From contig NZ_SMLB01000002.1 in NCBI RefSeq assembly GCF_004349105.1, positions 1 to 64,000 on the forward strand: 64,000 bases of DNA. The letters run 5' to 3'. Positions 1 through 64,000 of the stretch are shown one piece after another; positions within the stretch are counted from its first letter, which is position 1; every line of letters starts with the position of its first letter. Made by a program: the position numbers and the translations under genes. Source of the stretch: Jiangella aurantiaca (lineage in GTDB: Bacteria > Actinomycetota > Actinomycetes > Jiangellales > Jiangellaceae). The notes beneath the pieces were generated by a model. It ran no database searches and was not told where the DNA came from. It worked only from the letters and a program-made list of their open reading frames with translations.

Positions 1-68
1 GAGGGGGGCGGCGGGGTGCCGGGCCGGTTCCCCGGGACCACCGGTGCCGCGGTCGACAACTGTGTCAC
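1..68 (-). CDS. N-terminus of second sugar ABC permease (partial)
   Basis: A GTG start lies 3 nt beyond the stop of the upstream permease, preceded by AAGGGA about 7 nt away. The frame stays open to the window edge for 22 codons, giving a Pro/Thr-rich cytoplasmic tail such as often precedes the first helix of CUT1 permeases. Position alone suggests it is the MalG-type partner of the permease at 72-1013, completing a binding protein-MalF-MalG operon. No diagnostic motif falls in the window, so the assignment rests on gene order and the ribosome site. Confidence 0.45.
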   Translation of the reverse strand, partial: MTQLSTAAPVVPGNRPGTPPPP

Positions 69-71
69 GGC

Positions 72-1013
72 CTATCCCTTGCTGCGAAAGGCTCGGAACT
101 GCACGATGCTGAGCAACGCGATCGCGACGAACAGGACGTAGCTCGCCGCCGACGCCGTGCCGTAGTTGCCGAAGCCGAATTCGTTGTAGGTGAAGTAGCT
201 GACCGACAGCGTGGCGTCGAGCGGCCCGCCCCTGGTCATGACGAACGGCTCCTCGAAGAGCTGGAGGAAGCCGACGGAGAGCAGGACGGCGCCCAGCAGG
301 AGCGTCGGCCGGAGCATCGGCAGCGTCACCCGCCAGAACCGCTGCCACGCGTTCGTGCCGTCGACCTGGGCGGCCTCGAGGACGTCCTGCGGGATGGTCT
401 GGAGTCCGGCCAGGAAAATGATCATCAGCGTGCCCATGTTGCGCCACACGGCCATGAGGATCATGGCCGGCATCGCCCAGGCCGGATCGGCCAGCCAGTC
501 CGGCCCGCTGATCCCCACCCAGCCGAGCGCGGTGTTGATCAGGCCGTCGGGCTGGAGGATGAACCGCCAGACGACCGCGACGGCCACGATGCTGGTGACG
601 ACCGGGGCGTAGAAGCCCACGCGGAACGCCGTGCGGAACCGGGTGATGCCGTTGTTCAGCGCCACCGCGAGCGCGAGCGCCGCGATCATCGTCAACGGGA
701 TGCCGACGGCGACGAAGTACGCAGTGTTGAGCATCGACCGGACGAACTGCGGGTCCTGGAACAGGGCGACGTACTGGTCGATGCCCACGAACGCGACTGC
801 GAACGGCGTCTCGATGTCGCTGTTGCGGAAGTCGGTGAACGACATCCCGAACGAGCTGAGCAGCGGAAAGACCATGAAGACGGCGAAGCTCAGCAGGAAC
901 GGCAGCGCGAACGCGTAGGCGATCACCGCCGTCCGGCGGCGCCGGCCGGCGGGACCGAGGCCACCGGAGCGACGACGCGCCCCGGTGACCACGGCCGCTG
1001 GTGCGGTCGTCAC
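72..1013 (-). CDS. Sugar ABC transporter permease, MalF type
   Basis: Inner-membrane subunit of a CUT1 carbohydrate importer, 313 aa. After a basic tail come six predicted hydrophobic helices, the first at LPFLLSFAVFMVFPLL. The cytoplasmic EAA loop near residue 215 reads EAAQVDGTNAWQRFWRVTLP, the contact site for the ATPase. The listed 657-aa ORF is an artefact of an open upstream frame. The true start is the GTG whose bases overlap the stop of the binding-protein gene (GTGA), implying translational coupling. The partner ATPase is not in the window. Substrate is unknown. Confidence 0.9.
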   Translation of the reverse strand: MTTAPAAVVTGARRRSGGLGPAGRRRRTAVIAYAFALPFLLSFAVFMVFPLLSSFGMSFTDFRNSDIETPFAVAFVGIDQYVALFQDPQFVRSMLNTAYFVAVGIPLTMIAALALAVALNNGITRFRTAFRVGFYAPVVTSIVAVAVVWRFILQPDGLINTALGWVGISGPDWLADPAWAMPAMILMAVWRNMGTLMIIFLAGLQTIPQDVLEAAQVDGTNAWQRFWRVTLPMLRPTLLLGAVLLSVGFLQLFEEPFVMTRGGPLDATLSVSYFTYNEFGFGNYGTASAASYVLFVAIALLSIVQFRAFRSKG

Positions 1014-2290
1014 TCGCCGGTGCCCAGGGAGTCGGCCGTGGCCTGGAGCTCGGCCAGCGCCGTGGCCGGGTCCTTGCCGCCGCGGACGACCTGCTCGAGC
1101 TGCGTGTCGGCGGCCGCCGAGACCTCGGGCCATGCGGTGAGGGCCGGCGGGGTCTTCACGTTCTCCAGCTGCTCGCCGAAGACCGAGACCTTCGGGTCCT
1201 GCGTCAGGGCGCTGTCCTCCCAGGCCGCCTGCTGCGCCGGCAGGTCGTTCACCGTCCGGAACCACTCGACCTGGACCTCGGGCTGCGACAGCCACTGGAT
1301 GACCTTCCACGCGGCGTCGGCGTTCTCCGCGTTGTCGAAGACGACGAGGTTCGCGCCCGCGGCGAACGACGTCGACGTGCCGCCGGGCGCGGCGGGAATC
1401 CGAGCCACCGCGAACTTGTCCGCGAACTCCGGCCCGCCCGCGGTGAGCAGGCCGGGAACGTCCCACGGCCCGCTCAGGAACATCGGCACCGAGCCGTCGA
1501 CGAACCGCGACGCGACCGAGCCGGTCTCGGTGTCCGGATTGGGGTTGGCCAGCCCCTCGGTGAAGAAGCCGGCGACGAACTCCAGCGCGCCGGCCATCTC
1601 GGGGGTGTCGAACGTCCACTCCGTCTGTTCGGCGTTCATCACCTCGCCGTTGTTCGACCACACGAACGGCAGGATGCTCAGGAACGAGTTCCAGCCGCCC
1701 GACGGCAACGAGATCGCGTACTCGGCGCCGTTGGCCTGGTAGGCGCGGGCGAGCTCGCGCAGGCCCTCCCAGTCGGTCGGGAACGTGTCGAAGCCAGCGG
1801 CCTGCATCAGGTCCACCCGGTAGAAGATGAGGCGGGTCTCGACGTACCAGGGCACGCCGTAGTGGGTGCCGCCGAGGTCGGTGGTCCCGACCGAGAACGG
1901 GAACATGCCCGAGGTGTCGATCCCCTCCGGCGTGGGCTGCAGCGCCTCGCGGAACGTCGGCATCCAGTCCGTCCCCAGCATCCCGATGTCCGGCGTCGTG
2001 CCGCCGGCCACCGCCGTCTGGTACTTGTTCTGCGCGGAGTCCCATGGAACCGCCGTGACGGTGATGTCGACGTCGGGGTTCTCCGCCTCGAACGGCGCCA
2101 GGAAGTCCTGCAGCGCCTCGCCCTCGGTGCCCTGCGCCCAGATCGTGACCTCACCGGTCGCCGGTCCGTCGGAAATCTCAGCGGCGACGGCGTCGTCGTC
2201 CTCGGCATCGCTCTCGCGACCGCAGGCACTGAGAAGCGCGGTCGTCATGAGGGCGGCCGCTGCGACCGTCATCCAGCTGCGTCGGATCAT
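1010..2290 (-). CDS. Sugar-binding lipoprotein of ABC importer
   Basis: Extracytoplasmic solute-binding protein of family 1, 426 aa. The N-terminus has a positive charge, a hydrophobic core and the lipobox LLSAC at about residues 19-23, so it is predicted to be lipid-anchored outside the membrane. The mature part begins with an acidic linker and has the usual two-lobe SBP length. It is the first gene of its operon, with both permeases directly downstream by GTGA overlap. A promoter with an embedded palindrome precedes it, and lacI 2551-3615 lies upstream on the same strand. Conserved aromatic residues fit a sugar pocket; the ligand cannot be read from sequence. Confidence 0.9.
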   Translation of the reverse strand: MIRRSWMTVAAAALMTTALLSACGRESDAEDDDAVAAEISDGPATGEVTIWAQGTEGEALQDFLAPFEAENPDVDITVTAVPWDSAQNKYQTAVAGGTTPDIGMLGTDWMPTFREALQPTPEGIDTSGMFPFSVGTTDLGGTHYGVPWYVETRLIFYRVDLMQAAGFDTFPTDWEGLRELARAYQANGAEYAISLPSGGWNSFLSILPFVWSNNGEVMNAEQTEWTFDTPEMAGALEFVAGFFTEGLANPNPDTETGSVASRFVDGSVPMFLSGPWDVPGLLTAGGPEFADKFAVARIPAAPGGTSTSFAAGANLVVFDNAENADAAWKVIQWLSQPEVQVEWFRTVNDLPAQQAAWEDSALTQDPKVSVFGEQLENVKTPPALTAWPEVSAAADTQLEQVVRGGKDPATALAELQATADSLGTGE

Positions 2291-2328
2291 CGTTGGTCCT
2301 TCCTTCGATACCGCGGGGCCTGGCGCGA

Positions 2329-2357
2329 AATCTAAGCGCTTAACATTCGCCCGTCAA
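2329..2357 (-). promoter_or_regulatory. Promoter with embedded LacI-type operator for binding-protein operon
   Basis: On the minus strand TTGACG (2352-2357) is followed after exactly 17 bp by TAGATT (2329-2334), a close actinobacterial -35/-10 pair. The 10-bp perfect palindrome TAAGCGCTTA (2333-2342) has the central CG typical of LacI operators and overlaps the -10 box and spacer. The natural regulator is lacI 2551-3615 just upstream. Binding is inferred. Confidence 0.7.
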
Positions 2358-2387
2358 ACGGGATGGGTAGCGGGCCATCACGAGGAC

Positions 2388-2431
2388 TTCTGGAGCGTCA
2401 CCACGATTGCAATCGTGGTGACGCTCCAGAA
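2388..2431. repeat. Perfect 44-bp palindrome, possible lacI terminator
   Basis: Two 22-bp arms, beginning TTCTGGAGCGTCACCACG, are exact reverse complements with no spacer. The element lies between the lacI stop at 2551 and the promoter of the next operon, so on RNA it could end lacI transcription. It lacks a clear U-tract. The core CGTGGTGACG recurs 20 bp on at 2434-2443, and a further inverted pair ACGTGGTGA/TCACCACGT sits at 2433-2441 and 2466-2474, so the region is a cluster of one repeated motif. Confidence 0.75.
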
Positions 2432-2550
2432 AACGTGGTGACGTGCCCCGGATCGCGGCGAAATCTCACCACGTGGACACCGCGCGGCACGGCAGTCGAT
2501 GCTCGCCCGTCGCCGGCCCCCGTCCTCCTGACAGCGCCCAGGGCCGCGGC

Positions 2551-3615
2551 TCATGTCCCGGCCGGAGGAGGGCAGCCGCAGGTCCCGCCGACGACGAGCA
2601 CCGACCGGAGGGGCTCGTGGACGTGCGCGTCCGGCACGCCGGCCAGGGTGTCTACGAGAATGCGCACGGCGAGCCGCCCGATCGCCTCCATGGGCTGGCG
2701 CACGGTCGTGAGCGCCGGCGACAGCAGCTCCCCCGCCACGATCCCGTCGAACCCGGTCACCGCGACGTCGCCGGGAACCGTCAGCCCCTCGGCGCGGAGC
2801 GCGTCGATCGCCGCGAGCGCGCTCTGGTCGGTGTCGCAGACGAGCACGTCCGGCAGGTCGCCCCGCTCGAGGAAGCCGCGGACGGCGGCGGCCGCGGTGG
2901 GATCGTCGCCGGGGTGGCTGCGAGTGACCGGAGGAACCGGCAGCCCGGCGTCGCGGAGCGTGGCCGTGAAGCCGTCGAAGCGCTGCCGGAACTCGGGCGT
3001 GCCGAGCTCGCCGAGGTATCCGAACCGGCGGTGGCCGTGGACGGTCACGAGGTGGCTGGTGAGGTCGGCCATCCCCTGCCGGTTGTCGACGTAGATGGTC
3101 CGGACCCCGTCGACCCGCACCTCGCCGCCCAGCTCGACGACGGGGATGCGGCCGGAGACCTGCTTCAGCGCGGTCTCGCCGACCGCGCCGGCGAAGGCGA
3201 TCAGCCCGTCGACCCGCCCAGCGACATCGATGACCTGCGACAGATGCGGCGCCGCCCGCGTGCCGCCGATCATGAGGGCGTAGCCGCGCCTGCGGCACTC
3301 GACCTGCACGCCGCGCTGCACCTCGTCGGCGTACAGCGGGAACAGCCGCGCGGTGGGCATGTCCGTCGCCTGCTCGTCCGTCGCGTCGCTGTCGAGCAGG
3401 TAGTCGAACGCGTACAGGCCTATCGCGCCGGTCCGTCCCCGCGCGAGGCCACGGGCGGCGGCGCTGGGCACGTAGCCGAGCTGGTCGGCCGCCGCCATGA
3501 CGGCGGCCAGGGTGTCGGACTTGACGCGATCGGGCTTCGTGAACGCGAACGAGACGGTCGCGATCGACACACCGGCGAGCTCAGCGACGTCGTAGAGCGT
3601 TGCCTTGCGTGCCAC
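2551..3615 (-). CDS. LacI-family transcriptional repressor
   Basis: 354 aa. The N-terminal helix-turn-helix reads LYDVAELAGVSIATVSFAF (about residues 7-25), followed by the hinge region and a periplasmic-binding-like effector domain ending near residue 345. The GTG start follows a purine-rich AAGGG. It is transcribed toward the binding protein-permease operon, with the 44-bp palindrome and that operon's promoter in between. The likely job is sugar-responsive repression through TAAGCGCTTA. The recognition helix (IATVSF) differs from the other seven LacI proteins here, which fits a private operator. Confidence 0.92.
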   Translation of the reverse strand: MARKATLYDVAELAGVSIATVSFAFTKPDRVKSDTLAAVMAAADQLGYVPSAAARGLARGRTGAIGLYAFDYLLDSDATDEQATDMPTARLFPLYADEVQRGVQVECRRRGYALMIGGTRAAPHLSQVIDVAGRVDGLIAFAGAVGETALKQVSGRIPVVELGGEVRVDGVRTIYVDNRQGMADLTSHLVTVHGHRRFGYLGELGTPEFRQRFDGFTATLRDAGLPVPPVTRSHPGDDPTAAAAVRGFLERGDLPDVLVCDTDQSALAAIDALRAEGLTVPGDVAVTGFDGIVAGELLSPALTTVRQPMEAIGRLAVRILVDTLAGVPDAHVHEPLRSVLVVGGTCGCPPPAGT

Positions 3616-3691
3616 CTGGAGCCCTTCCCACCCGTCCGCGCCTCTCCGACGCGTTCAGGGTAGTCCGCGGCGCCGGGGCCGGCGGTATCAA

Positions 3692-3847
3692 CGTCTCGTC
3701 ACCGTCGCCACCACCGGGACCGCGCCGCTGCACCAGCTGCTCGGCTCCGACTCGCTCGGATTCGCCGACGCCCGCGTCGAGTCGCTCGAGGCCGGCATCG
3801 AGTCCGCACGAGCCCTCGCCGTCACGACCGACATCCCCCAGAGCTGA
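3692..3847 (+). pseudogene. Coding-like 3' remnant of an unidentified gene
   Basis: Between lacI and the GH31 gene a plus-strand frame of 51 codons ending in TGA shows almost exclusive G/C in third positions and a protein-like text (HQLLGSDSLGFADARVESLE). No ribosome site or credible start precedes it. It looks like the last part of a plus-strand gene whose 5' end was deleted. I could not assign a family. The alternative is a chance high-GC frame. Confidence 0.35.
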
Positions 3848-3855
3848 GCCCGTCG

Positions 3856-6129
3856 TCACACGTTCAGGGTCAGGCGCGTCGTACCGGGTTCGGCCTGGAC
3901 GACGGTTCGGGTGCCGGCCAGCTCGACACGCCACGCGACATCGTCGCGGTCGGAGCTGACGTCGATGCGCGCGCCCTCGCGCCGTACCCGGTAGGTGACG
4001 CGTGCGTCGTCCTCGGGCGCGGGCACGACGAGGGTCGAGTCGTGACCGTCGGCCAGCTCGTACAGGCGCAGCGTGATGCCGTCGGCGTAGTCGTAGTCGG
4101 GCCGGTCGTCGACGGCGCCGAAGGGCAGCACGGAGTCCGGGCGCACCAGCACCGGCGCGCTGTCGAAGCCGTACGTCTCGGTCACCCACCGCGGTCCGGT
4201 CACCTGCGTGCCGTCCAGCAGCGACGTCCACGTCCCGGCCGGCACGTAGTACGACACCGAGCCGTCCGCGCTCATCACCGGCGCCACGAGCAGCCGGTCG
4301 CCCAGCAGGTACTGGCGCTCCAGGTACGTCGTCGCCGGGTCGTCCGGGAACTCCAGCACCAACGGACGCAGCATCGGCACGCCGTCCTCGTAGGCCTCCC
4401 GGGCCATCGCCGACAGGTACGGCATCAGCCGCAGCTTCAGCCGGGTGAAGCGGCGCAGCACGTCGACCGCCTCGTCGTCGAAGGCCCACGGGACACGGTA
4501 CGAGGTGGAGCCGTGCAGCCGGCTGTGCGACGACAGCAGCCCGAACGGGATCCACCGCTTGAACACCGCCGGGTCCGGGAGGTTCTCGAACCCGCCGATG
4601 TCGTGGCTCCAGTACCCGAACCCGGACATCGCCAGCGACAGGCCGCCGCGCAGGCTCTCGGCCATCGAGGCGAACGTGGAGTCGTTGTCACCGCCCCAGT
4701 GGACCGGGAAGCGCTGGCCGCCGGCGGTGGCCGAGCGGGCGAACACCACCGCGCCGCCGTCGCCGTGGCGTTCCCTGAGCGCGTCGAAGACCGTCTGGTT
4801 GTACAGCTGCGTGTAGTAGTTGTGCATCCGCTCCGGGTCGGCGCCGTCGTCCCACACCACGTCGGTGGGCACCCGCTCACCGAAGTCGGACTTGAACGCG
4901 TCGACGCCCATGTCCATGAGCCGGCGCAGGTGTGAGGCGTACCAGGCGCGCGCCTCCGGGTTGGTGAAGTCGACCAGGCCCATGCCGGCCTGCCAGCGGT
5001 CCCACTGCCAGACCGACCCGTCGGGCCGCCGCACGAGATAGCCCTTCGCCGCGCCCTGCGCGAACAGCGGCGAGCGCTGCGCGATGTACGGGTTGATCCA
5101 CACGCAGATGCGCAGCCCGCGGGCCTTGAGCCGGGCCAGCATCCCCTCGGGATCCGGGAACGTCCGCGGGTCCCACTCGAAGTCGCACCAGTTGAACTCC
5201 CGCATCCAGAACGTGTCGAAGTGGAACACGCTCAGCGGGAGGTCGCGCTCGGCCATGCCCTCGACGAACGACGTGACGGTCGCCTCGTCGTAGTCGGTGG
5301 TGAACGACGTCGACAGCCACAGGCCGTACGACCAGGCCGGGACCCGGGCCGGACGGCCGGTGAGCGCGGTGTAGCGCCGCAGGATCTCCTTCGGGGTCGG
5401 CCCGTGGATGACCAGGTACTCGAGCTCCTGGCCGGCGACGCTGAACTGCGTCCGTGACACCAGCTCCGAGGCCAGCTCGAACGACACCAGGCCCGGGTGG
5501 TTGACGAATACCCCGTAGCCGGCGTTGGTCAGGTAGAACGGGACGTTCTTGTAGGCCTGCTCGCTGGCGGTGCCGCCGTCGTTGTTCCAGATGTCGACGG
5601 TCTGCCCGTTCTTCACCAGCGGACCGAACCGCTCCCCCAGCCCGTACACCACGTCACCGGGCGCAAGGTCCAGCCGCTGGGCCACGTGGTGGACGCCGTC
5701 GGGCGTGGTCATGAAGCCCATGCCCTTTGTGCTCGACGACGTGAGGACCCGGTCCCCGGCCACGAAGTCGACCCGCCAGTCATCGCCGCGGACCACTCGC
5801 GCCGTCAGCCCGCCCGAGGTCAGCTCGGCGACGTCGTCGCCGGCGTGTGTCGTCACCGGAACGCTCGCGGCACCGGGCAGTTCGAACGACGGCGGCCGCC
5901 GCAGCCCTCCGGCGTGGTGGACGATCCGCACGGCGACGACGTCGGGCATGGGCGAGGAGAACCTGACGGTCGCCAGCGGCCGGTTGAGCACGTCGCCACG
6001 CCGGCGGATCCGCTGGGTGGGTGCGTAGACCGTGAGGGTGCTCTCCGTCGTCTCGACGTCGTAGGCCTCGGCCGGGTGCAGGGCGGTGACTCCGGGTCGA
6101 ATGCCCCAGTAGCCGTCGGTGAACTTCAC
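3856..6129 (-). CDS. yicI: GH31 alpha-xylosidase (YicI type)
   Basis: 757 aa, no signal peptide, so cytoplasmic. It is predicted to remove alpha-1,6-xylosyl units from imported xyloglucan oligosaccharides. An N-terminal beta-sandwich (about 1-250) precedes the TIM barrel. The stretch FKSDFGERVPTDV carries the nucleophile Asp415 in the YicI-like context, and the acid/base is Asp481 in WGGDNDS. C-terminal beta domains follow. The start is the GTG at 6129, with AAAGGAA 8 nt upstream; the longer ORF start runs back into the permease gene. It is the last gene of the lacI-SBP-permease-permease operon, 22 bp after malG. A general alpha-glucosidase is less likely given these motifs. Confidence 0.9.
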   Translation of the reverse strand: MKFTDGYWGIRPGVTALHPAEAYDVETTESTLTVYAPTQRIRRRGDVLNRPLATVRFSSPMPDVVAVRIVHHAGGLRRPPSFELPGAASVPVTTHAGDDVAELTSGGLTARVVRGDDWRVDFVAGDRVLTSSSTKGMGFMTTPDGVHHVAQRLDLAPGDVVYGLGERFGPLVKNGQTVDIWNNDGGTASEQAYKNVPFYLTNAGYGVFVNHPGLVSFELASELVSRTQFSVAGQELEYLVIHGPTPKEILRRYTALTGRPARVPAWSYGLWLSTSFTTDYDEATVTSFVEGMAERDLPLSVFHFDTFWMREFNWCDFEWDPRTFPDPEGMLARLKARGLRICVWINPYIAQRSPLFAQGAAKGYLVRRPDGSVWQWDRWQAGMGLVDFTNPEARAWYASHLRRLMDMGVDAFKSDFGERVPTDVVWDDGADPERMHNYYTQLYNQTVFDALRERHGDGGAVVFARSATAGGQRFPVHWGGDNDSTFASMAESLRGGLSLAMSGFGYWSHDIGGFENLPDPAVFKRWIPFGLLSSHSRLHGSTSYRVPWAFDDEAVDVLRRFTRLKLRLMPYLSAMAREAYEDGVPMLRPLVLEFPDDPATTYLERQYLLGDRLLVAPVMSADGSVSYYVPAGTWTSLLDGTQVTGPRWVTETYGFDSAPVLVRPDSVLPFGAVDDRPDYDYADGITLRLYELADGHDSTLVVPAPEDDARVTYRVRREGARIDVSSDRDDVAWRVELAGTRTVVQAEPGTTRLTLNV

Positions 6130-6151
6130 GCTCTGGTTCCTTTCAGGTGTC

Positions 6152-7057
6152 TCACTTGACCGCGCCGGCGGTGATGCCCCGGGCGAGCGTGCGCTGGAAG
6201 ATGAGGAAGAAGACGATCGCCGGGACCACGCCGAGCAGCGCGGCGGCACTGGTCGTGGTCGCGTCCATCAGCCGGTCCCCCTCCAGGACGCCGAGGGCGA
6301 CGGGCACCGTCTGGTTGTCGTTGGAGATCAGGAAGATCAGCGGGATGAAGAACTCGTTCCACGTCCAGATGAAGAAGAAGATGAGCAGGACGGACAGCGT
6401 CGGGCGGCTGATGGGGAAGACGACCCGCCACAGCGTCTGCCACTTGCTCGCCCCGTCGAGAGCGGCCGCCTCGAGCACCTCCTTCGGGAAGGTGCCGAAC
6501 ACCGAGGCCAGCAGGTAGGTGCCGAACGCGCTCTGGATCACCGTGAAGATGATGATCACGGCCAACTGGGTGTCGTAGAGGCCGATCTCCTTCGAGATGT
6601 AGTACAGCGGGTAGATCAGCGTCTCCTGCGGCAGCATGTTCGCCATCAGGAACAGCACCACGATCGACAGTCGTCCCCTCACCCGGCCGATGCCCAGCGC
6701 ATAGGCGTTGAACAGCGAGATGAGGACGCCCAGGACAGCGACCGAGCCCGCGATGAAGAACGAGTTCCACAGCTTCTGGCCGAAGTTCACCCGGTTCCAG
6801 AAGTCCACCATGCCGGTGGTGTAGATCTCCGTGGGCAGGCTCAGCGGCCCGGCGGTCGAGTAGTCCGCCGGCGACTTGAACGCGTTGAGGACGATGACGC
6901 CGAACGGGAACAGCATCACCACCGCGCCGGCGACGAGGACCGCCAGTACGATCCAGCGCACCGCGCCGCGATGATGGCGGTCGCGCCGGCGGCCCGTCGC
7001 CGGCGACGGCTCCGCGGGCGGCCCGGCCGCCGTCGACGTGGACTCCAGCGTGGTCAT
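6152..7057 (-). CDS. Sugar ABC transporter permease, MalG type
   Basis: 301 aa, six predicted helices after a Thr/Pro/Arg-rich tail. The EAA loop reads EAAALDGASKWQTLWRVVFP. The C-terminus ends GITAGAVK, as in many CUT1 MalG proteins. The ATG at 7057 shares one base with the stop of the preceding permease (TGATG), so the pair is co-translated. The 810-aa listed ORF is a read-through of another frame. With GH31 immediately downstream, the transporter probably imports xyloglucan-type oligosaccharides. Confidence 0.92.
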   Translation of the reverse strand: MTTLESTSTAAGPPAEPSPATGRRRDRHHRGAVRWIVLAVLVAGAVVMLFPFGVIVLNAFKSPADYSTAGPLSLPTEIYTTGMVDFWNRVNFGQKLWNSFFIAGSVAVLGVLISLFNAYALGIGRVRGRLSIVVLFLMANMLPQETLIYPLYYISKEIGLYDTQLAVIIIFTVIQSAFGTYLLASVFGTFPKEVLEAAALDGASKWQTLWRVVFPISRPTLSVLLIFFFIWTWNEFFIPLIFLISNDNQTVPVALGVLEGDRLMDATTTSAAALLGVVPAIVFFLIFQRTLARGITAGAVK

Positions 7058-8016
7058 CACCCGCGGTCCTTTCGCTCGCTCGCCGCCTGGGCACGGATGA
7101 ACACGATGCTCAACACGATGATGATCAGCGTCAGCACGGTGGCGATGGCGGCTCCGTAGCCGACCCGCGCCTTCTCGAAGAAGTTCTGGTAGGCGAAGTA
7201 CGACGGCACGTTGGTGGCGTTGCCGGGGCCGCCCCTCGTCAGCACGAAGATCGGGCCGAACACCTTGAGGGCTGCGATGGTGCAGGTGAGCGTGACGACG
7301 AACGTCTCCGGCCGGATCTGGGGCAGAGTGATGGCCCGGAACCGCCGGAACCAGCCCGCGCCGTCGATCTCCGCGGCCTCGTACAGCTCCGGGTCGACGC
7401 GCTGCAGCGCCGCCATGAAGATGACGACGGGGTAGCCGATCTGGACCCAGACCATGATCGCCATGACGGTCGGCATGGCAGTGTCGGGATCGCCGAGCCA
7501 GTTCTGCGCCAGGCCGTCCAGGCCGACGGCGTCGAGCAGGCCGTTCAGCGCCCCGTTGTCGGGACGCAGGATCCAGCCCCAGACGATGCCGGCGACGGCC
7601 ACCGGGATGATCTGCGGCAGGTAGTACATCGCCCGCAGCGCGCTCGCGCTGCGGCCGCCGAACCGCTTGCCGATGACGTCGAAGAGCACCGCGGCCAGGA
7701 TGAGCCCGATCACGGTGGGCGCGATCACCATTGCGACGATCATCGCGACGGAGTTGCGGAACGAGGCCCAGAAGGCGTCGTCGGCGAAGAGCTCGGTGTA
7801 GTTGTCGAACCCGATCCAGGTCAGCTCCCCGATGCCCGGCCACTTGGCGAGGCTCAGGCCGAGGTTCATGAAGAACGGGACGACGATGACACCGAGGAAG
7901 AGCAGGCCGCCCGGGAGGAGGTACAGCCAGTACGCCCGGCCGCCCTCGCCGATGCCGGAGGCCACCCGGCCGCGCGAGCGCGGCCGGGTGGGTGGGGTGG
8001 ATGGTGTCGCGACCAC
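7057..8016 (-). CDS. Sugar ABC transporter permease, MalF type
   Basis: 319 aa with a GTG start 15 bp after the binding-protein stop. The first helix is YWLYLLPGGLLFLGVIVVPF. The EAA motif is EAAEIDGAGWFRRFRAITLP, and the conserved TRGGPGNAT follows near residue 275. It forms the membrane channel together with the MalG-type protein encoded next. Confidence 0.92.
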   Translation of the reverse strand: MVATPSTPPTRPRSRGRVASGIGEGGRAYWLYLLPGGLLFLGVIVVPFFMNLGLSLAKWPGIGELTWIGFDNYTELFADDAFWASFRNSVAMIVAMVIAPTVIGLILAAVLFDVIGKRFGGRSASALRAMYYLPQIIPVAVAGIVWGWILRPDNGALNGLLDAVGLDGLAQNWLGDPDTAMPTVMAIMVWVQIGYPVVIFMAALQRVDPELYEAAEIDGAGWFRRFRAITLPQIRPETFVVTLTCTIAALKVFGPIFVLTRGGPGNATNVPSYFAYQNFFEKARVGYGAAIATVLTLIIIVLSIVFIRAQAASERKDRG

Positions 8017-8031
8017 GGGTTCCTCCGGCGA

Positions 8032-9345
8032 TCAGCCGGTGATCTCCGCGACGCCGGCGTCGTAGGGCGCCTTCAGCTCCTCCAAAACGTCCGCGGGCGA
8101 CGCGCTCTGGTTGATCAGCTGCTGCAGCGCGGCGACGAGGACGTCGTAGTAGCCGGCGACCGGCCAGTCCGGGTAGAAGGCGAGCCCGTCGGAGTCGTTG
8201 ACCTCGTTGAAGAGCGTGATGAGCTCCTGGCTCTTCGGGTCGGTGATGTCGGCCGGGTCGGCGGCGACCGGCACACCGCCGTTGTTGCCGAGCAGTGCCT
8301 GGATCTCCGGGCGCATGGTGATGTCGATGAACTCGTAGGCCAGCTCCTTGTTCTCCGAGCCCGTCGGGACGACCCAGATGTTGCCGCTGGAGCCGGGGTG
8401 CAGGTCGGACTCGGGGAAGGTGAACACGCCCCAGTCGAAGGTGTCGGCGATCTCGTCGACGAACCGGCCGTACCACCAGGAGCCGGAGTAGACCATCGGG
8501 TACTCGCCGGCCATGAACGCCGTGCCCATGTCCTCGGCGGTGAGGCTGGCGGACTCGCCGCTGACGTAGCCGGCCTTGATCCACTCGTCGAACGTCTCGG
8601 CGCCGTAGCTCAATTCGGGGCCGGTGAAGTCGACGGGGTTCTCGTACAGCTGGTAGTCGTTGACGAACTGCCGGTCGGCCTGGGTCAGCGCCAGCTCGTA
8701 GAAGAGCTGACCGGCCGGGTACTCCGCGCCCGACATGGCCAGCGGCGTGACTCCGGCGGCGACGAAGGTGTCCATCGCGGCCAGCAGGTCGTCATAGGTC
8801 GTCGGCACCTCGACGCCGTGCTGGGCGAAGAGATCCTTGTTGTAGTAGACCATGACGAACTCGCCATAGTTCGGGACGCCGTACCAGGCGCCCGAGCCCA
8901 TCACGCCGCGCTCGTCGTAACGGGCCGTGGTCTGCAGGCTCTCGGAGAGCTGCTGGTCCCAGCCGCGTTCCTCGGCGACGCCGGTGATGTCGGTCAGCAG
9001 CCCCTGCGAGGCCAGCAGCCCGGCCGAGGCGTTGCCCTTGTTGTACTCCATGATGTCCGGCGCCTCGTCGGAGTTGAGCACCATGTTCGCCGTCTGGCGG
9101 ATCTGCTCGAACCCCTTCTCCTCGAACTCGACGGTGGCGCCGGTCTCTTCCTCGAAGATGCGGATCGCCTCGGCCCAAGCGACGCCCATCGCGCTGTTCG
9201 CGCCCTCGTAGTGCCACAGCCGCAGCGTTTCGCCGCCGCCGTCCCCGCTGCCGGTCGAGCTGTCGTCGTCGCCGCCGCATGCGGCGAGGACGAGGGCAGT
9301 GGAGGCGAGCACGGCGGCGCCGGCGAGTCTTCTCCTGGTGAACAT
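8032..9345 (-). CDS. Sugar-binding lipoprotein (putative xyloglucan-oligosaccharide receptor)
   Basis: 437 aa family-1 solute-binding protein. The signal peptide ends in the lipobox LVLAAC (about residues 18-23), followed by a Gly/Asp/Ser linker. It lies 28 bp after lacI 9374-10414 and 15 bp before malF, in one transcription unit ending with the alpha-xylosidase. The oligosaccharide assignment is inferred only from GH31 in the operon; the receptor sequence itself does not show it. Confidence 0.9.
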   Translation of the reverse strand: MFTRRRLAGAAVLASTALVLAACGGDDDSSTGSGDGGGETLRLWHYEGANSAMGVAWAEAIRIFEEETGATVEFEEKGFEQIRQTANMVLNSDEAPDIMEYNKGNASAGLLASQGLLTDITGVAEERGWDQQLSESLQTTARYDERGVMGSGAWYGVPNYGEFVMVYYNKDLFAQHGVEVPTTYDDLLAAMDTFVAAGVTPLAMSGAEYPAGQLFYELALTQADRQFVNDYQLYENPVDFTGPELSYGAETFDEWIKAGYVSGESASLTAEDMGTAFMAGEYPMVYSGSWWYGRFVDEIADTFDWGVFTFPESDLHPGSSGNIWVVPTGSENKELAYEFIDITMRPEIQALLGNNGGVPVAADPADITDPKSQELITLFNEVNDSDGLAFYPDWPVAGYYDVLVAALQQLINQSASPADVLEELKAPYDAGVAEITG

Positions 9346-9373
9346 GTCGCTCCTCGGTTCTGGACGGTCTTGA

Positions 9374-10414
9374 TCAGCTCGTGGTGGGTGCCGGGCCGGT
9401 GGTCGCCCCGACGTCGAGCCGGCACGGGATGAGCTCGTGCAGGGTCGAGGCGCCCGTGGCCGCGACGGCCGGCGGTCCCTCGATCCGGGCGAGCAGGGAC
9501 TCCACGCCGAGGCGGCCCAACCGGGCGCCTGGCGCGGCCATGGTGGTCAGCCGCGGGTGGCTCAGGGCGCCCACCTGCGGCGATGAGACGACCGACAGCA
9601 CCGACACGTCACCGGGAATGCGGCGTCCGCCGTCGACGATCTGTGCGACAGCACCGAAGGTGGCGTTGTCGTTCAGGGTCACCAGCGCGGTGAGATCCGG
9701 GCGCTCGGCGAACAGCTCGGCGACCGCCGCCCGCCCAGCGTCGGCGGTCTCGTCGCAGTGCCGGATGGCGGTGAGCAGGCCACGCTGCCGCGCCTCCCGC
9801 TCGAAGGCCGCCAGCACCCGGACCGTCGGTCCGTAACCGGCCTGGAGGCTGCCTCGGGAGTGGCTGAGCAGCCCGATGTGCCGATGCCCCAGCCCGGTCA
9901 GGTGGTCCAGGGCGTCGCGCACCGTGGCGTCGAAGTCGATGTCGGCGTAGGGCAGGCCGGCGGGGTCCGCGGTCCGCCCGATCAGCGTGAACGGCGTGTC
10001 GCCGCGCTGCAGCTCCACCACACGTGGGTCGTGGAGCTTCACCTCCATGACGACGACGCCGTCGACGAGTCGCTGCCGGACCAGGTCGCGGGTCTCCGCC
10101 TCGTCGTCCGCGCCGGTCGGCCAGAGCACGAGGTGGTAGCCGTGCCGGCGGGCGGTCTCGGCGGCCGACGTCACGAACTCCAGGGCCGTGCCGGAGAGCC
10201 CCCGCTCGATGGCCGGGAACAGCAGCGCGAGGATGTGCGACCGCCGGCTGGCCAGTCCCCGGGCCAGCGCGTTGCGCTGATAGCCGAGGGTGTCCATGGC
10301 GGCCTGGACGCGCTGGCGGGTGGTGTCGGACACCGGCCGGACGCCGGTGAGGACGTAGGACACAGTGCTGACGGAGACGCCCGCGAGCCGTGCGACGTCC
10401 TGCATCGTGGCCAT
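9374..10414 (-). CDS. LacI-family repressor of the GH31 operon
   Basis: 346 aa from the ATG at 10414, which follows a near-perfect AGGAGG; the track start 75 nt upstream has no ribosome site and would run through the operator. HTH: MQDVARLAGVSVSTVSYVL, then an effector domain with ALLFPAIERG near residue 65. It is clearly paralogous to the next lacI (10649-11680), sharing HLVLWP, GYGPTVR and YADIDF blocks. As the first gene of its own operon, with a double operator directly in front, it is probably autoregulated together with the importer and GH31. Confidence 0.92.
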   Translation of the reverse strand: MATMQDVARLAGVSVSTVSYVLTGVRPVSDTTRQRVQAAMDTLGYQRNALARGLASRRSHILALLFPAIERGLSGTALEFVTSAAETARRHGYHLVLWPTGADDEAETRDLVRQRLVDGVVVMEVKLHDPRVVELQRGDTPFTLIGRTADPAGLPYADIDFDATVRDALDHLTGLGHRHIGLLSHSRGSLQAGYGPTVRVLAAFEREARQRGLLTAIRHCDETADAGRAAVAELFAERPDLTALVTLNDNATFGAVAQIVDGGRRIPGDVSVLSVVSSPQVGALSHPRLTTMAAPGARLGRLGVESLLARIEGPPAVAATGASTLHELIPCRLDVGATTGPAPTTS

Positions 10415-10446
10415 CCCCGCACCTCCTCGTGCGCCGCCGTCGAAGT

Positions 10447-10475
10447 ATCGAAGCGTTTCGTCGAAACGCTTCGAT
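10447..10475 (-). promoter_or_regulatory. Double overlapping LacI operator
   Basis: A 29-bp perfect palindrome, ATCGAAGCGTTTCG-T-CGAAACGCTTCGAT. It can be read as two 14-bp LacI sites of type TCGAARCGYTTCGA offset by 13 bp (10448-10461 and 10461-10474). It lies 33 bp upstream of the repressor start codon. The same motif, TCGAAGCGCTTCGA, occurs before the GH3 gene at 11852. Confidence 0.75.
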
Positions 10476-10542
10476 CGCACATTCTTCACAGCCCAGCCGG
10501 ATCAAATCAAGAGCGGGAGGGTCACAAGATGGCGACGCCACC

Positions 10543-10618
10543 GTGTCGATCTTGGAGTTGTTCGGCCATCGCGGGGTGAAATGTCCGATAGATGGCCGCA
10601 CTACTCCAAGATCAACAC
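10543..10618. repeat. 28-bp inverted repeat with 20-nt loop
   Basis: Arms at 10543-10570 and 10591-10618 (left arm begins GTGTCGATCTTGGAGTTG) match in 25 of 28 positions as reverse complements. The element lies between two co-directional lacI genes. It may terminate the upstream lacI (10649-11680), or be a dispersed intergenic repeat. No U-tract is visible. Confidence 0.6.
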
Positions 10619-10648
10619 AAAGCGTCGGGCAGAAAGCAGGGCCGTCGC

Positions 10649-11680
10649 TCAGGAGGCGCGGACCGGCCCGCAGCTCTGGCCCTCCACCAACCGGCAGGGC
10701 AGCAGGACCTGGGTCGGCGTGGGAGGCTCGCCGGCACGGAACTCGAGCTCGTCGATCAGCATGTGCACGCCCAGGCGGCCGAGTTCGGAGCTCTGCGGCT
10801 CAAGGGTCGTGAGCTTGGGCCGCATCATCTCGGTCACCCTGGTGGACGAGACCATCGACAAAAGGGAGAAGTCGCCGGGCACCCGCCAGCCGATCTCGTC
10901 CAGGGCGTCCATGACACCGACGATGGCGTGGTCGTTCATCACGGCCAACGCGGTGAGGTGTGGCGCCATCGCCCTGAGCTCGTGGAACGCCGCGCGCCCG
11001 GCAGCGACGTTGTCGCCGCACAGCCGCTCGAAGTGCTCCACGCCGGCCTCCATGGCCGCGCGGCGGAACCCGTCGGCGGCCCGCACCGTCGGCCCGTACC
11101 CGACCGAGAACGCCGACGGGGAATGGTTGAGGAAGCCGATGCTGCGGTGCCCCAGCGCCGTCAGATGCGACACGGCATCCCGAGCGGCCTGCTCGAAGTC
11201 GATGTCTGCGTAGTTGATCGAGCCGGGTTCGCTGGTGCGCCCGATCATGCTGAACGGCAGGCCGGCCTGCCGCAGGAGGTCGACCCGCTCGTCGTCCAGG
11301 CGGACCTCCATGACCACGGCGCCGTCGATCAGGCCCTGCCCGGTGAGCCGGTCGAGCTGCCGCACGTTGCGCAGCTCGCTGGGCCAGAGCACCAGGTGGT
11401 GGTCGCGCTCCAGCGCCGCCTCAGCCGCACCGATGACGAACTCCATCTCGGTGACGCCCATGCCACGCTCAGGGGTCGGGAAGAGCAGCGCGATGATGCG
11501 GGTCCGCTTGCTGACCAGCCCCCGCGCGATGGCGTTCGGCTCGTACCCGAGCTCGTCCATCGCCTTCTGGATGCGCCGCCGCGTCGTGGCCGACACCGCC
11601 CGGGTCCCGTTGATCGCATATGACACGGTGCTCAGCGCGACGTTCGCGCGACGAGCCACGTCGATCATCCGCGGCGCCAC
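10649..11680 (-). CDS. LacI-family repressor divergent from GH3
   Basis: 343 aa. HTH: MIDVARRANVALSTVSYAI; effector domain with ALLFPTPERGMG. The GTG start has GAGGTGAG about 6 nt upstream. It is paralogous to lacI 9374-10414 over its whole length, and the two share the STVSY recognition segment, which fits the near-identical operators found before both targets. It is divergent from the giant GH3 gene and is the natural candidate to repress it through the TCGAAGCGCTTCGA site. Confidence 0.92.
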   Translation of the reverse strand: MAPRMIDVARRANVALSTVSYAINGTRAVSATTRRRIQKAMDELGYEPNAIARGLVSKRTRIIALLFPTPERGMGVTEMEFVIGAAEAALERDHHLVLWPSELRNVRQLDRLTGQGLIDGAVVMEVRLDDERVDLLRQAGLPFSMIGRTSEPGSINYADIDFEQAARDAVSHLTALGHRSIGFLNHSPSAFSVGYGPTVRAADGFRRAAMEAGVEHFERLCGDNVAAGRAAFHELRAMAPHLTALAVMNDHAIVGVMDALDEIGWRVPGDFSLLSMVSSTRVTEMMRPKLTTLEPQSSELGRLGVHMLIDELEFRAGEPPTPTQVLLPCRLVEGQSCGPVRAS

Positions 11681-11823
11681 CGACGGCTCACCTCACTGCC
11701 TCTGACGCATGGTTCGCGAAACGGCATCCGCAAATCATCGCACATGGGCCTACCAGCAGCGTATGGCCGGTTTCCCCGCTGGTTTCCGGGAACGCGAACA
11801 GGAAACCCGTTCGACTCCGGCTA

Positions 11824-11865
11824 TTGACATAGCGGACATCTACTGCCACTTTCGAAGCGCTTCGA
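11824..11865 (+). promoter_or_regulatory. GH3 promoter with LacI operator
   Basis: TTGACA (11824-11829) is followed after 17 bp by a weak -10, CACTTT (11847-11852). The perfect 14-bp palindrome TCGAAGCGCTTCGA (11852-11865) would cover the start of transcription. The GH3 start codon is about 80 bp downstream. The palindrome matches the double operator at 10447, so one or both paralogous LacI proteins could act here. Confidence 0.65.
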
Positions 11866-11941
11866 CTCAGACCGACCACTTCCCCGCTCCTGGACGGCGC
11901 CCGCGAGGCCGGCGCGTCCCGACCGAGAGGATGTCGAGCTC

Positions 11942-14900
11942 ATGTCGCCGAGTCCACACCCCAGGCGCCGGCCCGACGAGCCCAGCGGCCTTCGCTGGCG
12001 GCTCGTCCGCGCGGCGCGCGGGCTGCTGGCCGTTCTTGTCGTCCCGCTGCTGGCCGCCGCGATCCTCCAGGCCCCGGGGGCGGGAGCCGTGGACGCGGCG
12101 CCGCCAGGCGGTGCCGCGGCCGCGGCTCAGAGCGGCCGGTACGAGTACCCGTTCCAGGATCCGTCCCTCAGCCCGGACGAGCGGGTGCGCGACCTGATCG
12201 CGCGACTGACGCTGGACGAGAAGGTGGGCCTGCTGCACCAGTTCAGCGGCGCGATCATCAGGCTGGGCATCCCGCAGTTCCGGACCGGCACCGAGGGCCT
12301 GCATGGGCTCTCCTGGCTCGGGCCGGCCACGGTGTTCCCGCAGAACACCGGCCTGGCGGCGACCTGGAACCGGGAGCTGATCGCCGACGTCGGCGAGGTG
12401 ATCGGCAGTGAGACGCGCGCCTACAACAGCGTCGACGCCCGGTTCAACGGCGTCAACGTATGGGGTCCGGTGGTCGACCTGGCGCGCGACCCGCGTAGCG
12501 GCCGGGCGTCGGAGAGCATGGGCGAGGACGCGTTCCTGTCGGGCGTGATGGCGGACTTCATGGCGCGCGGGATGCAGGGCCAGGAGGACGAGTTCTACTA
12601 CCAGACCATTCCGACGCTGAAGCACTTCGCGGCCTACGGGCAGGAGGCGCAGCGCACGTCGTACTCGGCCAACGCGTCGCCGCGAAACCTGTACGAGTAC
12701 TACTTCCGCGCCTTCCGCTACGGCATCGAGTCCGGCGCGGCCAACGGCGTCATGACGGGGTACAACCTGATCAACGGCAAGCCGGTCATGACGATGCCGG
12801 AGCTCAGGTCGGTCGTCTATGACGAGTGGGTCCCGGGCGGCTACAGCGGCGGCAGCTTCTTCAACGTCACCGACGCGGCGTCGCCGGGCAACCTGAGCGG
12901 CTCGAACGCGTACTACCCGAACAGCACGCTGGGCCAGGCGGCGAGCATGGCCGACTCGATCGGGAACGGCGTCGCGGCGATGACGCCGTCGGACACCGAC
13001 ACGCCCACGACGCGCCGGTGGATCTACGAGGCGCTGGCGCGCGGCATGATCACCGAGCAGGACATCGACGAGGTCATCTACGGCGTCCTGCTGGTGCGCC
13101 TGCACGCCGGTGACCTGGACGTGGACCCGGTGAACCCGTACAAGCGGATGAACAAGCGCAACGCCCTGACCACCGAGGCCAACGCCGCCGTCGCCGCGCA
13201 GGCGGCGCGTGAGCAGGTGGTGCTGCTGAAGAACGACGACGACATCCTGCCGCTGTCGTCGTCGAGCGATGTGGCCCTGGCCGGCCCGCTGGGCGACGAG
13301 AACTCGACGGACTTCTACGCCGGCACGTACCCCTACACGACGCTGATCAAGGACGAGGTCGAGTCGAAGCTCGACGGCGGCGCCGGCGCATTGTCGTTCA
13401 GCCGCGGCGTGGACCTCGTGGCGCTGAAGGTGGCGAACGGGACGGGCGCGCCGGCGGGCAGGTTCGTCGTGACCGGCGCCTCGGCCGGTGCTCCGCTGAC
13501 CGGCACCGGCACATCCGCCGACGACGCGAACGCCCAGTTCTACCTGTACGACTACGGCTACAACAACATGCTGCTCCGCTCGGCCGCGCACGATCGCTAC
13601 GTCGCCGCCCGCGGCCCGGGCAACACGCTGGTCGCCAGCGCTGACCCGCCCGGCTACCAGTCCAAGAACCGCGCGACCCAGCAGTGGTTCACCGACCAGA
13701 ACCTCGGCCTGGTCGGCCAGACCGGCGGGCTGGTGTCGCTCCGGTTCGTCAAGGGGACCGGGATCACGGCGCCGAACCAGGCTCCGAACGTGTTCGTGGA
13801 CCCGGCGTCGTCGAACGTCCTTCACAACGGGGGCGCGTCGAGCCCGAACCGCCAGTTCGAGCTGGTGACCGTGCGCGACGGTGTCGCCGACGCCGTGGCC
13901 AAGGCCGAGGGCGCGGAGGTCGCCGTCGTCGCCGTCGGGGACCAGCCGCACATGACCTCGCGCGAGACGTTCGACCGGCAGAGCACCCCGCCCGGCATCG
14001 GGCTGGCCCCGCAGCAGGAGGAGCTCATCGAGGCGGTCGCGGCGGCGAACCCGAACACCGTTGTCGTGGTTGTCGGCAGCTACCCGTTCGACCTGCGGAA
14101 GGTGCAGGCCAACCCGAACGTCAAGGGCATCGTGTACACGACCCACGCCGGACAGGAGCTCGGCACGGCGGTCGCGGACGTGCTGTTCGGCGACTACGCA
14201 CCGGCCGGACGGCTCACCCAGACGTGGTACCCGGGACTCGAGGTGCTGCCCACCATCTCCGACTACGACATCATCAAGGGCGAGCGGACCTACCAGTACT
14301 ACGACGGCGAGGTCCTCTACCCCTTCGGCTACGGCCTGACCTACACCGACTTCGAGCACACGGACCTGTCCGTGTCGCCGTCGACGGTGGCCAACACCTC
14401 CGACACGAGGGTGACCACCGTGGTGACCGTACGGAACACCGGTGACGTCGCCAGCGACGAGGTCGTGCAGCTGTACGCCACGTACCAGGACGCCGGCGAG
14501 TCCCGGGTGCAGCACCCGATCAAGACTCTGGTCGGCTTCGAGCGCGTGCACCTGGCGCCGGGCGAGTCGCAGGAGGTCAGCATCGACGCCGACCTGTCGG
14601 AGCTGGCCATCTGGGACGTCGAGGCCGGCCGCTTCCACGTGGAGCCGGGCACGTACCGGCTGACGACCGCCACATCCTCGGCCGAGCAGGACGAGCGGGC
14701 AGCGGGCGAGCTCGAGGTCACCGGCACACCGCTGCCGGTCCGCGACCTCGGCAAGGTGACCCCCGCTTACACCTTCGACGACTACTCCTTCACCGACCAG
14801 ACCACGACCGGGCTGCGCGCGGACGTGGTACCCACGTCGGTCCACGAGGACGACTCGTACGGCATCGAGGTGCGCAAGGCCGGCGCCTGGGTCGAGTACG

Positions 14901-16852
14901 GCGACGTCGACCTGTCCGAGGACCAGGAGGGCATCGTGCTGCGGGCGGCCAACCCGAACGCGCAGCCGGCGCAGGTGGAGATCTGGGCCGGCGGGCCCGG
15001 CGCCGACGGTGTCAAGGTCGGGACCGTCTCGGTGCCCCCGACCGGGCACGCCCAGACGTTCGTCAACGTCGGCGCGAGCCTGTCCGGGCTGCCCGGCGGC
15101 CGCGACGACCTGTACCTGGTGTTCCCCACCGCCGGTGTCCGGGTGGCCTGGCTGCGGCTCGGCGACGTCGACCCGGTCGAGAACGGCAAGGTGTCGGTGA
15201 CGTCGAACCACTTCAACAACAACATCGGCACCTCGCTGAGCCGCTTCCACGTCGAGGTGCCGGCCATCGTCCAGCAGCGGCAGGGCAGCCTCCTGCTCGA
15301 GGCGGGCATCGACGGCACCGGTGTCGTCGACGGCCCGGTCTCGTGGACGGTGACCACGCCGGACGGCGGCGCCACTCCCCTGGCCACGATCACCGCGTCC
15401 GGCCAGCTGACGGCGACGGGCTCGGGCGACGGCACCGTGCGCGCGGTGGCGACCTATGCCACCTCGTCCGGGCCGGTCACGGGCTGGCTCGATGTCGAGC
15501 TGCGCAACCAGGGTGTGCCGGCCGGGACCGCGGCGGAGGCCGTCATCATCAGGAGCGGCTGGGACTCCCGCCCGCCGGACATCTCGTGGGGACCGAACCA
15601 GTTCACGAAGTTCGGGGCGATCCACGAGTACCAGGGCTCGCTGCTGCTCAGCGCGGTCACCTATCCGTTCACCAACACGACCCGGCCCGTCACGTTCACG
15701 GTCGCCGACGAGGACGGCAACCCGAGCGAGCTGGCCACGATCGTCGACGAAGGCCCGGGCTTCGTGGAGGGTCAGACCTCCGGGAACAACAACCGGGCCC
15801 ACAACGCCACGCTGCGCGCCACCGGCGCCGGCGACGGTGAGGTGTACGTGACGGCCACGACGTCGAACGGCCTGTCCTACACGTCACGGATCGTGATCCA
15901 GAACCAGGAGACCCGTGACCCCTACGAGGGCCGCTACCAGGCCGAACTGTTCGACGCCTCCGGGAACGTCTCCGGTGCGGCATCGCACCTGCGGGCCGAC
16001 AACGTCCACGGCGACGACGTCGGACTCCAGCTGAACCGCATCCGCAACGGCGACTACGCCGTGTACCGCAACGTGGACTTCGGCGACCCCGAACTGCTCG
16101 ACCTCACGCTGCGCTACCTGAAGGTCTCCTCGGCACCCGCGACCGTCACGGTAATGGCCGATGACCCGGTCGAGGGCACCGAGCTGGGCACGGTCACGCT
16201 GACCGGGGAGCACGACCTGACCTCCGCGGAGGACTACGCGAACCCCGTCTACGAGTGGGCGGAGACCACCGTCGACCTCGAGCCGCTCGCGGGCGTGCAC
16301 GACGTATACCTCGTGTTCACGGTCGCGCCGGAGGTGCCGGACACCGACATCTCCAGCACGTACGGCGCGGTGGCCGGCTGGCTGGACCTCGGCATCAACT
16401 GGTTCACGTTCCGCGGCGTCCAGTGCGACCGGACCATCTCCGGACCGCACACCCGGCCGCTCGAGGTCGACTCGGGCGTGACCTGCCTGACCGAGGGCGC
16501 CAAGGTGGTCGGCCCGGTGACGGTGGCGGCCGGCGCCGGCCTACTGGCCTCGGGGGCGACGATCTCCGGGCCGGTCACGGCGACCGGCGCCGACGTCGTC
16601 GACGTGCGCGACACCCGGATCTCCGGCGGCGTCAGGGTCGAGGGCACCACCGACAGCGTGACGATCTCCGGGAACCGGATCACGGGACCGGTGAACCTGC
16701 ACGACAACACCACCGTGCCCAGGCCGATCGTGGTGTCCGGCAACAACATCAGCGGACCGGTGGCGTGCACGGGCAACGAACCCGCACCGGTCGACGGCGG
16801 CGTGCCGAACCAGGTGGTCGGCCGCGTCACCGGCCAATGCGCTGACCTCTGA
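11942..16852 (+). CDS. Giant secreted multidomain GH3 glycosidase
   Basis: 1636 aa. A signal peptide (hydrophobic core about residues 27-45) leads to a GH3 beta-glucosidase/xylosidase-like barrel (about 65-400); the probable nucleophile is Asp311 in FNVTDAAS, where most relatives have a VSDW-like motif. The second GH3 domain carries an inserted fascin/trefoil-like segment (LRSAAHDRYVAARG), then an FnIII-like domain. Two CBM6-like regions follow (about 935-1080 and 1330-1490) with Ig-like stretches between, and residues 1495-1636 form the Cys-containing GPV-repeat module. Roughly twice the usual GH3 length, which suggests attack on insoluble plant polymer. Substrate specificity is not readable. 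A strong terminator follows. Confidence 0.9.
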   Translation: MSPSPHPRRRPDEPSGLRWRLVRAARGLLAVLVVPLLAAAILQAPGAGAVDAAPPGGAAAAAQSGRYEYPFQDPSLSPDERVRDLIARLTLDEKVGLLHQFSGAIIRLGIPQFRTGTEGLHGLSWLGPATVFPQNTGLAATWNRELIADVGEVIGSETRAYNSVDARFNGVNVWGPVVDLARDPRSGRASESMGEDAFLSGVMADFMARGMQGQEDEFYYQTIPTLKHFAAYGQEAQRTSYSANASPRNLYEYYFRAFRYGIESGAANGVMTGYNLINGKPVMTMPELRSVVYDEWVPGGYSGGSFFNVTDAASPGNLSGSNAYYPNSTLGQAASMADSIGNGVAAMTPSDTDTPTTRRWIYEALARGMITEQDIDEVIYGVLLVRLHAGDLDVDPVNPYKRMNKRNALTTEANAAVAAQAAREQVVLLKNDDDILPLSSSSDVALAGPLGDENSTDFYAGTYPYTTLIKDEVESKLDGGAGALSFSRGVDLVALKVANGTGAPAGRFVVTGASAGAPLTGTGTSADDANAQFYLYDYGYNNMLLRSAAHDRYVAARGPGNTLVASADPPGYQSKNRATQQWFTDQNLGLVGQTGGLVSLRFVKGTGITAPNQAPNVFVDPASSNVLHNGGASSPNRQFELVTVRDGVADAVAKAEGAEVAVVAVGDQPHMTSRETFDRQSTPPGIGLAPQQEELIEAVAAANPNTVVVVVGSYPFDLRKVQANPNVKGIVYTTHAGQELGTAVADVLFGDYAPAGRLTQTWYPGLEVLPTISDYDIIKGERTYQYYDGEVLYPFGYGLTYTDFEHTDLSVSPSTVANTSDTRVTTVVTVRNTGDVASDEVVQLYATYQDAGESRVQHPIKTLVGFERVHLAPGESQEVSIDADLSELAIWDVEAGRFHVEPGTYRLTTATSSAEQDERAAGELEVTGTPLPVRDLGKVTPAYTFDDYSFTDQTTTGLRADVVPTSVHEDDSYGIEVRKAGAWVEYGDVDLSEDQEGIVLRAANPNAQPAQVEIWAGGPGADGVKVGTVSVPPTGHAQTFVNVGASLSGLPGGRDDLYLVFPTAGVRVAWLRLGDVDPVENGKVSVTSNHFNNNIGTSLSRFHVEVPAIVQQRQGSLLLEAGIDGTGVVDGPVSWTVTTPDGGATPLATITASGQLTATGSGDGTVRAVATYATSSGPVTGWLDVELRNQGVPAGTAAEAVIIRSGWDSRPPDISWGPNQFTKFGAIHEYQGSLLLSAVTYPFTNTTRPVTFTVADEDGNPSELATIVDEGPGFVEGQTSGNNNRAHNATLRATGAGDGEVYVTATTSNGLSYTSRIVIQNQETRDPYEGRYQAELFDASGNVSGAASHLRADNVHGDDVGLQLNRIRNGDYAVYRNVDFGDPELLDLTLRYLKVSSAPATVTVMADDPVEGTELGTVTLTGEHDLTSAEDYANPVYEWAETTVDLEPLAGVHDVYLVFTVAPEVPDTDISSTYGAVAGWLDLGINWFTFRGVQCDRTISGPHTRPLEVDSGVTCLTEGAKVVGPVTVAAGAGLLASGATISGPVTATGADVVDVRDTRISGGVRVEGTTDSVTISGNRITGPVNLHDNTTVPRPIVVSGNNISGPVACTGNEPAPVDGGVPNQVVGRVTGQCADL

Positions 16853-16862
16853 TCGGGCCGAG

Positions 16863-16900
16863 CCGGCGGAGGCGGGACTGCCGGGTCCCGCCTCCGCCGG
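16863..16900 (+). terminator. GH3 terminator hairpin
   Basis: Perfect 16-bp stem CCGGCGGAGGCGGGAC / GTCCCGCCTCCGCCGG with loop TGCCGG, starting 10 bp after the GH3 stop. No U-tract, as is usual at high GC. Confidence 0.8.
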
Positions 16901-16947
16901 GACGGCCACCCATCGCTCACCCGGCGGGACCGCAGCGCCCTCCGGGT

Positions 16948-19900
16948 CATTCGGCCAACGCCACCATGTTCCCCCAGGCCGTGGGCCTGGGATCGACGTG
17001 GGACACCGAGCTACTGGAACAGGTGGGCCACGTCGTCGGCTTCGAGACCAGGTCGCGCAACGCCAACGCGCTGCGGGTCTGGGCACCCGTGCTGGACGTC
17101 GGGGTGAACCCGCTGGCGGGCCGGTTCGAGGAGACCTACGGCGAGGACCCGTTCCTGTGCGGCACGCTGGGCACGTCCTACGCGTTCGGCATCAAGGGCC
17201 GCGACCCCTTCTACATCCTGGCCAAGCCGGAGCTGAAGCACTTCTTCGCCTACAGCCACGAATGGAACCGGGCGCGGACGAGCAGCAGCATGAGCATCCG
17301 GTCGATGTACGAGTTCCACCTCGTCAGCTACCGGAAACCGGTCGAGGCCGGCGCCGTGCTCGGCGCGATGACGTCGTACAACATGGTCAATGGAGTGCCC
17401 ACGATCATCCACCCGATCACGCAGACGCTGCGCGCGGAGTGGGCGCCGGGCAACTTCATGTTCGTGCCCGGACGCGTGGGACACCTTCAACCTGTACAAC
17501 ACCAAGGGTGCGCCATACGCGTATCCGCTGGAGCGCCCCGCCGACCACGACACCTCCTACCCGGCCGGGCTGAGCCCCGACCCGGACGACGACGTCGCCG
17601 TCCGGAACACGACGGGTGCGCTGCTGCTGATCGCGGGGCTGACGAACTTCAACGACGGCAACGGCGCCGGCTTCAACGGCGCCCTCGCCGCCCGCAATGC
17701 CGTGCAGTCCGGGGTGCTCGGCGTGTCGATGGACCACGTCGACCGGGTGGTGCGCGACTGGCTCGCGTACAAGATCCGCACCGGTGCCCTGGACGGCGAG
17801 ACGAACCCCTACAACAGCTCCGTGATCCCGCCCAACCCGACCCCGAACCAGCTGGAGAGCAGCAAGGAGCTCGCTCTGCTGGCCGCGCGGGAGCAAATCG
17901 TCCTGCTCAAGAACCGCGACGGCGTGCTGACGCTCGATCCGCGGCAGGTGCGGACGCTGGCCGTCGTCGGGCCGCTCGCGGACGTCAACCTGCGCGACTA
18001 CTACAGCCCGCGCCCGCCGGCGCGAGTGACGCCGCTGCAGGGCATCGTGGACAAGCTCGGCGCGGACCGGGTCCGGTTCGACAACGGCACCGACGTCGTG
18101 GCGTGGCAGTCGGTGGCGCATGGGACGTTCGTGACGAACGGGACCGGCAACGCACCCATGACAGCGGCCTTCACACCGGCGAACGCACCGATCGAGCGCG
18201 GCTACCAGCTCGCCGACGGCTCCCACGTCGGTCCCGGGCAGGCGTTCCACGACTACGACTGGGGCTTCGACCAGCACATGTTCCGCAGCGTCGCCACCGG
18301 GAACTACGTCAACAGCAACCAGGCGATCGTGAACAACGCCACCGAGCTGCGGACCTCGCAGGCGACGATGGTCGACAACAACATCTGGAACATCAACGTC
18401 AACTTCCACCACCTGCGCAACGAGGACGGGACCCGCTCGATCTACGGCGTCGACTACATCCAGGACGACCAGTTCTACCGGTGGTTCACGAACGGCCGCT
18501 ACGTGCAGGCCGACTCAGACGTCCAGCGCACGCTGCGCCCAACCCTCACCTACGACGCGTTCGCCGCCGGGGACGAAACCGTGCGCGCGCCGGCCAAGTT
18601 CACCGAGCACCTGCTGGAGAGCGGCGCCGAGCGGGCTGCCGCCGCGGCGGGCGCTGCGGACTACGCCGTCGTGGTCATCGGCAACCACGTGCTGACCAAC
18701 GCCCGCGAGAGCCAGGACCGGCCGGGGCTCGCCCTGTCGCCACAGCACGCCGAGCTCGTCCGTGCCACCGCCGCGGCCCGCCCCGGCAGGACCGTCGTGG
18801 TGATCGTCAGTAGCTATCCGTTCGCCGTCAAGGAGATCGAGGACAACCCCGACGTCGCGCCCGTCCTGTACACGTCGCACGCCGGGCAGGCCGCCGGGAC
18901 GGCGCTCGCCGACGTCCTGTTCGGCGACTACGCGCCCGCCGGCCGGCTCAGCGCCACCTGGCTGGTCGACGAGAGTTCGCTGCCGGCCATGGGCCCGGAC
19001 GCCGACGGCCACGACGATCACTACACGGTCGACATGCTGGAGTACGACGTCATCTCCTCGAAGCGGACCTACCGGTACTCCGACGCGCCGCACGTCTACC
19101 CGTTCGGCCACGGGCTGACCTACACCGAGTTCCGCTACCACGACCTCTCCTACCGGCGGCTGGCGAACGCCGACGCGCCGTTCGAGGTCGGGTTCGGGCT
19201 GACCAACACCGGTGCGACGACGAGCGACGAGGTCGTCCAGGTGTACCTGCGTTCGCGGGACTCCGCCTACGGCGACCGGGTGCCGCGCAAGCAGCTCGTC
19301 GGCTTCCAGCGGGTCAAGGCGATCGCTCCCGGCGAGACCCGCCGGGTCAGCATCCGGGTCGATCCGCAGGACATGTTCGTGTGGGACGTCGTCCGCCAGC
19401 GCCCCGTCGTCGAGACCGGTGACCACGACCTCATGGTCGGCGCGTCGTCCGAGGACATCCGCCTCGATGGCCTGCTGTTCATCAAGGGCGAGCGCATCGG
19501 CGGCCTGGATCTGACGACCGTGCGCAACGCCTGGGAGCACTACACGATGAGCAGCGGTATCACGCACTGGGAGGTCTCCAAGCGCAACACCCTGCAGCGC
19601 GCCGGCGGCTACCACTCGGTCGGCTCCCGCCGCGACGGCGACTGGATCGGCTTCACCAAGGTGCTGCTGAACGGCGTCAACGGGATCGAACTGCGCGTCG
19701 CCACCACGACGCACGACTGGGCCGACCTGACCGGCGCCGCCATCGATATCCGCATCGACGCTCCGGACGGCCCGCGCCTGGGCACCGTCGCCGTCGGCCC
19801 GACGGACGGCCTGCAGGACTTCGTCACCCTGCGGGCGCCCCTGCCCGGCCGGCCGGGTACCCGGGGCAGCCACGACCTGTACCTGGTGTTCCGGTCCGGC

Positions 19901-19954
19901 GGCATCTACCTCGACACCGTCCAGCTGCTGCATGCACGACCACGTGGGGCGTAG
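16948..19954 (+). pseudogene. Second GH3 gene, 5'-truncated and frameshifted
   Basis: GH3 homology begins abruptly near GHSANATMFPQ, aligned with about residue 125 of the upstream GH3, so the signal peptide and first barrel strands are missing. Frame one runs to ...PGNFMFVP; one extra G at 17470-17471 (CCCGGACG where CCCGACG restores the frame) shifts it, and the text resumes as DAWDTFNLYN in the frame of the 17390-19954 ORF. That Asp aligns with the nucleophile region of the neighbour, so the shift falls on the catalytic centre. The rest keeps a fascin-like insertion, the second GH3 domain, FnIII and a terminal CBM6-like domain with good codon bias. Either a recent pseudogene or, for the shift alone, a sequencing error; the 5' truncation would remain. 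Confidence 0.85.
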
Positions 19955-19965
19955 CTCCGCGCCGA

Positions 19966-20021
19966 GCGGAGGCGTGGCGGTCGCCGGGTGGGCCGAGCAC
20001 CCGGCGATCGCCACACCGCTC
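19966..20021. terminator. Bidirectional terminator between converging genes
   Basis: A long imperfect stem pairs GTGGCGGTCGCCGGGTG with CACCCGGCGATCGCCAC, extended by GAGCGG/CCGCTC with a small bulge, around a 7-nt loop. It follows the GH3 pseudogene and also lies downstream of the minus-strand SDR operon ending at 20133. Confidence 0.7.
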
Positions 20022-20132
20022 TCCGGGGGGCATGCCGCGACGTCGACCGACGAGACAGCAGGAGGAGGCATGAGGAAGAACCGGTTGGCGAAGCTCGCCG
20101 CGGAGGCCGCCCCTGAGGTACGCAGGGCCCGG

Positions 20133-20951
20133 CTACCTTTGTGGCTGCGGCCGGGGGTCCTTGGGCAGGACGACGCCAGTGAGCTGCTCGAATGCCGCGA
20201 CGACTGCCTCCTGGATACCCGGATCATGCGGCTGGTCGTTGAAGCGGGCGGGCGCGCGTTCGAAGAACAGCTCGCCGCTGACCAGCGCCTCCGGGTCACG
20301 CGCCAGGGCGAGCCAGACGATCGTGTCCGCGCCCTCCTCGAGGCTCAGCGGGGCCGCTTCGCCGCTCATCTTCGACCGCACCCAGCCGGGGTGGACGACG
20401 TTGACGAGCCGCGATGGCCAGTGTCGCGCGACGTAGAGGCCCAACGCGGTGAGCGCGATCTTGGAACGACCGTACGCGGCACCCTGGTCCCAGTCGGCCC
20501 CGCTCTGGATGTCGTCGAGATCGAGCAGGGTGTTCCGGATCGAATCAGAGCCCACATAGACGATCCGCTCCGGGGGTGGCATGAGCGCGGTCAGCAGATA
20601 CGGCGCGACGGCGTTGACCTGAAGGGTGCGCTCGATGCCATCGGCGGTGAGTTCCCGCGCAGGTGGGGCTCCGGTCCCGGCGTTGTGCACGACGACGTCG
20701 AACGGCCCCAGGGCAGCAGCCTGGCGGGCGACATCATGCGTCTCGGCGAGCGAGGCGAAGTCGCCGACGGCGATCTGTGTTCCCTCCGGCGCGTCGCTCA
20801 GGTAGTCGTCCGCTCGGACGCGGTTGCGCGCATGGCGGACGACCTCGTAGCCCTCGCCGACGAGCGCGTGAGCCACAGCGGCGCCGATTCCGTCGTTGGA
20901 ACCGGTGACGAGCGCACGGGGAATGCACCTCGCGTCGGCGGCCGCGGTCAT
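20133..20951 (-). CDS. Short-chain dehydrogenase/reductase
   Basis: 272 aa Rossmann-fold oxidoreductase. The cofactor motif TGSNDGIG lies near residue 16, the structural NAG near 90, a Ser in YVGSDS near 133 and the catalytic YGRSK near 160. Its ATG overlaps the stop of the VOC gene by ATGA, so it is translationally coupled and the last gene of the SBP-permease-GH1-VOC operon. The RHARN stretch after the second strand hints at NADP(H) use, but this is weak. It could oxidise a sugar or process an aglycone released by the beta-glucosidase; neither is shown by the sequence. Confidence 0.88.
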   Translation of the reverse strand: MTAAADARCIPRALVTGSNDGIGAAVAHALVGEGYEVVRHARNRVRADDYLSDAPEGTQIAVGDFASLAETHDVARQAAALGPFDVVVHNAGTGAPPARELTADGIERTLQVNAVAPYLLTALMPPPERIVYVGSDSIRNTLLDLDDIQSGADWDQGAAYGRSKIALTALGLYVARHWPSRLVNVVHPGWVRSKMSGEAAPLSLEEGADTIVWLALARDPEALVSGELFFERAPARFNDQPHDPGIQEAVVAAFEQLTGVVLPKDPRPQPQR

Positions 20952-21703
20952 CGGGCCACTTCCGCATGGACGCCGTCCGGCACATCCACGGCGGCGCCCC
21001 CGGGAATGACGACGCCGATTCCCCGGAGGCCGAGGCGGTTCTCGGCCCAGGCCGCCGGTTGCGCGGTGGCCACATCGAAGCTGAAGATCTCCACCACCGA
21101 GCCGCCAGCGCCCAGATAGGTCATGAGGAAGCCGCGTGGATCGTCGTGGTGGCGGATGTCGCCGATGACTTCGTACCCGACTGATCGCCAGTACCTCGAG
21201 GTCGTGTCGAAGTCTGACGCTGTGATGCCGACGTGATCGAAGCGCGGCGGCGCGTCCGGCCCGGGCAGGCCGGCGGCCTCGGCGGCGACCAGCCGCGGCG
21301 AGCCGACCCGCTCGTAGGCGAGTGCGCCCCTGACCAGCTCCAGCCGCGCGCCGTCGGGATCGAGGAAGAATGCGATCCGGACGTCGCCGAGCACGTCGCG
21401 CGGCGGTGCCGTGACCCGCGTTCCCGCCGCCTCGAGCCTGCTGATGAGGCCGTCGACGTCAGCAGTCTTGAAGCCGGCGTGCCGAATGCCGCCTTGGAGG
21501 TCGTCGTCACGCCACTCACCGGGGTCACCGTTCACGACCTGTACGACCTTCACAAGGGCCGGGCCGGCGTCGAACCAGCACGCCGTAGCGGCGCCGGCGT
21601 CCGGCCGGTCCACTTCGGCGAGTCCGAGCAGTTCCGCGTAGAAGTGACGCGAGCGGTCCAGATCAGCCGCACCGATCTCGAGGTAGCGAATCCCCGAGTT
21701 CAC
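20948..21703 (-). CDS. Two-domain VOC (glyoxalase/extradiol dioxygenase-like) protein
   Basis: 251 aa. Two tandem vicinal-oxygen-chelate units, the first starting IRYLEIGAADLDRSRHFY and the second PRFDHVGITASDFD near residue 155; each has the His-to-Glu metal-ligand pattern. The GTG start overlaps the GH1 stop (GTGA). The fold serves ring-cleaving dioxygenases, isomerases and glyoxalases, so the reaction is open. Sitting between a beta-glucosidase and an SDR in one transcript, it may act on an aromatic or sugar product of the imported glycoside. Confidence 0.85.
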   Translation of the reverse strand: MNSGIRYLEIGAADLDRSRHFYAELLGLAEVDRPDAGAATACWFDAGPALVKVVQVVNGDPGEWRDDDLQGGIRHAGFKTADVDGLISRLEAAGTRVTAPPRDVLGDVRIAFFLDPDGARLELVRGALAYERVGSPRLVAAEAAGLPGPDAPPRFDHVGITASDFDTTSRYWRSVGYEVIGDIRHHDDPRGFLMTYLGAGGSVVEIFSFDVATAQPAAWAENRLGLRGIGVVIPGGAAVDVPDGVHAEVAR

Positions 21704-23076
21704 GCCCGATCCCCTGGCAGCGCATTGGTGCGGGCCACTCCCCCGAGCCAGCGCCCGCTCCGCTTCGGTGTCCGCTCCTGAGTCTCGAAGTCGACGCGGA
21801 CGAGGCCGAATCGAGGGCCGTAGCCCTCTGCCCATTCGAAGTTGTCCAGCAGCGTCCACGCGAAGTAGCCGCGGACGTCGACGCCACCGTGGATCGCGTC
21901 GAGCGTCTGCCGCAGGTGCGAGTCGAAATAGGCGAGACGCTCCAGGTCGTCGACGACGCCGTCCGGCCCAGCCTCGTCCGGATAGGCGGCGCCGTTCTCG
22001 GTGACGAGGAGCGGCATTCCCGGGTACCGGTCCCGCAGCTGCACGAGGAGGTCGTGCAGGTCGTGGTCGGTGACGGTCCAGCCCATCACCGTGACGGGCG
22101 TCCCCTCGGGGACGACATGGACGGCGTCGAGCTCCATCGGCGAACCCGATGCCAGCCCTGTGCCGCCCGCAGCGATGACGTGGCCCCGGTAGTAGTTGAT
22201 GCCCAGGAAGTCGGTGGGGACGGAGATGACGTCGAGGTCGCCGTCCCACACCCACGGTGTGCCGCCGTACCACTCCACCATGTCGTCGGGGTACCTGCCG
22301 CGTAGCACGGGTTCGAGGAACATCCGGTTGAAGTTGCCGTCGAACCGCCGGGCGGCTGCGAGGTCCTCGTCCGAGCCGGACGCCGGCCGCACCGGGGTGA
22401 GATCGAGCGAGATGCCGATCTGCCCGCCGGCGGCGACCCGCCCGCGCAGCACCGGAGCGGCGAGCCCATGCGCCAGGAGCAGGTGATGGGCCGCGCGTAC
22501 CCCGCCGAGCGGGTCGGCGACGCCGGGTGCGTGGATGCCCGCCGCATAGCCCGCGTGCGCGGCGACCTTGGGCTCGTTGACCGTGATCCAGTTCTGGACG
22601 ACATCACCCAGGGCGCCCGCGACGAGACCGGCGAAGTCCGAGAAGCGGTACGCCGTGTCGCGATCGAGCCACCCGCCGCGGTCCTCGAGCGCCTGCGGAA
22701 GGTCCCAGTGGTAGAGCGTGACGTATGGGGCCACGCCGTTCTCGAGGCACGCGTCGACGACGCGCCGATAGTGGTCCAATCCCTTCTGGTTGGCCGGTCC
22801 GGTGCCGTCGGCCTGGATGCGGGGCCACGAGATGGAGAAGCGATAGGCGGAGAGGCCGAGTTCGGCGAGCAGCGCGATGTCGGTGGGATAGCGGTGGTAA
22901 TGATCACACGCGACGTCAGCCATCGCGCCGTCCGCGATCGCTCCGGGAACCCGGGTGAACGTGTCCCAGACGGAAGGACCCTTGCCGTCGACCTCAGGAG
23001 CGCCCTCCACCTGGAAGGCGGCGGTCGCCGCCCCCCAGACGAAGCCGGGCGGGAATGGACGTTCGGACGTGGTCAT
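21700..23076 (-). CDS. bglB: GH1 beta-glucosidase
   Basis: 458 aa, cytoplasmic, full family length. Starts near the family signature FPPGFVWGAATAAFQVEG; acid/base Glu168 in TVNEP, nucleophile Glu360 in VTENG, and FEWAEGYGPRFGL near residue 425 in the aglycone region. It hydrolyses beta-linked glucosides or galactosides brought in by the permeases 47 bp upstream. It is translationally coupled to the VOC gene, which is unusual and suggests that the glycoside carries a reactive aglycone. Sugar preference cannot be fixed from sequence. Confidence 0.92.
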   Translation of the reverse strand: MTTSERPFPPGFVWGAATAAFQVEGAPEVDGKGPSVWDTFTRVPGAIADGAMADVACDHYHRYPTDIALLAELGLSAYRFSISWPRIQADGTGPANQKGLDHYRRVVDACLENGVAPYVTLYHWDLPQALEDRGGWLDRDTAYRFSDFAGLVAGALGDVVQNWITVNEPKVAAHAGYAAGIHAPGVADPLGGVRAAHHLLLAHGLAAPVLRGRVAAGGQIGISLDLTPVRPASGSDEDLAAARRFDGNFNRMFLEPVLRGRYPDDMVEWYGGTPWVWDGDLDVISVPTDFLGINYYRGHVIAAGGTGLASGSPMELDAVHVVPEGTPVTVMGWTVTDHDLHDLLVQLRDRYPGMPLLVTENGAAYPDEAGPDGVVDDLERLAYFDSHLRQTLDAIHGGVDVRGYFAWTLLDNFEWAEGYGPRFGLVRVDFETQERTPKRSGRWLGGVARTNALPGDRA

Positions 23077-23123
23077 GCACGGACCTCCACGGGTCAGGGG
23101 CGGCGGGTGCTCTACGGGTGCGA

Positions 23124-24032
23124 TCAGCCCTTGAGCCCGCCGCTCAGCAGGTCGAGCCGCCAGTAGCGCTGCAGCAGCAGGAACAACGCGATGAGCGGCA
23201 GGATCGACAGAGCCGCTCCGGTGATGACGAGCGTGTAGAGCGCCGGCTGGCTCGCTCCCTGGTTGAGCAATGCGAACAAGCCCACCGTGAGGGGGTACTT
23301 CTCACTCTCCGACAGCATGATGAACGGGAGCAGGAAGTTGTTCCAGATGGCGACGAACTGCAGCAGGAGCACGGTGATCAGACCGGGCACCATAAGCGGC
23401 AGGCCGATCGAGCGAAACAGCCTGAACTCGCTCGATCCGTCGAGGCGCCCCGATTCGAGCAGCTCGTCCGGCACCGCCGCGGTCGCATAGATGCGGCACA
23501 GGTAGATGCTGAAGGGACTGATGAGGCTCGGCAGCAGGACGGACCAGTACGTCCCCGTGAGGTCGACCTTCGCCAGCAGGAGGTACTGCGGGATGGCGAG
23601 CGTCACCTGCGGCACCAGCACACCGGCGAGGATGAGGCGGAACATCAGTTCCCGGCCGCGGAACCGGTACTTCGCAAGTGCGTAGCCCGCGGCTGCCGAG
23701 ACCACGACCGTGAGCACCGAGCCCACCCCCGCATACAGCAGCGTGTTGAGCGCCCACCGGTAGAAGGCGTTGTCACCGAAGGCGGTGAGCTCGGAGAGGT
23801 TCTCCTGCAGGCCCCCGGTGACGCTGGGCCAGAACGAGAATGTCGTGAACAGCTCGCCGGGCGACTTCGTGGCGGCGATGAAGACCCACAGCGAGGGCAG
23901 CACGCAGTACATCGCGCCCAGGACGAGGAGCGCCGTCGCCCCCCAGTTGGTCCGGCCGCGGCGCGAGCCGGCGGGCATGGCCTTCGGCGGACGGCCGACG
24001 GTGGCCGGAGCGGCGGTAGGTGTGCCGGCCAT
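23124..24032 (-). CDS. Sugar ABC transporter permease, MalG type
   Basis: 302 aa. True start is the ATG at 24032, sharing one base with the stop of the upstream permease (TGATG); the 475-aa listed ORF is a frame artefact. Six predicted helices after the tail. The EAA-type loop reads ESGRLDGSSEFRLFRSIGLP, with Ser-Gly in place of Ala-Ala. C-terminus LLSGGLKG. Precedes the GH1 gene. Confidence 0.92.
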   Translation of the reverse strand: MAGTPTAAPATVGRPPKAMPAGSRRGRTNWGATALLVLGAMYCVLPSLWVFIAATKSPGELFTTFSFWPSVTGGLQENLSELTAFGDNAFYRWALNTLLYAGVGSVLTVVVSAAAGYALAKYRFRGRELMFRLILAGVLVPQVTLAIPQYLLLAKVDLTGTYWSVLLPSLISPFSIYLCRIYATAAVPDELLESGRLDGSSEFRLFRSIGLPLMVPGLITVLLLQFVAIWNNFLLPFIMLSESEKYPLTVGLFALLNQGASQPALYTLVITGAALSILPLIALFLLLQRYWRLDLLSGGLKG

Positions 24033-24997
24033 CACTGGTTCTCTCCGAACGCGCGTCGCTGCATGACACTCAGCACCAGCAGCGACAGAACGAGGGACGC
24101 CCCTGCGAGTGCGATCGAGGTCGCGGCCGCTGAGTAGATGTCGTTGAGGACGAAGGCATCGGTGTAGATCTTCTGCAGCGGCATCCACGACGACGAGATG
24201 ACGTTCGTGAGCGGGCGGAGGATCTGCGGCTCGGTGAACACCTGGAGCGTCGCGATCAACGAGAAGATGCCGGTCATCACGAGGACCGGCGTGAGCAGCG
24301 GGATCTTGATCCGCAACGCGATCTGACGCTCCGAAGCCCCGTCGATGCGCGCCGAGTCGTAGAGCTCCGGGGGGATCGCCCGCAAGGCGGTGAACATGAC
24401 CACCATGTTGAAGCCGACGCCGCCCCACACGGCGATGTTCGCGACGGACAGGATGACCGTGTCCGGGTCGAAGAAGTCGGGCGGGGGCAGGCCGACCGTG
24501 TCGAAGGCCTCCCGGATGGGGCTCACCCGAGGCAGATAGAGAAAGCCCCACAGCAGCGAGGCGATGACGCCTGGGACCGCGTACGGGAGGAAAATGCCCA
24601 CGCGCGTCGCGGTCCGCAGCCGGACGTTCGGCAGATCGAGGAGCAGCGCGAAGAGCAGGGCGAGGCCGAGCATGACCGGGACCACGATCAGGCCGTAGAC
24701 GGCCATTCGGCCGAGGGCCGTGTACAGCTCGGGGTCGCTGAGCGACCGCGCGTAGTTGTCGAGGCCCACGAACACCTCGGTTCGCTGACCGAGGATGCCG
24801 CCGCCGGTCCGGCGGGACGCGCGCAGGCTCAGCCAGCCCGCATAGATGATCGGCGCCAACAGGAAGGCGGCGAACAGCGCCATCGCGGGAAGCATGAAGA
24901 GGTAGGGCGCGCCGCTGGATGCGCGCCTGCGTCGTGCCGGGCCGACGGGCCGGTGGGCGCCGCCCGTCCCGGCATCGGTCGTCGTCAGGTCAGTCAT
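24032..24997 (-). CDS. Sugar ABC transporter permease, MalF type
   Basis: 321 aa. First helix PYLFMLPAMALFAAFLLAPI. The EAA-like loop is YDSARIDGASERQIALRIKI, with the family's A-x-x-D-G-A core retained. Resembles the MalF at 53995-54909 (shared MLGLALLFALLLD and PYAVPGVIA blocks), so these two importers may be of the same subgroup. Confidence 0.92.
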   Translation of the reverse strand: MTDLTTTDAGTGGAHRPVGPARRRRASSGAPYLFMLPAMALFAAFLLAPIIYAGWLSLRASRRTGGGILGQRTEVFVGLDNYARSLSDPELYTALGRMAVYGLIVVPVMLGLALLFALLLDLPNVRLRTATRVGIFLPYAVPGVIASLLWGFLYLPRVSPIREAFDTVGLPPPDFFDPDTVILSVANIAVWGGVGFNMVVMFTALRAIPPELYDSARIDGASERQIALRIKIPLLTPVLVMTGIFSLIATLQVFTEPQILRPLTNVISSSWMPLQKIYTDAFVLNDIYSAAATSIALAGASLVLSLLVLSVMQRRAFGENQ

Positions 24998-25027
24998 GGC
25001 GGCCTTGTCCCTCCGTCGGGCGGGTGG

Positions 25028-25080
25028 CGCCGCCGGTGGGTCTTCCCCTGCGGGACGGAGGCCAAGGCCACCAGCGGCGG
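25028..25080 (-). terminator. Hairpin between binding-protein and permease genes
   Basis: CCGCCGGTGG (25030-25039) pairs with CCACCAGCGG (25068-25077) with one mismatch and GC-rich flanks. It lies between the stop of the binding protein and malF. Probably protects the abundant upstream transcript end and limits read-through, as in malE-malF type operons. Confidence 0.5.
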
Positions 25081-25089
25081 ACCACCTGC

Positions 25090-26418
25090 TTACTCGACGA
25101 CCTCGTAGCCCTGGGTCTCCAGGTCGGCCACCGTGGCGTCCTGCATCGACCGGATCGCGTCGGTGAAGGAGCCGCCGCTCTCGATCGCCCCCTGGAAGGC
25201 CTCGTTGTAGGCGTTGTATGCCACGTTGACGTTCGGGCCCCAGGTGAAGCCGCGTGCTGTCCCGGCGATCTCCGCCGCCAGAGCGAAGAATTCGGGTTGA
25301 TTGGGCAGCATCACCGGCGGCTCCTCGAGCGCTGGGCCGGTCTGGCCCTCGCTAGCAGCCGGATAGAGGCCGCCGAGCGTGATCATGGCCTCGAGCGCCT
25401 CGGGCGACGTGTTCAGCCACTTCACGAACTTCGCCGCCTGCGCGGGATACTCGCATCCCTCGGTGATGGCGGTAGCGGAGCCACCCCAGTAGCCGGTCGC
25501 GTCCTCTCCGTCAGACCACTGCGGCATTGGCGCGGCGCGCCACAGTCCAGCGGTGTCGGGAGCCACGCCTTGGAGCACACCGGCACCCCAGACCGCGGAG
25601 GGCCAGGCGAGGAGCGTGCCGTCGTTCATCGCCGCGTTCCACTCCGGTGTGTACATCGGCTGATCATCGATGAGATCCTGGGCGACCAGGTCTCCCCAGA
25701 ACTCCGCGACCCTGGTGGTCGCCTCGTCAGCCATGCCCACGGACCAGGCCTCGCCCTCGTTGGTCCACCACTCGGCGCCGGCCTGCTGCGCCAGGCCGGC
25801 GAACCACCCGGGGTCGCCCGACGAGAACGTCGTGAGATAGCGCTCGGGTGCCACCTGGCGCACCTGAGCGGCCAGCGCTGCGAAGTCGTCCCAGGTGCTG
25901 GGCACCTCGAGGCCGTACTGCTGGAAGAGGTCCTCGCGGTAGTACAGCATCATCGGCGCGATGTCCTGCGGGACGGCGAACGTCTGGTCGCCGAAGGACG
26001 TGAGGCCCCAGGCCGCCTCCGGGAACGCATCCCGTACATCGGCCACGTCACCGGTGAGATCGCGGACCACACCGTTGGAGACCAGCACCGGAAGCGCCTG
26101 GTATTCGGTATGGACGAGGCACGGCTCGTTGCCGGCCTCGGCCGCCGTCAGGACACGCGTGATGAGCTCGTCGCCCTGCGCCTGGCGGTCGACCGAGACC
26201 TGCTGCTCCGGATTCTGCTCGTTCCAGATCTCGATGACCTGCTCGATGTTGGTCGCCCACGTCCAGAACGCGAGCTCGGCGGGCGCGTCGGCGTCCCCTG
26301 CCGCGGTCGCGCCGGTCGTCTCGTTCGCATCCGGCTCGTCACCGCCGCCGTTGCACGCGGCCAGCGCGAGCGCCGTGGCAGTCGCACCGGCTGCGGACAT
26401 GAGAAGTCTGCGATGCAT
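25090..26418 (-). CDS. Sugar-binding lipoprotein of the GH1 operon importer
   Basis: 442 aa from the ATG at 26418 with AGGGAG 5-8 nt upstream; the track start 87 nt earlier would include the promoter. Signal MHRRLLMSAAGATATALALAAC with lipobox LALAAC, then an Asn/Asp/Glu linker. Family-1 SBP with many Trp residues, typical of sugar stacking. Closely resembles the SBP at 51668-53017 (shared NIEQVIE/MDQVVE-type start, AVWGAGVLQG/SPYWGNALIE region, LNELGGLYPA-like end), so ligands may be related. Confidence 0.9.
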   Translation of the reverse strand: MHRRLLMSAAGATATALALAACNGGGDEPDANETTGATAAGDADAPAELAFWTWATNIEQVIEIWNEQNPEQQVSVDRQAQGDELITRVLTAAEAGNEPCLVHTEYQALPVLVSNGVVRDLTGDVADVRDAFPEAAWGLTSFGDQTFAVPQDIAPMMLYYREDLFQQYGLEVPSTWDDFAALAAQVRQVAPERYLTTFSSGDPGWFAGLAQQAGAEWWTNEGEAWSVGMADEATTRVAEFWGDLVAQDLIDDQPMYTPEWNAAMNDGTLLAWPSAVWGAGVLQGVAPDTAGLWRAAPMPQWSDGEDATGYWGGSATAITEGCEYPAQAAKFVKWLNTSPEALEAMITLGGLYPAASEGQTGPALEEPPVMLPNQPEFFALAAEIAGTARGFTWGPNVNVAYNAYNEAFQGAIESGGSFTDAIRSMQDATVADLETQGYEVVE

Positions 26419-26476
26419 CTGTCTCCCTCTCCGTTGAGCGGATCGCGACCACGTCGCCGCACAGCTGTCCGGCGCT

Positions 26477-26518
26477 GTGAACGGTCCCAACGTTGGAGCC
26501 ATCACGTGAATGTGTCAA
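26477..26518 (-). promoter_or_regulatory. Promoter with GNGANCGNTCNC operator
   Basis: Minus strand: TTGACA (26513-26518), 17 bp, CAACGT (26490-26495). The sequence GTGAACGGTCCC (26477-26488, plus strand) follows the -10 and would cover the transcription start. The wider block is strikingly similar to 41720-41760, in front of another importer. A second palindrome CCAACGTTGG (26487-26496) overlaps the -10. No gene is seen in 26519-26837. Confidence 0.65.
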
Positions 26519-26837
26519 GGGCCACAATCCGATGACACGATTTCGTGACCTTCCTGAGAACGGATAAGAGGGCAGGGCACGATTCCATCGAGAACCGCGA
26601 CGTCTACGGCACACCGATTGCACCGCGGTGACCTGCGCCGCTACTCCGACTGTGCAGCAACCGCGTATTTCCGAGGCGCAGCGAACCTTCGTGACAACTC
26701 GCCGGCGCGCGAGTCGGCAGCTGCCGCTCGCGGCTCTTCAAAGCGACCTTGGTACGAGCAGCATTCGTGGTGTTCTCTTGCGGCCGTACATGCGTCGCAG
26801 CTGAGAACGTACACAATCACCGCGGTGGGGAGACTCC

Positions 26838-27000
26838 ATGACGTCCACAATCACGAGACCCTCGACTGGACAGAGAGACGGGACCGAGGTCTGACGGCGG
26901 CGGAGACCGTGCAGTGGCTCCCCGGGGTCGACCGCATCTGTTACGGCGGCGACTACAACGCGGAACAGTGGCCCTAGGAGGTCTGGTCAGAGTATCGGGC
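26838..27000 (+). pseudogene. 5' remnant of a GH42 beta-galactosidase
   Basis: GGGGAG precedes an ATG at 26838 that opens a short frame (MTSTITRPSTG). After an apparent one-base shift near 26890 the text reads AAETVQWLPGVDRICYGGDYNAEQWP, the hallmark N-terminus of GH42 (compare GGDYNPEQWP in the intact gene at 48259-50328). An in-frame TAG stands where GAG is expected, the frame continues as EVWSEY, and then homology stops inside the 3' end of the convergent lacI. A deleted GH42 gene is the simplest reading. Confidence 0.7.
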
Positions 27001-28051
27001 CCGGTTCCTCGCCGTCTTGGTCGTCCCGATCACGACCTCCGATGGTGCTCTGCCGGACGACCAAGGCGGTCGGCAGGGTCACCGCGGCAGCGTCGGAACC
27101 CTCGATGACGTCGAGCAGCAGCCGGACGATCTCCGAGCTGATGCGCTCGAACGGCTGGCGCATGGTCGTGAGCGGCGGATCGAGGGTCGCCGCGAGCCCG
27201 GAGTCGTCGAAGCCACCGACGGCGACGTCTTCGGGCACCCGGCGACCGGCCGCCCGGAGAGCCGTGAGCGCGCCCGCCGCCATGAGGTCGGAGGCGACGA
27301 AGACGGCGTCGAGATCCGGCCGGCGCTCGAGCAGTTCGGCCATCGCCCTGGCACCGCCGTCCCGGCTGTAGTCGCCGTGCGCCACGAGTTCGGGATCGAA
27401 GTCCTCCCCCAGCTCCCACCGGAACCCTTCGAGCCGTAGCCGGCCGCCCGGCATGTCCATCGGCCCGGTGATCGTGGCGATGCGGATACGCCCGATCTCG
27501 CGGAGGTGCCGGGTCATGTGCCGGGCGCCGCCGATCTCGTCGGCTCCCACGTATCCGATGCGGGCCTCGAAACCCAGTGGCGCGCCACACGCGACGGTCG
27601 GGATGCCCTTGCGCGCCAGCGCCTCGGCGATCGGGTTGCCGGCGTGCGACGAGATGAGGAGCACGCCGTCGATGTGCCCGCCGGAGACATACGCCAGCAC
27701 CTGCTCTCGCTCCTCCGCGGTGGAGGCGACCATGAGCAGCAACGGCATCCCGCGCTTGCTCAGCGCCTGCGCGACGCCGCGCAGCAGGATGGCGAAGTTG
27801 GGGTCCTCGAACAGCAGGTGCTGGGGCTCGGTCAGCAGAAAGGCGACCGAGTTGGACCGCCCGGTCACCAGACTCCGCGCGTGGTGGTTGATCTGGTAGC
27901 CGGTCTTACGGATGGCCTCCTGCACTGCGGCGAGCGCCTCCGGCGACACCCAGTGACCCCCATTGATGACACGCGAGACCGTGCCGCGGGAGACTCCCGC
28001 GGCGGCGGCGACGTCCAGGATCGTCGGTCGCCGTCGACTCGTGCTTGCCAT
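26987..28051 (-). CDS. LacI-family repressor (RGTVSR subgroup)
   Basis: 354 aa from the ATG at 28051 with AGAGGA upstream; the GTG 18 nt earlier is possible but has no ribosome site. HTH: ILDVAAAAGVSRGTVSRVI, followed by the unusual hinge segment NGGHWVSPEALAAVQ. The paralog at 32157-33200 shares the same recognition helix and hinge. Its last codons overlap the GH42 remnant. It carries a GNGANCGNTCNC site in its own promoter and probably controls the divergent NTF2/GH53 pair and importer promoters bearing the same motif. Confidence 0.92.
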   Translation of the reverse strand: MASTSRRRPTILDVAAAAGVSRGTVSRVINGGHWVSPEALAAVQEAIRKTGYQINHHARSLVTGRSNSVAFLLTEPQHLLFEDPNFAILLRGVAQALSKRGMPLLLMVASTAEEREQVLAYVSGGHIDGVLLISSHAGNPIAEALARKGIPTVACGAPLGFEARIGYVGADEIGGARHMTRHLREIGRIRIATITGPMDMPGGRLRLEGFRWELGEDFDPELVAHGDYSRDGGARAMAELLERRPDLDAVFVASDLMAAGALTALRAAGRRVPEDVAVGGFDDSGLAATLDPPLTTMRQPFERISSEIVRLLLDVIEGSDAAAVTLPTALVVRQSTIGGRDRDDQDGEEPGPIL

Positions 28052-28098
28052 GGCCGGAATCCTCTGCACCGTCGTTCGCCAGATGTGAGTGTGTGACT

Positions 28099-28110
28099 GT
28101 GAGCGTTCCC
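28099..28110 (-). promoter_or_regulatory. Candidate operator before lacI
   Basis: GTGAGCGTTCCC fits the palindromic pattern GNGANCGNTCNC found at three other promoters in the window. It lies 48 bp upstream of the lacI start; on the minus strand TAACAT, a possible -10, is just beyond it. Suggests autoregulation. Confidence 0.55.
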
Positions 28111-28173
28111 ATCATGTTACGGCAGGCCACGAACGGAGACGCGGGACCGCATCGCGTCGTCGCGGTGTCGCAC

Positions 28174-28545
28174 TCAGTCGCGCCAGGTGCCCGTCCAGTC
28201 GTACAGCGCTGCCGTCGTGGCGTACTCGCGCAGATATGCGATCTTGTTCCCTTCGAGTCGGGCGATGGTGGCACCCTCGAACGTGGTCGCAGCGCCCTTC
28301 CAGGTGCAGGAGAAGATCCATTCAGCCGCCAGCGTGTCGCCGGCGGCCGTGTCAGACGTGATCGTCCAGCCGTCGACCGCACCGCCGGCTCGCAGCCAGG
28401 CAAGCATCCACTGCTCGACCCGCGGCCGTCCTCGGTACACGGGACCGTACGACTCGATGACGACGCAGTCGTCGCTCAAGGTGGCGAGCACGCCGGGCAC
28501 ATCGTGACGGCGCCAGGCCTCGACGTAGGCGTGAAGCTGGTTCAT
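28174..28545 (-). CDS. NTF2/SnoaL-like protein
   Basis: 123 aa from the ATG at 28545. Pattern of the alpha+beta NTF2 fold: N-terminal helix YVEAWRRHDVPGVLATLSDD, then strands with ESYGPVYRGR and AAEWIFSCTWKG, ending in YDWTGTWRD. Members of this superfamily bind small hydrophobic ligands or act as isomerases or cyclases; many are uncharacterised. The gene is divergent from the GH53 gene and shares its 348-bp regulatory region with a GTGAACGCTCAC site, so it is probably co-regulated with galactan use. Function unknown. Confidence 0.75.
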   Translation of the reverse strand: MNQLHAYVEAWRRHDVPGVLATLSDDCVVIESYGPVYRGRPRVEQWMLAWLRAGGAVDGWTITSDTAAGDTLAAEWIFSCTWKGAATTFEGATIARLEGNKIAYLREYATTAALYDWTGTWRD

Positions 28546-28679
28546 CACCGACCACCGCCTCGCACCGTGGTGCTGAGCACGGCCGCCATGACCGCTGCTG
28601 CGATGGCCGGACGGCACCTGCGCGCCACACCCGTACTCCTGAGTTCCATGCCCGTCCCTTTTGGCCGCGATCACTGGCT

Positions 28680-28718
28680 GTGAACGCTCACGGTTACATC
28701 CCACACAGCGGTCGTCAA
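28680..28718 (-). promoter_or_regulatory. Promoter and operator toward the NTF2-like gene
   Basis: Minus strand TTGACG (28713-28718), 16 bp, TAACCG (28691-28696), then GTGAACGCTCAC (28680-28691), the best copy of the GNGANCGNTCNC motif. Spacing is 1 bp short of ideal. Confidence 0.5.
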
Positions 28719-28757
28719 GACCAGCACTCCCGGTGGCAGGTCGCCTCGAACGCCGCC

Positions 28758-28787
28758 TTGACCCAGGTTTGTGAATGCTCGTAACGT
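28758..28787 (+). promoter_or_regulatory. Promoter of GH53 gene
   Basis: TTGACC (28758-28763), 18 bp, TAACGT (28782-28787). A degenerate operator half, GTGAATGCTCGT (28771-28782), occupies the spacer. The GH53 start codon is about 105 bp downstream. Confidence 0.55.
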
Positions 28788-28893
28788 GACGGGCGTCACT
28801 GTGATCGTGCACAGTCCGCTCCGTCCACGCGGGCGGCATGGCCGATACAGAAGGCCGCCGCCGGCCTCCCGACTCACGAGACAAGGACGTCCC

Positions 28894-30828
28894 ATGAGAC
28901 CACGACGACATCGGCGCTGCCTGGCTACGGTTGGAGTCGCCCTCATGTGCGGCCTTGCATTGGCGCCCGCCACACCGTCGTCAGCGCTCCACGACCGTGC
29001 CTTCCTTCCGGTCGCGAGCGACCTCGCCGGCAAGCCATGGGTTTCGGTGACGACCACCAGCGCCGCCGAGACGGCGGAACTCGCCGTCGACGACGACCCC
29101 GATACGGCGTGGCTCTCGTCCCGCAAGCTGAAACAGTCACTCGCCCTGGACCTGGGCGGTGCGTACGACAACATCCGCAAGGTCGAGGTCGTCTTTCCGG
29201 ATGCGCACGGAACGTACCAGTACCTGGTCGAGGTCTCGTCGGACGGAGACACCTGGAACACCGTCGTCGACCGCTCGGACGCCGACCGCCCGGGACGAGG
29301 TGAGGAGCACCTCGTCACAGCGCCAGGCATCGCCTATCTGCGCGTGACGATCACGGACGCCTCTCCCGGCGCCGCGATCGGCATCAGTGAGCTCTCCGTC
29401 TGGAACTACCTGCGCGACGACCTCGTCCTCGGCGCGGACATCTCCTATGCCGATCAGAACACGGCCCAGGGCCTGACCTACTTCGTCGACGACCCCACCG
29501 ACGCCGCCGACATTCTGGAGACGGTGAGCGACGCCCGGATGGAATATGTCCGTCTCCGGGTCTTCAACGACCCGCGCGACGAGCGGACCGGCGCCTATCT
29601 CGACCCGGACTACCAGAGCCCGGAGCGAACCCTCGCCGTCGCCGATCGTGTCGTCCGCAACGGCATGGGCCTGGGCATCGACTTCCACTTCGCCGACTCG
29701 TGGGCCGACCCGAGCAAGCAGGCCAAGCCGACGGCGTGGCGCGAACTGCCCTTCGACAAGCTCACGCGAGCCGTGTACGACTACACCTACGAGAACGTCG
29801 AGAACCTCGTCGAGCAGGGCACGACGCCTGACAAGGTCGCCATCGGCAACGAGCTGATCAACGGCTTCATGTGGGGCGGCGAGCGGACCCAGCCGTGGTT
29901 CGACGCCTCGGCCTGGTGCGGCAGCTGCTACTTCAACACCGACCCGTCGTTCGTCTCGCAGCCCGGCGGCGGCATCTTGTGGGACTACTGGAGGTCCGAC
30001 GACGCGGCAGAGCAGGCCGCATACGACGCGGCGTGGGACCGTTTCACGACCCTGCAGGCTGCCGGCATCGCCGCCGTGCGCGACGTCTCGGCAGCCTACG
30101 GTGCGGACATCGCGGTCGAGACCCACGTCATCATCGACAACGGCCGCGTGGACAAGACACTCGAGTTCTGGGACCAGTACCTGACCCGCCTCAACGCCAA
30201 GGGGCAAGACATCGACGTCATGGCGCACTCGTACTACCCCGAGTGGCACGGGACGGCCGATCACTTCGAGGCCAACCTGCAGGCAGTCGCAGCCGCACAC
30301 CCCGGTTACGCGCTGGAGATCGCCGAGACGTCGCATCCGGCCAACGACTACGACGGCCGGCCGGTGCCCAATTCGCCGTACCCGAAGTCGCCCGTGGGAG
30401 CGGCGGAGGCCATCCAGCGGGTCGTCCAGATCGCCAACGACCTGCCTGACAATCGCGGCGTCGGGGTTCTCGTCTGGGAACCGGCGAACTATCAGGAGAT
30501 GATCGACTGGGACGACAGCGCCTGGCCGGCGGTGAAGTTCCACGACACGATCAAGATCTACGGCGACAGCGACGCAACCCATGTCTTGGAGGACACCGTC
30601 CACCGGTCGATCCGGTTCAAGGACCCGCTGCGCCTTCCGGACACCGTCGAGGTGCTGTCGATGGCGGACGGTTCGGTGGCGCCGGTGCCCGTCGCCTGGG
30701 AAGACGTCCCGTCGAGCGCGACAAGCACGCCGGGTCAACTGGTCGTGAACGGTACGACCACGTACGGTCCGGTCACTGCGGTCGTCGACGTTGTCCGCAG
30801 GCCCTTGGTGCCGGTCGTCGGGCGATGA
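28894..30828 (+). CDS. ganA: Secreted GH53 endo-beta-1,4-galactanase (copy 1)
   Basis: 644 aa from the ATG at 28894 (AAGGA 7 nt upstream). Signal peptide CLATVGVALMCGLALAPATPSSA, then an F5/8-type (CBM32-like) carbohydrate-binding domain to about residue 170. The GH53 barrel starts at DLVLGADISY; acid/base Glu320 in AIGNE, nucleophile Glu478 in EIAETS. A Big_4-like C-terminal domain closes the protein. It cuts beta-1,4-galactan side chains of pectin (type I arabinogalactan) outside the cell. Unlike copies 2 and 3 it lacks the GPV-repeat module, and its GWCGSCY-like insertion near 350 is its own. The gene converges on the MFS gene with a 1-bp gap. Confidence 0.93.
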   Translation: MRPRRHRRCLATVGVALMCGLALAPATPSSALHDRAFLPVASDLAGKPWVSVTTTSAAETAELAVDDDPDTAWLSSRKLKQSLALDLGGAYDNIRKVEVVFPDAHGTYQYLVEVSSDGDTWNTVVDRSDADRPGRGEEHLVTAPGIAYLRVTITDASPGAAIGISELSVWNYLRDDLVLGADISYADQNTAQGLTYFVDDPTDAADILETVSDARMEYVRLRVFNDPRDERTGAYLDPDYQSPERTLAVADRVVRNGMGLGIDFHFADSWADPSKQAKPTAWRELPFDKLTRAVYDYTYENVENLVEQGTTPDKVAIGNELINGFMWGGERTQPWFDASAWCGSCYFNTDPSFVSQPGGGILWDYWRSDDAAEQAAYDAAWDRFTTLQAAGIAAVRDVSAAYGADIAVETHVIIDNGRVDKTLEFWDQYLTRLNAKGQDIDVMAHSYYPEWHGTADHFEANLQAVAAAHPGYALEIAETSHPANDYDGRPVPNSPYPKSPVGAAEAIQRVVQIANDLPDNRGVGVLVWEPANYQEMIDWDDSAWPAVKFHDTIKIYGDSDATHVLEDTVHRSIRFKDPLRLPDTVEVLSMADGSVAPVPVAWEDVPSSATSTPGQLVVNGTTTYGPVTAVVDVVRRPLVPVVGR

Positions 30829-30829
30829 G

Positions 30830-32038
30830 TCACTCGCCGCGGGAGGCGAACGCGCCGCGGCGCAGGACGAACCCGGCCGCCACGAGCGCGAGGACACCGG
30901 GCACCGTCAGCAGCAGGGCGGGCGGAAGGCGGTCGGCGACCAGGCCGGTAGCGGCGGAGCCGGCCGCGACGGCTACGAGTCCCGCACCGACGAGGAGCGT
31001 GTAGGAGCCCGCGACGGCGCCCGGTCCCGTGACGTCGTCGATGAGGGCGGAGAGGACGACGGCGACGGGACCGCCCGCCATGCCGGACAGGAAGAGTCCC
31101 GCGACCAGAGCCGGTGTCAGGTCGATCAGCGTGGCGGCGAGCCCATAGGCGGCCGCGGCGGTTGCGAGCGCAGTGGCGAGCTGGTGGCGGCGCGAGCCGG
31201 GCCAGCGGCGGGCCCCATAGCTCAGCGCACCGGCCAGCTCGCCGAGCGCGACCGCACCGAGCAACAGGCCGGACAGCCCGGGCTGGCGGTGGTCGGCCTC
31301 GATCGATGGCAGCGTCACCAGCACGATGCCGAAGCCCGCGCCGGAGATGGCGGCCACCGCGAGCACGTACTCGAGTCCGCGGGCCCACGGGCGGGCACGC
31401 CCGCCGCCCGGCTTCGCGCAGGACCCGGCCGCACCAGGCGACCCAACCGTGTGCACCCTCACCACGAGGAGGATGAGCAGAGCCGCTGTGCCGAGGGCCA
31501 GCTCGGGCCCTGTGACGATGACGCAGAGACTCACGATGATCGGCCCGGCGGCCAGAGCCGTCTGGAAGACGACGGCGAGCAGTGCATACGCGGCGCCGCG
31601 GAGGTCGGTCGAGGCCAGTACCGTCGGCAACCAGGCCCGGACCGCCGCGGTAACGGCGGGGACGGACACTCCTGCGAGCAAACACAGCAGAAGCACCCAT
31701 CCCACCGGCCATCGCGCCACCCCGGCCGCGACGAGTCCGAGCAGCGTCGCGCCGCACGTCGAGCCCGCGCCGATCACCACTCGGTGGTCGGGGTACCGGT
31801 CCAGCAGGCGACCTTGCACGACCAGGCCGATGGCGTTGCCGAGACTGAAGAGTCCACTCGCCACTCCCGCGAGCGCGGTGGAGCCGGTCCACTGGCGCAT
31901 GCAGAGCACCAGCGTCAGCGACAGCATGCCCAGAACGGTGGCGCTGAGGAAGGTGGCCGCGAGCCGGGACGGGACGGCGGGCGTCCGGAGGAGGATGGCG
32001 TATCGACGGGCCACGGGCATGCCTCTCGAGGTGCCCAC
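30830..32038 (-). CDS. MFS transporter
   Basis: 402 aa, about 12 hydrophobic segments with the classical loop-2 motif degenerate as GRLLDRYPDHRV near residue 97. Such small MFS proteins in sugar clusters export sugars or drugs; substrate unknown. It is divergent from lacI 32157-33200, sharing a 118-bp region, and convergent with GH53 with no terminator between. Start could be the GTG at 32038 or the ATG six codons later. No sugar-family signature was recognised. Confidence 0.85.
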   Translation of the reverse strand: MGTSRGMPVARRYAILLRTPAVPSRLAATFLSATVLGMLSLTLVLCMRQWTGSTALAGVASGLFSLGNAIGLVVQGRLLDRYPDHRVVIGAGSTCGATLLGLVAAGVARWPVGWVLLLCLLAGVSVPAVTAAVRAWLPTVLASTDLRGAAYALLAVVFQTALAAGPIIVSLCVIVTGPELALGTAALLILLVVRVHTVGSPGAAGSCAKPGGGRARPWARGLEYVLAVAAISGAGFGIVLVTLPSIEADHRQPGLSGLLLGAVALGELAGALSYGARRWPGSRRHQLATALATAAAAYGLAATLIDLTPALVAGLFLSGMAGGPVAVVLSALIDDVTGPGAVAGSYTLLVGAGLVAVAAGSAATGLVADRLPPALLLTVPGVLALVAAGFVLRRGAFASRGE

Positions 32039-32100
32039 CCACCCGAGGGCCTCGCCCTCACGGACGCCGCGCTGGCTCCGGCATCGTCGATCAGGTCAAG

Positions 32101-32119
32101 GATAACGCGTGGAGTTATC
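32101..32119. promoter_or_regulatory. Inverted repeat between MFS and lacI
   Basis: GATAAC-N7-GTTATC lies midway between the divergent starts and is a candidate operator for the adjacent lacI. A second inverted repeat GGTCATG-N5-CATGACC (32153-32171) overlaps the lacI start codon. Both are short and could be chance. Confidence 0.35.
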
Positions 32120-32156
32120 TGGCCGGTGACGGCTCTGACCGGCTCAGGAAGCGGTC

Positions 32157-33200
32157 ATGCTGGTCATGACCGAATATCCTGGTCCTGTGAACAATGCTGG
32201 CAGGCCGCGCCGGCCGACGATCCGCGACGTGGCTGCCGTCTCTGGTGTGTCCAGGGGGACCGTGTCCCGGGTTCTCAACGGCGGTCATTGGGTCAGCCCT
32301 GACGCGTTGGCCGCCGTCCAGGAGGCCATCGAGCGCACCGGATACAAGGTCAATCACCACGCCAGAAGTCTGGCGACGCGCCGGTCGAACTCGGTCGTCT
32401 TTCTCTTGGCCGAGAAGCAGCATCTGCTGTTCGACGACCCCAACATCGCCGTTCTCCTCCGGGGCGCCGCTGCGGCTCTCGGCGACAAGGACATGTCGTT
32501 GATACTGATGACCGCGGGCACCGACGCGGAACGCAAGCGCGCGACCGACTTCATCATGGCCGGCCACGTGGACGGCGTCTTGCTCATCTCGAGTCACCTG
32601 GGCAGCCCTCTGCTCCGGCCGCTGCTCGAGGCGCGGATACCGACCGTGAGCTGTGGCCGTCCGCTCGGGCTCGAGGGCAAGCTCAGCTTTGTCAGCGCTG
32701 ACGACCGCGGCGGCGCGCGGCAGCTGACGGCACACCTCGCCGGCACCGGGCGGCGTCGTATCGCGACCATCACCGGCCCGCTCGACACGTCGGGTGGACG
32801 GGAGCGTCTCGCCGGGTACCGCGAGGCCATGGGCGAGGCCTACGACGACGACCTCGTGGTGCGCGGCGACTACAGCCGCTCCAGCGGTTACGCGGGCATG
32901 CAGGAGCTCTTACGCCGGAACGACCGCATCGACGCGGTCTTCGCCGCCAACGACCGGATGGCGGCCGGCGCCATGGCCGCTCTGCGGGAAACTGGGCTGC
33001 AGGTGCCGTCCGACATCGCGGTCGGTGGATTCGACGACACCGACCTCGCAGCGGCCTTGGAGCCCTCCCTCACCACCGTTCGGCTTCCGTTCGAGCGGAT
33101 GAGCACTGAGCTCGTGCGCCTCCTGCTGGAGGTGATCGATGGTCAGCAGGGAGCGGCCACCATACTGCCGACGACGCTCGTCCAGCGCGACTCGGCCTGA
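32157..33200 (+). CDS. LacI-family repressor (RGTVSR subgroup, second copy)
   Basis: 347 aa. AGGAAG lies 7 nt before the ATG. HTH: IRDVAAVSGVSRGTVSRVL with the hinge NGGHWVSPDALAAVQ, the same recognition residues as lacI 26987-28051 and similarity throughout (HVDGVLLISSH, RIATITGP, VAVGGFDD-type blocks). The two may compete for GNGANCGNTCNC operators while sensing different sugars. It is divergent from the MFS gene and convergent with the esterase operon, separated by a strong two-way terminator. Confidence 0.92.
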   Translation: MLVMTEYPGPVNNAGRPRRPTIRDVAAVSGVSRGTVSRVLNGGHWVSPDALAAVQEAIERTGYKVNHHARSLATRRSNSVVFLLAEKQHLLFDDPNIAVLLRGAAAALGDKDMSLILMTAGTDAERKRATDFIMAGHVDGVLLISSHLGSPLLRPLLEARIPTVSCGRPLGLEGKLSFVSADDRGGARQLTAHLAGTGRRRIATITGPLDTSGGRERLAGYREAMGEAYDDDLVVRGDYSRSSGYAGMQELLRRNDRIDAVFAANDRMAAGAMAALRETGLQVPSDIAVGGFDDTDLAAALEPSLTTVRLPFERMSTELVRLLLEVIDGQQGAATILPTTLVQRDSA

Positions 33201-33210
33201 TCACGTACAG

Positions 33211-33267
33211 CAGGACCTCTCCCGCTTCACCTGGCCGGCACCCTGGTGAAGCGGGAGAGGAGTCCTG
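33211..33267. terminator. Bidirectional terminator
   Basis: CCTCTCCCGCTTCACC (33216-33231) and GGTGAAGCGGGAGAGG (33245-33260) form a perfect 16-bp stem, extended by CAGGAC/GTCCTG past a 2-nt bulge. It lies between the converging lacI and esterase genes. Confidence 0.85.
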
Positions 33268-33273
33268 GTGATG

Positions 33274-35202
33274 TCAGGCCAGCGACCGGCGCAGCTCCGT
33301 CAGGGCATGGGCCAGCGCATCGGCTCCCGCCCGGTCGGCCGCGCGAGCGGCGTTCTGGAGTTGGACGAGGCCGGCCGTGTGCTGCGGACCGTCGACGAAC
33401 CGCTCGGCTCGGTCGATCGCCTCCTGGATCTCGATGGCCGGCTCGCCCGTGAGCAGACCGGCGCGAACGGCACGGTCGTAGTGCCACCGCACCCGGTCGA
33501 AGTTCGGGACGAAGAGCAGTTCTCCCGTCGCGGTGTCGCGCCGATAGTCGTCGAAGAAGTCCCAGATGTCGGGTGCTGACAAGGGGTAGTTCACGTGCGC
33601 GAGGTTGTCGACCGCTGCCAACCTGATGACGACCCCGCGGTCGTTGGAGAGGGTGCCGACGTGCGCGTCCTTCGCACCGATCGTGTCCCACCGCTGACCG
33701 TCCAGCGCGATGCCGTAGAAGGGGTTGACCGACAGATCGGGCGCTTGTGGCACGTCCACTCCGTTCAGCGCCCCGTAGGCGCGCACCGCCGTGTAGACGC
33801 TCCGTGAGCTGGCTGAGACCGGCACCTGTCCGATGGTGTCGTTCACGCCTTGGAGCATGTAGAACGGCACCTCGTGCTTGGGCGCCGCGACCGCGGCGGC
33901 CTGCGCGATCTGTGCGTCGCCGCCTCCGAACGGGGCTCCCAAGCCCGCCACGGCGGCGAAGAGATCGCGCTTCGCCAGCGGCCAGGACTGCGCCTGGCTG
34001 GCACCGAGGGAGAACCCGTAGGCGTAGACGCGTCCGGTGTCGATCTGCGGGTATTTCACCGCGAGATGCTCGACGAGCCGCTCGGTCGAGTCCGCATCGA
34101 AGTTCCGGAAGCCGAATCGGGTGCCCTGATTCTCAGCGGAGACCATGATCGCGCCGACCTCGGCGACCTGTTCGATCCAGCCTCCTCGCTCGGCGATGTG
34201 CTGAGGCATGTCGGTGTTGCCGTGCAGGAGCACGATCAGCGGCAAGGAGCCCGCGGGTGCTTCGGCCGCCGAATCGGGAATGTACTCCTGCCACATGTAC
34301 TCGCCACTCGACCCCAGCGGGTCGGTCACCGGCGTCTGCCGGACACCCAGATCGTCGAGTCGATAGGAGAACAGGGTGAATCCCTCGCGCGTGACGAAGG
34401 GATCGACCCGGCCCGGGTTGTTGGCATCGAGATAGATGCGATAGCTGTGGCTCAGGAGATGGTCCCATGCGGCCGAGAACGCCTCGGCCAGGCCCTGGCC
34501 GCCGTCCGCTGAGGCGACGACCCGCACAAGAGGGTCGTCCGGATTCTCATAGACAGTGACCCCGTCCTGAGTGCTCACCGGAACGGCTTGGTTCGCCGAC
34601 ACATACCGCTGCGCCGCGGTCGCGTCGCCGTGAACATAGGCGGGGATCGGCGCATGCGGCGTGACCGTCGAACTCATGGTCCCGCCATAAGTGAAGATGC
34701 CGGCGATCGACCACGAGTTCTGCGAGATGACGTTGTTGACGAAAGTGGCGCCCTCGCCGATGCCGATCACCTTCATGTTGGTGTGCTGCCATGTGGCCTG
34801 CCGCGGCAACTCGCTGAGCAGCGCGAAGTAGGACGCCAGGTCCGCCTCGGCGTCGTAGCTGACGCCGTTCGCCGGATTGATGACCCACGCTCGCGTCGCG
34901 TACTCGGTCAGATGCGTCGCGAGCCCGAGTTCATCGATGAGATCAGCCGCTTCCGCCGCGTCGACCGCCTTGTCGGGATAGACCAGATAGCGCGGCGCGA
35001 TGGTGGGCTCGCGCTTGGTGAAATCGTACGCCGCTCGCTCGTCGAAGAGCCAGACGTCGGTTCCGACACCGGGAACCGCGACTGGCTCGAGCTCGGACGT
35101 CGCCGCCGATGCCTGCGCGGCCACCGCAGTGGACACCAAAGCGAAGGCGACGACCGACGCGGCCAACAGCGTAGTTCTGCGTCTCAGCGACCTCTCGTTC
35201 AT
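33274..35202 (-). CDS. Secreted alpha/beta-hydrolase (PHB depolymerase/CE1-like esterase)
   Basis: 642 aa from the ATG at 35202 with AGGAGA upstream. Signal peptide TTLLAASVVAFALVSTAVAAQASA. The N-terminal half (to about 300) is a beta-rich region of unknown type. The catalytic part has LPLIVLLHGNTDMPQ (oxyanion region), the nucleophile elbow GFSLGAS, and a late His in NLAHVNYP. The tail is helical with an AIDRAERFV repeat-like end. Probably removes acetyl, feruloyl or similar esters from plant polysaccharide. It follows the DapA-like gene after 105 bp and is likely the last gene of that operon. Exact substrate unknown. Confidence 0.8.
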   Translation of the reverse strand: MNERSLRRRTTLLAASVVAFALVSTAVAAQASAATSELEPVAVPGVGTDVWLFDERAAYDFTKREPTIAPRYLVYPDKAVDAAEAADLIDELGLATHLTEYATRAWVINPANGVSYDAEADLASYFALLSELPRQATWQHTNMKVIGIGEGATFVNNVISQNSWSIAGIFTYGGTMSSTVTPHAPIPAYVHGDATAAQRYVSANQAVPVSTQDGVTVYENPDDPLVRVVASADGGQGLAEAFSAAWDHLLSHSYRIYLDANNPGRVDPFVTREGFTLFSYRLDDLGVRQTPVTDPLGSSGEYMWQEYIPDSAAEAPAGSLPLIVLLHGNTDMPQHIAERGGWIEQVAEVGAIMVSAENQGTRFGFRNFDADSTERLVEHLAVKYPQIDTGRVYAYGFSLGASQAQSWPLAKRDLFAAVAGLGAPFGGGDAQIAQAAAVAAPKHEVPFYMLQGVNDTIGQVPVSASSRSVYTAVRAYGALNGVDVPQAPDLSVNPFYGIALDGQRWDTIGAKDAHVGTLSNDRGVVIRLAAVDNLAHVNYPLSAPDIWDFFDDYRRDTATGELLFVPNFDRVRWHYDRAVRAGLLTGEPAIEIQEAIDRAERFVDGPQHTAGLVQLQNAARAADRAGADALAHALTELRRSLA

Positions 35203-35307
35203 AGAGCTCTCCTGTCTCGTCATCGAGCCGATCAACTTGACCTTCGGCTGCGTCCCACGCCGGGAGATCGCATGATGCGCAGCTTGACCTGAGCCTGGAG
35301 CGCATGC

Positions 35308-36234
35308 TCAGTGACTTGGGTATCCCGAGCGGGTGAGAGGCTCCTCGGCGGCATTCAGGTGACGGGCCAGCAGATCCACGGCCAGTCGATCCAGCGACAG
35401 CGACCCCGGTTCCCGAACGAATGTGCTGGTGAGAACACCGCGCATTCGGAGCACTTCCTTGCAGAAGGCCGCGCCGCCGTACTGGTCCTCCATCTCGACG
35501 AGCGGGAGCACCAGGCGATAGATGCGACCGGCGCGGTCGTGGTCGCCGCTCTCGAGCGCATCCCACAAGGCCACGTGCAGATCCGTGAACTCGCAGCCCG
35601 GCATCGTGCCGCAGATGCCACGCTGATACTCGTCGAGTGCGTATCGCGCCCCCTTTCCGCCCATGATCCCGAGAACTCCCGTTCCGGGCCGGCTGAGTAC
35701 CGCCGAGATCGTCTGACTGGAGAGACTCGATTCCTCCTTGATCCAGGACACCGCCTCGATCCGGTCGGCCAGCTCGAGGAGCTGACCCGGTGACAGCGGC
35801 GTGCCGGAGGGCCCGTCGGCGTTCTGCACGAACACCGGGAGGCCGCCACCGGCGTCGGCGATGGCCTCGAAGTATCCGACGGTCTCTGTCCACGTCGCGC
35901 GTTTCACGTAGGGCGGTACGGCGATGACGGCGTCCGCTCCCGCGTCGGCCGCGTGTTCGGCGAAGACCGCCGCCCCATGGATCGACGGCGCGGAGACGCC
36001 GGCGACGACGGGGACGCGTCCCGCAGTGGCCGCGACCGCGGTCTCCACGACGGCGCGTCGCTCGGCATCGCTGAGCGTGAAGAATTCGCTCACGACGACG
36101 GGAGTCACGAGGCCGTGGGCACCGGCGACGACGGAGAAGTCGACGACGCGCTCCAGCGCGGCGAGGTCGAGGTGGCCGGTCTCGGTGAACGGGGTCACCA
36201 GGACCGAGTACACCCCGCGGAACCCCGGCGTCAT
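35308..36234 (-). CDS. DapA-family aldolase/dehydratase for 2-keto-3-deoxy sugar acid
   Basis: 308 aa class I (beta/alpha)8 barrel. The Schiff-base lysine is Lys166 in SWIKEES; the substrate-carboxylate region is near VVSEFFTLS. Its ATG overlaps the stop of the dehydratase gene (ATGA). The IlvD/Edd-DapA pairing is the signature of non-phosphorylative sugar-acid catabolism, where the dehydratase makes a 2-keto-3-deoxy acid and this enzyme cleaves or dehydrates it. A true DHDPS in lysine synthesis is unlikely here. Candidate substrates are keto-deoxy derivatives of arabinonate, xylonate or galactonate. Confidence 0.85.
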   Translation of the reverse strand: MTPGFRGVYSVLVTPFTETGHLDLAALERVVDFSVVAGAHGLVTPVVVSEFFTLSDAERRAVVETAVAATAGRVPVVAGVSAPSIHGAAVFAEHAADAGADAVIAVPPYVKRATWTETVGYFEAIADAGGGLPVFVQNADGPSGTPLSPGQLLELADRIEAVSWIKEESSLSSQTISAVLSRPGTGVLGIMGGKGARYALDEYQRGICGTMPGCEFTDLHVALWDALESGDHDRAGRIYRLVLPLVEMEDQYGGAAFCKEVLRMRGVLTSTFVREPGSLSLDRLAVDLLARHLNAAEEPLTRSGYPSH

Positions 36235-38048
36235 GCAGTGGCCCCCGGTCGCGTGGACCGAAGGCCGACGAGGTCGGCGTCGGTCCGCAGCAGTTCGTCC
36301 TCGTCCGGTGTCGCGTACGGATCCCCGCCGTGCGGCTCGTCGCCGCTGCCGCCGACGAGGAAGTCCAGGTCGGCGCCTCGATCGGCTTGCAGCACGTGGT
36401 CCTCGTAGAGCCTGGCCCAGCCGCGCTCGAAGCGCCGGGGCCGCGCCGCGGCCGCCCGCCTCCGCCGCTGCAGCTCGGCGTCGTCTACCTCCAGCAAGAG
36501 GGTCCGCGCCGGCACGTCGAGCGCGATGACGTCGCCGGTCTCGACGAGGCCGAGCGGGCCGCCGGCGGCGGCCTCGGGTGCCACATGGAGGATGACAGTG
36601 CCGTACGCCGTGCCGCTCATGCGCGCGTCGGAGATACGGACCATGTCGTCCACGCCCCGCTCGAGCAGCTTGCGCGGGATCGGGAGATTGCCCACCTCCG
36701 GCATGCCGGGGTATCCCTTCGGTCCGCAGTTGCGCACCACGAGGACGGTGTTCTCGTCCACGTCCAGGTCCGGATCGTGGATCCGCGCTTCGCACTCCTG
36801 GATGGAGTCGAAGACCAGCGCGGGTCCGCGGTGGCGCATGAGTCCGGGGCTGGCGGCGGCCTGCTTGACGACTGCGCCGTCGGGTGCCAGGTTGCCGCGC
36901 AACACGGCGGTGCCCGCGCCGACGCCCAGCGGCCGGTCCAGCGGCCGGATCACGTCGTCGTCGAAGCACTCGGCCGCCGTCACGTTCTCCGCGAGTGTCG
37001 TGCCCGTCACGGTCAGCGCCTGGCCGGCGAGGTGGTCGAGCAGCCGTCGCATCAGGGCGGGCAGGCCGCCCGCGTGGTGGAAGTCCTCCATGTAGTGCTC
37101 ACCGGCCGGACGAAGGTTGGCCAGCCACGGCACGTCGCGCATCCACCGGTCGAAGTCGTCCAGTTCGAGCGGCACACCGGCGCGGCCGGCGATGGCGAGC
37201 AGATGGAGCACCGCGTTCGTCGACCCGCTGAGCGCGGCGTTCACCTTCACGGCGTTCTCGAACGCGCTGCGGGTGAGGATCCGCGACATCCGCAGATCCT
37301 CGTGGACCATGTCGACGATTCGTCGTCCAGCGCGGTGCGCGGCCTGCTTCCGGGCGGCCTCGGGTGCCGGGATCGACGACGTACCGGGGAGCTGCATGCC
37401 GAGCGCCTCCGCGACGCTCGCCATGGTCGAGGCCGTCCCCATCACCATGCAGTGGCCGGCGCTGCGCGCGTAGCATCCCTCGGCGGCGAAGAACTCCTCC
37501 GGCGCCATCCGGCCGGCCCGCACCTCGTCGGCGAGCTTGCGGGCGTCGGTGCCCGTGCCGAGCGTCCGGCCGCGGAATCGGCTGGTCAGCATCGGCCCAC
37601 CAGTGAACATCAGGGTCGGCAGGTCCACACTCGCGGCACCCATGAGCTGCGCCGGCGTCGTCTTGTCGCAGCCGCCCAGGAGCACGACGCCATCGACGGG
37701 GTTGGCCCGCAACGTCTCCTCCACGTCCATGCTCATGAGATTGCGGAAGAGCATCGTGGTGGGCAGCATGTTCGCCTCGCCCAGGCTGATCGTCGGGAAG
37801 ACGACCGGGACACCGCCGGCCTCCCACACGCCGCGCTTGACCGCCTCGGACACCTCGCCCAGATGGGCGTTGCACGGATTGAGGTCGGACTGGCTGTTGG
37901 CGATGCCGATCAGCGGCTTCCCGGATCGCAGCAGGCCGTCGGGGAACCCGAGGGCCTGCATGTGCCCGTTGCGGACCAACGCCTGCTGGTTGTAGCCGCC
38001 GTAGTACCGATTGCTGCGCAGGCGGCGGGACGTCCCTACTGGTGCCAC
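36231..38048 (-). CDS. IlvD/Edd-family sugar-acid dehydratase
   Basis: 605 aa from the GTG at 38048 with AAGGAG 10 nt upstream; the longer ORF start lies at the permease stop without a ribosome site. Cys residues expected for the Fe-S cluster are in LNPCNAH, GGCDKTT and GHCMVMG; the C-terminal domain has RISDARMSGTAYGTV. Family members dehydrate aldonates (arabonate, xylonate, gluconate) or dihydroxy acids. The coupled DapA-like gene and sugar importer favour a pentonate or hexonate. No sugar dehydrogenase is adjacent. Confidence 0.9.
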   Translation of the reverse strand: MAPVGTSRRLRSNRYYGGYNQQALVRNGHMQALGFPDGLLRSGKPLIGIANSQSDLNPCNAHLGEVSEAVKRGVWEAGGVPVVFPTISLGEANMLPTTMLFRNLMSMDVEETLRANPVDGVVLLGGCDKTTPAQLMGAASVDLPTLMFTGGPMLTSRFRGRTLGTGTDARKLADEVRAGRMAPEEFFAAEGCYARSAGHCMVMGTASTMASVAEALGMQLPGTSSIPAPEAARKQAAHRAGRRIVDMVHEDLRMSRILTRSAFENAVKVNAALSGSTNAVLHLLAIAGRAGVPLELDDFDRWMRDVPWLANLRPAGEHYMEDFHHAGGLPALMRRLLDHLAGQALTVTGTTLAENVTAAECFDDDVIRPLDRPLGVGAGTAVLRGNLAPDGAVVKQAAASPGLMRHRGPALVFDSIQECEARIHDPDLDVDENTVLVVRNCGPKGYPGMPEVGNLPIPRKLLERGVDDMVRISDARMSGTAYGTVILHVAPEAAAGGPLGLVETGDVIALDVPARTLLLEVDDAELQRRRRAAAARPRRFERGWARLYEDHVLQADRGADLDFLVGGSGDEPHGGDPYATPDEDELLRTDADLVGLRSTRPGATA

Positions 38049-38102
38049 GGTGTCAGAACTCCTTGTCGCTGTGATGGGGGCGGGGCCGGCGACGGCGGGC
38101 AC

Positions 38103-38927
38103 TCACTTGACGGCGCCGCTCGTCAGGCCGCTGATGAGCAGCGGCTCGAGCAGGATGAACAAGACCACCATGGGTGCGATCGACAGCAGGCCGGCGGCCA
38201 TGAGCGCTCCCCAGTCGGCGGTGTACTCGCCGACGAAGCTCACCAGTCCCACGGTCACGGTGGTTCCCGCATCGCCCTGGATGAGTGTCCTGGCGAAGGT
38301 GAAGTCTCCCCAAGCCAGAATGCCGGAGAAGATCGCGACCGCTCCGATCCCCGGCCTCGCCAGCGGCAGGACGATCGTCAGGAAGGACCGCAGCCTCGAG
38401 CAGCCGTCGACCATCGCGGCCTCTTCCAGCTCGACCGGGATGGAGTCGAAGAACGACTTCATCAGCCACGCCGCGAAGGGGACGATCACGACGGTGTTGG
38501 CGATCACCAGGCTGCGCAGCGTGTTGTTGAGCTCGACCTCGCTGAACATCATGAACAGCGGGATGACCAGGAGCGTCGTCGGTATCAGCCGGACGGCGAA
38601 CAAGCTGTACCCGACGATGAGGCCGACCTTCGAGGCCAGCCGCGAGAGGCTGTACCCCGCCATCGTCGCGAAGACGACCGAACAGACGACCGTCCCGGCC
38701 GTCACGGTGGCGGAATTGGCCATCCAGCGCCCCACCGGCCGGAGTTCGAAGACCCGTTGGAAGGAATCGAAGCTGATGGACCCGAGGTCAGGGAGCAACG
38801 GCGGTGACGGTGACAACAACTCCCGCGTCGGCAGGACGGCGGTCAGCGCCATCCAGTAGACGGGGAACAACAACACCACGATGATCGCCACGATCAGCGC
38901 GTAACGAACGACCATGCTTCTGCTCAT
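38103..38927 (-). CDS. Sugar ABC transporter permease, MalG type
   Basis: 274 aa from the ATG at 38927 with GAGGTGG upstream. The EAA loop is EEAAMVDGCSRLRSFLTIVLP; C-terminus GLTSGAVK. Shorter N-terminal tail than the other MalG proteins here. Separated from malF by 40 bp, whereas the other pairs overlap. Confidence 0.92.
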   Translation of the reverse strand: MSRSMVVRYALIVAIIVVLLFPVYWMALTAVLPTRELLSPSPPLLPDLGSISFDSFQRVFELRPVGRWMANSATVTAGTVVCSVVFATMAGYSLSRLASKVGLIVGYSLFAVRLIPTTLLVIPLFMMFSEVELNNTLRSLVIANTVVIVPFAAWLMKSFFDSIPVELEEAAMVDGCSRLRSFLTIVLPLARPGIGAVAIFSGILAWGDFTFARTLIQGDAGTTVTVGLVSFVGEYTADWGALMAAGLLSIAPMVVLFILLEPLLISGLTSGAVK

Positions 38928-38967
38928 GTCTCGACACCACCTCGGGGCCACGGAGTGCGGCAGGTCA

Positions 38968-39927
38968 TCAGAAGAAGCGCCGGCGGACGACGGGGAACAA
39001 TGCCAGGAGCGCTGACCCGGCCAGCGCCATCGTCACCACGCCGAGTGCGGACGCATGCGGGAGATCGAAGAAGCGGAAGGCCTGGTTGTAGATGGCCACG
39101 GCCAACGTCTGGGTCGCGCCGTCTGGACCGCCTCGGGTGATCGCGTACACGAAGTCGAACGTCGTGAAGGTCCACAGCCCGGTGACGATCATCGCCAGCA
39201 CGGCCGTGTTCTGCACCGCGGGCCACGTCACGTGGCGGAACTGCAACACGGGACCGGCTCCGTCGACCTTCGCCGCCTCGTACAGCTCGTCCGGTACCGA
39301 CTGCAGCGACGCGAGGAGCATGAGCGTGCACAGCGGGTACGCGCTCCAGACCGTCGGCATCAGGACGCCGATCAGCGCGGTCTGCGGATCGAAGAACCAG
39401 GCGATGTTCTCATCGATGACGCCGATCGCACGCAGCAAGTAGTTCACCACGCCGTAGGTGCCGTCGAGCATCCAGACGAAGCCGACGGTGGCGATCGATC
39501 CCGGGATCGGCCACGGGATGAGGATCAGTGTTCGAAGCCATCGCCGCCCGGGCAGCCGCCGGCGGATCAGCAGCGCGGTGACGAGCCCGACCACGATGGC
39601 TCCGGCCACCGCCGCCAGCGTGTACACCGCCGAGATCCGCAGCGAGTGCCAGGTCTCCGGGTCCGACAGCACGGTGTCGTAGTTGTCCAGGGTCAGTGGC
39701 AGGCCGCCGACCTCGCTCATGATCATCGTCTTGCCGTCGCGCAGGCTCAGGTTGACGATCATGTAGATCGGGAAGGCGATGAACACCAGCGACATCGCCA
39801 GCGAGGGCGCGAGCAGCACGTACGAGAGCAGGTTGTTGCGCGTCGACAGCGACGGACGCCACCGCGACCGCCTCGGTCCGCCGGTGTGCGCGCCGGCTCG
39901 TCGGCGGTCATCGGTGACCAGCGTCAT
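38968..39927 (-). CDS. Sugar ABC transporter permease, MalF type
   Basis: 319 aa. First helix LSYVLLAPSLAMSLVFIAFP. The EAA loop is YEAAKVDGAGPVLQFRHVTWP, followed by ITRGGPDGATQTL. Belongs to the importer whose operon carries the IlvD/DapA pair, so its cargo probably yields the sugar acid or its parent sugar. Confidence 0.92.
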   Translation of the reverse strand: MTLVTDDRRRAGAHTGGPRRSRWRPSLSTRNNLLSYVLLAPSLAMSLVFIAFPIYMIVNLSLRDGKTMIMSEVGGLPLTLDNYDTVLSDPETWHSLRISAVYTLAAVAGAIVVGLVTALLIRRRLPGRRWLRTLILIPWPIPGSIATVGFVWMLDGTYGVVNYLLRAIGVIDENIAWFFDPQTALIGVLMPTVWSAYPLCTLMLLASLQSVPDELYEAAKVDGAGPVLQFRHVTWPAVQNTAVLAMIVTGLWTFTTFDFVYAITRGGPDGATQTLAVAIYNQAFRFFDLPHASALGVVTMALAGSALLALFPVVRRRFF

Positions 39928-39959
39928 GGATCATCTCCTCCTGTGGCCGGCCCGAGCGG

Positions 39960-39991
39960 CCTGGTGGGCGGGCCGGCACCCGCCCACCAGG
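39960..39991 (-). terminator. Hairpin between binding-protein and permease genes
   Basis: Perfect 13-bp stem CCTGGTGGGCGGG / CCCGCCCACCAGG with loop CCGGCA, just after the binding-protein stop. Likely stabilises or attenuates the message so that the receptor is made in excess over the permeases. Confidence 0.7.
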
Positions 39992-39997
39992 CCCGTC

Positions 39998-41308
39998 CTA
40001 CGGTTCGGTGATGGACGACAGCTCCGACTCCAGCTCGGTCAGCACGTCGACGGTCTCGGCATCGGTGGTCAGCAACCGCATCATCGCGTCGATGATCCGC
40101 GTCTCGATCTCGCCGAAGTTGGCACGGAAGTTGGCGCTGTCGGGGAACTCCGGCTGCGCGCTCCCGATGGTCTGCGCGACCACCTCCAGCTCGGGCCGCT
40201 CCTGGACGCGCTCCGGCGGGACCGATCCGGTGCGGCCAGGGGCGGCATCGATGGCGCCGGCCCACATGCCCTGGAACTCCGGTTCGGCGGCGATCTGGAT
40301 GAAGTCCCACACGAGATCCTTGCGTTCCTCGCTGATCCCGGCCGGAATCGACAACGAGGTGCCGACGAGGGCCACCGAGTTCTCGAACGGCGGCGGCGCG
40401 ACCTGGAGCTGCGGTCGCACATCGGCCGGCGACACCTCGTCGAGCGTCGAGATGACCCAGTTGCCGTCCTGCGACATGGCGATCCGCCCGTCCGCGAGCA
40501 GCTGCCGGTACCCGCCACCGTCCAGACCGGGTGGCGCCTGACGTGCCAGTTCGCGGTAGAGCTCCACAGCCTCGACGGTCTCCGGCGCCGTGACGCTCCA
40601 TTCGCCGTCGGTGATCCACTGGCTGCCCATGCCGACGATGAAGGCCGTCACCTCACCGAAGAGGTTGGAGTGGGTGGTCGTCGTGGCACCCCAAGGCGAC
40701 ACGCCCTCCTCGACGCTTCCGGCCAGCGCCTCCACAGTGTCGGCCAACTCGGACGGCGAGGTCGGTGGTGCGTCCACTCCGGCCGCGGCGAGGTAGTCCT
40801 CGTTGTAGTACAGCAGCCGGGTCAGTGCGTGCATCGTGAGAGCCAGGTGCTCGTCATCCACCACCCGCTCCTGCTGGAAGTCTTCCCACTCGTCCAGCAG
40901 ACCGCTCTCCTCGAGCCGGTCGTTCAGCGGCTCGAGCTGGCCGGTCTCGGCGAAGGCGTAGAAGTGGTTGCCCGATGCGATGATGTCCGGAGGGTCGCCG
41001 GCCGACAGCTGAGTGACGATCTGGTTCTGGAAGTCCTCGTTGCTGACCGGGTACATGTTGACGGTGACGCCCTCGTGCCGGCTCTCGAACTCCTCGACGA
41101 TGGCCCGCAGCGCCTCTCCGTGACCGGGCTCATTCGCCTGCCACGTCGGAAAGTCGAGCACGATCGAGCCATCCTCACCACCGTCCTCCGCCGTGCCGTC
41201 TCCGCCGCTACACGCGGCGAGAAGCACGGCGGCGCCTACAAGGGCTACAGCGCGCTGCGCGTGACCCCAGCGAACGGTGACGCGGCCCGCCGACGATCGG
41301 TCATTCAT
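39998..41308 (-). CDS. Sugar-binding lipoprotein of the IlvD/DapA operon
   Basis: 436 aa. A basic N-terminus, hydrophobic core RAVALVGAAVLLAAC and lipobox LLAAC near residue 32, then a Gly/Asp/Glu linker. Family-1 SBP with DPPDIIASG, the common sugar-binding-lobe motif. First gene of a six-gene operon ending with the secreted esterase. Its promoter at about 41730 carries the GNGANCGNTCNC motif shared with the galactanase and GH1 blocks. A leader of about 410 nt separates that promoter from the ATG; I see no gene in it. Confidence 0.9.
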   Translation of the reverse strand: MNDRSSAGRVTVRWGHAQRAVALVGAAVLLAACSGGDGTAEDGGEDGSIVLDFPTWQANEPGHGEALRAIVEEFESRHEGVTVNMYPVSNEDFQNQIVTQLSAGDPPDIIASGNHFYAFAETGQLEPLNDRLEESGLLDEWEDFQQERVVDDEHLALTMHALTRLLYYNEDYLAAAGVDAPPTSPSELADTVEALAGSVEEGVSPWGATTTTHSNLFGEVTAFIVGMGSQWITDGEWSVTAPETVEAVELYRELARQAPPGLDGGGYRQLLADGRIAMSQDGNWVISTLDEVSPADVRPQLQVAPPPFENSVALVGTSLSIPAGISEERKDLVWDFIQIAAEPEFQGMWAGAIDAAPGRTGSVPPERVQERPELEVVAQTIGSAQPEFPDSANFRANFGEIETRIIDAMMRLLTTDAETVDVLTELESELSSITEP

Positions 41309-41719
41309 CGGAGCACCTTCCTATCATTGGTATGTCTTCTGGCGACGCACCATCGGCGTCACCGTTGTGCGCAGACGATGATGATTCCACGAAAGGTGGA
41401 CGCACCCATAGAGCATCGCCCGTGTATAGCGCACGCTTCGAAACGACAGCGTTCTGGTGTCGTGCTCGTCCGCGACGATTCAGACGTCGCGCACCGAGAT
41501 ATCGGGACGCCTGAAGATCGATTCGTCGAATGGCTCGAGTGGTGGATCCCAAAGGCGCGGGAGCAATGTGCTCCACCGTCGCCGCGGCGCCGGCGGCCCA
41601 GGACGCTGTGGTGGAATTGCGCCGACTCTGGCACCGTTCCACAACCTCCTTTGGTTGCCGTTCACTCGCGGATCTTCCCAGCAGACCGTGAGCCGCAGCT
41701 GCCGGAGCGCCCGAGGGCT

Positions 41720-41760
41720 GTGACCGGTCCCAGTTTGGAGGCTGGTCAGCCGTGCGTCAA
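41720..41760 (-). promoter_or_regulatory. Promoter with GNGANCGNTCNC operator for importer operon
   Basis: Minus strand TTGACG (41755-41760), 17 bp, CAAACT (41732-41737), then GTGACCGGTCCC (41720-41731, plus strand) over the expected start. Order, spacing and text parallel 26477-26518. It faces SBP 39998-41308. Confidence 0.6.
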
Positions 41761-41816
41761 GCTCGATCGAGCCCGGAATCTCATCAGGCGACCACCTCAT
41801 GGGCCACGAGCCACCC

Positions 41817-41883
41817 TTGACATGCGGTTTCCCCGTGAGCCAGACTCCCTGCACATCACGCAGAGCGGCTGCACATTGCGCAG
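41817..41883 (+). promoter_or_regulatory. GH53 promoter with two IclR-type operators
   Basis: TTGACA (41817-41822), 18 bp, CAGACT (41841-41846). Directly after the -10 lie CTGCACATCACGCAG (41849-41863) and CTGCACATTGCGCAG (41869-41883), both fitting CTGCR-N5-CGCAG, with starts exactly 20 bp apart, i.e. on the same DNA face. The same paired arrangement precedes the iclR gene. Position over the start region suggests repression. No gene is seen in 41884-42023. Confidence 0.75.
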
Positions 41884-42023
41884 CCCCTCGGTGATGAGCC
41901 TCTGCCCGGTCACCGGGGAGAGGGATTTGCGGAGCCCGCCGATGTGCACATCGGGCCCGCTGGGCGCGACGGTCGATCACCCATCTCCTTCCAGATCAAT
42001 GACGACTCGAATTGGAGTGGATA

Positions 42024-44432
42024 ATGGCAAGGAACCGTCCGATCCGCACCTTTGTGAGTGTGGCCGCAGCACTAGCTGTAGGCGCCGCATCAGGCGGCGC
42101 CACTACTCCGGCGGCCGCACTATTCGGCGACGTCGAGATCAAGCCGATCGAGAGCAACATCGCGGAAAGACCGTGGGCTTCTGTCGAGGCAGGCAGCGGC
42201 GCCGATTCAAGCAGACTGGCGATCGACCAGAACGCCGATACGGCGTGGATTGCCGCAGACTCCGGTGCGCAGTGGCTGACGCTCGATCTCGGTGGAATCT
42301 ACGACAACATCCGCAAGGTCGAAGTCGTATTCCCGGACTCCGGCGCGGTTTACCAGTACGTGGTCGAGGCCTCGGGTGACGGCGACGACTGGACGGTGAT
42401 CGCCGACCGGTCGGACAACGCCGCCCCCGGCCGAGGCGGAGTCGAGCTGTTGACCCGTCCGGACACCCGCTACATCCGCGTGACGATCACAGGGACGTCG
42501 CCGGGGGCGACCGTCGGCGTGAGCGAGATCAGCGCCTACAACTACCTCCGCGACGATGTCGTGCTGGGTGCCGATCTGTCCTATATCGACGACTTCCAGA
42601 ACCGTCAGTACTGGGTACATCCGCTGGAGGAGGATCGCGGGGCCGGACCGTTCCTGCTGGACGTCGCCCAGGACCGCGGCATGGAGCTCGTTCGCCTGCG
42701 GATCTTCAACGAGCCCCGCAGTGAGTCATCGGGCAGTCCGGTCAATCCCCCGCGCCAGGGGCCGGAGCGCTCTCTCCAGTCGGCGAAATGGATCAAGGAG
42801 CGCGGGCTCGAACTGGCCATCGACTTCCACTACTCGGACTCGTGGGCAGACCCTGGCAAGCAGGCCAAGCCGCGAGCATGGGCCGAGCTCCCGTTCGACG
42901 AACTGGTGGATGCCGTCTACGGCTACACCCACGACTACATCCGCCAGCTGGTCGACCAGGGCACGACACCGGACAAGGTGGCGATCGGCAACGAGGTCAA
43001 CAACGGCTTCCTGTGGGGCAGCGAGGCCGCTGGCATGACCACCGGCCCGGTGGTCGGGACGGCGAACCCGGCCTATTTCCGCAACCAGCCCGGGATCTAC
43101 CAGTCCCAGCCCGGTGGTGGCCTGCTGTGGCCGTACATGAACTCGGACGACCCGGTCGAGCAGCGACTGTACTCGGAGGCCTTCGACCGCTTCGCCGAGT
43201 TGCAGGCCGCCGGTATCCGCGCCGTACGGGACGCCTCTCCGTCGACGCTGGTCGAGATCCACTCGCTGACCGGCAGCGGCATCGGCCCGGTCGTCGGCCC
43301 GGGTGTGGGCAACCAGGAGATCAGCGGCATCGAGAAGGCGATGGAGATGTGGAGCCAGACGCTTTCTCGCCTCGAGGACGAGCACGGTGTGTTCCCGGAC
43401 ATCATCGGCCAGTCCTACTACCCCGAGTACCACGGGACGATGGAGCAGCTCGAGCACAACCTGCACACCGTCGCCTCGGCATACCCAGAGGTTCAGCTCG
43501 TGGTCGCCGAGACGTCCTACCCGGCCTCGGGCGGTGGTGGCGCACCCATGCCGAACGCGATCTACCCGCGGACGATCCAAGGCCAGGCAGACGCCATCCA
43601 GCGGGTGTTCCAGGCCACCAACGACGTCATCAACAACCAGGGCAAGGGCGTCCTGACCTGGGAGCCGGCCAGCTGGCAATCGATGTTCCGGTCCGTGCCG
43701 GGCATGGCGAACACCTTCGAGCCGCACAGCTCGATCGACATCTACAACAAGAGCCGCGCCACGCACGTCATGGAGGACCGCGTCTATCGGACCGTGCTGG
43801 TCGGCGCCGAGCCGGCGCTGCCCGAGACGGTGCAGGTGCTGACCACCGCTGACGGCTCGATCGCCTCAGTCCCAGTCGACTGGGACGAGGTGTCTGCCGA
43901 CGGTACCGACACAACCGGTCGGGTCGCGGTCTCCGGCTCGACCGAGTTCGGCGGGGTCACCGCGCTCGTGGACGTCATCGACGACTACGTGACCCCGGCG
44001 TGCGGCGAGAGGGTGTCCGGGCGGCACCTCGGTCCGCTGACCATCGACTCCGGTGTCACCTGTATCGAGCGGGCGACGATCGCCGGGCCGGTCACCGTCG
44101 GTCCGGGCGCGTCGGTCGTGATCACCAACGGCCAGGTCACCGGCCCGGTGACCTCGCAGGGGGACGGCGTGGTCGTGGTCTGCGGCACTCGAGTGACGGG
44201 CCCCCTCACCATCCAGCGCGCATCATCGGTGACCCTTGGCAATCCCATCGTCGGCTGCGAGCCGAACACGGTGACCGGGCCGGTCTCTGTCAACGACGTG
44301 TCGGGGTGGAACGTGATCGCGGGCAACCGGATCACTGGTCCACTGGCCTGTTCAGGGAACGATCCAGCGCCGGTCAACAACGGCTCGATCAACACGGCTG
44401 GGCGCAAGAGTGGCCAGTGCGCCGGGCTCTAG
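42024..44432 (+). CDS. ganA: Secreted GH53 endo-beta-1,4-galactanase with GPV module (copy 2)
   Basis: 802 aa from the ATG at 42024 (GGAGTGG upstream). Signal peptide to about residue 36, F5/8-type binding domain (about 45-175), GH53 barrel from VVLGADLSYID, acid/base Glu324 in AIGNE, nucleophile Glu496 in VVAETS, Big_4-like domain (about 560-655). Residues 660-802 are the Cys-rich GPV-repeat module also found in the GH3 and in copy 3. Close to copy 3 in every domain except a longer loop TTGPVVGTANPAYF and the segment LTGSGIGPVVGPGV. Under paired IclR-type operators and followed by GH2. Confidence 0.93.
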   Translation: MARNRPIRTFVSVAAALAVGAASGGATTPAAALFGDVEIKPIESNIAERPWASVEAGSGADSSRLAIDQNADTAWIAADSGAQWLTLDLGGIYDNIRKVEVVFPDSGAVYQYVVEASGDGDDWTVIADRSDNAAPGRGGVELLTRPDTRYIRVTITGTSPGATVGVSEISAYNYLRDDVVLGADLSYIDDFQNRQYWVHPLEEDRGAGPFLLDVAQDRGMELVRLRIFNEPRSESSGSPVNPPRQGPERSLQSAKWIKERGLELAIDFHYSDSWADPGKQAKPRAWAELPFDELVDAVYGYTHDYIRQLVDQGTTPDKVAIGNEVNNGFLWGSEAAGMTTGPVVGTANPAYFRNQPGIYQSQPGGGLLWPYMNSDDPVEQRLYSEAFDRFAELQAAGIRAVRDASPSTLVEIHSLTGSGIGPVVGPGVGNQEISGIEKAMEMWSQTLSRLEDEHGVFPDIIGQSYYPEYHGTMEQLEHNLHTVASAYPEVQLVVAETSYPASGGGGAPMPNAIYPRTIQGQADAIQRVFQATNDVINNQGKGVLTWEPASWQSMFRSVPGMANTFEPHSSIDIYNKSRATHVMEDRVYRTVLVGAEPALPETVQVLTTADGSIASVPVDWDEVSADGTDTTGRVAVSGSTEFGGVTALVDVIDDYVTPACGERVSGRHLGPLTIDSGVTCIERATIAGPVTVGPGASVVITNGQVTGPVTSQGDGVVVVCGTRVTGPLTIQRASSVTLGNPIVGCEPNTVTGPVSVNDVSGWNVIAGNRITGPLACSGNDPAPVNNGSINTAGRKSGQCAGL

Positions 44433-44470
44433 GCCATTCGACGACCCAGACAACCCCGAGCACAGCATTC

Positions 44471-44485
44471 CTGCGGAATGCGCAG
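44471..44485 (+). promoter_or_regulatory. IclR-type operator before GH2
   Basis: CTGCGGAATGCGCAG fits CTGCR-N5-CGCAG exactly, 170 bp before the GH2 ATG and 38 bp after the GH53 stop. A degenerate half site (CACAG) lies 20 bp upstream, keeping the spacing seen at the other two locations. Confidence 0.65.
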
Positions 44486-44654
44486 CCGGTGCCGATGTCG
44501 AGCGGAGGAGACGCTGGCCGTCGAGCCCGCCCGGCCGACTGGCCTCCTCCGCCCGCACCTCTGCTCCTCCTGTCGCTACCGCCGAGGCGGCGGCTCCATC
44601 CACGCCGCTCAAGCGCACGTCATCCAGTCCGGCTCAAGGGAAGGAAGTAGATTC

Positions 44655-47168
44655 ATGAGTGATCAGACAGTGGGCACCAAAGGCGCGACGCGGCGCCAGC
44701 TGCTCAGAGGAGGGGCGGGCCTCGGCATGGGCCTCCTCGCGGCCGGTGTCGTTCCCGAGATCACAGGCGCCTCAGTCGCACGCGCGGCCGACGACGCGAC
44801 GCAGGAAGGTCGCCAGCGCGCCACCTTCGATTTCGGCTGGAAGTTCGTCCGCGGCGATCAGGACGGCGCCCAGGACCCGGCCTTCGACGATGCCGGCTGG
44901 CAGGACGTCGACCTTCCGCACGACTGGAGCATCGAAGGGCCACTGAGTGCCAGCGAGCCGTCAGGAGGGCCGGGTGGCTGGGTGCCGACCGGCATCGGCT
45001 GGTATCGCAAGCGTTTCACCGTGCCCAGCTCGCGGCCCGGCCACCGGTTCGTGATCGACTTCGACGGCGCCTACCAGAGAAGTACCGTCTGGATCAACGG
45101 ACACGAACTGGGTCACCGCCCTTACGGTTACGTCCCGTTCGCCTACGACCTGACCCCGCATCTCGTCGACGGCGACAATGTCATCGCTGTACGAGTGGAC
45201 AACTCCCGCCAGCCGAACAGCCGGTGGTACTCCGGCTCCGGGATCTACCGGCACACCTGGCTGACCGCGATGCACGACGTCCATGTCGGCCAGTGGGGCA
45301 CTCAGGTGATCGTGGAGCACGCCGCCGCCGAGACGGCCACCCTGCAGATCAGGACCAGAGTGCAGAACGAGGGCAGCCGCCCCCTTCAGGTCTTCCTGCA
45401 GACCGACCTGGTGGACGCGGAGGGACGCACGGTCGCGACGGTCGAGTCGTCCAAGACCATCCCGCACGGGAACGAGCACACGTTCCGCCAGCAGCTCGAC
45501 GTCGACGACCCCGAGTTGTGGACCGTGGACGATCCGGTGATGTACACGGTCAAGAGCACGGTCCGGACCCGGCCTGGCCCTGGCGGCGAGGCGCTCGGCG
45601 TCGTGGACGTCTACCTCACCCCGATCGGCATCCGGACCGCCGTCTTCGACGCGGACCGGGGCCTGCTGATCAATGGCCAGCAGGTCAAGATGAACGGGGT
45701 CAACCTTCACCACGACGGCGGCCTGGTCGGCGCCGCGGTCCCCGAGGGCGTCTGGGTCCGTCGCTTGGGAATCCTCAAGGAGATGGGGTGCAACGCGGTC
45801 CGGACGGGCCACACGCCGTTCGCCACCGAGGTCCTCGATCTCTTCGATCGCATGGGCTTCCTCGTGATGAACGAGGTGTTCGACGAGTGGAAGGCGCCCA
45901 AGCCGCAGGTGGCGCCGAACGGTTACAGCGCCTACTTCGAGGAGTGGTTCGAGCGCGACGTGGTCAACGTCGTGCACCGCGACCGCAACCACCCTTCGGT
46001 GGTGATGTGGAGCGCTGGCAACGAAGTCGCCGACCAGTCCCCCGAGGGAGACCCGAACGGGCATGTCACGCTACGGCGGCTCAACGAGGTGTTCCACCGC
46101 GAGGACCCGACGAGGTTGGTGACGGTCGGGTGCGACCGGATGGGACACGAGCGACCCGGAGCCGCCACTACCGACGAGTTCATCGCCGAGATGGACATCA
46201 TCGGCTACAACTACTGCAACCGCTGGCGCAACCGCGCCCATCTGTACATGGAGGTCGACCGCGAGAAGTGGGGCCACAAGCCCATGGTCGGCAGCGAGAG
46301 CTCGAGCATGACCACGAACCACAGCCTCGACGTCGAGAACCAGTACAAGTTCATCTCGACGCGTGACTACGCGTCCGGAGACTTCATGTGGACCGGAGTC
46401 GACTATCTCGGCGAGACGTCCTCACCCAACAGTCGGGGCTTCGGCGGAGGCGTGCTGAACCTGTGCGGGTTCAAGAAGAACGGCTACCACTTCTACCAGA
46501 GCCAGTGGACCGAAGAGCCGATGCTCTACCTCTTCCCGCACTGGAACCAGAACGTCCCGGTGGGACGGCTCGTCTCCGTCCGGTGCTTCACGAACTGCGA
46601 CTCGGTGGAGCTGTTTCTCCACGGCCGGTCGCTTGGTGTCAAGGGGTACTGGCACCCGGCAATCGGCATGATCGAGTCGTTCGGCAACTACCCGCCGGAG
46701 CGGAGCACCCCTCGCACCACCTCGGATCTCAGTCTCGTCTGGGACGTCCCGTACGAGCCGGGCACGCTCCGAGCCGTGGGGCGCAAGCTCAACGATGTCG
46801 CGGTGACGACGGAGCTCTCGACGACCTCAGCGCCTGCGGCCGTCAGGCTCTCGGTGGATCGGGACGAGATCACCGCCGACCGGCGCGATGTGGCGCATGT
46901 CGTCGCCGAGATCGTGGACGCCGACGGACTCGTGGTCCCCACCGCCAGCAACCGGGTCACCTGGTCGGTGAGCGGGCCGGTGACCTATCTCGGATCGGAC
47001 AACGGCAACATGTCCGATCTGCAGGACTACCGGCTCACCGAGCGGAACGCCTTCCAGGGCAGGCTGCTGGCGATCCTCCAGGCGCAGGACGAGTCTGGCG
47101 AGGTCACGGTGAGCGCCACCGCGCCCGGGCTCGCGGGGGCAACCGCCCAGTTCCGCGTAGACGGGTAG
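44655..47168 (+). CDS. Tat-exported GH2 beta-galactosidase
   Basis: 837 aa from the ATG at 44655 (AAGGAAG 10 nt upstream). Twin-arginine signal ATRRQLLRGGAGLGMGLLAAG, so folded export is predicted. The GH2 sugar-binding jelly roll starts near residue 50 (DFGWKFVRGD; LPHDWSIEGP), then the Ig-like domain and the barrel with acid/base Glu457 in SAGNEVAD and nucleophile Glu548 in GSESSS. A DUF4982-like domain (VWDVPYEPGTLRAVG) and a final Ig-like domain follow. Releases galactose from galacto-oligosaccharides made by GH53 on the outside. Beta-glucuronidase or other GH2 activity is possible. Confidence 0.9.
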   Translation: MSDQTVGTKGATRRQLLRGGAGLGMGLLAAGVVPEITGASVARAADDATQEGRQRATFDFGWKFVRGDQDGAQDPAFDDAGWQDVDLPHDWSIEGPLSASEPSGGPGGWVPTGIGWYRKRFTVPSSRPGHRFVIDFDGAYQRSTVWINGHELGHRPYGYVPFAYDLTPHLVDGDNVIAVRVDNSRQPNSRWYSGSGIYRHTWLTAMHDVHVGQWGTQVIVEHAAAETATLQIRTRVQNEGSRPLQVFLQTDLVDAEGRTVATVESSKTIPHGNEHTFRQQLDVDDPELWTVDDPVMYTVKSTVRTRPGPGGEALGVVDVYLTPIGIRTAVFDADRGLLINGQQVKMNGVNLHHDGGLVGAAVPEGVWVRRLGILKEMGCNAVRTGHTPFATEVLDLFDRMGFLVMNEVFDEWKAPKPQVAPNGYSAYFEEWFERDVVNVVHRDRNHPSVVMWSAGNEVADQSPEGDPNGHVTLRRLNEVFHREDPTRLVTVGCDRMGHERPGAATTDEFIAEMDIIGYNYCNRWRNRAHLYMEVDREKWGHKPMVGSESSSMTTNHSLDVENQYKFISTRDYASGDFMWTGVDYLGETSSPNSRGFGGGVLNLCGFKKNGYHFYQSQWTEEPMLYLFPHWNQNVPVGRLVSVRCFTNCDSVELFLHGRSLGVKGYWHPAIGMIESFGNYPPERSTPRTTSDLSLVWDVPYEPGTLRAVGRKLNDVAVTTELSTTSAPAAVRLSVDRDEITADRRDVAHVVAEIVDADGLVVPTASNRVTWSVSGPVTYLGSDNGNMSDLQDYRLTERNAFQGRLLAILQAQDESGEVTVSATAPGLAGATAQFRVDG

Positions 47169-47196
47169 CCGTGGACACCCACTAGGCCGGGTGATC

Positions 47197-47240
47197 GCGA
47201 TGGGAGGGGCTCGACATGGGTCGGGAGCCCCTCCCATCGC
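47197..47240 (+). terminator. GH2 terminator hairpin
   Basis: Perfect 16-bp stem GCGATGGGAGGGGCTC / GAGCCCCTCCCATCGC with a 12-nt loop, 28 bp after the GH2 stop and before the iclR promoter region. Confidence 0.85.
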
Positions 47241-47304
47241 CGGCGACCGCGCATTGAAGGGCGGCCATCGCATCGCCCGGTCTCAGAGCCGCTACCCACG
47301 GCTC

Positions 47305-47339
47305 CTGCGCGATTCGCAGGGCAGCTGCAATTAGCGCAG
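47305..47339 (+). promoter_or_regulatory. Paired IclR-type operators before iclR
   Basis: CTGCGCGATTCGCAG (47305-47319) and CTGCAATTAGCGCAG (47325-47339) fit CTGCR-N5-CGCAG with starts exactly 20 bp apart. TAGAGT (47345-47350) is a possible -10; no convincing -35 was found. Implies autoregulation of the IclR protein. Confidence 0.7.
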
Positions 47340-47479
47340 CGGCGTAGAGTTGCGCTCGGCCATCGTCGACAGCTGCTCGCACCGCTGAGTGATCGGCGCC
47401 TTGCTGGAAGGAAAGTGTGTCCGATGGGTAGAGCCACGGCCCGCGCCGAGGTGCGCTCGCGCGCACCGGGTGGACCTCG

Positions 47480-48226
47480 ATGACGCAGTCGGTTCATCGT
47501 GCCGCGGAGACGCTGATGTTCGTCGCTGAACGGCCGCGGAGCGTCGGCGAGGTCGCGCAGCGATTGGGGGTCCATTCGACCACCGCCCTGCGGATCCTCC
47601 ACGCGCTGCACAGCTGGCGGTTGCTGGACCGTCGGCCCAACGGGACCTACCGTCTCGGCGCGGCAGTCATGGAGCTCGGACAGCGAGCGCTGGAGTCGAT
47701 CGACATCCGCGACGTCGCCTTGCCGTTCATGCGCGATCTGAACCAGGCCACTGGAGAGACCGTCCACCTGGCGATCCTGGAGAACGGCCATGTCGTCTTC
47801 ATCGAGAAGATCGAGAGCCAGCACCCGGTGCGGATGTACTCGCGCATCGGCCTGATCGCGCCGTTGCACTGCACCGGCGTATCGAAGGCGATACTGGCTC
47901 AGTTGCCGCCTGCCGAGTTGGACGCGCTGATCGACGCGGCAGACCTGACGGCGTACACGCAGCACACGCTCACCACAGCCGATGCCCTTCGAGCCGACCT
48001 GAAGCTGACGAGATACCGAGGTTTCGCGGTTGACGAGCAGGAGCATGAGCTGGGTATCCGATGCGTCGCGGCCCCGATCATGCACGCCGATGGCCGAGTG
48101 GCGGCCTCGTTGAGCGTATCGGCGCCCGGCGTGCGGGTCAGCAAGAGAAGGCTCATGGAGTTCGTTGCGCCCTTGCAACGGGCTGTCAAAGGCGCGGAGG
48201 CAGAGCTGGGACGGCAGCCAGGCTGA
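47480..48226 (+). CDS. IclR-family transcriptional regulator
   Basis: 248 aa, normal for the family. N-terminal winged HTH: RPRSVGEVAQRLGVHSTTALRILHAL (about 15-40), wing at NGTYRLG, then a GAF-like effector domain with VHLAILENGHVVFIEKIES and PLHCTGVSKAILA, the typical ligand-pocket blocks. Located after GH53 and GH2 on the same strand, with matching paired operators at its own promoter and in front of both. Predicted regulator of extracellular galactan breakdown; the effector is unknown. Confidence 0.92.
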   Translation: MTQSVHRAAETLMFVAERPRSVGEVAQRLGVHSTTALRILHALHSWRLLDRRPNGTYRLGAAVMELGQRALESIDIRDVALPFMRDLNQATGETVHLAILENGHVVFIEKIESQHPVRMYSRIGLIAPLHCTGVSKAILAQLPPAELDALIDAADLTAYTQHTLTTADALRADLKLTRYRGFAVDEQEHELGIRCVAAPIMHADGRVAASLSVSAPGVRVSKRRLMEFVAPLQRAVKGAEAELGRQPG

Positions 48227-48258
48227 GACGCGGGCGCTCGCAGCTGATGTACCTGCCG

Positions 48259-50328
48259 TCATCCCGTAGCACCGCTGGGCCGGACGCGGGCCGTCGGCGG
48301 TGCGGATCTGGTGGCCATCGAGATGACCGGCGTCCCTCCGGCCGGTTGAGCACCAGTGGTTCTCGCCGGAGGATCCAGCGGTCCCTGCACCACCGTGTAT
48401 CCGTACGGCTCCAGCCGCAACTCGGTGACCGGCACGTCGTCGAGCACGTGGCCGGAGCCCAGCGCCACCACGCGCGCCTGCTCACCGTGGTTGATGACCA
48501 CGAGGTGCTCGCCGGCACGGATCGCCTCCACGTCGGGATGGGCGGCCGCCAGCACGCCGGTCACTCCGGCGCGCGCGAAGACGTGGCGGGTGACCGCCTG
48601 CATGCCGTGATCGTCCGGCAGGGTGGCGAGGTAGTAGGCGGCGCCCACCCCGGCGAGATGCCGCGTGAAGGCGGGCCGGTCCTCGGCCCGTCCGGTGCTG
48701 AACCGGGCCAGGACCGTCGCACCGGCAGGCTCGATCTCCTCGGCGTAAGTCGTGCCGGTGTGGTCGGAGCCGTCGAGCCGGAAGGAGACGCGGCTCCGGC
48801 CGGGCAGCGCACCGAAGTCCTCCAGCCGGATGCCGAGCGTCGGTCCGAGCTGGGTGAGGAAGCCGCCCTCGCGGAAGGCATCGTGCTCGTCGACGATGTC
48901 GGTGAAACCGGCGACCAGGAGATGACCGCCGCCTCGGACGTAGCCGGCGAGGTTGGCAGCGGCCGCCGCTGGCAGGAGGTACTGCACGGGCGCGAGGACG
49001 ACGTCGTAGGCGGACAGGTCGTGGTCGGCCTTGCGGATGTCGACCTGGACGTGCTGGCGGTGGATGGCCGCGTACCAGCGCACGACGATGTCGGTGTAGT
49101 CCAGCTCGACCGGGTGGTCGGGGTTGCTCACCGCCCACAGGTTGTCCCAGTCGAACAGCAGCGCCACCCGCACGTCGGCGGCCGTCATGGCGATCTCCGG
49201 TAGCCGCGTCAGTTCCGCGCCGAGCCGCACGACCTCACGCCACGTGCGGGTCTGCGTACCGGCGTGCGGCAGCATCGCCGAGTGGAACTTCTCGCTTCCG
49301 GACCGGGACTGACGCCACTGGAAGAACATGACGCCGCCTGCTCCACGCGCGACGGCCTGCATGCTGAGTGCGGCCATCTGTCCAGGGGCCTTGGGCGCGT
49401 TGGCCGGCCGCCAATTGACCGCGTTCGTGGCCTGTTCCATGAGGACCCAGGGCTTGCCGCCGCCGAGTGAGCGCATCAGGTCCCGGGTGAACGCCGCTCG
49501 GCGGAACGACTCCGGGTCAGCCGGGTCGGGATAGCTGTCGTCTGCGATGAGGTCGAGCTCGTCGGCCCAGCGCCAGTAGTCCAGCGCGGGGAACGGACCC
49601 ATGAAGTTCGTCGTGACGGGCTGGGTCGCGCCGGAGGCGGCGATGGCCTCGCGCTCCATGACGAGCAGTTCGAGCGTCGCGTCGGAGGTGAAGCGGCGGA
49701 AGTCGAGCAGGGCGGCCGGGTTCTGGCTGTACGGGGCGGAGCGCGGCGGCAGGACCTGTTCGAACGAGGTGTAGCGCTGCGACCAGAAGTCGGTGCCCCA
49801 GGCGGTGTTGAGCGTGCCGATGTCGCCGTACCGGCGGTGCAGCCACCCCTGGAACGCGTCGCGGGCGTTGTCGGAGTAGTCGTAGGGGACGTGGCAGCCG
49901 TACTCGTTGTTGACGTGCCACATGACCACGGCCGGGTGACCGGCGTATCGCCCGGCGATCGTCGTCACCAGCTCGAGCGCCAGGCGCCGGTACACCGGCG
50001 ACGTCACCGCGTAGTGCTGCCGGCTGCCGGGCCACAGCACGGTGCCGTCGGCCAGCTGAGGCAGCATCTCGGGATAGCGGTGCGTGGCCCATGGCGGCGG
50101 CGAGGCGGTGGCGGTCGCCAGGTTCACGGCGACGCCGTGGGCGTGCAGGATGCCGATGACCTCGTCGAGCCAGCCGAAGTCGAACTCGCCCTCGGCGGGC
50201 TGGATACGGGACCAGGAGAACATGCCGAGGCTCACGAGGTTGACGCCCGCGGCCCGCATGAGCTCCGCGTCTCGGGGCCAGAGTTCGGAGGGCCACTGCT
50301 CGGGGTTGTAGTCGCCTCCGTAGTACAC
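48259..50328 (-). CDS. ganB: GH42 beta-galactosidase
   Basis: 689 aa, cytoplasmic. GTG start 5 nt after AGGAGG. N-terminus YYGGDYNPEQWPSELW, acid/base Glu142 in HVNNEYG, nucleophile Glu in WVLMEQATNAVNW near residue 300, then the trimerisation domain and a C-terminal beta domain. It hydrolyses imported galacto-oligosaccharides. Last gene of the GH53-permeases-SBP-lacI-GH42 operon, as in the ganSPQAB logic of other bacteria. It converges on iclR with a 32-bp gap. The C-terminal tail (about 20 aa) is Pro/Thr-rich and variable. Confidence 0.93.
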   Translation of the reverse strand: MYYGGDYNPEQWPSELWPRDAELMRAAGVNLVSLGMFSWSRIQPAEGEFDFGWLDEVIGILHAHGVAVNLATATASPPPWATHRYPEMLPQLADGTVLWPGSRQHYAVTSPVYRRLALELVTTIAGRYAGHPAVVMWHVNNEYGCHVPYDYSDNARDAFQGWLHRRYGDIGTLNTAWGTDFWSQRYTSFEQVLPPRSAPYSQNPAALLDFRRFTSDATLELLVMEREAIAASGATQPVTTNFMGPFPALDYWRWADELDLIADDSYPDPADPESFRRAAFTRDLMRSLGGGKPWVLMEQATNAVNWRPANAPKAPGQMAALSMQAVARGAGGVMFFQWRQSRSGSEKFHSAMLPHAGTQTRTWREVVRLGAELTRLPEIAMTAADVRVALLFDWDNLWAVSNPDHPVELDYTDIVVRWYAAIHRQHVQVDIRKADHDLSAYDVVLAPVQYLLPAAAAANLAGYVRGGGHLLVAGFTDIVDEHDAFREGGFLTQLGPTLGIRLEDFGALPGRSRVSFRLDGSDHTGTTYAEEIEPAGATVLARFSTGRAEDRPAFTRHLAGVGAAYYLATLPDDHGMQAVTRHVFARAGVTGVLAAAHPDVEAIRAGEHLVVINHGEQARVVALGSGHVLDDVPVTELRLEPYGYTVVQGPLDPPARTTGAQPAGGTPVISMATRSAPPTARVRPSGATG

Positions 50329-50399
50329 ATGGCCTCCTGCGGTCGGGACCGGGCTCGGGCGCGCGGCCGGTGAGCGTGGTCGTTCGTGGCGAGCGGCGA

Positions 50400-51413
50400 T
50401 CAGACGGAGCCGCCTCCGCTGCTCTCCCGTTCGATGAGCTCGGGGTCGAACGCGATCTGCTTGACGGCGGAGTCGGCGTTGGCCAGCCGCTCGATCAGCA
50501 GCTCCGCGGCGCTCTGTCCCATGGCGAGAGCGGGCTGGCGGACGGAGCTGAGCGGAACACTCGTGTTCGCGGCGAAGTCGCTGTCGTCGTAGCCCACGAT
50601 GGCGACGTCGCCGGGAATGCGCAGCCCGGCACGCAGCAGCGACTGCATGAGGCCGATCGCTTCCATGTCGCTGGCCGCGAAGACGCCGTCGGGGCGCTCG
50701 CCGGCCGGCATTGCCGCGATGCGGTCGCCGGTCTCACGTCCGACGCGCAGGCCGACACCGTCGCCCTCTCGCACGGTGAGCGTGGCTCCGCCGGCCGCCG
50801 CCACCGCCTCGCGGCACCCGGCCAGCCGGTCGGCGTTCTGGCGAACACCGAGGGGACCACCGACGAACCAGATGCGGGTGCGGCCGATCGCGATCAGGTG
50901 CTCGGTGGCGAGCCGTCCTCCGCCGACGTCGTCGAGCCAGACCGAGTCGAAGTCGCCGGCGTCGTCACGGGCGTCGAGAAGGACGACCGGGACGCCTCGT
51001 TGATGCAGCCGGTGCATTGCCGAGAGGTCGTGGGTCACCGGAGTGACCAGAACGCCGTCGACGCGATACTGCTCGAAGTTGGCCAGGTGGCGGGCCTGGC
51101 GGGCCACCGATTCGTAGCTGTTGCCGACCATCACCGACAGGCCGGCCCGCTCGGCGACGGTCTCGGCGCCGAAGATCACCTGGTTGAAGAACGGGATGGC
51201 CGTGTTGAACACGGCCATCCCGATGGTGCCGCTGCGCACACCACGCAACTGGCGCGCGGGCAGGTTGGGCACGTAGCCGAGAGTCTCGATCGCCGCGCGG
51301 ACGCGGGCCGCCGAGGCGGCGCCCACGCGTTCGGGACGATTGAGCACGTTCGAGACGGTGCTCACCGATACTCCGGCCAGCGCAGCGACCTCTCGGATGC
51401 CGACGGTACCCAC
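50400..51413 (-). CDS. ganR: LacI-family repressor of the GH42/GH53 operon
   Basis: 337 aa. HTH: IREVAALAGVSVSTVSNVL, hinge with RPERVGAASAARVRAAIE, effector domain from TIGMAVFNTAIPFFNQVI. The GTG start follows TGAGG. Encoded inside the galactan operon between the binding protein and GH42, so it would report on its own operon. The AAACGTTT site at 57681, next to the GH53 promoter, is the best operator candidate. Symbol given by analogy only. Confidence 0.92.
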   Translation of the reverse strand: MGTVGIREVAALAGVSVSTVSNVLNRPERVGAASAARVRAAIETLGYVPNLPARQLRGVRSGTIGMAVFNTAIPFFNQVIFGAETVAERAGLSVMVGNSYESVARQARHLANFEQYRVDGVLVTPVTHDLSAMHRLHQRGVPVVLLDARDDAGDFDSVWLDDVGGGRLATEHLIAIGRTRIWFVGGPLGVRQNADRLAGCREAVAAAGGATLTVREGDGVGLRVGRETGDRIAAMPAGERPDGVFAASDMEAIGLMQSLLRAGLRIPGDVAIVGYDDSDFAANTSVPLSSVRQPALAMGQSAAELLIERLANADSAVKQIAFDPELIERESSGGGSV

Positions 51414-51611
51414 CGTTGCCTCACTCTCATCTTGCCGCGCAGATCTCGACGGCCGGTCGCCGCCGAGGCCTGTGCGCCGACGGGCGACGAGCGGGTCGCC
51501 CGGTCTCCCTCATCTCGCACGGCTCCGGATGCCGGAGCGATTCATGGTGTCCTCCAGTGACATCATGATGGTCCTGCGGGGCTTTCCTGAACGCCCAGCC
51601 CGGCCCGGTGA

Positions 51612-51637
51612 CGCTGCGCGGCTTCGGACACGCAGCG
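51612..51637 (-). terminator. Weak hairpin after binding-protein gene
   Basis: CGCTGCG and CGCAGCG pair around a 12-nt loop, 30 bp past the binding-protein stop in the 254-bp gap before lacI. Stem is only 7 bp. The same gap holds the short palindrome CATCATGATG (51561-51570). Confidence 0.35.
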
Positions 51638-51667
51638 CCCCAGGACCCGTCGCAACGCCTCGGCTCG

Positions 51668-53017
51668 TCAGCCTCCGGCGACGGGGATCGCCTGGGACTC
51701 CAGCGCCTCGATGGTCTTCTGCTGCCCGGTCTCAAGCGCCTCGACCAACGTGCCGGTTCCGTTGATGGCGGCGGCGAATCCGTCGCCGATGTCGCTGTAG
51801 GTCTGCGTCATGGTCGGGCCCCACGGGAAGTCGGGGTTGACGTTCTGTGCCGCCTCGGCGAAGACCTCGGCGATGACTTGTCCGCCGAAGAACTCCTCCG
51901 GCTGGTTGAGCTGCGGAAGCTGCTGCCCGGCCGTCGTCGCCGGGTAGAGTCCGCCGAGCTCGTTGAGCGCGGCCAGCGCCTCCTCGCTGGTGTTCAGCCA
52001 GAGTGCGAACTGCGCCGCCTCGTGCGGGTGCTCCGTCGAGGACGTGACCGCGGCCGTCGAGCCGCCCCAGTTGCCGGCCGCGTTCGTGCCCTCCGTCCAT
52101 TGGGGCATCGGCGCGACCGCCCAGGCTCCGGCGCTCGCCGCCGCGTTCTGCTCGATGAGCGCGTTGCCCCAGTACGGGCTCACCCAGGTCCAGACCTCGC
52201 CGGTCTCGAGCGCCGCCCACCACTCGTCGGACCAGGACGCCATCGGTCGGGCGAGGTCCTCGTCCAGCATCCGCTGCCAGTACTCGGCGACCTGCACCGA
52301 CTCGGGGCCGGTGAAGTCCACCGTCCATTCGCCGTCGGCCACGGAGAACCACGATCCGCCGGCCTCCCACACCTGGCCGAGGAACCAGTTCACGTCGCTG
52401 TCGGAGAAGTGGTGGATGTGGCCGCCCTGTGCCTGGATCACCTTGGCCGCCTCGTAGTAGTCCTCCCACGTCGCCGGCGGCTCGATGCCGGCAGCGGCGA
52501 ACAGGTCGGCGCGGTACCACATGCCGATGGGGCCGGTGTCCTGCGGGATGGCGTAGACCGCGTCGTTCTCGCCGAAGGTGACCTGCTCCCAGGTCCAGTC
52601 GATGAACTCGTCCTGCGCGTCCATCACCCCGGCGCAGTCCGCGAGGTTGACGAGGGCGTCTTGGAGACGGAAGTTGGCCAGTGCGTCGTACTCGATCTGA
52701 GCGAGGTCAGGCGCGTTGCCGGCCTCGATGCCGTTGAAGAAGGTCTGGTAGGCGTCGATCCCGGTGGGCCCGGTGACGAACTCGACCTGGATGTCGGGGT
52801 TCTGCTCGTTCCAGAGCTCGACCACCTGGTCCATACCGGGCACCCAGGAGTAGTACTCCAGGGTGACCGGTTCACCGGCGGGCTCGCAGGAGCCGCCGCC
52901 ACCGCCCTGGTCGTCACCGCCCTCGGCCGCGGTGTCGTCGTCGCTGCAGCCGGCCAGGACCAGCGCTCCTGCCAGGGACAGCACAGTCAGCCCGGCTGCC
53001 CGTCGTGTCCGTCGCAT
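51668..53017 (-). CDS. ganS: Sugar-binding lipoprotein of the galactan operon
   Basis: 449 aa. Signal with lipobox LVLAGC near residue 24, then an Asp/Glu/Gly linker. Family-1 SBP. It follows both permeases, the reverse of the usual order, and precedes lacI and GH42. Predicted receptor for galacto-oligosaccharides made by GH53, from context. Related to the SBP at 25090-26418 in the GH1 operon. Confidence 0.88.
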   Translation of the reverse strand: MRRTRRAAGLTVLSLAGALVLAGCSDDDTAAEGGDDQGGGGGSCEPAGEPVTLEYYSWVPGMDQVVELWNEQNPDIQVEFVTGPTGIDAYQTFFNGIEAGNAPDLAQIEYDALANFRLQDALVNLADCAGVMDAQDEFIDWTWEQVTFGENDAVYAIPQDTGPIGMWYRADLFAAAGIEPPATWEDYYEAAKVIQAQGGHIHHFSDSDVNWFLGQVWEAGGSWFSVADGEWTVDFTGPESVQVAEYWQRMLDEDLARPMASWSDEWWAALETGEVWTWVSPYWGNALIEQNAAASAGAWAVAPMPQWTEGTNAAGNWGGSTAAVTSSTEHPHEAAQFALWLNTSEEALAALNELGGLYPATTAGQQLPQLNQPEEFFGGQVIAEVFAEAAQNVNPDFPWGPTMTQTYSDIGDGFAAAINGTGTLVEALETGQQKTIEALESQAIPVAGG

Positions 53018-53089
53018 GTTTCCCTACCTCCCCGGATGTGGCGGCCAATGGATGTGGATGTCACGGCCGCACGGTGTGACTTGCGTTCG

Positions 53090-53998
53090 TTACTTGACGC
53101 CGCCCGTGCCGAGACCGGAGCGCCAGAAGCGCTGCAGGCACAGGAAGGCGATGATCAGTGGCACGACCGAGAGGAGCGCGCCGACGATGACGAAGGTCCG
53201 TAGTTCCGCCGCCTGCTGGGTCGCCTGGCTGTTCCAGACGTAGAGACCCAGCGTGACGGGGAACAGCGACTCGCTGCGCAGCATGATCAGCGGCAGGAAG
53301 AAGTTGTTCCAGATGTGCACGAACTGGAACAAGTACACGGTCACCAGGGCGGGCGCCATGATCGGCGCCGCGACCCGAAAGAACGTGCGCAGCTCACCGG
53401 AGCCGTCGATCCGCGCGGCCTCGAGCAGCTCATCGGGCACACCTGAGGCCGCGTAGACCCGGCTCAGGTAGACCCCGAACGGGCTGACCAGGCTGGGCAG
53501 GAACACCGCCCAGAACGAGTTCGTCTGACCGACGTTGCTGAACAGCAGGAACAGCGGCAGCGCGAGCGCCGTCGCGGGCACGAGGACGCCACCGAGGACC
53601 ACGTTGAACAGCAGTTCCCGGCCACGGAACCGGAACTTCGCGAGCACATACCCCGCCATCCCGGCGAACACGGTGGCGCCAAGCGCCCCGACGCCTGCGT
53701 AGAGCAGGCTGTTGAGCGTCCACCGCAGGAACATCCCGTCGCGGTGGGTCGCGACGTCGGCGATGTTGCCGAACAGCTCGAAGTCGGCGAACCACAGCGG
53801 ATTGGTGCTGTTGAGGTCGGATCGCTGCTTGCTGGCCGCGATGAGCAGCCACCACAGCGGGGCGAGCATGTAGACGGCGAAGACCGCCATGACAAGGAAC
53901 GGCAGCGCGTCGCCCGCGGCGCGTCCGCGCAGACCGCGGACGAGCCCGCCCGTTTCGGATGGACGCGTGGCCGCGCGCGCGGCGGTGCGGGTGCTCAT
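53090..53998 (-). CDS. ganQ: Sugar ABC transporter permease, MalG type (galactan operon)
   Basis: 302 aa from the ATG at 53998, overlapping the upstream permease stop by ATGA. The EAA loop is EAARIDGSGELRTFFRVAAP. C-terminus GLGTGGVK. Strongly resembles the MalG at 23124-24032 (YLSRVYA/YLCRIYA, FVHIWNNFFLPLIM/FVAIWNNFLLPFIM), so the GH1 and galactan importers are sister systems. Confidence 0.92.
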   Translation of the reverse strand: MSTRTAARAATRPSETGGLVRGLRGRAAGDALPFLVMAVFAVYMLAPLWWLLIAASKQRSDLNSTNPLWFADFELFGNIADVATHRDGMFLRWTLNSLLYAGVGALGATVFAGMAGYVLAKFRFRGRELLFNVVLGGVLVPATALALPLFLLFSNVGQTNSFWAVFLPSLVSPFGVYLSRVYAASGVPDELLEAARIDGSGELRTFFRVAAPIMAPALVTVYLFQFVHIWNNFFLPLIMLRSESLFPVTLGLYVWNSQATQQAAELRTFVIVGALLSVVPLIIAFLCLQRFWRSGLGTGGVK

Positions 53999-54909
53999 GC
54001 CTGCACCCCGCGCTGACTGATCTTGAGGAATCCGAACGACAGGGCGAACGTCGTGAGCGCCAGGACGACGGAGAACGCCGCGGCCAAGTGGAAGTTCGGG
54101 ATGTTCGACGTGCCGAACACGACCAGGTTGGGCGTGTAGGTGCTCGTGATCGCCGACGTCAGGGACCGGAAGACCTGCGGCTCGGTGAACAGCTGCAGCG
54201 TCCCGATGATGGAGAACACGCCGGTCAGCACGAGCGCCGGACGCACCAGCGGGATCTTCACCGACCACGCCACCCGCACCGCGCCGGCGCCGTCCATGCG
54301 CGCGGCCTCGTAGAGCTCCGGCGGCACCGCCTTGAGGGCGGCGTAGAGGATCAGCATGTTGTAGCCGGTGAACATCCAGGTCGTCACGTTCGCCAGCGAC
54401 CACAGGATGACCGAGCCGGACATGAACTCGATCCGCTCGGTCAGCCAGCCGAACGGCGACAGCGAGGGCGAGTACAGGAAGCCCCAGATGATCGCCGCGA
54501 TCACGCCCGGCACCGCGTACGGAACGAAGAACACGAGCCGGAAGAACCGCTTGAACCGCAGCCGGCCGGAGTCCAGCAGCAACGCGAACAGCAGAGCCAG
54601 CCCGAGCATGACAGGCACCTGCACGATCCCGAAGAGCAGCACCCGCCCGAAACTGGCCAGGAACGCGTCGTCCTGGAACACCCGCGCATACTGGTCGAAC
54701 CCGCCGAAGACCTCCCTCGGCGCACCGAAGGTTCCTTCCCGCTCCACCTTCAGGAACGACTGGTACACGGCATAGGCGACGGGCGCCAGGTAGAACGCGG
54801 CGAACAGGACGAAGAACGGCAGCAACAGCAGCACCGCGGCACCCAGGCGGCCCCGGCCCGCCGCTCCGCGGGGGGACCGTCGTGCCGCGACCGTCGCCTG
54901 CGCCATCAT
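53995..54909 (-). CDS. ganP: Sugar ABC transporter permease, MalF type (galactan operon)
   Basis: 304 aa. AAGGAGG lies 4 nt before the first of two ATGs. First helix AAVLLLLPFFVLFAAFYLAP, EAA loop YEAARMDGAGAVRVAWSVKIP. Encoded 108 bp after GH53 copy 3, with a strong hairpin in the gap. Confidence 0.92.
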   Translation of the reverse strand: MMAQATVAARRSPRGAAGRGRLGAAVLLLLPFFVLFAAFYLAPVAYAVYQSFLKVEREGTFGAPREVFGGFDQYARVFQDDAFLASFGRVLLFGIVQVPVMLGLALLFALLLDSGRLRFKRFFRLVFFVPYAVPGVIAAIIWGFLYSPSLSPFGWLTERIEFMSGSVILWSLANVTTWMFTGYNMLILYAALKAVPPELYEAARMDGAGAVRVAWSVKIPLVRPALVLTGVFSIIGTLQLFTEPQVFRSLTSAITSTYTPNLVVFGTSNIPNFHLAAAFSVVLALTTFALSFGFLKISQRGVQA

Positions 54910-54952
54910 CTCGCCTCCTTGCTGCTGGAATGTGTGGTTGTCGCGGGTTCGG

Positions 54953-54996
54953 CGAGGCGTCGCCGGTCCGGGGCCGTCCGGCCCGGCGACGCCTCG
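54953..54996 (-). terminator. Hairpin between GH53 and permease genes
   Basis: Perfect 14-bp stem CGAGGCGTCGCCGG / CCGGCGACGCCTCG with a 16-nt loop. It follows the secreted GH53 gene and precedes malF, so it may terminate most transcripts or protect the GH53 message. Confidence 0.75.
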
Positions 54997-55017
54997 GTAC
55001 TGCCCGCCCTCAGGCCG

Positions 55018-57387
55018 CTACAGGTCGCGGCACTGTGCCGACTTCGGGCCGCTCACCGTGTTCGGAGCGCCGTTGTTCACCGGCGCCTCGGCGTTTCCGC
55101 TGCACATCAGCGGGCCGTCGATCCTGTTCCCGGCGATCACGTTCCACCAGTCCGTCCCGGTCACCGTGACCGGGCCGGTGATGGTGTTCGGAGCGCAGTC
55201 GAGCACCGGGTTGCCGATCGTCACCGATGAGGTCCCGGACGACGTCACCGGACCGTCGATCCGGCTGCCGCAGATCACGACCGCGGCCGCGTCGTCGGCC
55301 CGCACCGGACCGGCGATGGTCGCGCCGTCGACCTGGAGCGAAGCGCCGGCACGCACCGACACCGGGCCGGACACCGTCGTTCCGTCCAGGCAGGTCACGC
55401 CCTCGGTCGCCGCCAGCTGCCCGGCGTACCGGCCGGAGATCACGCGGTCACAGGCGAGGCCGGCATACGCGTCGACCACGTCGACCTGCGCCGTCACCGA
55501 CCCGAACTCGGTCGAACCCTGGACCGTGAGCCGGCCGGCCGCGTCGGTGCCGCCGTCCGGCACCGGCTCCCACTCCACGGGCACCGTCTCGGTCGAGCCG
55601 TCGGCCGTGGTCAACACCCGTACCGAGTCCGGCAGCTCCACCTCGTCGCCGACCAGCGCGGCCGAGTACACGGTGTCCTCCACGACCTGGGTCGCGCGGC
55701 TCTTCGTGAAGATGTCGATCGACGCGTTCGGCTGCCACGTGCGCGTCATCCCGGGCACGGATGTGAACAGGGATTGCCACCGCGCCGGCTCCCAGGCCAG
55801 CACGCCCAGTCCCTGGTTGTTCGGGATGTCGTTGGCGATCTGGAACACCCGCTGGAGGGCGTCGGCCTGGCCCTGGATGGTGCGCGGGTACGGCGAGTTC
55901 GGCATGGGGGTTCCGCCGCCGCCCGACGCCGGGTACGAGGTCTCCGCGATGTCGATCTTGTAGCCCGGGTGTGCCGCGGCCACGGCGTTGACGTTGAACT
56001 CGTAGTGGTCCTGTGTCCCGTGGTACTGCGGGTAGTACGAGTGGGCGAGGACGTCCGGGTCGGCGCCCTTGGCGTTCACCCTGGTCAGGTACTGGTTCCA
56101 GAACTCGAGCGTCTTGTCGAGCTGACCGTTGTCGATGATGATGTGGGTCTCGACCTTGACGTCCTCGCCGTGGGCCGCCGACACGTCGCGGACCGCGCGA
56201 ATCCCCGCCGCGGACAGCGTGGTGAACCGGTCCCACGCCTCGTCGTACAGCCGCTTCTCCTCCGGGTCGTCGGAGCCCCAGTAGTTCCAGAGCAGGCCAC
56301 CGCCGGGCTGCGACTGGTAGATGTGAGCCTGGTTCCGGAAGTACGCCGGGTTGGTGGCACCGATGTGGGCGTTCTCGCTGCCGTACATGAAGCCGTTGAG
56401 GATCTCGTTGCCGATGGCCACCTTGTCCGGCGTGGTGCCCTGCTCGATCAGCCGCTCGATGTAGTCGTAGGTGTAGTCGTAGACCGCCTGGGCCAGGTCG
56501 GGGAACTCCAGCTCCGCCCATGCCCGAGGCTTCGGCTGCTTGATCGGGTCGGCCCACGAGTCCGCATAGTGGAAGTCGATGCCGAGCCCCATGTCACGCT
56601 CGGCGATCCACTTGGCCACCTCGGCCGACCGATCCGGGCCCTGGTACGGAACGGCCGAGGGGTTGCCGCTGCCCTCGCTGCGCGGCTCGTTCCAGATCCG
56701 CAGCCGGATGTACTCGAAGCCACGGTCCTTCAGCACGTCCAGCAGGTGAGGTCCCGCGCCTCGGTCCGCCGCGAGCGGACTCACCCAGTAATTCCGTCCT
56801 TCCGCGACGTCGTTGTCGACCCACGAGGCGTCGGCGCCGAGAACGACGTCCTCGCGCAGGTAGTTGTAGACACCGAGCTCGCTGATTCCGACGGTCGCGC
56901 CCGGCGACGCTCCCGTGACGGTGACGCGCACGTACCTCGTCCCCGGCTGGGTGAAGAGGTCGACCGATCCGCGGCCGGGCTCGTGATCGGCCGAGTGGTC
57001 GGCGATGACGGTCCAGCTCTGACCGTCCGCGGAGGACTCGATGACGTACTGGTAGACGGCGCCGGGATCCGGGAAGACCACCCGGACCTTCCTGACGTTG
57101 TCGTAGGCGCCGCCGAGGTCGAGCGTCAGCCACTGGCGCGCGGACGCGTCGTCGGCGATCCATGCGGTCTGGTCGTCCTGGTCGATCGCCAGGCCGGCGG
57201 TGGGTGCGCCGCTGCTGACGTCGACGCTCGCCCAGGATTTCGCGCTGATGTTGCTCTCGATCGGCGAGATCTCGGCATCGCCGAAGATCGCGGAAGCCGG
57301 GGCGACCGCCCCGAGCGCCGCCGCGCCGCATGCCAGAGCGGCGGCGGTGGTGATGGCGAGTGTCGTGCGGATGGGGTGCTTACGCAT
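55018..57387 (-). CDS. ganA: Secreted GH53 endo-beta-1,4-galactanase with GPV module (copy 3)
   Basis: 789 aa from the ATG at 57387 (GAGGAG upstream); the longer ORF start lies in the leader. Signal peptide to about residue 34, F5/8-type domain, GH53 barrel from VVLGADASWVD, acid/base Glu328 in AIGNE, nucleophile Glu482 in DIAETS, Big_4-like domain, and the GPV-repeat module at 646-789. First gene of the complete galactan operon (GH53, importer, LacI, GH42). Same domain order as copy 2 but under a different promoter and repressor type. Confidence 0.93.
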   Translation of the reverse strand: MRKHPIRTTLAITTAAALACGAAALGAVAPASAIFGDAEISPIESNISAKSWASVDVSSGAPTAGLAIDQDDQTAWIADDASARQWLTLDLGGAYDNVRKVRVVFPDPGAVYQYVIESSADGQSWTVIADHSADHEPGRGSVDLFTQPGTRYVRVTVTGASPGATVGISELGVYNYLREDVVLGADASWVDNDVAEGRNYWVSPLAADRGAGPHLLDVLKDRGFEYIRLRIWNEPRSEGSGNPSAVPYQGPDRSAEVAKWIAERDMGLGIDFHYADSWADPIKQPKPRAWAELEFPDLAQAVYDYTYDYIERLIEQGTTPDKVAIGNEILNGFMYGSENAHIGATNPAYFRNQAHIYQSQPGGGLLWNYWGSDDPEEKRLYDEAWDRFTTLSAAGIRAVRDVSAAHGEDVKVETHIIIDNGQLDKTLEFWNQYLTRVNAKGADPDVLAHSYYPQYHGTQDHYEFNVNAVAAAHPGYKIDIAETSYPASGGGGTPMPNSPYPRTIQGQADALQRVFQIANDIPNNQGLGVLAWEPARWQSLFTSVPGMTRTWQPNASIDIFTKSRATQVVEDTVYSAALVGDEVELPDSVRVLTTADGSTETVPVEWEPVPDGGTDAAGRLTVQGSTEFGSVTAQVDVVDAYAGLACDRVISGRYAGQLAATEGVTCLDGTTVSGPVSVRAGASLQVDGATIAGPVRADDAAAVVICGSRIDGPVTSSGTSSVTIGNPVLDCAPNTITGPVTVTGTDWWNVIAGNRIDGPLMCSGNAEAPVNNGAPNTVSGPKSAQCRDL

Positions 57388-57680
57388 CGTTGCTTGCTCC
57401 TCATCTCTGCCACTGAGTGAATGAGACCGACTGCCGCGATCCGGCGCGAGAACGCCGGGCGGACCTGGACAGCGCAGCTGTTGTCCGACGGCTGAGGTCG
57501 GCCGTCGGCGGGGCCGTCGTCTGGTTCCTGCACTCTGCGGGTGTCGCCCGCCTGAGAAGGAACTCGTCGCATGGGTGCTCCCACGGCCAGCGCCGGCAGG
57601 GCGATCCGGCGCGGGCACGTCACGGCACGTCGCCCAAGACGCGCCATGAGCCTTCCGAACAGGGAGACTCTTCCCTTGTG

Positions 57681-57728
57681 AAACGTTTTAGTGCGCCTCA
57701 GTATGGCGACGCCATTTACTCATGTCAA
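57681..57728 (-). promoter_or_regulatory. Galactan operon promoter with LacI-type operator
   Basis: Minus strand TTGACA (57723-57728), 17 bp, CATACT (57700-57705), then the palindrome AAACGTTT (57681-57688) at the expected start. The leader to the GH53 ATG is about 300 nt; I see no gene or clear riboswitch in 57388-57680. Confidence 0.7.
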
Positions 57729-57907
57729 CAGCCTGTTTCCAGCGAGTTTCCAGCCTTGGAACGTTCGACAACCCGACGGAGGCCAGTGACCGGCCGACGC
57801 GCCGTGCGCTCGGACTCACCCACCGAGGCGGTCATCGAGCATCCGGTCGATCTCGGCGGCGAGGACGGGACAACCCACACCCATCGCCTCCCGGCTGCGG
57901 CGGGCAG

Positions 57908-57991
57908 GCACGGATCGACCGGAGCATCCGGAGCGTCTTCGTCGTACCGAGACACCGCGGGCTCGGCATCGACGGAGCGCTCGTCCAGCGG
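57908..57991 (+). pseudogene. Possible GNAT acetyltransferase fragment
   Basis: Within the 635-bp gap upstream of GH53 copy 3, one plus-strand frame reads IRSVFVVPRHRGLGIDGALVQR. This closely resembles the acetyl-CoA-binding motif A of GNAT proteins (V-x-P-x-x-R-G-x-G). Flanking codons do not look like a complete GNAT domain and no start is evident. Either a decayed fragment or chance. Confidence 0.3.
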
Positions 57992-58022
57992 TGTTCGCTC
58001 CGCGGCACCAGTAGCGACGCGA

Positions 58023-59600
58023 TCAGGGGCGCCAGGCGCGCACACCGCACCGCTCGGCCCATTGGCCGTACCTGGCGGCCATGGCCTCGACCCGAGGTAC
58101 GCATCGGCCGGACACGTCGTGGAGTTCGGTGCGGTCGTCGATCATGTCGTACAGCTCCCAGCCGCCGCCGAATTCGCTGACCAGTTTCCACGGCCCGATG
58201 CGGACGGCGCGGTTACCTTCGTGCTCGAAGAAGATCGGCTGCTGCCGGCTCCACTCGCCGCCGGCGAGGAGTGGCAGGAAGCTCTCGCCCTCCAGGGGCG
58301 TGACGGCGTGGCCGTCGTTCTCGGCCGGATAACGGGCTCCGGCCGCATCCAGACAAGTGGCGAAGACGTCGACGAAATGCGCCGGCTCATGCGTGATGGC
58401 GGGCACGTCGACGCGTCCTGGCCAGCTGGCGATGAACGGGGTGGAGATGCCGCCTTCATGGACCCAGCGCTTGAAGCTGCGGAACGGGCTGTTGCTGACG
58501 TTGGCCCACGACCGGCCGTAGCTCATGAACGTGTCGGCCGGTCCGGGACGCAGGCCCGCGATGTTGCCGACGCGCATACGGCGGCCGTCCAGCGGGTCGG
58601 TGTCGTAACGGAAGCGTTCGCCGGTGCCGGTGTCCTCGGCCAGGAACTCGGCGCAGCCGCCGTTGTCGGACGCGAACATCACCAGCGTGTTCTCCTCCAC
58701 GCCCAGCCGACGCAGGCTGGTCAGGATGCGCCCGATGCCCCGGTCCATGCACTCGACCTGAGCGGCGTAGGTGGCCATGCGCAGGTCTTCCCAGTCCTGG
58801 TCCGGAGCGTCATCCCAAGGTGGAGAACTCGCGTCGCGCGGTGAGATGTCCCAGGCCGGGTCGATCAAGCCGAGGCCCTTCAGCTCCTCGTGCCGAGCGG
58901 CGCGGATGGCGTCCCAGCCCTTGCGGTAGGTGCCTTCGTACCCGGCGATGTCCTCGTCGGACGCGTGCAGCGGCCAGTGCGGCGCCGTGTAGGTGACGTG
59001 GAGGAAGAACGGCTTGTCGGACGCCGCCTCCTCGAGCATCTGCACGGCGTGGTCGCTGATGGCGTCCGTCAGATAGAAGTCGGAGTCCTCCAGCGGGACG
59101 AACTCGTCGTCCCGCATGAGCGTGCGCGGGTAGAAGTAACTGCCCGCTCCGGCGACGATGCCGTAGAAGCGGTCGAACCCGCGCTGCCTGGGCGTCGGAT
59201 GGGTCGCATCCCCCGGCCGCCACCTGTCCGGGTTCAGGATGTCGTAGCCACCGCCGACGTGCCACTTGCCCGACATCAGCGTGGTGTAGCCGCGGGCGCG
59301 AAGCGCTTCGGCGATGGTGACACAGCTGCGGTTGAGGTAGCCCCGGTACGACGGGGCTCCCAGGTCGTCGGTCATGTGCCCGACTCCGGCCTGATGCGCG
59401 TAGAGACCCGTCAACAGCGAGGCACGAGACGGGCAGCATCGTGCGGCGTTGTACATCTGGGTGAAGCGGACGCCGGATCGGGCCAGCCGGTCCAGGTTCG
59501 GCGTCCGGATCTCCGAGCCGTAGCAGCCGAGGTCGGAGAAGCCCAGGTCGTCGGCGAGGATGAGGACGACGTTCGGTGGCCGCTCGACGGCGCCGGTCAT
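58023..59600 (-). CDS. Formylglycine-dependent sulfatase
   Basis: 525 aa arylsulfatase-type hydrolase. Metal-binding start NVVLILADDLGFSDLG, FGly signature with Cys55 in RCCPSRASLLTG (first Cys of C-x-P-S-R), GKWHVGG near residue 113, and a second metal site in MFASDNGG. No signal peptide, so cytoplasmic or co-exported. Its ATG overlaps the sialidase stop (ATGA). Needs a formylglycine-generating enzyme not found in the window. Substrate could be a sulfated sugar freed by the exported sialidase-like enzyme. Confidence 0.92.
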   Translation of the reverse strand: MTGAVERPPNVVLILADDLGFSDLGCYGSEIRTPNLDRLARSGVRFTQMYNAARCCPSRASLLTGLYAHQAGVGHMTDDLGAPSYRGYLNRSCVTIAEALRARGYTTLMSGKWHVGGGYDILNPDRWRPGDATHPTPRQRGFDRFYGIVAGAGSYFYPRTLMRDDEFVPLEDSDFYLTDAISDHAVQMLEEAASDKPFFLHVTYTAPHWPLHASDEDIAGYEGTYRKGWDAIRAARHEELKGLGLIDPAWDISPRDASSPPWDDAPDQDWEDLRMATYAAQVECMDRGIGRILTSLRRLGVEENTLVMFASDNGGCAEFLAEDTGTGERFRYDTDPLDGRRMRVGNIAGLRPGPADTFMSYGRSWANVSNSPFRSFKRWVHEGGISTPFIASWPGRVDVPAITHEPAHFVDVFATCLDAAGARYPAENDGHAVTPLEGESFLPLLAGGEWSRQQPIFFEHEGNRAVRIGPWKLVSEFGGGWELYDMIDDRTELHDVSGRCVPRVEAMAARYGQWAERCGVRAWRP

Positions 59601-61480
59601 CGCACCACGTCCAGCGGCAGGTGGCAGACGGCGCCGCCGGCCGGCATGGTGTTGGAGCGGGCCAGGTCGCGGATCTGCGTCGCCGACAATGCGCGGTCGA
59701 ACAAGTACACCTCATCGACTGCGCCCACGAACGGATGGTTGATGCCGTCCATGCGCGCCCCGACCCGGATGCCGGCCAGGAAGTTCGCCGACACCGAACC
59801 CGCGTCCGCCTGCGCGCTCGCCACCGGCTCGCCGTCGAGGTACAGGGTCCACACGTGCTGATCGCCACGGCGCACCGCGACGTGGTGCCACGCCCCGTCG
59901 CCGACGTCGGCAGCGGTCTCGGCGGTGGTGTCGCCGGCGGCGGTGCGCATCCGCGCTCGTAGCACGCCGCTACTGGGCACGTACTCGATGAACCACTGTG
60001 GGAAGCCGCCGTTGTTGTACGCATGCATGATGCGTTGCTGGCGCGGCGCGCCGGTGCGGAACCACAGCGCGGCGGTGAACGGCAGGTCGGCGACGTCGAT
60101 CGACGGGTCGTAGGGAAGCTCCACGTAGTCGCCGGCCAGTTCCAGGGCCCGGCCGAAGACCCCGCGGACCCGGCGCGGCGTGCCGCTGACGACCGCGTGG
60201 TTCCCGTCGCCGGACTCGTCGGGTGTGACGGCCGGCGCCGGTACGGGTCGATCGAGCGTGATGAGCGGGATTCTGGCGATACTGATGCACTGGTGGTACG
60301 TGAGCGGCGCCGCGTCGGACAGCCGCGGGCCGTTCTCGTACAGCACTCCCAGCGTGTCGTCGTCGACCGCGGCCAGGTCGGAGTAGCCCGCCGGTCCGTC
60401 GTAGACGACCTGGCTGAGCCCCCACGTGGCGCCGGCGTCGAGGCTCGACCACAGGGTCAGCCGTTCCCGCGACGACGGGTGCCAGGGCGCGGAGAAGATG
60501 ATCCGCTCGCTCCGGTCGGTGCGCCGGCCCTGCTGGAACAGTGACGCCGAGACGATCGGGGTCTCCAGGTCCGGCACGATCTCGAACGGCCCGTCCAGCG
60601 TGCGCCCGCCGTCGCTGCTGGTGGCGGCGGCCCGGTTGCCGGGTGCGGTGCCCTGGTGGTCGCGGGTGTTGAAGTAGACGGTGCCGTCCTCGAGCTCCAC
60701 CACCGCGGTCTCGTTGGGAACCACGATGCCGTCGCCGTAGGCGCCCAGCGCGCCGCCGAGCCGCCACGTCTCGCCGTGGTCGTCGCTGTAGATCGTGTGG
60801 ATGCCCACGACCGCCGGCCGGTCCGCGGTGGCGGGCAGGACGTTGTGGTTGCCCGGCATGAGCAGGCGGCCGGCGTGCGGTCCGTGGGCCAACTGGATGC
60901 CGTGCGTCGGCCCGCCCACGTAGTGGCGCATCTGCGGCAGCTTCACGTCGTCGGTGATCTCCCGCCGCGGCGACCAGGTGACGCCGTGGTCGTCACTGTG
61001 GACGACGAACGGGCGCGGCGCGTCCTCGGGGCTGACGGTGCCGTCGACGATGTCCTGGTCGGTGACGTCGCCGCTCGTGCGGACGAAGAACAGGTGGATG
61101 CGTCCGGTCGTCCGGTCGACGACCACCGACTGGTTGGCGATGCGGTGCGGCGGGTCCGCGGCGACCACCTGCAACGGCCCCCAGGTCCGCCCGCCGTCGG
61201 CCGACCGCTTGAGGACGAGCTGGATGTGCCCGAAGTCCTCGGCGTTCTCGACCCGGCCCTGCGCGAACGCCAGCATCGTCCCGTCGGTGGCGCGCACCAG
61301 GACGGGGATCCGGAAGGTGTGGTAGGCGTCGGTCTCGCCCCGTTCGAACACGGTGATCTGCTCGACGTTTCCAGCCGCCGCGGCACCAGCCGTCCTCGGC
61401 AGACCGGCGAGGGCGAGGATCGAGGCGCCACCCACCACACCGGTCGCCTTCAGCAGATCACGTCGTCGTATCCCGTCCAC
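59597..61480 (-). CDS. Tat-exported sialidase-like (GH33/BNR) enzyme with LamG domain
   Basis: 627 aa from the GTG at 61480 (GAGGAGA upstream). Twin-arginine signal IRRRDLLKATGVVGG, FRIP motif (FRIPVLV) near residue 55, and at least four Asp-boxes (SADGGRTWG, SDDHGVTWS, SDDHGETWR, SLDAGATWG), so a six-bladed propeller. The C-terminal part (about 430-620) is a LamG/concanavalin-like domain (ALWFRTGAP, WHHVAVRRGDQ). Exo-alpha-sialidase is the family activity, but BNR enzymes of other specificity exist. Co-transcribed with the sulfatase. Confidence 0.88.
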   Translation of the reverse strand: MDGIRRRDLLKATGVVGGASILALAGLPRTAGAAAAGNVEQITVFERGETDAYHTFRIPVLVRATDGTMLAFAQGRVENAEDFGHIQLVLKRSADGGRTWGPLQVVAADPPHRIANQSVVVDRTTGRIHLFFVRTSGDVTDQDIVDGTVSPEDAPRPFVVHSDDHGVTWSPRREITDDVKLPQMRHYVGGPTHGIQLAHGPHAGRLLMPGNHNVLPATADRPAVVGIHTIYSDDHGETWRLGGALGAYGDGIVVPNETAVVELEDGTVYFNTRDHQGTAPGNRAAATSSDGGRTLDGPFEIVPDLETPIVSASLFQQGRRTDRSERIIFSAPWHPSSRERLTLWSSLDAGATWGLSQVVYDGPAGYSDLAAVDDDTLGVLYENGPRLSDAAPLTYHQCISIARIPLITLDRPVPAPAVTPDESGDGNHAVVSGTPRRVRGVFGRALELAGDYVELPYDPSIDVADLPFTAALWFRTGAPRQQRIMHAYNNGGFPQWFIEYVPSSGVLRARMRTAAGDTTAETAADVGDGAWHHVAVRRGDQHVWTLYLDGEPVASAQADAGSVSANFLAGIRVGARMDGINHPFVGAVDEVYLFDRALSATQIRDLARSNTMPAGGAVCHLPLDVVR

Positions 61481-61619
61481 GATGGTCTCCTCTCGCTGCC
61501 TAGACACCGAAGTCGTCGGGCCGGGCAAGCCCCTGTACGGCCACCCGTTCCTACTTCTCGCACCGACGATTTCGAGGAGGCCTCCGGCCCCCTCTCATCG
61601 CCGTTCTTGCCCGGCGTTC

Positions 61620-62642
61620 CTAGGGGGCCGAACCGCGCCGGACGAGCTCCCAGGGCTGCAGGCGCGTCCGGCCGGCGGCCGGTGCCTCGCCCGTCATCCG
61701 GGAGACGAGCAGCTCGGCGATCTCGGCCGCCCCGACGGTCGCCGGGCCGACGCTGGTCAGTGGTGGATTCATGACGAGGTCCTCGTCGATGTTGCCGACC
61801 CCGATGACGGCGACGTCGTCGGGCACCCGGAGCTCCAGGTCGCGGGCGGCCCAGATGGTGCTGACGGCAGCGATGTCAGAGGCCGCGAAGACCGCCGACG
61901 GGCGGTCGGGTGACTCGAGCACCCGCACGGCACTGCGGTAGGCCTCGGCGCGCGACGACGCACCGGACACCACGAGCCGTTCGTCCAGCTGCAGGCCGCT
62001 GGACCGCAGAGCCGCCAGGTAGCCGTCGTACCTGCTGTGCCGGTGCGCATGCGGCGGGAACTGGCCGATGAACGCGATGCGCCGATGCCCCTGCGACACG
62101 AGGTACTCGACCGCACCGCGGCAGGCGTCGGATGCGTTGCTGCTGACGACGTCGATGCCGTCCCTGGCCGGCTCGTCCGCCACGAGCACCACGGCGATGC
62201 CGAGGCCGACGAGTCCGGTCAGCGCCTCGTTGGTGGCTCGGGTACCGGGCACGATGACCACGCCGTCGGCCAGCCGTCGGCGCAGCTGCTGCACGACGGC
62301 CGACCGCTCGTCCACGACGTCGCTCACGGTGATGACCAGCGCGTAACCGTGCGCCGCCATGGCGTCCTGCAGCTCCGTGGCCAGCTCGTCGAAGTACGGG
62401 ACGCCGAGCCGTGGCAGCACCAGGCAGACTCGCTCGGTGCGCCGCCGGCGCAGCGCTCGTGCCGACTGGTCGGGCACGTAGTCGAGGGCGCGCACAGCCT
62501 CGAGGATCCGCTGCCTGGTCTCGTCACGGACCCGGCTGTCGCCGGACCTGCGGCCGCTGAGCACATACGACACGGTCGCCTTCGAGACGCCGGCCAGTCG
62601 GGCGACGTCCGCGGCAGTTGCCGCACGACGAGCCTCAGCCAT
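61620..62642 (-). CDS. LacI-family repressor near sialidase/sulfatase operon
   Basis: 340 aa. HTH: AADVARLAGVSKATVSYVL, basic segment ALRRRRTERV, then the effector domain. Paralog of the divergent lacI 62774-63802 (same RRRRTE block, SAVFAASDIAAVSTIWAARD against DAIFAASGRGAISAIWAARD). It lies 139 bp upstream of the sialidase gene on the same strand, with no clear terminator, so it may be read through into it. Confidence 0.92.
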   Translation of the reverse strand: MAEARRAATAADVARLAGVSKATVSYVLSGRRSGDSRVRDETRQRILEAVRALDYVPDQSARALRRRRTERVCLVLPRLGVPYFDELATELQDAMAAHGYALVITVSDVVDERSAVVQQLRRRLADGVVIVPGTRATNEALTGLVGLGIAVVLVADEPARDGIDVVSSNASDACRGAVEYLVSQGHRRIAFIGQFPPHAHRHSRYDGYLAALRSSGLQLDERLVVSGASSRAEAYRSAVRVLESPDRPSAVFAASDIAAVSTIWAARDLELRVPDDVAVIGVGNIDEDLVMNPPLTSVGPATVGAAEIAELLVSRMTGEAPAAGRTRLQPWELVRRGSAP

Positions 62643-62645
62643 AGC

Positions 62646-62707
62646 TGGTTACTCGGTTAACCATCAGCATGGCCATGAACCATAGATCCACACACGTCCA
62701 TGGTCAA
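62646..62707 (-). promoter_or_regulatory. Promoter and inverted repeat for lacI 61620-62642
   Basis: Minus strand TTGACC (62702-62707), 17 bp, TATGGT (62679-62684). TGGTTA-N6-TAACCA (62646-62663) lies between start of transcription and the ATG and may be its operator. Leader about 30 nt. Confidence 0.6.
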
Positions 62708-62736
62708 GAGCTGCGACATTTACTCGACAGACCCCC

Positions 62737-62773
62737 TTGACCGAAACGGGGTTCTGCGCTTAAACGTATAAGC
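62737..62773 (+). promoter_or_regulatory. Leaderless promoter with operator at the start codon
   Basis: TTGACC (62737-62742), 18 bp, TAAACG (62761-62766); the expected start falls on or next to the lacI ATG at 62774. No Shine-Dalgarno is present. The palindrome GCTTAAACGTATAAGC (62758-62773, one mismatched pair, central CG) covers the -10 and abuts the ATG, so the repressor would block its own leaderless transcript. Confidence 0.65.
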
Positions 62774-63802
62774 ATGCCGCGACGGAAGCAGCCGACGTCC
62801 CATGACGTCGCCGCACTCGCCGGTGTGTCGGTGGCCACCGTTTCCTACGTCATGAACGGCCGCACCGACCGCCGGATCCCGGTCGAGACGCGCGACAAGG
62901 TGCTCGACGCGGCCCGGCGGCTCTCGTACGCGCCGAACCGGTCGGCGCGCAGCTTGCGCCGCCGGCGCACCGAGCAGGTGTGCCTCGTCGTGGGGTCCAT
63001 CGGCGTGCCGGCCTACGACCAGCTCGCCCGGGACATCCATGCCCGCGCCGACGAGGCGGGCTACGGCGTCGTCACGATCGTCGTCGACTCGCGAGCGCGC
63101 GCGGAGAAGGCGATCGACCTGTTGCAGCAGCGCATCGCCGACGGCGCCGTCATCGCGCCGGACGTCGGGTACCTGACCGAGTCCGACCTGACCGGGCTGG
63201 CACGCAGCGGCCTGCCGCTGGTCGTGATGAGCAACACCGCGACCCCGGACGGGTTCGACGTCGTGCGGGCGCCGGAGACCGCCGCCTGCGCGGCGGCCTT
63301 CGATCACCTCTTCGGCACCGGCCGGCGGCGGGTGGCGTTCCTCAGCCACCTGCACGAGTTCGAGGCCGCCGACACCCATCCCTCCGAGCGCCTGGCCGCG
63401 TACTTCGACGCACTGGAGCGGCACGGCGTCGTCAGGGACGACGGCATCATCGTCCCCGGTGCCAACGACCGTGTCACCGCGTACCAGCGAGTGGCCGAGC
63501 TGCTCGCCCGGCCGGACCGGCCGGACGCGATCTTCGCCGCGTCAGGCCGCGGTGCCATCAGCGCCATCTGGGCGGCGCGCGACGCCCAGCTCGCCGTTCC
63601 GGACGACGTCGCGGTCGTCGGTGCCGGCAACCTGCCGGAGAGCCTCATCACGCGCCCGACCCTCAGCACCGTCGGGCCGTCCGCCGCCGACGACTTCACC
63701 GAGGTCGCCCGCCTGCTGTTCGAGCGCATCTCTGCCGGGGTGCCGGCCGAGGGACGCGTGATCAGCGACCCGTGGTCCTTCCATCCCCGCGGTTCCACCT
63801 GA
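62774..63802 (+). CDS. LacI-family repressor, leaderless start
   Basis: 342 aa. HTH: SHDVAALAGVSVATVSYVM, then LRRRRTEQV and the effector domain. Starts directly after a palindromic operator. The next gene, a binding lipoprotein, begins 37 bp after its stop, so the two are probably one transcript and this protein regulates the importer that runs off the window. Confidence 0.92.
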   Translation: MPRRKQPTSHDVAALAGVSVATVSYVMNGRTDRRIPVETRDKVLDAARRLSYAPNRSARSLRRRRTEQVCLVVGSIGVPAYDQLARDIHARADEAGYGVVTIVVDSRARAEKAIDLLQQRIADGAVIAPDVGYLTESDLTGLARSGLPLVVMSNTATPDGFDVVRAPETAACAAAFDHLFGTGRRRVAFLSHLHEFEAADTHPSERLAAYFDALERHGVVRDDGIIVPGANDRVTAYQRVAELLARPDRPDAIFAASGRGAISAIWAARDAQLAVPDDVAVVGAGNLPESLITRPTLSTVGPSAADDFTEVARLLFERISAGVPAEGRVISDPWSFHPRGST

Positions 63803-63839
63803 GTTCGACCAGGACCGCAGCCCGAGAGGAGCAACGTCA

Positions 63840-64000
63840 ATGGCGACACCACACCCGACTCGACGTCAACTGCTGCGCTGGACCGGAGCCGGTGCGATGG
63901 CCGGCCTGGCCGCGCCGTGGCTCAGCAGCTGCGCCGGCGCGCCCGAGGACGACGCGTCGACCGGAGCGTCCGGAGGATCCGGTGGAGGGGGCGGCGGCGA
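63840..64000 (+). CDS. Sugar-binding lipoprotein, N-terminal part (partial)
   Basis: ATG at 63840 with GAGAGGAGC about 7 nt upstream; open to the window edge (53 codons). Signal MATPHPTRRQLLRWTGAGAMAG with a twin-arginine pair and a lipobox-like LSSC near residue 33, then an Asp/Ser/Gly-rich linker, as in Tat-exported solute-binding lipoproteins. Family assigned from the signal type and position after lacI only. Confidence 0.65.
   Translation, partial: MATPHPTRRQLLRWTGAGAMAGLAAPWLSSCAGAPEDDASTGASGGSGGGGGG

Follow-up and report, generated by a model that had tools for sequence, protein, structure and literature searches.

Bactofilins (PF04519) are short beta-solenoids of about 100–140 residues with three strands per turn and Gly-rich turns and are described as cytoskeletal, cytoplasmic-membrane-associated and polymerising proteins (PMC12448750). 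The genome of Jiangella aurantiaca encodes a C-terminal module of the same general build, present three times in the 64,000-nucleotide stretch analysed here and referred to as the window (assembly GCF_004349105.1, contig NZ_SMLB01000002.1, positions 1 to 64,000, forward strand). In contrast to bactofilins, the module is attached to exported proteins, is probably stapled by cysteines and is almost free of aromatic residues. Its coil is shared with the solved right-handed parallel beta-helices, including pectate lyases, RbmB, the CAP CARP domain and ice-binding proteins, but the module has no match to these structures at E ≤ 0.001 and no catalytic residues are implied for it. The PIC/HAP1/IgA0 second beta-solenoid repeat region (PF24078), a passenger stem of autotransporters of Gram-negative bacteria, gives the best Pfam E-value of any module member (4.4e-7, with 6 of 76 members at E ≤ 0.01); unlike the module, it is not known to carry a fixed pair of Cys at each end.

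In its distribution the module is comparable to LPXTG signals, GlyGly-CTERM, the type IX CTD and dockerins, in which numerous unrelated exported proteins encoded by one genome share a C-terminal module. It differs from these systems by its fold, by the absence of a sortase motif or transmembrane tail, and by the existence of internal and free-standing forms. Carbohydrate-binding modules are likewise accessory domains of glycosidases, but the Jiangella module lacks conserved aromatics and is linked to peptidases and nucleases as well.

Table 1. Positions of the C-terminal modules, their conserved ends and the relevant host genes in the window
Feature	Position	Strand	Remarks
C-terminal beta-solenoid module, GH3 protein	16424..16849	+	142 aa; 4 Cys: C1, C21, C115, C139
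C-terminal module, GH53 copy 2	44001..44429	+	143 aa; 6 Cys
C-terminal module, GH53 copy 3	55021..55452	-	144 aa; 6 Cys
Module N-terminal end, conserved, C1 to C21	16424..16486	+	One rung apart; putative disulfide staple
Module C-terminal end, conserved, C115 to C139, then three residues and stop	16766..16840	+	One rung apart; putative staple
Host gene, secreted GH3 enzyme, 1636 aa	11942..16852	+	Pfam: GH3 N and C domains, Fn3-like, CBM6 matches; C-terminal module
Host gene, secreted GH53 endo-beta-1,4-galactanase copy 2	42012..44432	+	F5/8 C, GH53, Big_4, module
Host gene, secreted GH53 copy 3	55018..57618	-	F5/8 C, GH53, Big_4, module
GH53 copy 1, without module	28771..30828	+	F5/8 C, GH53, Big_4 in the same order

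The initial annotation had proposed that the last ~143 residues of the GH3 enzyme and of two GH53 galactanases are homologous, and this is confirmed, with the segments lying where they had been placed (Table 1). Their pairwise identities are 44%, 47% and 52% over the full length (BLASTP E-values from 4e-31 to 3e-49 for the three pairs), and the alignment scores exceed those of 1000 same-composition shuffles by 28–42 SD. The GPV-type turns described about every 20 residues recur with an observed period of 19–23 residues, and both motifs described earlier, GN(R/N)I(T/S/D)GP and (A/M)C(T/S)GN, are found in the window modules. The GH3 module carries near-invariant Gly residues at positions 30, 49, 68, 88, 111 and 133. 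Two details of the original description had to be corrected: in the start motif, given as Cys-x(20-22)-GVTC, the spacer comprises 16 residues, the Cys of GVTC lying 20 positions after Cys1, and after the terminal QC come three residues (ADL, AGL or RDL) rather than two. Relative to the GH3 module, those of GH53 copies 2 and 3 contain one additional Cys pair.

The AlphaFold2 model of the GH3 module, based on 76 aligned modules, has a mean pLDDT of 98.3 and a pTM of 0.91, with every residue at 90 or above, and is all beta with three short strands per rung. A free-standing module protein encoded elsewhere in the genome yields the same pattern (pLDDT 97.9; alignment led by its own clade). The suggestion of a right-handed beta-solenoid closed by disulfides thus finds support as regards the repeat fold and a disulfide-compatible stacking of cysteines, 4 or 6 of which are present in 102 of the 106 modules; the handedness is less direct, being likely right-handed because most of the recognisable fold neighbours are parallel beta-helices of that hand. 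A fold search with both models returned no PDB or viral match at E ≤ 0.001, the best neighbours being RbmB (9ozl, TMq 0.53) and pectate lyase A (1jta, TMq 0.52).

Cys1, Cys21, Cys115 and Cys139 show little or no variation. A distance of 19–21 residues separates the first two Cys in 99 of 99 modules and one of mostly 22–24 the last two; since the cysteines of each end pair are one rung apart, a disulfide staple pairing neighbouring rungs is probably present at each end. Module length ranges from 115 to 170 aa, and the number of rungs varies. The better conservation of the ends (1.96 and 2.08 bits, versus 1.44 in the middle), together with this variable rung number, suggests that the ends matter and that the middle serves as a spacer. 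Aromatic residues (F/W/Y) make up 1.25% of the module versus 8.9% of the remainder of the hosts; 25 of the 106 modules have none at all, and no aromatic column is conserved.

Consistent with the initial remark that no named family was known for the module, the profile search of the window modules revealed no Pfam or NCBIfam model at cut-off, and the module is apparently uncatalogued in these libraries. No description of it was found in the literature searched, which is weak evidence, as subscription journals lie mostly outside that literature. A Pfam scan of the 76 members gave mainly generic solenoid and repeat families, each matched by few members, such as DUF5649 (6 of 76); the PF24078 similarity, alongside which the Hap passenger (3syj) gave a weak PDB hit (E 0.007), also reads as a generic solenoid match, and none of the three window modules matches this family at E ≤ 1. 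No known CBM family was detected in the module by Pfam.

The comparison with bactofilin-like folds, also made in the initial annotation, failed at the sequence level. Bactofilins are right-handed triangular beta-helices that assemble into non-polar filaments. PF04519 scores 12.4 and 14.4 bits against the window modules (E 0.047 and 0.19), below its gathering score of 27.9 bits, and is matched at E ≤ 0.01 by 4 of the 76 members (best E 0.0017). Alignment by hhalign to 20 actinobacterial bactofilins gave a probability of 9.8% over 10 columns, with reversed controls at 2.4% and 1.7%. No bactofilin was found in the J. aurantiaca genome at E ≤ 1e-4, nor among the 50 matches listed of the 151 fold matches at E ≤ 10. 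Membership in the bactofilins was rejected on the HMM score and the profile–profile tests with their reversed controls, and the signal-peptide-like N-termini of the hosts argue against a bactofilin-style cytoplasmic site. The module is solenoid-like and is not shown to be a bactofilin; it belongs with the accessory domains found at the C-terminus of exported enzymes, and its predicted fold is a beta-solenoid.

The host proteins were surveyed in 112 distinct ORFs with a stop codon, read from the fetched loci, and make up over twenty groups that are unrelated to one another. Those named by Pfam include the glycosidases GH3, GH43, GH53 and GH92, peptidases of types M64 and S8, an Exo_endo_phos protein with a lamin-tail domain, a ParB-like nuclease, BNR (sialidase-like) proteins, LVIVD and regulator-type propellers, and Ig-repeat proteins; CBM6, F5/8 or ricin domains are present in some of the hosts as well. 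A signal-peptide-like N-terminus was recognised in 106 of the 112 hosts by a simple hydropathy rule, which is a heuristic and not SignalP. Heuristic scans of the same hosts found no LPXTG motif and no terminal transmembrane segment or basic tail after the module. The module is a C-terminal region common to many unrelated exported proteins of one genome. It ends within 8 residues of the stop codon in 104 of the 112 proteins, and exactly three residues follow the last Cys in 74 of 99 modules. Most members end in C-x-x-L, with the variants QCREA, QCRW, or QC at the very end. Two propeller proteins (L130 and L131) contain internal modules, so the module is not a strictly terminal signal. In distant free-standing relatives it is followed by an SLH domain (L142, Pfam) or, according to labels assigned by eye, by CW_binding_2-like (L141, L147) or RTX-like (L152) repeats.

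A module tree of 106 rows, built from a short alignment and leaving many forks open, separates 14 free-standing from 92 fused modules by a fully supported branch. The 18 partner classes require at least 20 changes on this tree, which indicates that the module has moved between hosts.

The whole J. aurantiaca genome (6.6 Mb) encodes about 11 modules in total, about 8 protein copies having been detected beyond the three in the window by a search with a profile of the latter; some copies were recovered as two fragments. The additional hosts are a GH43 enzyme with a ricin domain, three beta-propeller proteins of one cluster, an M64-type peptidase and a protein with F5/8-type C matches. The search also recovered the free-standing secreted module protein (164 aa) and a longer relative (320 aa). 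The latter (L021:6358-7320; contig C58, about 78.4-79.3 kb) has a solenoid with additional rungs, plus an acidic, Ala-rich tail that is not part of it, and frames of this kind turn up repeatedly in Jiangellaceae. At L017 (contig C16 of the same genome, 13-32 kb), L113 and L115, three to four secreted beta-propeller proteins are encoded side by side, each with a module at its end and with matches only to DUF6923 and Reg_prop. The gene adjoining the module-bearing GH43 gene (L016:8531-10081, minus strand) is GH51 arabinofuranosidase-like by its N-terminus and is followed by transporter-like genes.

The nearest named genomes belong to Jiangella (J. anatolica, L052, module 89%). Within Jiangellaceae, module matches occur in 20 of 22 genomes, at 2–18 places each. 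Matches were found in at least 33 of 397 genomes of a phylum sample and in at least 80 of 395 of a class sample, the 20 Jiangellaceae genomes being among the latter; both counts are lower bounds, since at most 10 candidates were scored per genome. A phage origin was rejected, there being no phage match (best PHROGs E-value 0.011), as was a plasmid origin, the lone "plasmid" match lying in a Nonomuraea record of 11.9 Mb, evidently chromosomal.

The full-length form of the free-standing module protein (L020:6375-6869) is present in 9 of 12 Jiangella genomes, at 85–93% identity to the J. aurantiaca copy, and is absent from all other members of the family that carry fused modules. The net charge of the free-standing Jiangella copies is +10 and +13 (two copies), versus a mean of -4.7 for fused modules. 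Charge complementarity between the two forms was considered and set aside because it is confounded with lineage, the acidic standalone proteins including those with SLH and CW_binding_2-like domains. The standalone module was also rejected as an obligatory dock, since it is absent from most non-Jiangella relatives with fused modules.

Two of the three GH53 genes of the window carry the module, while GH53 copy 1, with 48–54% identity to copies 2 and 3, ends without it. Its layout differs from theirs mainly by the missing module, and it is a natural minus-module comparison for them. For copy 2 the TTG of the longest frame was used as the start, the ATG of MARNRP being a possible alternative, and copy 3 probably starts some 77 codons into its longest frame, at the ATG of MRKHPIRTTL. 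The three genes are located near GH2 and GH42 genes at 28771-57618, a segment that also contains LacI-type regulator-like and transporter-like genes, as judged by eye from their N-termini, and that resembles a region for galactan use in which the galactanases are redundant. A second GH3 gene (16966-19954, plus strand) is apparently split across two frames: ORF 16966-18813 has a GH3 N-terminal domain match within its first 159 residues, and ORF 17390-19954 comprises GH3_C, Fn3-like and CBM6 matches. A frameshift near 17.4 kb, real or due to an assembly error, is possible.

With a probability of roughly 0.4, the module is read here as a generic extracellular retention or assembly tail, an uncatalogued mobile C-terminal unit of exported actinobacterial proteins. 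It would form a short rod of about six rungs with three strands each, probably right-handed and disulfide-stapled at both ends. Export would be driven by the signal peptides predicted for nearly all hosts, with the disulfides formed outside the cell. The tail would then keep secreted enzymes of unrelated families at the cell or close to it by docking its conserved end or ends to other solenoid modules or to a component of the envelope, and the retained enzymes would free galactan and arabinan fragments beside the transporters. A generic tail is favoured because of the promiscuous partners, the terminal position and the conserved ends; conserved ends and a variable number of rungs fit retention since the ends would do the work. 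A substrate-specific role would be redundant, given the non-carbohydrate hosts and those with CBM6, F5/8 or ricin domains of their own. The existence of GH53 copy 1 without the module, the several copies per genome throughout Jiangellaceae and the distant standalone relatives joined to wall-type domains (SLH, CW_binding_2-like) were also counted for retention. In these fusions wall binding is provided by the SLH or CW_binding_2-like domains and does not require the module. No dedicated anchoring partner was found.

The main rival is a stabilising end cap, in which a stapled, protease-resistant solenoid shields the C-terminus or aids the folding of secreted multidomain enzymes and has no partner. 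The paired cysteines at both ends, the exact terminal position and the promiscuous partners would suit such a cap, and conserved ends with a variable middle are likewise expected from capping of a repeat protein. Nevertheless, this role appears rather unlikely: GH53 copy 1, a close homologue, manages without the module, the secreted free-standing protein has nothing to protect and is predicted to fold alone, and the conserved, putatively surface-exposed residues N118, N129, Q138 and H9 exceed the needs of a cap.

Binding of a polysaccharide or cell-wall polymer through a flat face of the solenoid, as an unrecognised carbohydrate-binding module, is less probable again. Beta-solenoid faces are able to bind long polymers, many hosts are glycosidases, and ladders of Thr, Ser and Asn run along the strands. 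Against this stand the scarcity of aromatics without any conserved column, the peptidases and nucleases among the partners, and the frequent presence of CBMs in the hosts themselves. Many carbohydrate-binding modules, although not all, expose a platform of aromatic residues. A classical CBM is disfavoured, since the module is aromatic-poor and occurs on peptidases and nucleases as well as on glycosidases; it may nevertheless bind by way of ladders of Asn, Asp or Thr, or recognise a wall polymer of general occurrence.

In an extracellular counterpart of the bactofilin polymers, modules would stack end to end, also with the free-standing form, into an enzyme-bearing fibre. This is possible, the positive evidence for it being the general fold type, but improbable. 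The weak bactofilin-like Pfam scores, the conserved ends and the basic free-standing copies beside mainly acidic fused modules speak for it. However, profile homology to bactofilins is absent, and the module ends consist of Cys pairs and a Pro/Asn-rich turn. Bactofilins use a hydrophobic end residue, F130 in BacA (PMC12448750), and this residue has no aromatic counterpart in the module. Moreover, fused modules are present where there is no standalone copy, and the charge contrast follows lineage. Slightly more doubtful still is a broader arrangement, in which the disulfide-stapled solenoid tails of dozens of unrelated hydrolases would join by their ends, either to one another or to solenoids that are free-standing or wall-linked (the SLH and CW_binding_2-like fusions), into an enzyme-bearing surface fibre; such a secreted Gram-positive scaffold would be unlike cellulosomes or sortase display.

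A C-terminal targeting domain for an export or processing machine, comparable to the type IX CTD or GlyGly-CTERM, is very improbable despite the terminal C-x-x-L of most members and a distribution over many proteins of one genome like that which led to the discovery of GlyGly-CTERM (PMC3237569), since no transmembrane or basic tail follows the module, the hosts already carry Sec-type signal peptides and have no outer membrane to cross, some copies are internal, and the terminal residues vary.

Naming the module would fill a blank left by Pfam and NCBIfam on many secreted actinobacterial enzymes and would provide a handle on how hydrolases stay close to the cell without sortase signals. GH53 copy 1, which lacks the module, and copies 2 and 3, which carry it, form a natural pair in which retention is directly testable. 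If the module does retain enzymes, it would be a ready-made display tag.

Follow-up and report, generated by a model that had tools for sequence, protein, structure and literature searches.

Suvorova and Gelfand (2021, PMC8222616) record tandem IclR palindromes with 18-22 bp between their centres for 94 ortholog groups, and the sites of group 1 share the consensus core CRY-W3-RYG; galactan degradation goes unmentioned in the sections consulted. IclR-family regulators have been predicted for galactose and galactoside loci: in Rhodobacteriaceae isolates the neighbours of an IclR transcription factor include enzymes of galactose oxidation, a galactosidase and a CUT1 ABC transporter, and galactonate has been proposed as the effector of the IclR-type GalR of isolate HL-109 (PMC5507952). 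In B. subtilis and in Thermotogales the described galactan regulators belong to the LacI family: GanR controls the gan operon of the former (PMC5472308), GalR the galactan genes of the latter (PMC3750489). These cases, together with the LacI genes found alongside the other GH53 loci of Jiangellaceae, make it fair to regard LacI proteins as the usual galactan regulators, as the first-pass annotation of the present locus had done. Searching the open-access literature with the terms galactan, GH53 and polysaccharide utilization, we found no IclR galactan regulon described.

The window analysed here, a stretch of 64,000 nucleotides from the soil actinobacterium Jiangella aurantiaca, carries a cluster with the following predicted features:

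33274-35202, minus strand: esterase-like secreted protein, with weak PHB-depolymerase/esterase similarity
35248-35282, minus strand: degenerate double palindrome (three mismatches), 46 bp ahead of the esterase-like gene
35308-36234, minus strand: DapA-family aldolase/dehydratase (PF00701, 7.9e-37)
36231-38102, minus strand: IlvD/Edd-family sugar-acid dehydratase (PF00920, 2.9e-111; PDB 8ej0, 9evv)
38103-38951, minus strand: ABC transporter permease (BPD_transp_1)
38968-39927, minus strand: ABC transporter permease (BPD_transp_1)
39998-41308, minus strand: ABC transporter solute-binding protein, divergent from GH53 (SBP_bac_1, 7.2e-30)
41817-41822, plus strand: predicted -35 element TTGACA of the GH53 promoter, conserved ahead of the operator in four genomes
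41849-41883, plus strand: double-palindrome operator before GH53, CTGCACATCACGCAG-AGCGG-CTGCACATTGCGCAG, directly after the predicted -10
42024-44432, plus strand: secreted GH53 endo-beta-1,4-galactanase (P0002) with an F5/8-type C domain (PF07745, 1.4e-59)
44471-44485, plus strand: single palindrome CTGCGGAATGCGCAG between GH53 and GH2, a pattern match
44655-47168, plus strand: GH2 beta-galactosidase-like enzyme with a twin-arginine-type N terminus (Glyco_hydro_2 domains)
47305-47339, plus strand: double-palindrome operator before iclR, present there in all five ortholog-carrying genomes
47480-48226, plus strand: IclR-family regulator (P0001), 248 aa, with a KdgR-like ligand domain (Pfam, phmmer)

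The regulator combines the IclR helix-turn-helix (HTH_IclR, 7.9e-07) with the IclR_C effector domain (1.8e-52), both above the curated Pfam cut-offs, which places it in the IclR family. Among its nearest solved ligand domains is that of E. coli KdgR (1ysp; 2.9e-32 by phmmer), with which it has the stretch RMYSRIG in common; it scores 165 bits against the KdgR equivalog NF011671 (NCBIfam; cut-off 275), and we hence call it KdgR-like, not KdgR. The GH53 protein supplies the endo-beta-1,4-galactanase expected of a galactan-utilisation locus, its closest solved relatives being the PDB galactanases 7osk and 1r8l. It also contains GNE and AETS, presumably its catalytic-site motifs. The closest PDB matches of the GH2 protein are the beta-galactosidases 4ypj and 8q2h. 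The IlvD/Edd protein falls into the PRK06131 subfamily above cut-off and appears to lie near the L-arabinonate dehydratases (804 bits against a model cut-off of 882), and the best solved match of the DapA-family protein, at moderate similarity, is the L-2-keto-3-deoxyarabonate dehydratase 7c0c (4.3e-35); because equivalog cut-offs were missed, the substrates of both enzymes are uncertain. L-arabinose and D-galactose have the same configuration at C2-C4, so that either sugar of arabinogalactan could feed this pathway. The esterase-like protein, which has no Pfam match and meets NF050058 below cut-off (1.3e-10), perhaps deacylates the side chains of galactan. A KDG kinase was not seen among the genes of the cluster.

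The first-pass annotation had reported five CTGCR-N5-CGCAG sites, at 41849, 41869, 44471, 47305 and 47325, with exactly 20 bp between the members of the GH53 and iclR pairs, and a pattern search of the window recovered the same coordinates and the same spacing. The right arm of its motif is better written YGCAG: in the symmetrised matrix built from all pairs, position 11 of the 15-mer is split about evenly between C and T, and the centre is A/T-rich. The motif as corrected is CTGCR-N5-YGCAG. Counted over both strands, the 15-mer pattern matches the window 10 times, where dinucleotide shuffles give 1.0 +/- 1.3 and none of 100 shuffled windows reached 10, and the 35-mer pair was absent from all 300 simulated windows. 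The remaining distinct 15-mer places of the window, 14093 and 18347, both lie within ORFs. Missed in the first reading was the degenerate pair at 35248-35282, which aligns with a pair that has one mismatch and precedes the esterase-like gene of a second Jiangella (G010; L069:17245) and is, judging by that alignment, its decayed counterpart; three-mismatch pairs in the J. aurantiaca genome are mostly spurious, this one alone having a known orthologous counterpart. The single GH2 site is common to J. ureilytica (L050:6992), and alignment of the GH2 promoter shows the palindrome to be absent from G010, the third Jiangella.

A genome scan with the 15-mer, as the first-pass annotation had envisaged, proved unspecific, whereas the pair is specific. 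In the 6.62-Mb genome the 15-mer pattern gave 76 forward and 83 reverse matches, and of 19 places checked elsewhere in the genome 18 fall within genes; with about a hundred genomic matches, mostly intragenic, the 15-mer alone was ruled out as a regulon signal. Exact matches to the 35-mer CTGCR-N5-YGCAG-N5-CTGCR-N5-YGCAG, on the other hand, all lie in or beside the IclR/GH53/GH2 cluster, and by this comparison of sequences the true signal is the 35-mer, not the 15-mer. Across five genomes all perfect pairs (n=11) and both one-mismatch pairs have the 20-bp spacing. Matrix and alignment show fixed palindrome arms with a variable centre and a variable 5-bp linker, the pattern expected of a protein-binding site.

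The comparison covered 22 genomes of the family Jiangellaceae and 395 of the class. Orthologs of the regulator are found in four other Jiangellaceae (G015, 94% identity; G010, 86%; G016, 73%; G017, 72%), the remaining genomes of the family having only IclR paralogs of at most 43% identity; a protein search of genome contigs with the regulator found J. ureilytica alone. In the tree the five orthologs form one clade (support 100/99), joined to other clades by long branches that leave its sister group unsure. The exact 35-mer is present in 5/5 ortholog-carrying Jiangellaceae genomes versus 0/17 others of the family (Fisher p = 3.8e-5, a value that is indicative since the genomes are related), and none of the 373 other genomes of the class contains it. 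All five ortholog-carrying genomes have the double palindrome in the iclR promoter, and no such 35-mer pair stands at any of 25 IclR paralog loci from Jiangellaceae. The link between regulator and operators, which had been drawn from adjacency, is thus backed by their co-occurrence, by the conservation of the iclR promoter in 5/5 genomes, and by the core of the motif: positions 4-12 of the 15-mer read C-R-Y-A-W-T-R-Y-G, in agreement with the group-1 core of PMC8222616.

Membership of the predicted regulon varies between genomes. In G016, which belongs to another genus, a perfect pair precedes each of four units, namely the operon of solute-binding protein, transporter, IlvD and DapA genes (the solute-binding protein ortholog having its own pair at L070:7716), iclR, GH2-esterase, and GH53, and a one-mismatch pair precedes an unlinked esterase-like gene whose product is 30% identical to that of the window over 267 aa. 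All three Jiangella species have perfect pairs before GH53 and iclR, and two of the three have the single palindrome before GH2; the GH53 pair occurs in the same place in three genomes besides that of J. aurantiaca. In both G010 and G016 homologs of the esterase-like protein are encoded behind operator pairs, and in the region examined of G017 only iclR, GH2 and one pair are kept. No operator stands near the start of the transporter operon in any of the three Jiangella species; for the window, a matrix scan that included weaker sites gave none near the transporter start at 41308, and with the nearest pair, that of GH53, about 540 bp from the operon start, the operon is at most a candidate for direct control in Jiangella. 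The regulon would hence comprise GH53, GH2, iclR and the esterase-like gene, joined in at least one genus by the transporter/dehydratase operon. The regulon of the first-pass annotation is supported by these data, its extent having been understated by the transporter/IlvD-Edd/DapA operon and the esterase-like gene. Its weak points are the single site at GH2 and the three mismatches of the esterase pair in the window.

At GH53 the predicted -35 (TTGACA at 41817) and a weak -10, CAGACT, are followed by the pair; the earlier placement of the pair right after the -10 box is plausible, in that TTGACA is kept in four genomes, while the -10 is weak and the promoter a predicted one. At iclR the -10-like hexamer TAGAGT directly follows the pair, and the -35 would thus lie under the operator. 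Repression fits both arrangements. We posit, with a probability of about 0.82 for the explanation as a whole, that the IclR protein (47480-48226) is a local, autoregulated repressor acting through paired operators on a galactan-utilisation regulon. Two IclR dimers, that is a tetramer, would sit on one 35-bp operator, the two 15-bp palindromes with centres 20 bp apart facing the same side of the DNA; operators just downstream of, or overlapping, the predicted GH53 and iclR promoters would then block RNA polymerase. Operators, spacing, conservation, IclR co-occurrence and gene content come from the sequence and its comparison; from these we infer direct binding, tetramer formation and repression rather than activation, and likewise the nature of the inducer. 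The products so controlled would be the secreted GH53 galactanase, the GH2 beta-galactosidase, the esterase-like protein, the oligosaccharide-type ABC transporter, the sugar-acid dehydratase and the DapA-family enzyme.

Could these palindromes be functionless accidents of GC-rich DNA, as the hundred or so mostly intragenic genomic copies of the 15-mer might suggest? The confinement of the 35-mer pairs to ortholog-carrying genomes, at orthologous positions and with 20-bp spacing in 11/11 perfect pairs, leaves this a negligible prospect, and chance was ruled out on cross-genome conservation. It is also very unlikely, though less so than chance, that another regulator binds the sites and the local IclR protein is a bystander. 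A LacI gene (50400-51413) does lie about 2 kb downstream of iclR, and the genome encodes several more IclR paralogs, but the 35-mer tracks the IclR ortholog and was never found without it in the genomes scanned; in the 20 kb examined of G017, where the IclR gene, GH2 and one pair are kept, BLAST recognised no LacI gene; the scan gave no operator within the LacI gene cluster; a separate variant palindrome with an outer T:A pair, TTGCACTATACGCAA, accompanies the nearest IclR paralog; and the core of the motif fits IclR group 1. On this cross-genome evidence the LacI explanation was rejected.

The manner of control is less firmly fixed. Some IclR proteins, such as PcaU and PobR, are activators, and P0001 resembles the PcaU/PobR-type model, below its cut-off; the regulator acting at GH53 as an activator, or as activator and repressor both, nevertheless seems unlikely to us given operators that lie downstream of the predicted -10 of GH53 and overlap the predicted -35 region of iclR, as would suit repression. 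Returning to the proposed repressor, it is most likely KdgR-like and released by a 2-keto-3-deoxy sugar acid from the regulated pathway, probably the product of the regulated dehydratase, as for KdgR. We propose this induction on the strength of the KdgR-like ligand domain and of the next IclR relatives (43-52% identity), which, where inspected, lie mostly behind KDG-kinase-like genes; several of them have tandem pairs of the related palindrome NTGCR-N5-YGCAN, spaced 20-21 bp. Small acids are bound by IclR ligand domains such as that of KdgR, and this, the KDG-kinase-like neighbours of the closest relatives and the presence in the cluster of a dehydratase that would make such an acid speak against a galacto-oligosaccharide or galactose as the inducer, as for GanR and GalR. 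That alternative, which we consider doubtful though the likeliest of those weighed here, has in its favour the galactanase and oligosaccharide-type transporter encoded in the regulon and the fact that beta-1,4-galactobiose is the GanR inducer in B. subtilis (PMC5472308). At somewhat under even odds, we suggest a secreted-galactanase regulon switched by a downstream oxidative metabolite (a 2-keto-3-deoxy sugar acid) through a KdgR-like IclR protein, not by the galacto-oligosaccharide itself; it would have evolved in Jiangellaceae from a regulator of KDG metabolism and would operate alongside the LacI-linked galactan loci of this part of the chromosome.

Related loci were seen in the same survey. 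Among Streptomyces-like and other genomes of the class (L080-L096), IclR relatives lie directly behind KDG-kinase-like genes, several with upstream tandem TTGCR-N5-YGCAA-type palindromes 20-21 bp apart; these loci are a candidate actinobacterial KDG regulon. An IclR paralog group (L041:2252, which is G000:C25 near 146850, and L029-L032) has the conserved single palindrome TTGCACTATACGCAA at several loci, in L041 some 17 bp ahead of the gene; T:A rather than C:G as the outer pair may act as a specificity switch separating the paralogs. Three related GH53 genes (28945-30828, 42024-44432 and 55018-57387; 48-59% pairwise identity) occur within 30 kb, one under IclR operators and the other two with LacI-family genes within a few kb. 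The stretch 48259-57387 encodes GH42, LacI (50400-51413), a solute-binding protein, two permeases and GH53, without the 35-mer, and this LacI-type locus is conserved in G010 (L069/L122). In G016 about 8 kb separate a different IclR paralog (L120:16832-17608; 37% identity) from a LacI-linked GH53/GH42 locus.

Thus, we regard the cluster as a well-supported case of an IclR tandem-operator regulon conserved in Jiangellaceae. It offers a testable assignment of regulator, operator and substrate in a poorly studied actinobacterial family, in which related galactan loci separated by a few kilobases would be served by two regulator families, and it suggests how a regulator of sugar-acid metabolism may be recruited to a polysaccharide regulon with its tandem-operator design kept; annotation of IclR proteins would improve, and general ideas of gene control would stay unchanged. 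The paired-operator design is already known for IclR proteins, and it is galactan as the controlled food source that is unusual for the family. The 20 bp between centres fall within the 18-22 bp range of PMC8222616, two-turn spacing being usual for IclR proteins, a precedent understated by the first-pass annotation; the outer arm here is CTG in place of the GKTY start of the group-1 consensus; and the TphR site TTGCGCATAGCGCAA is nearly the same palindrome, the outer base pair here being C:G. The enterobacterial KdgR, with its pectin/KDG regulon, is likewise an IclR-family regulator of plant cell-wall polysaccharide breakdown and likely shares a 2-keto-3-deoxy acid ligand, but its motif is of the GAAAC/GTTTC type (group 2) rather than CTGCR-N5-YGCAG, and its substrate is pectin rather than galactan. 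The DeLey-Doudoroff loci with IclR-type GalR (PMC5507952) similarly combine an IclR transcription factor with a galactosidase and an ABC transporter; they are predictions from another phylum and concern alpha-galactosides and galactonate, in contrast to the secreted beta-1,4-galactanase found here. The LacI-linked GH53/GH42 loci of Jiangellaceae (for example window 48259-57387; G018, G020) unite GH53, an ABC transporter and a beta-galactosidase in one locus, but with a LacI regulator and GH42 and without the 35-mer operator. GanR, finally, acts as a local repressor on genes for galactanase, beta-galactosidase and transport by binding repeated inverted repeats, and differs in its LacI fold, its motif AGTAAA-N4-7-TTTACT and its galactobiose inducer (PMC5472308); in the present cluster the regulator is instead an IclR protein, the LacI gene belonging to the neighbouring cluster.
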